The translations under genes and the position numbers were made by a program. This document shows positions 1 to 29,455 of a stretch of DNA of 29,455 bases, piece by piece. Numbering within the stretch: position 1 is the first letter of the stretch; each line of letters opens with the position of its first letter. The stretch is taken from positions 1 through 29,455 of IMG/VR virus record IMGVR_UViG_3300010354_013853; one strand, 5' to 3'. The DNA is from a virus. The notes under the pieces are model-generated. The model saw nothing but the letters and a program-made list of their open reading frames with translations, was not told where the DNA came from and did not search any database.

Positions 1-39
1 AGTGCCTACTTCCATTTCTTGTAAATCTCCACGAGACAT
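1..39 (-). CDS. Possible start of the next late gene (partial, unidentified; scaffold gp22 position)
   Basis: An ATG at 39-37 opens a minus-strand frame of 13 codons that runs off the window edge (MSRGDLQEMEVGT). A GGAGAG ribosome-binding-like sequence lies about 5 bases upstream, and a late-promoter-like AATAAATAAATAC lies about 40 bases upstream, so this is a plausible gene start. In T4-like phages the gene after the gp21 protease is normally the scaffold gene 22. The visible residues do not match what I remember of T4 gp22, so identity is inferred from position only. The frame is also open upstream of this ATG as far as a TAA at 84-82. Confidence 0.4.
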   Translation of the reverse strand, partial: MSRGDLQEMEVGT

Positions 40-78
40 TTGAACTCTCCGTCTAATCGTTGTAGATATCGTAATCTG

Positions 79-90
79 TATTTATTTATT
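79..90 (-). promoter_or_regulatory. T4-type late promoter core (AATAAATAAATA)
   Basis: On the minus strand this reads AATAAATAAATA, two overlapping copies of ATAAATA, followed by C. It resembles the T4 late promoter consensus TATAAATA. It sits just after the gp21 stop codon and about 40 bases before the next candidate ATG, as expected for a late promoter serving the scaffold/capsid genes. Confidence 0.5.
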
Positions 91-93
91 AAA

Positions 94-804
94 TTAGAGA
101 TTTGATAGGAACTGCTGGAATAATTCCAGTTTATGTTCCTCCAATCTCTGTGTGTCCACTAAGTTATTTATAGTTTTCTTAGTTTTTTCAATCTTTTCTT
201 CAACTTCCAATTCAACTTTTTCAATAACTTGAACTGGAACTTGTAATTCTGGTTGTCTTGCCTTTAGAATTCCACTTTCCCAAATCCACTCAACACCTTC
301 CATGATTCCGTTAACGAAAGCATCTGGTGCAGAAGGATCTGCTACGATATCCGCAGCAGTTGCGAGCATGAAATCTTCTCCAACAACTTTATAACCTTCG
401 CTTGTTTCTCTAAGACTTCCAATACCTCTTGAAGAAACTCCAAGAGTTACCCCTTCATCAAGTAGAGACATTGCAATTTTACCCATAGGGGTTTCAAGAA
501 GTTTTGCCTTACCGACAAAATTGTTACCCTCTCTTTGGAGAGAAACAATCTTATGTGAAACTCTATCCAGATTTACAGTTGGACCATCGGGATGTCCCAA
601 CTCACCAAGAGCACGTCCCTTAGAAACAAATGATTCGCAATATCTGGTTACTTCTCTTTCCAGAGTTTCAACAGGGTAGAATCTATTGTTTCTATTTTTG
701 AGATTTCCTTGGAGGAAAATGCCTTCGATGAACATTGATTTCTTGCCGTCTTTTTCTTCGACAAGAATCTTTGCTGATTCGATTTCTTCTGTAATGAGTT
801 TCAT
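94..804 (-). CDS. 21: Prohead core protein protease gp21
   Basis: This is the maturation protease of T4-like proheads. It cleaves the scaffold and the N-termini of head proteins inside the prohead before DNA packaging. At 236 residues it is close to T4 gp21 (212). The family His lies in GELGHP (H71) and the catalytic Ser in GVSSRG (S124 or S125). The N-terminal segment with FIEGIFLQGN and NRFYP is typical of this family. The C-terminal 40 residues are charged (VEEKIEKTKK) and may be removed on activation (inference). No clear Shine-Dalgarno sequence precedes the ATG; the upstream bases read CCCCTAAATGTAAA. It follows the acidic core protein by 14 bases, in T4 order (20, 67, 21). Confidence 0.93.
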   Translation of the reverse strand: MKLITEEIESAKILVEEKDGKKSMFIEGIFLQGNLKNRNNRFYPVETLEREVTRYCESFVSKGRALGELGHPDGPTVNLDRVSHKIVSLQREGNNFVGKAKLLETPMGKIAMSLLDEGVTLGVSSRGIGSLRETSEGYKVVGEDFMLATAADIVADPSAPDAFVNGIMEGVEWIWESGILKARQPELQVPVQVIEKVELEVEEKIEKTKKTINNLVDTQRLEEHKLELFQQFLSNL

Positions 805-818
805 TTTACATTTAGGGG

Positions 819-1085
819 TTAGTTTTCTTCAGGTTCGACTTCCTGATCCTCTTCGGAATATTCTTCATCGTCACCTTGCATTTCTTCTTGATCTTCAGTT
901 TCTGATTCTTCCTCAGATTCTTCTGGATCTGGAATTTCTGCACCAAACATAGAAGCCGTAACATAGGGAGTAATATCGTCTATGCTCTGTGTTGCTTTTT
1001 GTGTAATCAATTCTTTAATTTTGGAATGAATGTCAGATGGAGAACCATCACCAACAATCAAATCAATCAAATCAGTATCATCCAT
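819..1085 (-). CDS. Acidic prohead core protein, gp67-like
   Basis: This 88-residue protein has a helical-looking N-terminal half (residues 1-50) and an extremely acidic C-terminal half rich in Glu and Asp. That composition and its place between the portal (gp20) and the prohead protease (gp21) match T4 gp67, an 80-residue acidic prohead core protein cleaved to internal peptides. Sequence identity cannot be judged by eye, so the assignment rests on position, size and charge. An exact TATAAATA late promoter lies 26 bases upstream of the ATG. The equivalent of T4 gene 68 is not present between this gene and gene 21. Confidence 0.7.
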   Translation of the reverse strand: MDDTDLIDLIVGDGSPSDIHSKIKELITQKATQSIDDITPYVTASMFGAEIPDPEESEEESETEDQEEMQGDDEEYSEEDQEVEPEEN

Positions 1086-1110
1086 AAATTTTAATTCATA
1101 TGACTAAAGG

Positions 1111-1118
1111 TATTTATA
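1111..1118 (-). promoter_or_regulatory. Late promoter TATAAATA (exact T4 consensus)
   Basis: The minus strand reads TATAAATACC, an exact match to the T4 late promoter core recognised by the phage late sigma factor gp55. The TAA inside it is the stop codon of the portal gene. Transcription would start in the short gap before the gp67-like gene. Confidence 0.75.
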
Positions 1119-2811
1119 TTTCACCACCCTTCGGTAATTCTGGTGCTTGTGTTGCTTTTCCTTGGGCATCCATATTTGGTTCCATTACAGGTTGTCCCAT
1201 ATCCATACCTGATGTTCCTGCAGCTGGAATTCCCATTTGCATATCCATTTGCATTTGTTGAGCTTGGACTGGATCAATAACGAGACCATCTTTTATTTCC
1301 TGCTCCATTTGTTTTTTGAGATCTACGATTTCTTGATCGGTTTGTTTTAAAACGTATCTCTTTACATAATCAATAGAGAAATATTTACCTAGGTATGGTT
1401 CTATTGCAGCAACTACTCCCAACCTTTCGGTTAAAAGTTCGGTATCTTTTAGTTCTGCAAAATGATTATCGTAAATAAAATCATATTGAATGTGATCGGC
1501 TAATTGTTCCCAATCTTCTGGACTAACAATATTTTTCAGAATCAACTGCGTTCTCAACATGTCATTAAACATGTTCGAAAAACGCTTTCTGAGACGACCT
1601 ACAAATTTTGTAAATTTAATTTCATCTCTTAAGATTTCTGATGATCTTCCAAGATTGAATCCTTCGCCAGAACCAGCAATACGAGATTCTGGAATTCCTA
1701 GAGATCTATAAAGTTTCTTTTGGAAATATTCAATGTCACTTAATTCTCCAAGATTCTGTCCACCAGGAAGAGTAGTGATTTCTGTTCCTCTACCACCTTC
1801 ACGACGGGGTAACCAGAAATCTTCAAGCATTGACATGTACTTTTTATCATCGCGGATTTCACCAGTTGCTGCGTTATATACCAACTTATTGCGGTATCTA
1901 TTCATTACGTCACGGAGATATGATTCCGCTTTGATTTTTGGAAGATTGCCGACATCAATATAGAAGATTCTTCTTTCTGGTGCTCTTGATAATCTATAGA
2001 TAACCAGAGAGTCCTCAATCATACGAAGTTGATTGAGTGCCTTAATTGATTTGTGTAGGTAAGAAAGAATAGTTTGTTTGTTCCTATCCACCAATCCAGA
2101 ATGACAGAAAGTAATAGAATCTGGAGCAATTTTCACTGCTTTTAATTGATCCTTAAAAGTTCCCATCGCAGTTGCACTATCTTTGGCAGTATATGCCATC
2201 GGATCATAAAGATAGTACTCTTCTATCTCTGGAGTATCTGGTATATTTGCATCTAAAATTCTTTTAGTTACTGCAGATACATTGTTATCGGATGATTTTA
2301 ATTTTCTAATATACTTTATTTTTAGGGGATCAATGTATCGTAATTCTTTTATTCCTTCTTGGGGTTTATTTACGTCAATAACTTTGTGATAAAAAACTCT
2401 ACCATCCACATACCAATTTCTTAGAATCTCATGAGATTTTTTATCGAAATCAAGCATTTCTTTGATATGCTTAAATTCCTCTCTTATTAATTCTTTTAGT
2501 TTATCGGATGCTGGTGTATTATCCAGATCTAACTGCACTGGAGAATCATTTTGATCCGATACTATTGCCTCGTTTATAATATCCTCAATGGCACTATCAA
2601 CTTCTGGGTGAAGTGCCATTTCTCTATATCTTTTGATTAAGTCTGCTTCTGATTTATATACACCATCAATGTCTACGTATTGTCCGTAAAAACCACTAGA
2701 CACAAAATAATCGGAAGAATCCTCGTTGTTTTCGGGTACTGGTGAAACAATACCTTTCTTACTTTCGGATTCTCCCGATACAATTTTAAAACCAAATAAT
2801 TTAGAAGCCAT
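1114..2811 (-). CDS. 20: Portal vertex protein gp20
   Basis: This is the dodecameric portal at the unique head vertex, where head assembly starts and through which DNA is packaged and ejected. At 565 residues it compares with 524 for T4 gp20. Family segments include the stretch around ADLIKRYREMALHPEVD, where most T4-like portals are conserved, the VDGRVFYHKVID region, and the long wing/stem region with YLRDVMNRYRNKL and GSGEGFNLGRSSEILRDE. The C-terminus is Met/Gln-rich (about residues 515-545), a likely flexible tail. It follows the tail tube gene by 30 bases. A GATAAATA late core overlaps the gp19 stop codon just upstream. No strong Shine-Dalgarno sequence is visible. Confidence 0.95.
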   Translation of the reverse strand: MASKLFGFKIVSGESESKKGIVSPVPENNEDSSDYFVSSGFYGQYVDIDGVYKSEADLIKRYREMALHPEVDSAIEDIINEAIVSDQNDSPVQLDLDNTPASDKLKELIREEFKHIKEMLDFDKKSHEILRNWYVDGRVFYHKVIDVNKPQEGIKELRYIDPLKIKYIRKLKSSDNNVSAVTKRILDANIPDTPEIEEYYLYDPMAYTAKDSATAMGTFKDQLKAVKIAPDSITFCHSGLVDRNKQTILSYLHKSIKALNQLRMIEDSLVIYRLSRAPERRIFYIDVGNLPKIKAESYLRDVMNRYRNKLVYNAATGEIRDDKKYMSMLEDFWLPRREGGRGTEITTLPGGQNLGELSDIEYFQKKLYRSLGIPESRIAGSGEGFNLGRSSEILRDEIKFTKFVGRLRKRFSNMFNDMLRTQLILKNIVSPEDWEQLADHIQYDFIYDNHFAELKDTELLTERLGVVAAIEPYLGKYFSIDYVKRYVLKQTDQEIVDLKKQMEQEIKDGLVIDPVQAQQMQMDMQMGIPAAGTSGMDMGQPVMEPNMDAQGKATQAPELPKGGEI

Positions 2812-2838
2812 TATTCAATTGAATATTTCTTACTCTAA

Positions 2839-2845
2839 TATTTAT
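2839..2845 (-). promoter_or_regulatory. Late promoter core GATAAATA before gp20
   Basis: The minus strand reads GATAAATATTAG. It differs from TATAAATA by the first base. Its TAA is the stop codon of the tail tube gene, and it lies about 28 bases before the portal ATG. Confidence 0.55.
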
Positions 2846-3537
2846 CTTCCCTGAGAGTCTCCATTAACGATAGCCTCTTCCTCCGAATTGAGGATGCTCG
2901 TATTTTGAGCATCAAGGGCATCCCACCATTGTACCTGTAGATCTACCGTAAATTCTTCAATAGTGTCACTTGAATCATATGAAAGTTCGATAGAACCAAC
3001 ATTAGTTGGGAATACTCCGTGGAAAAGATACTGCTTTAGAACAGGATAATTTGCACTAGCATTAATTGGTGAACCAGGTTGTGGCGCAGCAGATCTTGTA
3101 CTATCTACCGTATTTCTTCCTAGTTGATATACAAGGGCATCACACTGATATTGTGCTGGATTAATATATCCAGTTGCGTTATCGTGCTTGTTGATGCCGT
3201 TCATCCATCTTTCGAATGCATTTCTGATCGAGAAATCAACATCGTTGATAACTGTGATTGTCCATACATCGAATGTTCTATCACCAGCAATCTTAAGATT
3301 TCTTCCTCTAAAAGGAACTTCAATTACATTGATGTTTGATGCTGGAAGATTTGCTGCCTTGATCAAAAATCTTGACTTATCAAGCATAGTCTGGTCGCTC
3401 CCACCTTGAACAAATGATGGGAACTTTAACTCAACTTCAAACAGATTAGGCCTTGCGGCACCACCAATGAGTCTTGATTTGAAATCCTCAATCGTTCTGT
3501 CTTGAATTTTTGGTGGATTGAATGAGTTTTTAGCCAT
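2842..3537 (-). CDS. 19: Tail tube protein gp19
   Basis: This is the subunit of the inner tail tube that polymerises on the baseplate and through which DNA passes. It has 231 residues, longer than T4 gp19 (163). Visible family features are the N-terminal GGAARPNLFEVELKFP, the segment AANLPASNINVIEVPFRGR, and FDVWTITVINDVDFSIRNAFERWMN, which is typical of the T4 gp19/tail-tube fold. The late part (YPVLKQYLFHGVFPTNVGS and LSYDSSDTIEEFTVDLQVQWW) completes the beta-barrel. It sits immediately after the sheath gene and before the portal gene, as in T4. A late promoter core AATAAATA is centred about 30 bases upstream. Confidence 0.95.
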   Translation of the reverse strand: MAKNSFNPPKIQDRTIEDFKSRLIGGAARPNLFEVELKFPSFVQGGSDQTMLDKSRFLIKAANLPASNINVIEVPFRGRNLKIAGDRTFDVWTITVINDVDFSIRNAFERWMNGINKHDNATGYINPAQYQCDALVYQLGRNTVDSTRSAAPQPGSPINASANYPVLKQYLFHGVFPTNVGSIELSYDSSDTIEEFTVDLQVQWWDALDAQNTSILNSEEEAIVNGDSQGR

Positions 3538-3562
3538 TTTGAATGAAACCTCTTCGTAATTT

Positions 3563-3569
3563 TATTTAT
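3563..3569 (-). promoter_or_regulatory. Late promoter core AATAAATA before gp19
   Basis: The minus strand reads CAATAAATAAAATTACG in the 38-base gap between the sheath stop and the tail tube ATG. The core lies about 26 bases before the ATG, a spacing shared with the other late cores in this window. Confidence 0.55.
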
Positions 3570-3575
3570 TGAAAA

Positions 3576-5987
3576 TCAGACAGCGCCGATCACTTCATCG
3601 AAGCTGATACCAGTTCTAGTAGCTACAAAGGTTAGACCAATGAAGTTAATAGATCTTGCTGGTTTTACGAAGATATCAGCTCTAAATTGATTGGAATCAA
3701 TAACATCTGGAGTGTTATTGGTTTCATCACAGATAACGACAAAATCATTGATGCCTCTCTTGGACTTTACATCACGTAAATATGGTTCAACAATATTCAA
3801 GAAGTTTGTTCTTGTTAAAACATCATTGAATTCAAAGAGTTGAGCTTTTGCTGCTCTTTCGATGGTCTGTTCAATAGTCAAGAACAAACGACGAACATTA
3901 ATGCGATCAAATGCAGACGCTTCTCTAAGTCCAGTCTTGTCCCCAAAGAGAACAATTCCTGCACCAGGTGAGAAGATAACTGGGTTTACTCTCTTAGGAT
4001 AGAGAAGATCTCTTTGTGCTTGCGATGGGTTGTATGCAAGTTTGATTGCATTATTGATAGCACCTCTTTGTGATCCCGCTGGTGAGAACCATGGGAAAGA
4101 GTTGATAGATGTTCTTGCCATCAATCCAGCAATATCTCCATTTAGTGGGATATATCTGAATACATTATTAAATCTATCATACATGTACTTGTAACCACTA
4201 TCAAATACTGCATATGAAGATGATGGAAGTCCATCGAAGAATTGAATGACCGCTTCTGTTTGTGTATCAGAGTTTGTTACTCCAACTACACCAGACTTAT
4301 GTGGGGAAACACAAGCGATGCAATCTTTTCTTGTGCTTGCAATTTGAATCAACTTGCTAGCTTTTGCTTGTGATTCGAAAATTGATGCACCACCAGATGG
4401 TCCCTGAAGTAGGAAGTTTACTGAATACTCGGCTGGATTATCAAGAACAGAGTATGAAGTAACAACATCGCCCAGTGAAGTTTCAAATCTACCTGCGACT
4501 GAACCATAATCGTATCCACTCGAAAGTGTATACATCTTTGCTCCAATTGCATTGAATGTAGTGCTCTGAGCTTCTGCTCCCCAAACACCAGTCGAATCAA
4601 CTGTATAACTTGAATTTGCGGTGAACTTCAATCCTTGACCAGCTTCAGTAGCACCAGCAAAAATGTAGTTCGAACCATTTGCAATATAATCTTTATAGTA
4701 AATTGCAGTGGATGGAGAAATCTTGGCATCTCTTGCCTTGGACAAACCGGCCCACTTCTCAACAATATTACCAGCAGTTCCAGTTACTCTTCCAGTATCA
4801 TCTGCAACTACAACGTGGAATTCATCGTGTCTTGCATTTCTCTCAGTAGCATATTGTGAGGTTGCAGGACGAGGTGCGATATTCTTCCAGTAAACTGTAG
4901 TATTATTGAGTCCCAGTGTTTGTTGGTTGTACCAATCAACTGCTGTATTGACATTTGTTAGTAGAAGTCCAGTACCAATACCAGTCTTAACGATAAAGTT
5001 TGTATTTGCAAATCCAACAGGAGCTGCAAGATCGACAATCACACCATTTGCTACAGCGGTTGAAAATCCAATAACATTAGCTGTATATGTACCATTTTCT
5101 GATTTTAATTGATCACCAAATGTCAGGTATGTTGTATCTAAACTAGATACTTCAATAATTGTTTGTCCAGCACCAACATTACAATTGAATCTATATCTTT
5201 CGATTCTCTGTTCTGTTCCAGATGAGTTATAAATTCTATATCTATTTTGGAAGTTTCCTTGGTCTGTGCCTAGTCCAGCAGCAAACTTAGTATCATATCC
5301 CTGGAATGCAGCAATCGCACTTCCTTCCTGGTAATCAATAGAAGACCAGGATCCAGTTGTATTGTCATACATGGAAAGTAGTTTTACGTCTACTGATCCA
5401 GCATTGACCTTGGTGATCATTCCTTTGATGAAACCAGTTTGAACTCCAACGGTGCCGTCTGTTTTAGCGTAACTCGTTGAGAATCCTGCAGTAATTGCCC
5501 AACCAACTACAAGACCATCGGTTCCGATCGCAAGTCTTTGATCCGCAAGAGCGTCAATAACACATACCTTAAGATCATTTGCCCATGAGCCAGGGTTTCT
5601 AGCAGCAAAATACCAATCACTATCAGAAGTGTGATTGTTGAAGTAATCTTCGGTTGATGTTACTTTAAGTGTTGTAAGAGCAACACCAACAGATGCGTTA
5701 GCATTTGATAGATAGGATCCATCCGATCTAATGACTCTTAATACTCCACCATATGAAAGGTATGATGAAGCGGTATACCAATATTCGTATTGGTCATCCG
5801 CAGAATATGGTTTACCAAATGTATTGAGTAAATCTTGCTCAGTTTCTACCAGGATTGGTACGTTAACTGGACCTTTAGCGAAAGGACCAGCAATAGCGCC
5901 GACTTGATCACTAATATCATCAATTCTACCAATAGTTAAGTCAACTTCCCTTACTTTGACGCCTGGTGATACTAAATTTAACGCCAT
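3576..5987 (-). CDS. 18: Contractile tail sheath protein gp18
   Basis: This is the subunit of the contractile sheath around the tail tube. It has 803 residues against 659 in T4, so the surface-exposed domains are larger. The N-terminus (LVSPGVKVREVDLT, then GAIAGPFAKGPVNVP and LLNTFGKPYSADDQYEYW) is the conserved sheath start. The C-terminal polymerisation domain is clear from LLYPKRVNPVIFSPGAGIV, the segment RINVRRLFLTIEQTIERAAK, and the CDETNNTPDVID region ending in an FDEVIGAV tail. The central 350 residues are Thr/Ser/Gly-rich beta domains that vary in cyanophages. The ATG is preceded by AAGAGGCACTAAC, a usable ribosome-binding site. It precedes gp19, in T4 order. Confidence 0.96.
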   Translation of the reverse strand: MALNLVSPGVKVREVDLTIGRIDDISDQVGAIAGPFAKGPVNVPILVETEQDLLNTFGKPYSADDQYEYWYTASSYLSYGGVLRVIRSDGSYLSNANASVGVALTTLKVTSTEDYFNNHTSDSDWYFAARNPGSWANDLKVCVIDALADQRLAIGTDGLVVGWAITAGFSTSYAKTDGTVGVQTGFIKGMITKVNAGSVDVKLLSMYDNTTGSWSSIDYQEGSAIAAFQGYDTKFAAGLGTDQGNFQNRYRIYNSSGTEQRIERYRFNCNVGAGQTIIEVSSLDTTYLTFGDQLKSENGTYTANVIGFSTAVANGVIVDLAAPVGFANTNFIVKTGIGTGLLLTNVNTAVDWYNQQTLGLNNTTVYWKNIAPRPATSQYATERNARHDEFHVVVADDTGRVTGTAGNIVEKWAGLSKARDAKISPSTAIYYKDYIANGSNYIFAGATEAGQGLKFTANSSYTVDSTGVWGAEAQSTTFNAIGAKMYTLSSGYDYGSVAGRFETSLGDVVTSYSVLDNPAEYSVNFLLQGPSGGASIFESQAKASKLIQIASTRKDCIACVSPHKSGVVGVTNSDTQTEAVIQFFDGLPSSSYAVFDSGYKYMYDRFNNVFRYIPLNGDIAGLMARTSINSFPWFSPAGSQRGAINNAIKLAYNPSQAQRDLLYPKRVNPVIFSPGAGIVLFGDKTGLREASAFDRINVRRLFLTIEQTIERAAKAQLFEFNDVLTRTNFLNIVEPYLRDVKSKRGINDFVVICDETNNTPDVIDSNQFRADIFVKPARSINFIGLTFVATRTGISFDEVIGAV

Positions 5988-6023
5988 GTTAGTGCCTCTT
6001 GAAGAAGTTCATTTCTCTAAAGT

Positions 6024-6030
6024 TATTTAT
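6024..6030 (-). promoter_or_regulatory. Late promoter core AATAAATA before gp18
   Basis: The minus strand reads TAATAAATAACTTTAG in the 84-base gap between the zinc-ribbon gene and the sheath gene. It lies about 37 bases before the gp18 ATG. Sheath protein is needed in high copy, so a dedicated late promoter is expected here. Confidence 0.55.
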
Positions 6031-6071
6031 TATTTCCTTCTTTTTAAATGGGGAAACAATGCATGAACACT

Positions 6072-6299
6072 TTACCAGTCAGGATACTCCCATGAATAGT
6101 ATATTTTTTTACTTCTTTTTTTGCGAATCCTGTTTATAGTACAGTCTTTGCACTCATATGAATATGATGAAGCTAGATACTTTTTTCCTTTTCGTATTAC
6201 GTAGTAATCAGTTAATAGATCCTTGGTTTCTCCACATGTCCTGCATTTTCTTTCTCTGAATAATAAGTGATCTAAAGAAAACTCATCTTCAATATCCAT
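6072..6299 (-). CDS. Small zinc-ribbon protein of unknown function
   Basis: This 75-residue basic protein carries two CxxC pairs, CRTCGETKD near residue 19 and YECKDC near residue 50. Together they look like one zinc-binding ribbon similar to those at the N-terminus of some phage HNH endonucleases, but no HNH catalytic motif follows. The C-terminus is Lys/Arg-rich (NRIRKKRSKK), suggesting nucleic-acid contact (inference). I place the start at the ATG at 6299, which overlaps the terminase stop as TAATG and has GGGAG about 8 bases upstream. A longer reading starts five codons earlier inside the terminase gene. The gene lies between large terminase and sheath. Function is not recognised. Confidence 0.75.
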   Translation of the reverse strand: MDIEDEFSLDHLLFRERKCRTCGETKDLLTDYYVIRKGKKYLASSYSYECKDCTINRIRKKRSKKIYYSWEYPDW

Positions 6300-7951
6300 T
6301 ACATATACTCCCACATATAAGATCTATCTCCATATTCATCTAAGTGCCATCTATCTCCGTCCATGTCAACGAAACTTTGTTCTTCCGATAATCCATCGTT
6401 CAAAAATCCAAAAGGTGCTATGTCTTGTTCTATTTGGTTCTTCTGTTCTTCATAAATTCTTTTCCGTATATCATCCTCAGTCATTTCTTTGAAATAGTCC
6501 TGAGCGACCAACCAAGCAAAGATCACGAGACACATGGCCAAGTCATCATTACATCCTTCTTCTGCCTCAAACGACTGGTTCTTCTGAATGAATGTCGTTA
6601 ATTCGGCTATAATATCGTAATCTGATATTAATAGTTTATCGGTTTCTATAAGAGTTTTTAAATTTAAGGCTCCAACTTTTTTGACCGTTTTGGACATCTT
6701 AACACCAAGTTGAGTCTTCTTGCCTGAAAATCCAGTACCAACGATTTGTCCAGCTCTGCCTCGCATTGAACACATGAGTAGATTTTCATACTCAAGATCA
6801 AATTGTAAAATTGAAGCCACTTGATCTCCGATGTCGTTTACTTCACATAATACGTAAGCTTGATTATATGCTTTTGCGAATTCGTGAATTACACTCGGAA
6901 ACAACATTGGTTTAATTTGATTGTTTCTATATTTTGCGACTACTTTATATGGAAAGGAAGTTGTGTCAAAAACTACAAATGCGGAATAATCCTTTTCCAC
7001 TCCTCTTGCAACGTCAACTGTTATAATATAATTGTGATTTTTTTCTGGATGTACATATACTTCCGCCCCACTTGTTTTTGCTATTGGTTCATCATAAACC
7101 ATAGACTTTAATTTAGATGGTGCGATAAGAGTATCAACAGATCCAAGAAACTCACATTCAAACTCAACTCTAAATTGAGACTCTGAGGTGTTCTTAATTG
7201 TTTGTTCTTTCCAGGCATCGTCTCTACCAGGAACTTCCGACCAATGAACGTCTGTAGTTACATATTCATTTCTTTGCAACTCTGCATCATGCCAGAGTCG
7301 ATAGAAGTGATTCATACCCTTGGGGGTAGAAACAATAATAACTTTTGTAGATTTACCAGATGAAATGGTAGGATATACAGAACTGAAGAAGTCGTCTGCA
7401 ATATGGTTTGGAATGAACGCAAATTCGTCCAAGAAGATAATGTTAAATGACATTCCTCGGACAGCAGATGCTGAGGTTGATGCAGCGATAATTTTTGATT
7501 TATTTTCTAGTTCTACTGAACCTCTATTCCAAACTGCAATTCCTTGTTGCATCCATTGTGGTAAAGCTTCGTATGCTGTCTGAAGTCTTTGTAATAATTC
7601 TCTTGCAGTCTGAGCTTTGTTCGCTAGAATACCAATAGTTACACTATCATTAAATAATGCATAGTGTAGTAAGTAAGAAACTACAGTCGTTGACTTACCC
7701 GACTGTCTGGGCATCTTACAAATATTAAATCTATTACTATGGAAATTGTTTACCAATCTCTCCTGAAATGGATACATTTCGAAGGGAACAAGTCCATGGT
7801 CCAAGTTGATAATTTTGACATAGTTTAATGCAAAATAAACTGGATCTTCTTTGCATTTCAAATACTCTTGTATTTGTTCCTGGGTAAACTGTATAGGAAC
7901 ATTCGTTCTTTTTAGATTAGGATTACCAAGGTATACATTATTTTCTGCCAT
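6299..7951 (-). CDS. 17: Terminase large subunit gp17 (packaging ATPase/nuclease)
   Basis: This is the DNA packaging motor and headful nuclease that docks on the portal. It has 550 residues (T4 610). The ATPase domain has Walker A MPRQSGKST (residues 80-88), Walker B IIFLDE (171-176, D175/E176) and the coupling motif VSTPKG (about 207-212). The RNase H-like nuclease domain has its acidic residues in TVDVARG (D313), VLCEVNDIGD (E370 and nearby D373) and GCNDDLA (D469/D470). The whole enzyme appears intact. Its start overlaps the small upstream gene by 14 bases, with GGTGAG upstream of the ATG. Confidence 0.97.
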   Translation of the reverse strand: MAENNVYLGNPNLKRTNVPIQFTQEQIQEYLKCKEDPVYFALNYVKIINLDHGLVPFEMYPFQERLVNNFHSNRFNICKMPRQSGKSTTVVSYLLHYALFNDSVTIGILANKAQTARELLQRLQTAYEALPQWMQQGIAVWNRGSVELENKSKIIAASTSASAVRGMSFNIIFLDEFAFIPNHIADDFFSSVYPTISSGKSTKVIIVSTPKGMNHFYRLWHDAELQRNEYVTTDVHWSEVPGRDDAWKEQTIKNTSESQFRVEFECEFLGSVDTLIAPSKLKSMVYDEPIAKTSGAEVYVHPEKNHNYIITVDVARGVEKDYSAFVVFDTTSFPYKVVAKYRNNQIKPMLFPSVIHEFAKAYNQAYVLCEVNDIGDQVASILQFDLEYENLLMCSMRGRAGQIVGTGFSGKKTQLGVKMSKTVKKVGALNLKTLIETDKLLISDYDIIAELTTFIQKNQSFEAEEGCNDDLAMCLVIFAWLVAQDYFKEMTEDDIRKRIYEEQKNQIEQDIAPFGFLNDGLSEEQSFVDMDGDRWHLDEYGDRSYMWEYM

Positions 7952-8120
7952 TATTTTTTCTCACCATCTTGGAATGCATATAATACAAAATCATTTGTAT
8001 TGCGGTATTTTTTTGTACATCCTTCTCATTGAAGATTGTATTTTGATTTTTTAAATCAGACATTGACTTTAAAGTCTTATCTAATTCTGTTATTGCTTTA
8101 CTTTGTTTTTTTCTCATCAT
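7938..8120 (-). CDS. Small conserved-position protein between gp16 and gp17
   Basis: This is a 60-residue Lys- and Asn-rich protein, predicted mainly helical (the segment around TELDKTLKSMSDLKNQN looks amphipathic). It is preceded by AAAGGGACATA immediately before ATGATG, one of the better ribosome-binding sites in the window. It overlaps the end of small terminase by 23 bases and the start of large terminase by 14 bases. This coupling argues that it is translated rather than a shadow frame. I do not recognise the family. A role linked to packaging is only a guess from position. Confidence 0.65.
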   Translation of the reverse strand: MMRKKQSKAITELDKTLKSMSDLKNQNTIFNEKDVQKNTAIQMILYYMHSKMVRKNNGRK

Positions 8121-8532
8121 TATGTCCCTTTAAAAACTTCTGCAGTTCGGAAGTCGATCCAATAAACAAAGCATTATTTGTTACATTCGATGGGCCTTTC
8201 ATTTCTTCTTTACTCAGGTCTTTCATTTTTTGCTGAAGGTCTATTAATTTATCTGCGGTGTCAGCGACACTTTTAATTAATTGCCCCGCAACTTCATATG
8301 CTCTTGGTGAATCTGATTGTTGAGAAACTTCCAGAATACCATCAATTGCTTCTTGACCTTTCTCGATCAATGAGTACAATTGAGCTCTGGTATATTCATA
8401 GTCTACTTCTGATTCTGATTTATCTTCTTGCGATCTTTTTATAGATGGTTTTTTTGTCCGTACTATTTCCTTAGAAACGGGTGTAGACTCGATATTCAAA
8501 GTTTTATCTATATCATCAAAGTTGGTATTCAT
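8098..8532 (-). CDS. 16: Terminase small subunit gp16
   Basis: This is the small terminase that recognises phage DNA and stimulates the gp17 ATPase. It has 144 residues (T4 164). The central coiled-coil region (about residues 50-105) contains QQSDSPRAYEVAGQLIKSV, equivalent to the KNADSPRHMEVFATLM segment in T4 gp16. The C-terminal NALFIGSTSELQKFL matches the T4 NATVFVGSPTELMDE motif. The N-terminus is charged and probably disordered. The ATG overlaps the gp15 stop as ATGA and is preceded by AAAAGGTG. Confidence 0.93.
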   Translation of the reverse strand: MNTNFDDIDKTLNIESTPVSKEIVRTKKPSIKRSQEDKSESEVDYEYTRAQLYSLIEKGQEAIDGILEVSQQSDSPRAYEVAGQLIKSVADTADKLIDLQQKMKDLSKEEMKGPSNVTNNALFIGSTSELQKFLKGHNDEKKTK

Positions 8533-9593
8533 ACATCAACACCTTTTGTGGTACTATAATATTTTCCATCAGCAAATTCTTCTATAGTTTCTGAGAATCC
8601 AAAATCATCATCAATATCAATTAGATTATCATCGACTGGAGTGATTGTATTAATTACTGTACCAATATCGTGTGGTGAGGTATTACTATTAAATTGACCT
8701 CTCAATACAGTAATACTATCTTGTTCTATCTGTTTAATCTTCATCACCTCATCATCTATTTGAATAAACATATCAGTTTGCAGTGATCCAGTAACCGTGA
8801 CTTTAAATTTAGTTACTACATCATCTACTACTTGAGCTGTAGTTGCTTGGTTATCTGAATCATAATCTCTGATTGCTGCTGGTGTTACTGTATATCTGAG
8901 TTGTCTCGATCCAGTTTTCAGATTTGAAGTGTCTGTATAATAATCGACCTGTGCTTTCTTGATGAGTCCTGCAGTCGCTGACGCACTTGGTCCGTACAAG
9001 TAAGTCTTACAGGAAAAATTTAAAGTATATGTTATGTTTCTTCTCGTTGTAAAATCTTCTTCATATGTGTCATCAAAACTTATACTTTCCAGTGTTATGG
9101 GAATATCACGTTTTTCTCCAAGAGTTTCTACCAAATCAATTGTCAATGTAAAATTTGGTTGAAAGTATGGTAGAATTTGTTCTAGGATCTGTAATGCATC
9201 TTCATTTAACTTTGTTAAAATATTCAGTTGCATTGAAATATTGTAAGGAACTGGCATAAAGTTTTTTACCAGTTTTCCAGATTCTTTATTTACACTGTTG
9301 AATGTCTGTAAGGTACTTATCTTTCTTGATGAATCATATTGAATGCCAATCATTTCAAATGACATTCTTGGGAGAGTAATTCCGACTTTAGCTGGACCAG
9401 AACCACTCAATATTGGACGTTCTTCCAATCTTGCCAGAAATTTTTGAGTAGGACCATATGCAATAGGGACTCTCATCTGTTTGAGTTGATTTCCCTGTTT
9501 GTCTTTTGATACTATTTCAATATTATTAAATAGGGTCCCAAAAGCAATAATGGTTTTCCTAATAATTTCGTGATAGAACTGGTTAGATAACAT
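8529..9593 (-). CDS. 15: Tail completion and sheath stabiliser gp15
   Basis: This protein caps the tail tube and sheath and forms the connector that joins to the head. Family features are the N-terminal YHEIIRKTIIAFGTLFNNIEI, the segment MRVPIAYGPTQKFLARL, and QILEQILPYFQPNFTLTI, which parallels the VEQILPYFQP motif of T4 gp15. It has 354 residues against 272 in T4. The extra length is a C-terminal domain from about residue 245 that contains FIQIDDEVMKIKQIE and TVLRGQFNSNTSPHDIGT, a small beta-rich unit also seen in other phage structural proteins. A CTAAATAA late core lies just upstream and overlaps the gp14 stop. Confidence 0.92.
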   Translation of the reverse strand: MLSNQFYHEIIRKTIIAFGTLFNNIEIVSKDKQGNQLKQMRVPIAYGPTQKFLARLEERPILSGSGPAKVGITLPRMSFEMIGIQYDSSRKISTLQTFNSVNKESGKLVKNFMPVPYNISMQLNILTKLNEDALQILEQILPYFQPNFTLTIDLVETLGEKRDIPITLESISFDDTYEEDFTTRRNITYTLNFSCKTYLYGPSASATAGLIKKAQVDYYTDTSNLKTGSRQLRYTVTPAAIRDYDSDNQATTAQVVDDVVTKFKVTVTGSLQTDMFIQIDDEVMKIKQIEQDSITVLRGQFNSNTSPHDIGTVINTITPVDDNLIDIDDDFGFSETIEEFADGKYYSTTKGVDV

Positions 9594-9612
9594 GATAATA
9601 CCAATTATTAAT

Positions 9613-9619
9613 TATTTAG
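9613..9619 (-). promoter_or_regulatory. Late promoter core CTAAATA before gp15
   Basis: The minus strand reads TCTAAATAATTAATAATTGG. The TAA is the stop codon of gp14, and the core lies about 20 bases before the gp15 ATG. The core deviates from ATAAATA by one base, so this is weaker than the exact sites. Confidence 0.4.
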
Positions 9620-11898
9620 ACCTCACCAAAGGGATTCCTTTCTGAGAAATCTACTAATTCATCAGCTTCCGCTTCAATGTCATCATTATCACCAAACCCA
9701 CCCTTAGAGGAATCCACCAATTCTATTTTAGAAACAGTGTAACTCGCACCTGCTCCTACTATAGTTTCTCCAATAACAAATCTTCCATTTGATGATGACA
9801 ATGTAAGAATTCTGTTTGGATAGTCCCAAGATTTTACATATGCTTCTGTATTACTCAATAGTCCAGTAACTTTTTCATTGAAAGTAAAGTTACCAAATGA
9901 AGGATCTTGTGGAGGATCGAATGTAACAGTTGGGACACTTGTATATCCAGCGCCTGCACTTCTATATCTAACTTGGGTAATTCTTCCGAGTGAGTCCATT
10001 ACGGCTTCTGCGGAGACATTTCTAATATTAGACGATATTCCGACTCCAGAAGGAATGAATGTTCTATCGACATAAACTGTTGGGACAGTAGAATACCCAA
10101 CTCCACCTGTAGTAATTGCCACTGGTCCCATACCGAGTTCACTTAAGACTGCAGTAGCGATTGCTCCACTTCCATTTCCACCTGTAATAGTTACTGTAGG
10201 CGGTTGATCGTACCCAAGACCTGGATCTATCAAAAGAATTCTATCGATAGCATTATTAGGAACACCAGTTCTACTAGTCATTATAGCAACAGCCGTAGCC
10301 TGTCTTCCTGTTGATGGGGGAGAAAGTATTACATTTGGTGGATTTAGATATCCATTTCCTTTTTCTACCAACGTTAAGGATGATACTTTTCTATCCGATC
10401 CAAGTATTGCAGTTGCTACTGGATATTCATTATTAAACGCATTTATATATTGCGCTGGGGAACTAGTATGCAAGTCTATTTCTTGTTCGGTTGTATTTGT
10501 AGGAATCTGATCAGAAACAGAAGTTCTGAATGAAGTATCTGTAGTTACGTTAATCGTCAAATGATCGAGATACCCAACAAATCCCCTTGTTACCGCTGGA
10601 GCTCTTCCCTGTGCATTTGCATCAGATCCAATATACAAAGGAATATTTGCGGGAAATGGTATTGGGTCATAGTTAGAAAACGGACCATAAGTTGATCCAT
10701 TTAATGATACTGTTGCCTGATTGTTATATTGAACAACTCGTATGAAATTCCACTGATTAAGTATTAATGAATTATTCGTTCCCGCCTGAGCCTGAGCTGA
10801 AGAGAATCTTATCTTCCCATCAGGTAGATGGTGAATCTTCATTTTTTCTGACCACAATATACATCCGCCAAAATCTGGATCAGGATCAAGTTGAGTTGGA
10901 TAAATCCAACAACTAATTACTAATCTACCATTTCTTCCGTCAATATTGGATGGGAAACTAAACAATGAGTTTTCAACATCCGAATATTGAGAGTGATATG
11001 TGGAATTGTTTCCAAATTTTATTTGGGATGATATTGGTTTATTTGGTGGGGTAAAGGTTACCGATGGAATGTTTATATAATTAAACCCAGAATCTGATAC
11101 TGTTAATGTCTCTACTCTTCCAGTTGAAATTCCCGCTAATGCTGTTGCCGATCTTCCTACTTCTGGTTTACTGATAGTTACCGTTGGCGTGTATGTATAA
11201 TTTGATCCATCGTGAATCAAATCAATATAATGCAGTGACTTTACACCAGTAATTGTGGAAGAATACGATACGGTAGCGGATGCACTACTTGCAGCAGCAC
11301 CAACAAAACTAATAATCATGGATGTTCCAGGTGAACCAATTGGTTCTATAATTGGATTTCCATCTTGTCCAGTTTCGATATCTGGAATATCAATGACTTC
11401 ATTTTCATATTCAAACAGTTCACATTTAAGTTCATACATATACAGATCATTTAACTGATAAAATGGTACTGCATATTGAACATACTTTACTTCGAACAAT
11501 GCATTGTCTAGTGGAAAATATATTAGATCTCCTTCAGCTGGTCTATTTGTTAGTTTGAATGTGCCCTCTGGATATAATCTTAAAAATGGAGTAATAAAAT
11601 CATCAAATCGTTCTTTTGAGATTACTAATGTTATTTCTTCTGCAATTCTGACACCAAATTTCGACATGAAATCTGGAGCATCTCCATATCCATCATAATT
11701 AGACAAGTAAGCTTCTATTCTATAACTATCATCAAACTTAGAATCTGCAATTTCTTTGAGGATAGTTTTTTCATTTATAATTTTTCTAGGCAAATACAAG
11801 ACATCTTGACCAAACATTCTCAGATGTTCGTTGACGAGATCTTGTACTAGTCTCTGTTCGCTTAATGAACCTTGAAGAAAAAACGGATTAAGTGGCAT
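9616..11898 (-). CDS. 14: Neck protein gp14 with a large inserted LamG-like and repeat region
   Basis: The first 180 residues are a T4-type gp14 head-completion/neck protein. Examples are DLIYFPLDNALFEVKYV followed by PFYQLN at 124-150, and YLSNYDGYGDAPDFMSKFG, matching T4 gp14. T4 gp14 is 256 residues; this protein is 760. The final ERNPFGEV resembles the SNPFDND end of T4 gp14, so about 550 residues appear inserted before the native C-terminus. The insert holds six GxGYxxxPxVxF-like repeats (near 232, 271, 513, 560, 598, 649). It also holds a concanavalin A/LamG-like domain at about 290-455 (QWNFIRVVQYNNQATVSLNG, LYIGSDA, GFVGYLDHLTINV). Such folds often bind glycans, so the neck may display an adhesive or decorative domain (inference). 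It overlaps gp13 as TAATG. Confidence 0.9.
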   Translation of the reverse strand: MPLNPFFLQGSLSEQRLVQDLVNEHLRMFGQDVLYLPRKIINEKTILKEIADSKFDDSYRIEAYLSNYDGYGDAPDFMSKFGVRIAEEITLVISKERFDDFITPFLRLYPEGTFKLTNRPAEGDLIYFPLDNALFEVKYVQYAVPFYQLNDLYMYELKCELFEYENEVIDIPDIETGQDGNPIIEPIGSPGTSMIISFVGAAASSASATVSYSSTITGVKSLHYIDLIHDGSNYTYTPTVTISKPEVGRSATALAGISTGRVETLTVSDSGFNYINIPSVTFTPPNKPISSQIKFGNNSTYHSQYSDVENSLFSFPSNIDGRNGRLVISCWIYPTQLDPDPDFGGCILWSEKMKIHHLPDGKIRFSSAQAQAGTNNSLILNQWNFIRVVQYNNQATVSLNGSTYGPFSNYDPIPFPANIPLYIGSDANAQGRAPAVTRGFVGYLDHLTINVTTDTSFRTSVSDQIPTNTTEQEIDLHTSSPAQYINAFNNEYPVATAILGSDRKVSSLTLVEKGNGYLNPPNVILSPPSTGRQATAVAIMTSRTGVPNNAIDRILLIDPGLGYDQPPTVTITGGNGSGAIATAVLSELGMGPVAITTGGVGYSTVPTVYVDRTFIPSGVGISSNIRNVSAEAVMDSLGRITQVRYRSAGAGYTSVPTVTFDPPQDPSFGNFTFNEKVTGLLSNTEAYVKSWDYPNRILTLSSSNGRFVIGETIVGAGASYTVSKIELVDSSKGGFGDNDDIEAEADELVDFSERNPFGEV

Positions 11899-12716
11899 TA
11901 TCCTATCATGTCTAGTGGTGGGTAAGCATATTCAGTCATTAGTTTGTCTTCTAGAATTTCTATTTCTTTAATAGCGTCATCATAAATTTGCCTTCCATTA
12001 AGTTCTACTCCACCTGGAAGTTTAACTCCCTGAAACTTAATCATATTTTGTCCCCATTGTTTTTTGATCAATGAAGTCAAATATCTCTTTAACCAAAAAT
12101 CATTATATACTGCGTTTTCTCCCTCTGGATTTATTACTCTGTAACAATCAATAATTAGATATCTATCTGAAGCCAAATCTCTCCAGTCAATATCCAAATA
12201 TAATCTGCGATTTTTTTGATTGTACCTTACTTGAGCCGTTGGATTAATCAAAAAATCCAAATCCTCTAAGTAAGTTTTTACCATAGAATAATTCAGTAAA
12301 TCAATAGCACCATAGTAATATAAATCATTTAAGAACAACTGATACTTAATATTAAAAAGTCCATCAGAAATAGAATTAGAATCAACCTTAAATATTCTAT
12401 TAACACTGATGACTGGATCTGGTAATGGAAGATAATTGGATCCCTCTACCCATGTTGCACTGGGGATTCCACCTGCAGAACTAGTAGCGATGGTTGTGCT
12501 TGCAATCCCAACAACAGTATCCATGTCCTGTTGGGTTAATTTATGTTTTAAGAAAACTCTATCTATTCCATCGGTATGTCTTTCTTGAAAAAATTGTATA
12601 GCCTCATCCATCAGGTCTTCAATTTGATCATCATCCACATTAATCTCTAAAACTGGCTTACCCAGTTTTCTGAGGCAATATTCCTTCAATTCTTCTCTAC
12701 TAGAAGGACGAGCCAT
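11898..12716 (-). CDS. 13: Neck protein gp13
   Basis: This is the head-completion protein that binds beneath the portal and recruits gp14. It has 272 residues (T4 309). The N-terminal helix pair ELKEYCLRKLGKPVLEINV with DDQIEDLMDEAIQFFQERH corresponds to the ELKDVILRRLGAP start of T4 gp13. The C-terminal RYLTSLIKKQWGQNMIKF and LPGGVELNGRQIYDDAIKE match the T4 segment ending LPGGVTIDGQRL. The start is supported by AGGAG about 8 bases upstream. It is the first gene of the neck-to-protease block and faces away from the plus-strand epimerase gene. A CATAAATA late core lies 25 bases upstream. Confidence 0.93.
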   Translation of the reverse strand: MARPSSREELKEYCLRKLGKPVLEINVDDDQIEDLMDEAIQFFQERHTDGIDRVFLKHKLTQQDMDTVVGIASTTIATSSAGGIPSATWVEGSNYLPLPDPVISVNRIFKVDSNSISDGLFNIKYQLFLNDLYYYGAIDLLNYSMVKTYLEDLDFLINPTAQVRYNQKNRRLYLDIDWRDLASDRYLIIDCYRVINPEGENAVYNDFWLKRYLTSLIKKQWGQNMIKFQGVKLPGGVELNGRQIYDDAIKEIEILEDKLMTEYAYPPLDMIG

Positions 12717-12740
12717 TCCAATTACTCCTATTTCTAGAGG

Positions 12741-12747
12741 TATTTAT
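12741..12747 (-). promoter_or_regulatory. Late promoter core CATAAATA before gp13
   Basis: The minus strand reads AACATAAATACCTC in the 60-base divergent gap between gp13 and the plus-strand hldD gene. It is a good late core, 25 bases before the gp13 ATG, and would start the neck/terminase/tail transcript. Confidence 0.6.
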
Positions 12748-12749
12748 GT

Positions 12750-12755
12750 TATAAT
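12750..12755 (+). promoter_or_regulatory. Candidate sigma70-like -10 box (TATAAT) for hldD
   Basis: TATAAT lies 21 bases before the ATG of the only plus-strand gene. It matches the bacterial -10 consensus exactly, but no convincing -35 hexamer is seen about 17 bases upstream. It could let host-type RNA polymerase transcribe hldD earlier than the late operon. It overlaps the same short gap that carries the gp13 late promoter. Confidence 0.35.
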
Positions 12756-12776
12756 AAACCAAAGGCAATTTAAACC

Positions 12777-13577
12777 ATGATTCTATTAACTGGATACAAA
12801 GGATTTATCGGGTCACATTTTCTCAAAGTAATCGAAGAGGAAATGCGAAAACCTGTCATTTGTATTGATAAAGATAATGCATGGGAATTTTTAAAAAAAT
12901 TCGATGACTGGAAAAAAATTGATTTGATATTACATCAGGGTGCAATATCGTCAACGACAGAGAAAAATATCAGAACGATATATCATAACAACGTAGCATT
13001 TACATTGATGTTAATGGAATATGCAATGGAGTATCAGATCCCTTTCAAGTATGCTTCATCGGCTTCGGTATATGGAAATACTCAAGGAGAGATCAATCCA
13101 CTCAACCAATATGCAATTTCAAAACTACAAATTGACTATTGTGTATTAGATAATCTTGATAAGTTTCCTTTGATTCAGGGATTCCGTTATTTTAACGTAT
13201 ATGGTGATGGAGAAGGACATAAAGGGGATCAGGCCAGTCCCATTTCCAAGTTTACTAAACAAATACGCGAAACTGGAAAACTAAGATTGTTCGAAGGATC
13301 TGATAAATTCTATAGAGATTTTGTTTACGTAAAAGATGTGGTTGACGTTGTGTTGAATAATGAATGTTCCAGTGGAATCTATGATATTGGGACTGGTGCT
13401 CCAATATCTTTCAAGGATGTTGCTGAACTTGTGGCTAAAAAAGAAGGGGGTGAGATCGAACTGATCCCATTCCCCGAACATCTGAAAGGCAAATATCAAG
13501 AATATACTTGTGCAAATACCTCATGGTATGATCATGATTATCTTTCCGTCAAACAGTATCTCCTGGAGATATCCTAA
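12777..13577 (+). CDS. hldD: ADP-L-glycero-D-manno-heptose 6-epimerase (HldD-like)
   Basis: This short-chain dehydrogenase-type NAD(P)-dependent enzyme epimerises ADP-D-glycero-D-manno-heptose to the L-glycero form, the last step to the LPS core heptose donor. The Rossmann motif GYKGFIG is at residues 6-12, ASSASVYG at 93-100 and the catalytic YxxxK at Y112-K116. HldD-specific segments are plain: HQGAISSTTE, RYFNVYGDGEGHKGDQAS, LRLFEGSDKFYRDFVYV and IPFPEHLKGKYQEYT, which closely parallel E. coli HldD. At 266 residues it is shorter than the 310-residue bacterial enzyme, with the loop after the Rossmann start and the C-terminus trimmed. It is the only plus-strand gene and overlaps the convergent cupin gene by 29 bases. 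Confidence 0.9.
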   Translation: MILLTGYKGFIGSHFLKVIEEEMRKPVICIDKDNAWEFLKKFDDWKKIDLILHQGAISSTTEKNIRTIYHNNVAFTLMLMEYAMEYQIPFKYASSASVYGNTQGEINPLNQYAISKLQIDYCVLDNLDKFPLIQGFRYFNVYGDGEGHKGDQASPISKFTKQIRETGKLRLFEGSDKFYRDFVYVKDVVDVVLNNECSSGIYDIGTGAPISFKDVAELVAKKEGGEIELIPFPEHLKGKYQEYTCANTSWYDHDYLSVKQYLLEIS

Positions 13578-13908
13578 TACTATCTTCATCAAAATGCTGA
13601 GTTGAAAATTCAAATAACTCAGTATCTTCAATAGCAATCATCTGGTGACGGAGACCACGATAAACGTGGAAACTGTCACCTTTTCTTAGGAATGTAATAT
13701 TTGCGAGTTCTGCGTCATCTCCATCGGAATGCAAAACTTTGATAATTCCAGACTGCACGTAGAACGTTTCGTCTTTTAGTTTATGGTAGTGCCACGAACA
13801 TTTTTTTCCTTGTGCAATATAAAGAAGTTTGCCACAATACTCTTCATTATTGACAATCCATTTTTCAAATCCCCATCCTTTGGGTACAAATTTAACTGAA
13901 GAAGTCAT
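13549..13908 (-). CDS. Cupin, sugar-isomerase-like
   Basis: This is a single-domain cupin (about 119 residues). The metal-binding set is visible: WHYHKLKDETFYV gives the HxH and Glu, and GLRHQMIA gives the later His. Small cupins of this pattern occur in polysaccharide gene clusters, where they are annotated as mannose-6-phosphate-isomerase or lyxose-isomerase-like proteins. I choose the ATG at 13908 (MTSSVKFVPKGWG), since AAGGA precedes it and the family begins near this point. An ATG eight codons upstream lacks a ribosome-binding site. The start overlaps the HAD gene's end by 17 bases. It is the last gene of the accessory operon. A role as sugar-phosphate isomerase, perhaps replacing GmhA, is a hypothesis. 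Confidence 0.8.
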   Translation of the reverse strand: MTSSVKFVPKGWGFEKWIVNNEEYCGKLLYIAQGKKCSWHYHKLKDETFYVQSGIIKVLHSDGDDAELANITFLRKGDSFHVYRGLRHQMIAIEDTELFEFSTQHFDEDSIRISPGDTV

Positions 13909-14227
13909 TGTCCTTAATACCCTTATCATCAATGTATATATCTGCTGCGGGTTTACCCATATGCAGTTCGTGAAACTTACATCCCCAAGATCTGAGTTGT
14001 TCGTAAGTTAATTCGTAAAAATCTCTATGCGCTAAAACTCTAGAATTTTTATGTCTACCCATTCCCCTTGCAGTTAAGTAGATAATATAATTGCCATCAT
14101 CATATAACTGATTTACTTTAGCAATTCTTTCTGGTTTTGCGATACTTGTCTCATAACGACCATCCTCTCTACAAGTGGGTTTATCGCAAATAGTTCCATC
14201 AATGTCTATGCAATAAGTTAATGTCAT
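13892..14227 (-). CDS. Small HAD-superfamily phosphatase
   Basis: This is a 111-residue HAD hydrolase. The nucleophile motif IDIDGTIC places Asp8 and Asp10. YLTARGMGR (about residues 49-57) carries the motif II Thr, and the C-terminal GKPAADIYIDDKG supplies the motif III Lys and motif IV acidic residues. It is much smaller than typical GmhB (about 190 residues) because it lacks a cap. Its position between the HldE-like kinase and the cupin suggests that it removes the C7 phosphate of heptose-1,7-bisphosphate, the GmhB step (inference from neighbours). It overlaps the kinase gene by 29 bases. Similar small HAD proteins in phages are also annotated as nucleotidases or capsular phosphatases. Confidence 0.8.
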   Translation of the reverse strand: MTLTYCIDIDGTICDKPTCREDGRYETSIAKPERIAKVNQLYDDGNYIIYLTARGMGRHKNSRVLAHRDFYELTYEQLRSWGCKFHELHMGKPAADIYIDDKGIKDNDFFS

Positions 14228-14972
14228 CTTCTGTCAATTTATAGGTTCCTGTGTGTTGAACTGCAATTGCAGCTGCTCTGTTAGCAAAATCAATGGATTT
14301 TTCCATATCAGAAGTACTAAGATAATTATACACCAATGCGGCTAAAAATGTATCCCCTGCACCTACCACATCATAAACATTGACTTTTTCTGATGGGAAA
14401 TGTATTCCTTGCCACTTTACTCCATTGCTACCATAAGTAACTATCAAATTTGATACTGGGGGGATGTAATCTGGATCCAATTGATTATATTCTCTTTCAT
14501 TTATTTTGTAGAAAACATTTTCTTTATGGAATAATTTTTTCTTCTTAGTATCTACAAAGACAGGTCCCTCAAAGGTATTGCATAAGGCTTCCAGTTCCGT
14601 CTCCCCCAGAAACCCTTTGTCGTAATCAGAAATAACCATGGCATCATATGAGCCATGAATAAATGCGATTCTAACTTGAGCCGCACTGCAAAGTGACGAG
14701 GTTCCCTCCTCATCCATTCTCATCAACTGTTGCCCAGATGTTTTATCTATAAATCTAGTCTTTACAATACTTTCTTTTTGTGTGATTAAATTAGTTTGTA
14801 TACCAAAGGACTTTAAGTTTTCATTGACATTTGATGCCATTCCTAAAGATTTTTCTGCGTATTCGTATTTGAATACAGGAACAGGAGCTTCTGGACTAAT
14901 CCTAGTTACAGATCCATATACAAATTCATCTTCACATGAATCACCAATTACTAATACTGTAAATTTATCCAT
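14199..14972 (-). CDS. PfkB-family sugar kinase, HldE N-terminal-domain-like
   Basis: This 257-residue PfkB/ribokinase-family protein resembles the kinase half of HldE (RfaE), which phosphorylates heptose-7-phosphate at C1. The start (VLVIGDSCEDEFVYG, then VTRISPEAPVPVFKYE) is the HldE signature, equivalent to RISPEAPVPVVKV in bacterial HldE. The glycine-rich lid is reduced to LGMASNVNENL. The C-terminal signature DVVGAGDTFLAAL has the catalytic Asp at 207. It is shorter than the HldE kinase domain (about 315 residues). It overlaps the separate nucleotidyltransferase gene by 8 bases, so the two make a split HldE. Confidence 0.87.
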   Translation of the reverse strand: MDKFTVLVIGDSCEDEFVYGSVTRISPEAPVPVFKYEYAEKSLGMASNVNENLKSFGIQTNLITQKESIVKTRFIDKTSGQQLMRMDEEGTSSLCSAAQVRIAFIHGSYDAMVISDYDKGFLGETELEALCNTFEGPVFVDTKKKKLFHKENVFYKINEREYNQLDPDYIPPVSNLIVTYGSNGVKWQGIHFPSEKVNVYDVVGAGDTFLAALVYNYLSTSDMEKSIDFANRAAAIAVQHTGTYKLTEDDINLLHRH

Positions 14973-15366
14973 AAGACTTAATTTTTTCTATGACTTTGCT
15001 GCTTGAATAATTTCCAACTCTTGGTAAGAATTTAAGCTCTTTTGCATAATCTCTGCCAATAACAACTCCGTTTTCCCAGTCATTCCCAAGAAGAAGTATA
15101 TCTGGACTATAGAGTTTGATTAAATTTTCTAGACCCTGAGTGTCCTCAAAATACAGAACTGTATCAATATATTTAATAGATTCTAACATACTTATTCTAT
15201 AACACAAATCATTTATTGGTTTGTGTGGTCCTTTGTCTTTGCGAATTTTTTCATCACTATCTGTTGCAACTATTAGTCTATCACCGAGAGACTTGGCGAC
15301 CTTAAATAGTTCAATGTGACCTGGATGCAAAATATCAAATGTTCCATTTACAAATACAGTTTTCAT
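14965..15366 (-). CDS. Nucleotidyltransferase, HldE C-terminal-domain-like
   Basis: This 133-residue cytidylyltransferase-fold protein has the signature GTFDILHPGH (residues 8-17, with the HxGH His14 and His17). It also has a C-terminal YSSSKVIEKI that stands in for the ISST motif. Members include the HldE adenylyltransferase half and TagD-like glycerol-3-phosphate cytidylyltransferases. The adjoining HldE-type kinase and the nearby HldD favour ADP-heptose synthesis, and the segment RLIVATDSDEKIRKDKG fits HldE. It overlaps the upstream gene as ATGA and the downstream kinase by 8 bases, so it is translationally coupled on both sides. Confidence 0.85.
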   Translation of the reverse strand: MKTVFVNGTFDILHPGHIELFKVAKSLGDRLIVATDSDEKIRKDKGPHKPINDLCYRISMLESIKYIDTVLYFEDTQGLENLIKLYSPDILLLGNDWENGVVIGRDYAKELKFLPRVGNYSSSKVIEKIKSYG

Positions 15367-16142
15367 AGACTCTCCAAGTACTTTTTATATTCATTATTAT
15401 TTACGGGAAGAAACGTTCCAGGACCGCCCAAAAATATAAAAAACATTTGAACTAATCTATGTGTATCTCCAGTAAACATATCTGGCTTTATGTATCCAGT
15501 ATGTAAGATATTGGCAGGATAGATTACAAATCTATTATATTTCATTTCAGCCAAATGGATCATTTCCCAGTCTGGTTCACTATCCGTTACATAATGGTCA
15601 TAATATGGGTACTTATCTACTTTTTTTAACCATGCATCTATTTTGTCTGCAGTTGATTTCTGTTCTCCCTCTAAAGTATAGAAGGAAGTTCCTCCTGCAC
15701 ATTCTTCCGGCTTATTGAGATAAACAGTTGCAGCAAATAACAAATCTCCAGTATCATCTACATGAGGTACTATTGGTTTCAAATTCTCAGATTGAGTTAC
15801 ATTTACACAAAAGGTTACTCCTTTTAATGAATCATATATTCTCTCATCACTTACATCTTTAACAATATCCCCATACACGGATCTAAAGATATAATGGAAA
15901 AAATTTCCCATTGGTGAAAAATCATAATATGCATCAACCCTCGATCCAGGAGCTCCAGCCATAATAATTGGATTTTTAGTTGGTGGTATAGTTAAAGCAA
16001 GATTCCTAACAAGGTCGGGATTTTTATAAAAATTATCAACATAGGTTATTCTTGATTTTTCTGGGCCAATAGTATGTACACTTGCTTCTAAATTTTGATT
16101 TAAAGCGAATACTTCATACTCATCAATAAAGTTTTTATTCAT
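15363..16142 (-). CDS. DUF6445-like 2-oxoglutarate/Fe(II) oxygenase-fold protein (paralog A)
   Basis: This 259-residue protein is clearly paralogous to the product of 16855-17583. Shared segments include FYKNPDLVR, LALTIPPT, ECAGGTSFY and DMFTGD...RLVQMFFI. A double-stranded beta-helix metal triad is readable: H127 and D129 in PHVDD, H214 in ILHTGY, with R229 in HRLVQMFF as the likely 2-oxoglutarate ligand. Substrate is unknown; the family is usually labelled DUF6445 or prolyl-hydroxylase-like. Compared with its paralog it has a 20-residue C-terminal extension. ATGA overlaps occur with both neighbours. A partner role with the halogenase is suggested by context only. Confidence 0.75.
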   Translation of the reverse strand: MNKNFIDEYEVFALNQNLEASVHTIGPEKSRITYVDNFYKNPDLVRNLALTIPPTKNPIIMAGAPGSRVDAYYDFSPMGNFFHYIFRSVYGDIVKDVSDERIYDSLKGVTFCVNVTQSENLKPIVPHVDDTGDLLFAATVYLNKPEECAGGTSFYTLEGEQKSTADKIDAWLKKVDKYPYYDHYVTDSEPDWEMIHLAEMKYNRFVIYPANILHTGYIKPDMFTGDTHRLVQMFFIFLGGPGTFLPVNNNEYKKYLESL

Positions 16143-16858
16143 CTCAAAAATCCCCTTAGTAATGGATTTACTTGTGTACGTATATTTCTAATAAAAAATA
16201 CCTGTGTCAATCGGATCTTATCGGAATTCATTTTAAAATTCATTGCAGCGTGATAATTATGCGCTTCAAATGCTATTAGTCTATTAAACACGTTGCAATA
16301 TCTGATGGTCTCTTCAAATTGTGATCTACTTTCCAACATATTTTTTGCATATTCCGATGGATCTACCTCTTCATTTCGAAATAATTCTTGTTTCAGTGGC
16401 TGATCTTTATTTAGCTCTCCATCAGTTTTTGCTCTAAAAATAGAAGTTCCAGTATCCAAATCAGCATCTGGTGTCAAATAAATTATTCCCGCATACTCAC
16501 ATTTTAGAGGTTCAAATCCTTTTACTGGATCGTAAACGCCATCTGAATCTTGATGGATCCATCCCCAATTCCTGGGGTCATTTTTATCATCAGAAAATGG
16601 TTTAATAATTTGAAAATGAGATTGTATTTCCCAACTAACCCAATCTCTATCAATATCAAAGAACATGCCTAACAATCGTTTACTGAACTGTTCATCAAAT
16701 GTGGGATCTATACGTGATAGTGGAACAGTTCTACTTCCAGGCCAAGCTGACCTTGGATCCACATCATAGTCCAATGACGCAGCCCATTCTATTATCTCAT
16801 ATGGATTAGAATAAAAGCCATCTACACAAATAGAAGGAAATCTTGCAGTATGTCTCAT
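16139..16858 (-). CDS. Divergent DUF6445-like oxygenase-fold protein (B)
   Basis: This 239-residue protein has the same architecture as its two flanking neighbours but little direct identity. An N-terminal FYSNPYEIIEWAASLDY parallels FYKNPDLVRDLAL. A WIHQDSDG motif supplies H102 and D104, AHNYHAAMNF supplies the distal His (H203 likely), and R216 sits in IRLTQVFFI. The central GIIYLTPDADLDTGTSIF matches the ALYLNTPDECAGGTSFY position. So the iron site appears complete. Enzymatic activity and substrate are unknown. It is joined to both neighbours by ATGA overlaps, so the three are made together. Confidence 0.7.
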   Translation of the reverse strand: MRHTARFPSICVDGFYSNPYEIIEWAASLDYDVDPRSAWPGSRTVPLSRIDPTFDEQFSKRLLGMFFDIDRDWVSWEIQSHFQIIKPFSDDKNDPRNWGWIHQDSDGVYDPVKGFEPLKCEYAGIIYLTPDADLDTGTSIFRAKTDGELNKDQPLKQELFRNEEVDPSEYAKNMLESRSQFEETIRYCNVFNRLIAFEAHNYHAAMNFKMNSDKIRLTQVFFIRNIRTQVNPLLRGFLR

Positions 16859-17583
16859 CGTTGTCTCAAAGGTATAAAAAACATCTGTACTAATCGGTAT
16901 CGGTCTCCAGTAAACATTTCTGGTTTAACATAGGCCGTATGTAAAACATTCCCTGGATACATTACTAATCTATTATACTTCATTTCTGCAACAGATAAAA
17001 GATCCCAATCTTTTTCGGAATCTACCAAATAGTGGGTATGAAAATTTCCATTATTTGTTTTTTTAAGCCAATTTCCAACTTCCTGATTTGTTACTTGTTG
17101 TTTACCCTCTAACATATAAAAGGAAGTTCCGCCGGCACATTCATCTGGTGTGTTGAGATATAACGCCGCAGCAAATAACATTCTATTCTCATCGTCAATA
17201 TGTGGAGTTACGGGAGGCATGTTGGTTGATTGATTTATATTTACGCAAAATGGCGTAGTAGTTATTGCAGTTTTTATTTCTTCGTCTGTGATTTCCTTAG
17301 TTATATCTCCATATACATTTCTGAAAACATGATGCAAAATTGGATACATGTTTACAAAATTATAATGACCAAAAACTCTAGATCCTGGAGTTCCACTTAG
17401 TATTTTTGCATTCTCTGTTGGTGGAATAGTTAATGCCAAATCTCTAACAAGATCTGGATTTTTATAAAAATTTTCAATAACAACTACTTTGACTTCCTCT
17501 GGACCAATAACATGCACAGAGGCTTCAAGATCTGGATTTACTTCGAATACATGTTTTTCATTAATAAAGTTTGGTTTTTTCAT
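16855..17583 (-). CDS. DUF6445-like 2-oxoglutarate/Fe(II) oxygenase-fold protein (paralog C)
   Basis: This 242-residue protein directly follows the halogenase gene, overlapping its end by 23 bases. The metal triad is H128 and D130 in PHIDD and H215 in VLHTAY, with R230 in YRLVQMFF. The N-terminal region has FYKNPDLVRDLALTIPPTE, nearly the same as paralog A, so one arose by duplication and the divergent copy B sits between them. The family has no proven reaction that I know. As I recall, related genes lie beside tryptophan-halogenase-like genes in Alphaproteobacteria, which fits this pairing. The start is supported by alignment with paralog A, since the ribosome-binding site is weak. Confidence 0.75.
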   Translation of the reverse strand: MKKPNFINEKHVFEVNPDLEASVHVIGPEEVKVVVIENFYKNPDLVRDLALTIPPTENAKILSGTPGSRVFGHYNFVNMYPILHHVFRNVYGDITKEITDEEIKTAITTTPFCVNINQSTNMPPVTPHIDDENRMLFAAALYLNTPDECAGGTSFYMLEGKQQVTNQEVGNWLKKTNNGNFHTHYLVDSEKDWDLLSVAEMKYNRLVMYPGNVLHTAYVKPEMFTGDRYRLVQMFFIPLRQR

Positions 17584-19078
17584 AATTTTTGTATGGATTT
17601 ATGAGTTCTTTTGAAAGAAATGGTAATTCAGAAAAATGTTTATTAAACACATATGCTTTAGGTAAATAATCATACTTATGTTCTTCATTAAGATAAAACT
17701 CTTCTATGAGAACACGAGACATCTCTTGTGATTTTACTTTTGGACATACTTCATATCCTAATTGAATTAACCAGCAAGCCCAATTGTTCGATGAAAACAT
17801 TTCTTTTCCGGCATTTGAAATATCTACTGTATTGGTTTTGAGTTCATTTATATAATAATCTAATTTTTCTGTTGATTTATAAGTATTTTTTACGAATTGC
17901 CAGAATTTTCCTTTTGATTTGGGTTTCATATAATGCATGTTTATAAAATCAATTGAATTTTCAAAGAAACATTTTAACTCCGCATTATAGAAATCTATGT
18001 CATGACTATCAAATTCTGTCGTTTTTATTCTGTTTAGTAGTCCCCATGCTCCAGCGCATATTAGTGCTATTCCCGTACTTTCCAATGGTTCAATAAAACC
18101 AGCAGATATGCCTACAGAAACTACATTTTTTTCCCAAAAGTTGGTATTGTAGAATGGAGTCCAATCTAAAACACGTAGTTGATCTATAGTAATTCTATTA
18201 TTCCAATATTCAACAAAATATTTTTTTGCTTCTTCTATATCAGTTACACTTCTATTAAAAACTAATCCCGATCCAATTCTCGTAGAAACTGGAACTTTCC
18301 AAATCCATCCATGATCTACGGCATCGCATACAGTATATGGATTTAATTCATTCTCTATGTCTACATATTCGACTCTTGTACAAACTGCAGTATCTACAAA
18401 AAGTCTATCTGTTAAATCTACTCTATGATTTTTTTCTTTCAATAATCCATTAAATCCAGTACAGTCTACAAATAAATCTGATTTATGAATCTGACCATTA
18501 TTTAAAATTAGTTCGACAACGTATCCATTTTCATCTCTAATAACATCCTTAACTTCGGACTGAATAAAGGTAACTCCATTTTCCAAGACTTTTTTTCTAA
18601 CAAAGTCAACCAAAAGTCCCGCATCTAAATGAAAAGAGTATATGCCCAAATTATCTGGATCTATCTTTTTATCTTTGGTATGTGCATTATAGTGAACAAG
18701 AGAATGCGTTTTGAAATCCAGATCCTGACAATTGGTCCAACAAGATATTAGATTAGTATTGTGGTTTGGGAAGTCTGGGTATGCGAAGGGATGCCAAATA
18801 TCTTTGCCATCTTCTAACCAGTTTTCAAAACGAATTCCTCCTTTAAATGTAGCGGAAACTTCTTTAAACCAATCCAAAATGTGAAATCCACAATCATCCA
18901 TAAATGACTTGAAACTCAAAATAGTAGCTTCACCCACTCCAATTGGTGTTCCAATTTCCTTATCAATTACATATATTTCTTTATAATATTTTATATTATG
19001 ATTTAGAAGGGCCGCAGTTAACCACGCTGAAGTCCCTCCACCAACAATTGTTATAGATTTAGCTCTTCTTTGAGTCAT
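17561..19078 (-). CDS. Flavin-dependent tryptophan-halogenase-like enzyme
   Basis: These enzymes use FADH2, oxygen and halide to make hypohalous acid, which halogenates aromatic or other electron-rich substrates. All signature elements are present in 505 residues: the FAD-binding GGGTSAW (residues 13-19), the catalytic Lys at position 79 in ATFKGGIRF (K79 in PrnA), HGWIWKVPV with the W258-x-W260-x-x-P263 motif, and FIEPLESTGIALI with E333 and S334, equivalent to E346/S347 of PrnA. So it looks catalytically competent. A flavin reductase partner is not seen in the window. A cyanophage relative, VirX1, is a known viral halogenase with preference for iodide. ATGA overlap with the carbamoyltransferase. 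The substrate may be tryptophan, an indole, a tyrosine or a protein residue. Confidence 0.92.
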   Translation of the reverse strand: MTQRRAKSITIVGGGTSAWLTAALLNHNIKYYKEIYVIDKEIGTPIGVGEATILSFKSFMDDCGFHILDWFKEVSATFKGGIRFENWLEDGKDIWHPFAYPDFPNHNTNLISCWTNCQDLDFKTHSLVHYNAHTKDKKIDPDNLGIYSFHLDAGLLVDFVRKKVLENGVTFIQSEVKDVIRDENGYVVELILNNGQIHKSDLFVDCTGFNGLLKEKNHRVDLTDRLFVDTAVCTRVEYVDIENELNPYTVCDAVDHGWIWKVPVSTRIGSGLVFNRSVTDIEEAKKYFVEYWNNRITIDQLRVLDWTPFYNTNFWEKNVVSVGISAGFIEPLESTGIALICAGAWGLLNRIKTTEFDSHDIDFYNAELKCFFENSIDFINMHYMKPKSKGKFWQFVKNTYKSTEKLDYYINELKTNTVDISNAGKEMFSSNNWACWLIQLGYEVCPKVKSQEMSRVLIEEFYLNEEHKYDYLPKAYVFNKHFSELPFLSKELINPYKNYEKTKLY

Positions 19079-20877
19079 TTATTTTTAACCTCAACCATCA
19101 ATCCATATTCGGGAAGATACATATATTCTATTAAACTATTCGCAAGAGTCCGTACCCCATCATCTAGTGTTTCGACCAGTGGTTCCCCACCCAAGTTAAA
19201 AGATGTATTAAAAATAATAGGACACCCAGTTTTAATATAAAATGTGTTAATCAGGTCATAATAATTTTTATTCTGTTCTTGAGTAACAGTTTGGATTCTG
19301 CAAGTTCCATCAACATGAATAATGGCTGGAATTTTTTCTTCTATTCCTTCTTGGCATTTAACAGCATACATCATAAATGGAGTATCCTCCATTCCTCTCA
19401 AATCAAACCATTCGTGAACATGTTCTTGAAGGATAGATCCCGCAAAAGGCCTAAAATATTCTCGCCTTTTAATACGATTTACATGGTCTTTTCCATCTGG
19501 ATCTCTAGGATCATACATGATTGAGCGATTACCTAAAGCTCTAGGTCCATTTTCAGATCTTCCCTGCCAGATAGAAACAATATTTTTTTCTACGATCAGG
19601 TCTACTACATCATCATTTGTTACTCTGAATACTCTATCAACATCATACTTATTCGCAATATCAAAGATTTCTTTTTCAGTTAAAGTATATTCTGGACCAT
19701 CATATAATGTCTGAACTGGGTTCCTTACCGTTTTATCCTCAGTAACTTTATAATGCGTAAGTAATGCCGCACCCATGGCTGTTCCTGCGTCATTACTCAC
19801 TGGTTCAACATACAAATTGATTCCCTCTTCTTTTAGTTGTTCAAGATACCAATAATTAGCGACACAGTTTAATGCATATCCACCAGAAAGAACTACATTT
19901 TTATTGCCACTCATCTCAACAGCCTTTCGAATCAAATCTAAAACCATAGATTGGGATTCAACCTGAATAGCATACGACATATCTCTTCTATTTTGAAGAG
20001 TCGTTAGGTCCCCATCATAGTTATTTGGAGTATGCAATTCTGGGAATCTGCCTTCATTGACCAGAGCACCATTTGGGTATGTTGGAATTATTACATCTCT
20101 ATTCGCAGTTTTCCACGAAGACTTGCCTTCCAAATCTGTATAAATCGAAGGAATCTTCTCATTTGGTTTTCCATATGGAAAAAGTCCCATAGTTTTGCCC
20201 GCTTCAATTGGAGCCCAACCACAATATTGAGTTACTGCTTCATATGCTTTAGTAATTCCGGCACTATCATCGAGAATCAACTCATGAGTTCCTTCTTCTC
20301 CTTCGCCATCACTTGGAAATTTTTGAATTCTTGCTGAACCCCATGGACCTCTTCCACCTTGGTGTTTATATAGGGTTTTAAACTCTGCAGGATACTTGCA
20401 GTCAAAAATAGTTTCTAATTCCCAAGTAGTTTCTACTTGGTTACCAATATTCATTGGGATAAAGGTGCCGGCGCCATCTACAATTAAAGCAACGGCATCC
20501 TTAAATCCAGACCTATAAAAAGCTGCAGCTGCGTGAAGTTTGTGGTGGGTTCTACTTAAGTCAATGACTTGTGGATGATCATGTGGGTTTGATTTTCTAT
20601 CAATCAACCCCAACTTTCTAGCTAATCCAGTATATACGTCATCTCCACTAAAATCTACTCTGCCTGCTGTTTGGCTTAATGATTGTGTATGTGCAATTAC
20701 TAGATAATCTAATTTTTTAGTATATTCTAGAATTTTAATCATGGCAGCAAAAGGACCGCCATCATATTTGTTTCTGGACAATCTTTCTTCTTCAATTGCA
20801 AATACGACTTCACCATCTTTGAGAAGACATACTCCACCATTGTGTCCTCTAGTGACACCCGCAATCCATTGTGTCAT
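19075..20877 (-). CDS. Carbamoyltransferase, NodU/CmcH family
   Basis: This enzyme class makes carbamoyl adenylate from carbamoyl phosphate and ATP, then transfers the carbamoyl group to a hydroxyl, often on a sugar (NodU on Nod factor) or an antibiotic (CmcH). The 600-residue length is typical. The N-terminal domain opens with the family pattern GVTRGHNGGVCLLKDGEVV and AIEEERLSRNKYD. LSRTHHKLHAAAAFYRSGF carries the conserved His cluster, and IVDGAGTFIP follows. The C-terminal YrdC-like domain has REYFRPFAGSILQEH and IIFNTSFNLGGEPLV. The ATG has TAGGAG 8 bases upstream. It lies between a GT9 gene and the halogenase, so a sugar or glycan hydroxyl is a reasonable acceptor (inference). Confidence 0.93.
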   Translation of the reverse strand: MTQWIAGVTRGHNGGVCLLKDGEVVFAIEEERLSRNKYDGGPFAAMIKILEYTKKLDYLVIAHTQSLSQTAGRVDFSGDDVYTGLARKLGLIDRKSNPHDHPQVIDLSRTHHKLHAAAAFYRSGFKDAVALIVDGAGTFIPMNIGNQVETTWELETIFDCKYPAEFKTLYKHQGGRGPWGSARIQKFPSDGEGEEGTHELILDDSAGITKAYEAVTQYCGWAPIEAGKTMGLFPYGKPNEKIPSIYTDLEGKSSWKTANRDVIIPTYPNGALVNEGRFPELHTPNNYDGDLTTLQNRRDMSYAIQVESQSMVLDLIRKAVEMSGNKNVVLSGGYALNCVANYWYLEQLKEEGINLYVEPVSNDAGTAMGAALLTHYKVTEDKTVRNPVQTLYDGPEYTLTEKEIFDIANKYDVDRVFRVTNDDVVDLIVEKNIVSIWQGRSENGPRALGNRSIMYDPRDPDGKDHVNRIKRREYFRPFAGSILQEHVHEWFDLRGMEDTPFMMYAVKCQEGIEEKIPAIIHVDGTCRIQTVTQEQNKNYYDLINTFYIKTGCPIIFNTSFNLGGEPLVETLDDGVRTLANSLIEYMYLPEYGLMVEVKNK

Positions 20878-20890
20878 GATAAATCTCCTA

Positions 20891-22033
20891 TTATTTTGCA
20901 GACTTTAGTAAATTTTCTACTTCTTCTTTAAATCCTTTTGATACTTTTGGTTTCGATGAACCCAGAACCGAAGAGGGAATATCTAGTTTTTGTGGCGTCA
21001 AACTTGGCAACTGACTTGATGATGTAATAGGCATCGAAGAATTCGTAGTTGAATCTTTGTTGCAAGTAGACTCCACTTTTGGTCCTTTATAGTCTACTGA
21101 CTTTCCTAAACGTTTTCTTGCGGAATCAATAACAAGTTTTACCTGTTCTTTGGTCATTTCCATTGCTTGATCATTATGTCTTGTCCGTTCTTCATCAATA
21201 GAAATTCTAATAGGATCATACTTTCTAGTTTCAGATCCAACATCAATGATATCAAATCCATTAAAATCGGGATAGGATATGTTGATTGGATAAGTAGCTC
21301 CTAGAACAACTGTTGCTGTTGTTCCCATCGACTTGGCGATGTGTTGTCCCAAACTATCACAACCAATAAAATGATCTGCCCCCTCAATTACTGCAGCCCA
21401 CAATCTAAGGTCTTCTATTTGTGGTCTTGCAATCTTATACTTGGATTTATCTTCATTTTCCTCCACTGGGAAATGAACTTCACTCATGACAATAACGGAA
21501 TAATCTTTTTTAAGATCATTTATAATATCTACAGTATTCACCAAATTCATACTTCTTGAAGTTGGATCGACAATAAATTCTCCCAAAGTTTGAACTGATC
21601 TACCAAATGGTTGAATAACTACTACTTTATCTTTTCCTGTTCCTGACTTAATTTCCTTCAAAATATTTTGAGCAGTACATACCTCCATCTTTGTCAGGTT
21701 GATGGTAGGATCTGGGAGATCTCTTGGCTCTTCTAATTCGTTGATAATGATATCAAATGCTTGAGCAAGACTACATTTTTGATTATAGTAATGCCAATTT
21801 CTGTATGGTTCTGGACTAATAAGATCTCTATGAATCAAATGTTCTTCGAAAAGTCCTTTGTGCCAATTATCGTAGACTTTATTATGAAGAACAGGGTGTC
21901 CTTTGAAAAAATCTGTTCCGCCTTCGCATACGATAATAAAATCGTCATGCGTTTCTGCATATTTTTCAAATGCAGGGATGGAGCAAATTACTCTTCCGGC
22001 TCCACCATTAATAAAAAATGCTTTAGATCTCAT
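20891..22033 (-). CDS. GT9 (heptosyltransferase-like) glycosyltransferase with a Ser/Pro-rich tail
   Basis: This 380-residue protein has GT-B features of family GT9, whose best-known members transfer heptose from ADP-heptose to LPS core. The N-terminal NGGAGRVICSIPAFEKY fits the loop at the acceptor side. The C-terminal Rossmann half has VVVIQPFGRS, then LRLWAAVIEGADHFIGCDSLGQHIAKSMGTTATVVLGA, the GxDSxxxHxAxxxG donor-site motif. Residues from about 325 on are a low-complexity Ser/Thr/Pro stretch before a short charged helix, not usual for GT9. Nearby ADP-heptose genes make heptose a likely donor. Acceptor candidates are host LPS or a phage protein, since autotransporter heptosyltransferases of related fold modify Ser/Thr. 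It is the first gene of the accessory operon. Confidence 0.78.
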   Translation of the reverse strand: MRSKAFFINGGAGRVICSIPAFEKYAETHDDFIIVCEGGTDFFKGHPVLHNKVYDNWHKGLFEEHLIHRDLISPEPYRNWHYYNQKCSLAQAFDIIINELEEPRDLPDPTINLTKMEVCTAQNILKEIKSGTGKDKVVVIQPFGRSVQTLGEFIVDPTSRSMNLVNTVDIINDLKKDYSVIVMSEVHFPVEENEDKSKYKIARPQIEDLRLWAAVIEGADHFIGCDSLGQHIAKSMGTTATVVLGATYPINISYPDFNGFDIIDVGSETRKYDPIRISIDEERTRHNDQAMEMTKEQVKLVIDSARKRLGKSVDYKGPKVESTCNKDSTTNSSMPITSSSQLPSLTPQKLDIPSSVLGSSKPKVSKGFKEEVENLLKSAK

Positions 22034-22063
22034 GAGAGGTAAAAATAAAGATCAACTTAAAAT

Positions 22064-22070
22064 TATTTAG
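22064..22070 (-). promoter_or_regulatory. Late-promoter-like CTAAATA before the accessory operon
   Basis: The minus strand reads CCCCCTAAATAATTTTAAG. The core follows directly from the 3' arm of the terminator hairpin and lies about 30 bases before the GT9 ATG. It is the only late-core-like match between the tail-fibre genes and the accessory operon. One base differs from ATAAATA. Confidence 0.4.
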
Positions 22071-22088
22071 GGGGTCTTTTGGACCCCC
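22070..22088 (-). terminator. Hairpin terminator after the 292-residue gene
   Basis: The 7-bp stem GGGGGTC/GACCCCC with a 5-base loop lies 12 bases past the stop codon. On the minus strand it is followed by TAAATAATTTT, a weak U-tract. On the plus strand it is followed by TTTTT, so the structure would also stop opposite-strand transcription. The 3' arm abuts the CTAAATA core. Confidence 0.6.
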
Positions 22089-22099
22089 TTTTTGATTAT

Positions 22100-22978
22100 T
22101 TATCCTTTGTATTTTGCTCTTTCCATCTGTGCAAGTCCTTCCGCTTCAATGCGTTCCTGGTTCGCTAGACGTTTTGCCTCAACTGCGGCTACTTTTGGAT
22201 CAGCCGCCAAAGCTGCAGCAATTACACCTACACCTACATTTGGTGTATTTGTGTCTGGGTGAATAGGAGGCATTTTCGCTGCAATCATTGCAGGAATCCC
22301 ATGTGTTTCTACTAGAGTTGGCCAATCTCTAAGATATTGACGATAATCTTTCCATGCTTCTACCATTGAAGTAGGCATATCAGTACTTATTGCATTATCA
22401 GAAGAACTAAGCATCTCATTTCTTCTCATTCGAATGTCAGTGACATCAATCTCAATATCCTGACCAAATAGACATTCACATACTTTAAATGGTCTTGCAA
22501 CTGGTTCGCCATCAACAACTCTAACTGACAATGGATCGAAAATAAATTTGGGAAGAATTGGTAAACTATAATGATACTGTTCATATCCATCAAGGTTTGG
22601 AGATTCTGGATGGGCAACAACTAATCCGGCAGATTCTCCAGTCTGTGAATTTGGTGTTTTTCCATCTGGTCCAATAGGACCTGAAATTTCTTGTGATTCA
22701 TTAATAATTGGTCCTCTTAACTGACAAATAAGAGGGTGAACAGTGCAATCAACTTCATGCCACTCAACAACGTCAGCTGGCATTGGACGACCATCTGCGA
22801 TATCATCTTCTGTTAGTGGGCCATATCTTTCATATCCATCTTCGCCAATTTGAAGATAGATCTTGTCTGGTCCATGATACGTGTACTTTCTCGATTTACC
22901 TAAATCATACTCATGATCGACAAGATAGTCGTTTGGAAGTGGTAGATCAAATTCTACTTTAATGATTGTTGTTGCCAT
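22100..22978 (-). CDS. Probable virion or tail-fibre-associated protein with tail-assembly-chaperone-like segment
   Basis: This 292-residue protein has no N-terminal match that I recognise. Residues about 181-222 (MRRNEMLSSSDNAISTDMP, then EAWKDYRQYLRDWPTL) resemble the phage tail assembly chaperone (APC) segment, usually RD-LL-x-TDW...WxxYRQxLRDxP, found at the ends of fibre-assembly proteins. A GPIGPDGKTPN segment at about 100-110 looks collagen-like. The last 30 residues (AKRLANQERIEAEGLAQMERAK) look like a coiled coil. Its place after fibre-like genes supports a tail role. An exact TATAAATA late promoter lies upstream and a hairpin terminator follows, so it forms its own unit. AGGAG lies about 19 bases upstream of the ATG, longer than usual spacing. 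Confidence 0.6.
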   Translation of the reverse strand: MATTIIKVEFDLPLPNDYLVDHEYDLGKSRKYTYHGPDKIYLQIGEDGYERYGPLTEDDIADGRPMPADVVEWHEVDCTVHPLICQLRGPIINESQEISGPIGPDGKTPNSQTGESAGLVVAHPESPNLDGYEQYHYSLPILPKFIFDPLSVRVVDGEPVARPFKVCECLFGQDIEIDVTDIRMRRNEMLSSSDNAISTDMPTSMVEAWKDYRQYLRDWPTLVETHGIPAMIAAKMPPIHPDTNTPNVGVGVIAAALAADPKVAAVEAKRLANQERIEAEGLAQMERAKYKG

Positions 22979-23009
22979 GGTTATTTTTTCAGGTTAACTC
23001 CTTCGATAA

Positions 23010-23017
23010 TATTTATA
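23010..23017 (-). promoter_or_regulatory. Late promoter TATAAATA (exact T4 consensus) before the 292-residue gene
   Basis: The minus strand reads GTTTATAAATATTATC, an exact late core. It sits 10 bases after the T-run of a strong terminator and about 31 bases before the ATG. Terminator and promoter together isolate the 292-residue gene from the Cys-rich array. Confidence 0.75.
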
Positions 23018-23026
23018 AACTTTCAT

Positions 23027-23052
23027 AAAAAAAGTGGGTCGGTATACCCACC
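23027..23052 (-). terminator. Intrinsic terminator after the Cys-rich gene array
   Basis: The stem GTGGGT/ACCCAC (23034-23039 with 23046-23051) has a 6-base loop and is followed on the minus strand by seven T bases. This is the most convincing intrinsic terminator in the window and ends transcription of the three Cys-rich genes. Confidence 0.8.
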
Positions 23053-23079
23053 TTTAAATTAAATTTTTTTTTGTATTAA

Positions 23080-23862
23080 TTAAACGTAAGTGATCTTAAC
23101 TATTCCTGGACCACCAGTATTTCCATAACCATTGTCCCATCCAGAACAATAAGTATTCATAGCACCCATTCCACCATTTCCATATGGAACCGTCCAACAA
23201 CCATGACGAATCCAACAAGTCATCATGTTTTGTTGCACATCTGTCCCTAAGAATGGAGCAGAAGAAGGAGCGGATCCTTGACAATGACAGTGGCATTGGC
23301 TTGTTAACCACCCAAAGTTTCCAGTATGGTTACCCATGCCAAAATCTCCACCATTATTTCCAGGAGCTAAACAACACTCAAATACTGAGTTGCAAGCCTC
23401 TTGCCAAGAAGTATTTGCCTCTCCTCTATATCCACCAATTGCACAGAAGTTACTCAAATTATATCCATTTACATATGAAGCGCATCCTTGGCAACCAACA
23501 CATTCAAGGGAACAACAAGGATATACGCCAGAAGCACAAATAGTATATTGGCAACCAGGAGCAGTAGTGATAGTTTTGCTATTATAATAACCACCACCAG
23601 CACCTCTGTAGTGATGGCATCTGTCCCAAGAACAGGATCCGTGTCCATTGCCACCAGATCCCCATAATTCAAAAGTTATTCTTCCTACTCCAGTAGGAAC
23701 AGTCCAAAGACAGCAACATCCACCGCTAAGTACGTTTGGTGAACCATAAATCCATTTCACGTTCCAAGTAGCAAATGCCGTTGATGAAATCTTAGAATCA
23801 TTGATAATTCCAGCCCCAAAGGCATCTGATTGCACTTTTTTATATGAACTGTAATTTGCCAT
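23080..23862 (-). CDS. Cysteine/glycine-rich structural-like protein, copy 3
   Basis: This 260-residue protein has 22 cysteines (about 8.5 percent), unlike the nearly Cys-free neighbours. The layout is a short N-terminal segment starting MANYSSYK, then GGCCCLWTVP, a domain with ITFELWGSGGNGHGSCSWD followed by RCHHY, GCQYTICASG, CCSLECVGCQGC, ECCLAPGNNGGD, HCHC, and the C-terminal GNTGGPGIVKITYV. The pattern WTVPxGV...ELWGxGG...PGxxYTIxxGG matches the Gly-rich domain found on phage tail tips and other virion proteins, with many positions replaced by Cys. Cys pairs and CHCHC could form disulfides or bind metal (inference). AAAGGGAA precedes the ATG. Strongest similarity is to copy 2. Confidence 0.75.
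   Translation of the reverse strand: MANYSSYKKVQSDAFGAGIINDSKISSTAFATWNVKWIYGSPNVLSGGCCCLWTVPTGVGRITFELWGSGGNGHGSCSWDRCHHYRGAGGGYYNSKTITTAPGCQYTICASGVYPCCSLECVGCQGCASYVNGYNLSNFCAIGGYRGEANTSWQEACNSVFECCLAPGNNGGDFGMGNHTGNFGWLTSQCHCHCQGSAPSSAPFLGTDVQQNMMTCWIRHGCWTVPYGNGGMGAMNTYCSGWDNGYGNTGGPGIVKITYV
23114..23151. repeat. 38-bp exact repeat, copy in Cys-rich gene 3
   Basis: These 38 bases are identical to 23924-23961, in the same orientation and frame near the 3' ends of two paralogous genes (encoding CSGWDNGYGNTGG). Identity at the DNA level among otherwise diverged codons points to recent duplication or gene conversion. Confidence 0.85.
23618..23666. repeat. 49-bp exact repeat, copy in Cys-rich gene 3
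   Basis: These 49 bases are identical to 24443-24491 and encode the same segment (ELWGSGGNGHGSCSWDRC region) in both genes. Flanking bases differ, so this is a short patch of perfect identity in diverged paralogs. Confidence 0.9.
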
Positions 23863-23883
23863 TTTTTATGTTCCCTTTGGTTT

Positions 23884-23890
23884 TATTTAT
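23884..23890 (-). promoter_or_regulatory. Late promoter core AATAAATA before Cys-rich gene 3
   Basis: The minus strand reads TTAATAAATAAAACC. The first A of ATAAATA is the last base of the upstream gene's TAA stop. It lies about 22 bases before the ATG. Confidence 0.5.
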
Positions 23891-24687
23891 TAAAAATAAG
23901 TAATTTTGACGAGTCCAGGTCCGCCAGTATTTCCATAACCATTGTCCCATCCAGAACAATATGATGTTTGAGCTCCTTCTGCGCCATGACCATATGGAAC
24001 TGTCCAACAACCATGGCGAATCCAACAGAAGTTGATAGACATTTCTACGTCGGTTCCAATAACAGGAGCTGTACTAGCTCTCGTGGTTTGTTTATGACAG
24101 TGACAGAATCCAACGTCAAACCACCATTCCACCGAACCAAATCTTCCAGCGTGTCCAATCCATGTCATATCGCCTCCATTGTTTCCAGGCGCCAAGCAGC
24201 ACTCAAACGAGGAATAACAAGTTTCTGTCCAAGAAGTTTCTCCACAACCACCAGAACCACCAGGAGCACAAAAGTTACTTAGATTATATCCATTGACATA
24301 TGAAGAACATCCTTGGCAACCAGTACAATTGAAAGAACAACAAGGATATACACCACCAGCACAAATAGTATATTGACATCCAGGAACAGTATTAATGTAT
24401 TTGGAGTTATAAGCTCCTCCTCCAGCGGACTTGAAGTGTTGACATCTGTCCCAAGAACAGGATCCGTGTCCATTGCCACCAGATCCCCATAGTTCAATCT
24501 GCATTTTTGATACGCCAGAAGGAACTGTCCAAAGGCAACAACATCCACCACTAGTTGAGTTTGGTGAACCATAAAACCATTGGATACCATAATTTTTCCT
24601 GGCCCCAGGTGCAATCATTGCATCAGTAACGAAAGAATCTGGTATGTTGTCAGAATTCAGCTGTTTATAGGAAGAGTAATTTGCCAT
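23890..24687 (-). CDS. Cysteine/glycine-rich structural-like protein, copy 2
   Basis: This is a 265-residue paralog with 22 cysteines. It shares with copy 3 the blocks GGCCCLWTVPSGV, ELWGSGGNGHGSCSWDRC, PGCQYTICAGGVYPCC, GCQGCSSYVNGYNLSNFC, ECCLAPGNNGGD, CWIRHGCWTVPYG and the GNTGGPGLVKITYF end. The middle differs (SVEWWFDVGFCHCHKQTT). The conserved blocks contain most Cys, so the scaffold is kept while loops vary, as in a receptor-binding tip (inference). TAAGGAAAA lies about 10 bases upstream of the ATG. No function is known. It shares 49-bp and 38-bp exact DNA repeats with copy 3. Confidence 0.75.
   Translation of the reverse strand: MANYSSYKQLNSDNIPDSFVTDAMIAPGARKNYGIQWFYGSPNSTSGGCCCLWTVPSGVSKMQIELWGSGGNGHGSCSWDRCQHFKSAGGGAYNSKYINTVPGCQYTICAGGVYPCCSFNCTGCQGCSSYVNGYNLSNFCAPGGSGGCGETSWTETCYSSFECCLAPGNNGGDMTWIGHAGRFGSVEWWFDVGFCHCHKQTTRASTAPVIGTDVEMSINFCWIRHGCWTVPYGHGAEGAQTSYCSGWDNGYGNTGGPGLVKITYF
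23924..23961. repeat. 38-bp exact repeat, copy in Cys-rich gene 2
   Basis: Identical to 23114-23151, same orientation, near the 3' end of the paralogous gene. Confidence 0.85.
24443..24491. repeat. 49-bp exact repeat, copy in Cys-rich gene 2
   Basis: Identical to 23618-23666, same orientation and same reading frame. The matching part of Cys-rich gene 1 (near 25255-25305) is related but clearly diverged. Confidence 0.9.
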
Positions 24688-24710
24688 TTTTTAAATGTTT
24701 TCCTTAGTAC

Positions 24711-24717
24711 TATTTAC
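24711..24717 (-). promoter_or_regulatory. Possible weak late core GTAAATA before Cys-rich gene 2
   Basis: The minus strand reads TGTAAATAGTAC. Its TAA is the stop codon of Cys-rich gene 1, the same stop/promoter fusion as elsewhere in the window, but the core has one mismatch to ATAAATA. Confidence 0.3.
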
Positions 24718-25496
24718 ACGTAAGTAATCTTTACGACTCCACTTCCACCAATTCCACCATATCCATTGTCCCAGTTTCCACAATAAGTTGTCATTCCGCC
24801 GCCGCCACCTTGTGCATAAGTTGATGTCCAACATGCATGACGAACCCAACATACTGATAGTTCACCACCATATGTTGATCCAGCTAAGAATGGTGCGTTT
24901 GAAGAACACCAAGTGTGACGATAACAGTGACAAGCATGGGGCCCAGTTCCTGCGGGTCTCATGTTACCCATAGCAAAATCAGAGTTATTCATATTCGGAT
25001 CGACGCAACAGTTCCAATCCGAGAAACAAGCTTCACTCCAGGAAGTATTAGCGCATCCTGGATTTCCACCGATAGCGCAGAAGTTGCTTAAGTTGCATCC
25101 ATTTACATATGTAACGCAACCGCAACAACCTACACACTCAAAATTACAACATCCGTAAGTTCCACCTGCACAAACTGTATACGTCCACCCTGGACATACA
25201 GCAATTGTTTTAGATGCGAATGATCCGCCACCTGCACCAAAATAGTGGTGGCAACGGTCCCAGGAACAAAATCCATGTCCGTTTCCACCAGCACCCCATA
25301 GTTCAAAAGTTACCTTGTGTACACCACTCGGAACAGTCCAATTACAACAACATCCAGCAGTACATCCACCAATAGGTCCACGAATCCATTGGACCCCATA
25401 TTTGTATCCGACTCCTGTTCCAAATGCAGAGTCTGGAATACTTGCATTTGCAACTTGATCTGCAACTAATTTTTTATAACTTCCGTATGATGCCAT
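24714..25496 (-). CDS. Cysteine/glycine-rich structural-like protein, copy 1
   Basis: This is the most diverged and most Cys-rich of the three paralogs: 26 cysteines in 260 residues (10 percent). The framework is retained: GCCCNWTVPSGVHKVTFELWG, GGNGHGFCSWDRCHHY, TYTVCAGGTYGCC, GCCGCVTYVNGCNLSNFC, CWVRHACW and GGIGGSGVVKITYV. Variable parts include ACHCYRHTWCSS. It is the first of the array after the 1272-residue fibre-like gene and a hairpin terminator. The ribosome-binding site is weak and no ATAAATA core is seen, so readthrough of the terminator may supply its transcript. Its function is unknown. The Gly-rich domain resemblance suggests an external tail or tip protein. Confidence 0.75.
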   Translation of the reverse strand: MASYGSYKKLVADQVANASIPDSAFGTGVGYKYGVQWIRGPIGGCTAGCCCNWTVPSGVHKVTFELWGAGGNGHGFCSWDRCHHYFGAGGGSFASKTIAVCPGWTYTVCAGGTYGCCNFECVGCCGCVTYVNGCNLSNFCAIGGNPGCANTSWSEACFSDWNCCVDPNMNNSDFAMGNMRPAGTGPHACHCYRHTWCSSNAPFLAGSTYGGELSVCWVRHACWTSTYAQGGGGGMTTYCGNWDNGYGGIGGSGVVKITYV

Positions 25497-25524
25497 TTCT
25501 GTTCAGAATAAGTTTAATTGATGG

Positions 25525-25549
25525 AAAAGGGAGGGGAAATTCCCCTCCC
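25525..25549 (-). terminator. GC-rich hairpin after the fibre-like gene
   Basis: GGGAGGGGAA and TTCCCCTCCC (25529-25538 and 25540-25549) form a perfect inverted repeat separated by one A. On the minus strand it is followed by TTTTCC. It lies 9 bases past the stop of the 1272-residue gene. The short T-run suggests partial termination. Confidence 0.65.
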
Positions 25550-25557
25550 GAGTTATA

Positions 25558-28500
25558 TTAGATCGAGAAGATTCTCCATCCATAAGTATCACCCGAGAAG
25601 GTAAGGTCAAACGCCGCACCTTCAACGTTAACAGTAAGATCTGCAGAGTCTCCTTGGATCAGTTTGCCATTTCTAGCAACCGTAAGGGCATTGTTATCGA
25701 AGGTCTTAGCAATATCGAAGAATCTGATCGTATCTCCAAGATTTGGAACAGCTGGAAGTGTAATAGTGATTTGACCACCAACTGTATTCACGAAGTAAAC
25801 ATTATTCGCAGCTGCGGTTGTTCCATTCGAAGAAACAGTGTTGTACTGTAGTTTTCCAGGAGCAACCCAAGTAGTTCCATCATAGTACTCAAGAGCACCA
25901 ATAGTGGTGTTGAATCTAAGAGCACCCTGGAGGAAGCTAGGATCGACGCCACCAGGTCTTTGAGCAGTGCTACCTACTGGTGGGACCATTGCGCCCGTAC
26001 CCATCTTGCCGCGGGTTACATAACCGCGAACGGCGTATTCTGTTGGACATGCGCTGTTGGAGTTACCCGAGAGGAATTCATCAGATGAGAATTCGTTAAT
26101 TGACTCACCAACCTGACCACCAATAGCACCCAGTCTCAGTTCAGTAAGACCAGATAGGTTGAACGCAGAAGCGTCAAGAGTTGCACGACCAGTTAACTGA
26201 TCAACCGAGAAGAACCTACCAACTCTGAAGTTACCACCTTGGTCGGTAGATACGAAGAATACCTTACCGCCATTATACTCTCTGGTTTCATTACCTTGAA
26301 TGATAGCAGCTTCATTAACGTTTGGATAATTGGTTTCAACTTTGTTGCCAGTACCAACCGATAGGAAGTCGTGACCAGTTAGACGAACTTGAGAGAATCT
26401 ATTTCTAACAATGATGGAAGAACCAGCACCTACATTATTATCTGTGTTTCCATTAGGCCTGATGTTTCTGGTATCAGGTGTTGCAGGACCTTTTTCTGGA
26501 GAAATCGTGAGAGTTGCTCTGTTGAAATAAGTATATCCAATACCAGCGGTATCACGATAAGTAACCGCAGTGGAAACATTAGTGATTGTGTTGATGATAT
26601 AGAAGAATGCATCTGCACCAAATGTGGTAGTAATACCAATTGCGTCACCAACTAGGAATGTTCCCGTTGAAGCATCAACTTCCAGAATTGTTCCTTTCTG
26701 GCCACTTACGGAACTTGCTGCGGCACCAACATAGAAGGATCCAGCATAACCCGCACCACTTGAAATATCGTAAGAGTAAACGAGTTCCCCATCAGTGAAT
26801 GGTGTGAGACCAACTCCGATGTTTCCAGTTGCTGCAGTTGCTGTTGCACCAAATCCTGGTTGATACTTGAAGTATAACTTATCTGCAGATCTCTGATCGT
26901 TTAGAATCCAACCCTTAGATCCAGAAGACTGTCCAATAATTGTTTGACCAATAGCAACTGTACCTTGAATTGTTGCACCCTGGATCTTCATCAGATCACC
27001 GAATATTCTTGCATATCTTGGTACTTCTGAAGTCGAGAATCCAGATGCAATAACACCATAGTCACCGTAAGAGTTGTTACCACCAACTCCACGAATTCTG
27101 GAACCACCACCAGAGTAGTATCCCCACTTAGCATAGTAAGTAAAGCAGGAAACGATCTCAGCAATTGCGTTTCTATCAAGAACATAACCAGCGCCATCAC
27201 TGGATACGTGAGTAAACGCATCGAATACCATCGATCTTGCACCCTCTTCATGGACGCCACCATCGATGAAACAACCTACAGCACCGCCACCAAATCTTCC
27301 ATCCGCAGAAGCAGGATCTGAGAATGCAGTACAATCCTTAACATAAGGTGACTTATTGTTAATTGGTGAGTTGGGGTTGAATGCGAAGTACTTACCACAA
27401 GCGGTTGTACCTACACCAGTTCTGATATTGGTATTATTGATTTCAAATGGAGCATTTGAATCATAATGGAATCCTTCAAGACCTTTGAATGATAGTGCCT
27501 GAATAGTAGTACCATCACTCAACTGGAACATGGTCGATCTGTTGTTTGGAGTCGAATTATCATCCGAGAATCCAGTTGCAGGAAGAACTTGAGTTCCTCT
27601 GAGCGAGTGACCAATAATTGAAGTAAATGGTGGAACAACGATAGGAAGTTGCTCGTAGAATTGAGAAGCGGATAGTCTCAGTACAGCAGGAGTAAGGTCA
27701 GTTAGATGTCCACCAGATACGTAAGTATGAGCAATTGTTGATGGACCTACGTTAACGGTAACTCTATTTGTGTCTAGAACCTGAAGAACTTCGAAGTACG
27801 ACTTAGATGCAACGTCTGGGAAAATAGTTGTGGTAATACCAGCGAATATTGTACCCCCACCGATGTAGGAGAATCCATAAGTTCTGATACCGACGTTCAG
27901 TGCAACTGAGTTGTTACTTGGAATTGCAGTAATTGGGAAGTTTGACTCACCAAAAATATTAGCAAATAATCCAGTAGTAGTTCCAGCACCAGCGTCATAG
28001 GAAACTTGAATATCTCTGAGTCTTAGTCTCTCACCAATTCCACTTTCTGGAGCAAGACCGATATTAATCGCAGTTACAGTAGCGATACCAGTCGATGCAG
28101 TATAGTTAAATCCAAGAACTCCATAACTTCTACCACCAGAAGTACATTCGAATTCAATATTTTGTAACTGAATAAACGTACCAACGTTCTTTAGTCCGTG
28201 ACCAGGAGCAGTAATTGTTGAAAGTCCTGTAGAAGCAGTATATTCGAAGTTAGTAATGTTTCTATCTGGACGTGCCGCTTGACAAGCTCTCTTAATTGTT
28301 TGGAATGCTAGGTTTGGTGCAAGACCGTTAAAATTATCATTACCAGTTTCCGAGTCAACATAGTAAACTCGTGTTTGAGCACCAACGATCTGATATCCAG
28401 GTAGTCCGTCTTGGTTTACTGCAAGTGCATAACCAGTAGATCCGATACCAATTCTGAAAGGACCACCATTATAGGTAAGAATATCACCCTTGGTAGTAAG

Positions 28501-29376
28501 AGCAGCTGAGCTATCACCAGCAGCAAGAGTTTCCCAATATGTACCTAAACCAGCAAGTGGTGTGATATTTGAGAATGAATTGCCAATTGCAACATATGAG
28601 TTTGACCCATATCTTGCAACGTGACCTGGACTGTAGTTAAACGTGGTGGAGAAGTTGCCAACAAATTTAAATCCTTGTACAAGAAGATCCCAAACGGAGT
28701 TTCCGATACCAACTCCAGATCCAGTATCCCCAAGACCCAAAGGATATACATTGGTTGTAATACCTACTTTATGTCTGTAGATATTACCACCGTATTGAAC
28801 TAACTGTCCTCTATAGTAGGTTCCTGGGGTAAAGGAAATTGCAGCACCCGCAAGTCCATCTGCAAGAACCTGCCAGGTTTTACCAGCAACATCAGTTCCG
28901 ATAGCAACGTTTGTTGGAGGAAGATATCCAGCAAGAGAAGTTGTAAGAGCAACGTATGAAGAACCCTGATAGTTAACAACGTCTCCAGTCTGATATTGTG
29001 TATCGATATTCCACTCACCTTCTGCATTAAATCCAGCTACGTATTCCGCAACCTTGCTTAGGTCGGGGAAAGTTCCAGCAGAAAGGTGTGCGGTTACAAC
29101 TCTATATTGGACGTTACCAAATTTAAAAATTTCATTCTGTCTATAGTAGACACCTGCTGCCCACTCTCCAGTATTGGTAATTCCTTCTAGGTGTACATTC
29201 CAATATGGAAGATCTGTACTATAAAAGTCAGCAGTACTGGCAACTGATGTGTGGTTGGTAACCGCAACGTATGAATTCCCACCGAACTTGATGATGTCAT
29301 CAATCAAGTAGGATCTGGATGGCTGCCAGTTACCAGTCCAGTTGAATTTTACTCTTCCAAGTCTAAACTCAGCCAT
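25558..29376 (-). CDS. Large tail-fibre-like structural protein
   Basis: This 1272-residue protein is of the kind found as a long structural gene in T4-like cyanophages. Residues about 16-287 hold five modules with the pattern Y..G..V.YGG..Y.......P.....W..L, similar to carbohydrate-binding (chitin-binding type 3-like) repeats. The middle (about 335-1000) is Gly/Thr/Ser-rich beta structure beginning VYYVDSETGNDNFNGLAPN, a start typical of parallel beta-helix stalks. Near the C-terminus are GGNFRVGRFFSVDQLTGRA and LRFNTTIGALEYYDGTTW, shared among phage fibre proteins. The end is a small beta domain (IRFFDIAKTFDNNALTV, SGDTYGWRIFSI). AAGGAGAAAAA precedes the ATG. A hairpin terminator follows. 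Confidence 0.82.
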   Translation of the reverse strand: MAEFRLGRVKFNWTGNWQPSRSYLIDDIIKFGGNSYVAVTNHTSVASTADFYSTDLPYWNVHLEGITNTGEWAAGVYYRQNEIFKFGNVQYRVVTAHLSAGTFPDLSKVAEYVAGFNAEGEWNIDTQYQTGDVVNYQGSSYVALTTSLAGYLPPTNVAIGTDVAGKTWQVLADGLAGAAISFTPGTYYRGQLVQYGGNIYRHKVGITTNVYPLGLGDTGSGVGIGNSVWDLLVQGFKFVGNFSTTFNYSPGHVARYGSNSYVAIGNSFSNITPLAGLGTYWETLAAGDSSAALTTKGDILTYNGGPFRIGIGSTGYALAVNQDGLPGYQIVGAQTRVYYVDSETGNDNFNGLAPNLAFQTIKRACQAARPDRNITNFEYTASTGLSTITAPGHGLKNVGTFIQLQNIEFECTSGGRSYGVLGFNYTASTGIATVTAINIGLAPESGIGERLRLRDIQVSYDAGAGTTTGLFANIFGESNFPITAIPSNNSVALNVGIRTYGFSYIGGGTIFAGITTTIFPDVASKSYFEVLQVLDTNRVTVNVGPSTIAHTYVSGGHLTDLTPAVLRLSASQFYEQLPIVVPPFTSIIGHSLRGTQVLPATGFSDDNSTPNNRSTMFQLSDGTTIQALSFKGLEGFHYDSNAPFEINNTNIRTGVGTTACGKYFAFNPNSPINNKSPYVKDCTAFSDPASADGRFGGGAVGCFIDGGVHEEGARSMVFDAFTHVSSDGAGYVLDRNAIAEIVSCFTYYAKWGYYSGGGSRIRGVGGNNSYGDYGVIASGFSTSEVPRYARIFGDLMKIQGATIQGTVAIGQTIIGQSSGSKGWILNDQRSADKLYFKYQPGFGATATAATGNIGVGLTPFTDGELVYSYDISSGAGYAGSFYVGAAASSVSGQKGTILEVDASTGTFLVGDAIGITTTFGADAFFYIINTITNVSTAVTYRDTAGIGYTYFNRATLTISPEKGPATPDTRNIRPNGNTDNNVGAGSSIIVRNRFSQVRLTGHDFLSVGTGNKVETNYPNVNEAAIIQGNETREYNGGKVFFVSTDQGGNFRVGRFFSVDQLTGRATLDASAFNLSGLTELRLGAIGGQVGESINEFSSDEFLSGNSNSACPTEYAVRGYVTRGKMGTGAMVPPVGSTAQRPGGVDPSFLQGALRFNTTIGALEYYDGTTWVAPGKLQYNTVSSNGTTAAANNVYFVNTVGGQITITLPAVPNLGDTIRFFDIAKTFDNNALTVARNGKLIQGDSADLTVNVEGAAFDLTFSGDTYGWRIFSI

Positions 29377-29394
29377 TTTTTCTCCTTTTAATTA

Positions 29395-29455
29395 TTATTT
29401 GGGTCCGATAGAGTTGTATGCATAATCTGGTCCATTAAATCTAATTACGAAGAAA
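29395..29455 (-). CDS. C-terminal end of an upstream gene (partial)
   Basis: Nineteen residues ending VIRFNGPDYAYNSIGPK followed by TAA enter from the right edge of the window. They lie 18 bases before the fibre-like ATG on the same strand, in the position of an upstream structural gene. Too little is visible to name the product. Confidence 0.6.
   Translation of the reverse strand, partial: FFVIRFNGPDYAYNSIGPK

Follow-up and report, generated by a model that had tools for sequence, protein, structure and literature searches.

Results

Three cysteine-rich genes between a tail-fibre gene and a fibre-assembly gene

The window, meaning the whole stretch of DNA analysed, is a virus record of 29,455 bp. 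The terminase shares 84% identity with its counterpart in Synechococcus phage Sf-FS3 and 82% with that of S-SSM7, indicating that the window comes from a T4-like cyanophage akin to S-SSM7 (Lipsvirus). Three tandem genes on the minus strand, named A, B and C in the order of transcription, encode cysteine-rich proteins, and the open reading frames and cysteine counts were exactly those given in an earlier note on this DNA (Table 1). The remaining window proteins contain a mean of 0.84% cysteine, which excludes chance as the source of the cysteine richness (binomial tail, 1e-15 to 1e-20 for the three copies).

Table 1. Features of the three-gene array and its flanks in the window.
Feature	Position	Strand	Content	Annotation or place
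Long tail-fibre protein	25558-29376	minus	1272 aa	phrog_9851 tail fiber, E 7e-294; directly upstream of copy A
Intrinsic-terminator-like hairpin	25529-25549	minus		between fibre gene and copy A
Copy A	24714-25496	minus	260 aa, 26 Cys	predicted TG-fold (TNF-like + glycine-rich) fibre-tip protein; phrog_4205, E 3.7e-37
Copy B	23890-24687	minus	265 aa, 22 Cys	same family as copy A; phrog_4205, E 3.3e-51
Copy C	23080-23862	minus	260 aa, 22 Cys, CHCHC	structure predicted; phrog_4205, E 2.9e-53
Hairpin and T-run	23034-23051	minus (stem listed on plus; read on minus in gap sequence)		between copy C and chaperone gene
TATAAATA, T4-type late-promoter motif	23010-23017	minus		before chaperone gene
Putative tail-fibre-assembly-type chaperone	22100-22978	minus	292 aa	PHROG tail fiber assembly; directly downstream of copy C

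The neighbourhood of the trio is fixed. A tail-fibre gene was found upstream in all 78 distinct arrays with sequence there, the chaperone gene lay downstream in 95 of 95, and the order fibre-A-B-C-chaperone showed no variation. The putative chaperone label is based on a C-terminal motif, the Tfa-type PF16778, present in all 27 orthologues of the gene; a PDB fold search with the model of this protein gave no match at E ≤ 0.001, and so none like Pam3 gp25 or Tfa of Mu. The window carries three tandem DUF6445 genes (15363-17583, minus strand); the Sf-FS3 genes at a similar place are annotated as 2OG-Fe(II)/prolyl-4-hydroxylase-like, and a relative was located just after the chaperone gene in 33 of the 95 arrays. 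These proteins might modify fibre proteins or sugars.

Elsewhere in the window, a sugar-type cassette at 12777-20877 encodes a tryptophan halogenase, carbamoyltransferase, cytidylyltransferase, PfkB kinase and epimerase (opposite strand), and is common to S-SSM7 and P-SSM2. The gene at 9616-11898 encodes a structural-type protein of 760 aa in which a long insertion looks lectin-like, and a small GTG-started open reading frame with two CxxC pairs and no Pfam match lies before the terminase gene (6072-6314).

The array proteins found no match in Bellamy or S-SCSM1, and the stretches examined carry other fibre genes; because these phages are close by terminase (80% and 78%, respectively), the array is probably an exchangeable module. 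Three GTDB matches were considered as possible non-phage hosts and rejected. These contigs of metagenome-assembled genomes (L232, L233 and L234) come from marine genomes labelled as unrelated phyla and have the same three-gene array (Actinomycetota, Rhodobacteraceae and Flavobacteriales), and are best read as misbinned phage DNA.

The trio has the layout of one expression unit

The A-B and B-C gaps had a median length of 14 bp, and a terminator-like hairpin or ATAAATA was found in none of 138; in the window, one ATAAATA overlaps the stop codon of copy B. Since gaps so short could hardly hold a hairpin, their emptiness reflects tight packing and is not an independent absence. The boundary gaps measured 70 bp (fibre-A) and 104 bp (C-chaperone). 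Terminator-like hairpins occurred in 35 of 68 fibre-A and 46 of 68 C-chaperone gaps, and ATAAATA in 26 and 53 of the same 68, respectively. This operon-like layout points to a trio that would be co-expressed as one unit.

Copy C is predicted to adopt a fibre-tip fold

All three copies match PHROG 4205 (function unknown) across essentially the whole protein, and relatives were encoded on 379 stretches in one IMG/VR scan. The glycine-rich backbone recognised in the earlier note was borne out by matches of A, B and C to Pfam PF21722 (Gly_rich_2) at E 1e-4, slightly below the curated cut-off (21.4-22.8 bits vs 24.3); the same domain was detected at E ≤ 0.01 in 80 of 127 family members, with a best value of 5.1e-9.

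The structure of copy C was predicted by AlphaFold2 with the 127 family members as input (pLDDT 84.7, pTM 0.80). The top Foldseek match in the PDB was the tail fibre of cyanophage Pam3 (7ypx_A; E 1.2e-5, probability 1.00, 247 columns), with a TM-score to Pam3 gp24 of just 0.47. The next PDB matches were the TNF-like/glycine-rich ligand-binding (TG) domains of the animal receptors ALK and LTK, followed by the tail tip of mycobacteriophage Bxb1. Among predicted viral proteins, those of S-CAM3 and P-SSM2 matched best, together with many phage "glycine-rich domain" or tail-fibre proteins including Syn9 gp38. PDB sequence searches with a single copy or the family profile as query returned no relevant match, so the relation to Pam3 is seen by fold comparison only. 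The model supports a receptor-binding fibre-tip fold for the copies and, together with the fixed fibre and chaperone neighbours and the conserved cysteine blocks described below, the glycine-rich receptor-binding scaffold at the tail tip that the earlier note had envisaged.

Relation to known fibre tips

The cyanophage fibre Pam3 gp24 is a homotrimer that depends on the chaperone gp25, and receptor recognition is attributed to its TNF-like and glycine-rich domains (PMC9608196). As the best structural match (PDB 7ypx, 7yfw), it shares with the trio the TNF-like and glycine-rich domains, an assembly chaperone, a cyanophage background and, for the trio probably, a place at the fibre tip. It differs in being one gene making a homotrimer, whereas the window has three genes and a separate fibre gene. 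Its N-terminal helical domain docks to the baseplate (PMC9608196), whereas the window proteins have no long helical stem; residues 1-33 of the copy C model were of low pLDDT and contained helices of 3 residues only. The Pam3 glycine-rich domain has 39% glycine (PMC9608196), compared with 17.2% glycine and 10% cysteine over the whole protein in the trio family, which is thus not a glycine-dominated tip.

Syn9 gp36 and gp38 are encoded in the tail-fibre region like the trio, and gp38 is a fold-level match, but with 111 Gly/8 Cys and 58 Gly/2 Cys, respectively, they are ordinary glycine-rich tips. Since comparable Syn9 tip proteins contain so few cysteines, the cysteine-rich composition is a trait of the trio subfamily and its P-SSM2/S-CAM1 cousins. 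The gp38 of T-even phages and S16 is a separate small glycine-rich protein, the product of a single gene that directly follows the distal fibre gene, and is not known to be cysteine-rich. The trio likewise begins directly after a fibre gene in 78 of 78 arrays, a fibre that we infer to be the distal one. Pam3 gp24 has been reported to resemble S16 gp38 (PMC9608196); T-even/S16 gp38 was absent among the best 50 PDB matches of copy C.

The PHROG 4205 relatives in S-SSM7 (SSSM7_114-116), Sf-FS3 (97-99) and S-SSM6a belong to the same family, with three copies, the same neighbours and 58% identity, and all are annotated "hypothetical protein". S-SSM7 keeps cysteine at columns where the window's group has Trp, His or Asn. 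A further S-SSM7 annotation, SSSM7_117 (L029:12542-12871), overlaps the third array gene in another frame and is probably spurious. At the same genome place, P-SSM2 (gp304 and gp306) and S-CAM1 (224-226) encode cysteine-rich Gly-domain proteins of about 280-380 aa, in two copies in the P-SSM2 class compared with three in the trio class.

Copy number, descent and selection

Exactly three copies were present in 100 of 100 distinct complete arrays, and the two exceptions in count were cut by a contig end. The P-SSM2-like class had exactly two copies, of about 350-380 aa with 29-42 cysteines, in each of 26 loci (L161-L186); in P-SSM2 itself the gene at the chaperone position sits between the two cysteine-rich genes. 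Copy number is thus fixed within a class, and the recurrence of exactly three suggests that the trio works together as one part.

When the position labels A, B and C were placed on a tree of 34 arrays, 7 changes were needed, compared with 48 for shuffled labels. In AU tests on a smaller, more careful tree, a single origin was not rejected for A (p 0.125), B (p 0.102) or C (p 0.057); within the clade of the window itself, C groups with B (support 100/98). Judged from these trees, the three positions have descended largely as separate lineages, and the three paralogues are old.

In close orthologue pairs, dN/dS was 0.12-0.17 over whole genes and 0.08-0.23 over segments, indicating purifying selection on all three and showing no sign of positive selection or hypervariable loops. 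The earlier note's phrase "diversified by duplication" found no support in that wording: among close relatives every segment lacks hypervariability on recent time scales, and the paralogues are old, under purifying selection and constant in number.

Across the family, identity specific to A, B or C was concentrated at residues 21-40, 61-70 and 181-209 and at the last residue, and residues 71-80, 111-120 and 240-249 tended to be common to all three proteins that a given phage encodes. At residue 244 (column 269), the three copies agreed in having or lacking cysteine in 69 of 69 arrays, compared with 45.5 expected, a count behind which stand few independent events because the arrays are related. 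In the window's group, A, B and C all carry Trp79 and Asn244, and most copies carry His220. Such sharing within a phage fits parts that may meet in one assembly, and old gene conversion, itself possible, would give the same pattern. Recent conversion was rejected because identical residues of the window paralogues share codons at just 53-65%; the shared CSWDRC block showed no excess between A and B/C.

Conserved cysteines as candidate disulfide staples

Among 207 sequences, cysteine occupies 13 of the 37 columns that never vary and 19 of the 64 that are at least 95% conserved. The conserved cysteine blocks of the earlier note were therefore confirmed, whereas the CHCHC cluster is confined to copy C (CHCYR in A, CHCHK in B), its family-wide part being C-H-C only. 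In the copy C model, 17 of 22 cysteines fall in loops, as do 173 of 260 residues, with no clear excess; because the loop share roughly follows the loop content, it is the conservation of the cysteines and not their location that is evidence for a special role. From composition, and by analogy with Agrobacterium phage Milano, whose tail is stabilised by many disulfides (PMC10811340), the cysteines would most likely serve as disulfide staples. Milano differs in that its structural proteins have 2.1% cysteine, mainly in the sheath and baseplate and not in the fibre tip (PMC10811340).

The cysteines might instead bind metal, with zinc or iron held at the tip by the C-H-C, CxxC and CCC clusters, a proposal that concerns their role and is compatible with either assembly discussed below. 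It would account for the near invariance of C190-H191-C192 and for column 241, which is Cys in 191 sequences, His in 16 and no other residue. Cysteine counts were odd in 104 and even in 103 of the 207 sequences, a parity without signal for closed intrachain disulfides, which allows for free, inter-chain or metal-bound cysteines. Iron-binding HxH motifs have also been proposed in the tail fibres of other marine phages (PMC11705849), but HxH is unconserved in the family alignment, and about 20 conserved cysteines, many in adjacent pairs or triplets, show no recognisable zinc-finger spacings. We regard metal binding as unlikely and disulfides as the preferred, though tentative, reading. Correlations between cysteine columns were dominated by one clade, and no pairs could be assigned from them.

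Discussion

The results are jointly explained, with reasonable probability, if a Lipsvirus-like T4-type cyanophage builds a single distal tail-fibre tip from A, B and C as its three subunits, which are made together, chaperoned, in contact with the receptor and held by disulfides. Each subunit would combine a short anchor at the N-terminus with a TNF-like beta-sandwich and a glycine-rich tip, and the roughly 20 conserved cysteines would sit in the loops of that tip. One transcript would yield the subunits in similar amounts, the downstream chaperone would help them fold, and the tip would sit distally on the long tail fibre encoded upstream, the 1272-aa protein being its probable carrier. The tip loops would touch the picocyanobacterial surface; the cysteines would stand in for some of the glycine lattice found in ordinary tips and keep these loops in place, the disulfides most likely closing after lysis, in oxic seawater.

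How the subunits would assemble can be argued in two ways. Given a fold that forms trimers in Pam3 and three gene copies here, A1B1C1 would be the simplest assembly, and a heterotrimer is favoured but unproven; a 1:1:1 trimer is not forced, because the P-SSM2 class carries its related cysteine-rich tips in pairs. The stronger version, an obligate, disulfide-stapled A1B1C1 tip that lost the three-fold symmetry of a homotrimeric phage tip through gene triplication and has cysteine cross-links in place of the glycine lattice, is possible but doubtful. Alternatively, the genes could encode three independent homotrimeric adhesins, on different fibres or stacked, that give several receptor specificities. 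Pam3 gp24 is a homotrimer, the paralogues are most different at residues 181-209 and could there bind different ligands, and Syn9 has several ordinary glycine-rich tip proteins beside its fibres. A repertoire of specificities should, however, gain and lose copies, yet every complete array has three, in a single order and one tightly packed unit, with loops free of hypervariability, and we hold independent adhesins to be unlikely. That the trio is no part of the virion and consists of cysteine-rich cytoplasmic or accessory proteins co-transcribed with fibre genes is highly improbable in view of the fold match to a fibre protein and the fixed place between fibre and fibre-assembly genes. In its favour, virion proteomics covering any trio-family member was not found in the literature, where a 2010 cyanophage study covered the proteomes of S-SM1, S-PM2 and Syn9 only. 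Taken together, the evidence favours a single obligatory tip of three co-expressed subunits over paralogues that diversify freely.

The fold and the genomic place are themselves of known kinds. New are the connection between PHROG 4205 and the Pam3/ALK-like fold, the fixed three copies, the operon-like layout and the contrast between cysteine-rich and glycine-rich tips, of which the open-access literature yielded no description. Host recognition by phages of picocyanobacteria is little known at the protein level, and the present analysis provides a fold and a likely role for an abundant, unannotated family. Whereas the characterised Pam3 tip is one protein in three copies, the trio is a candidate for a fibre tip that always combines three different cysteine-rich subunits.
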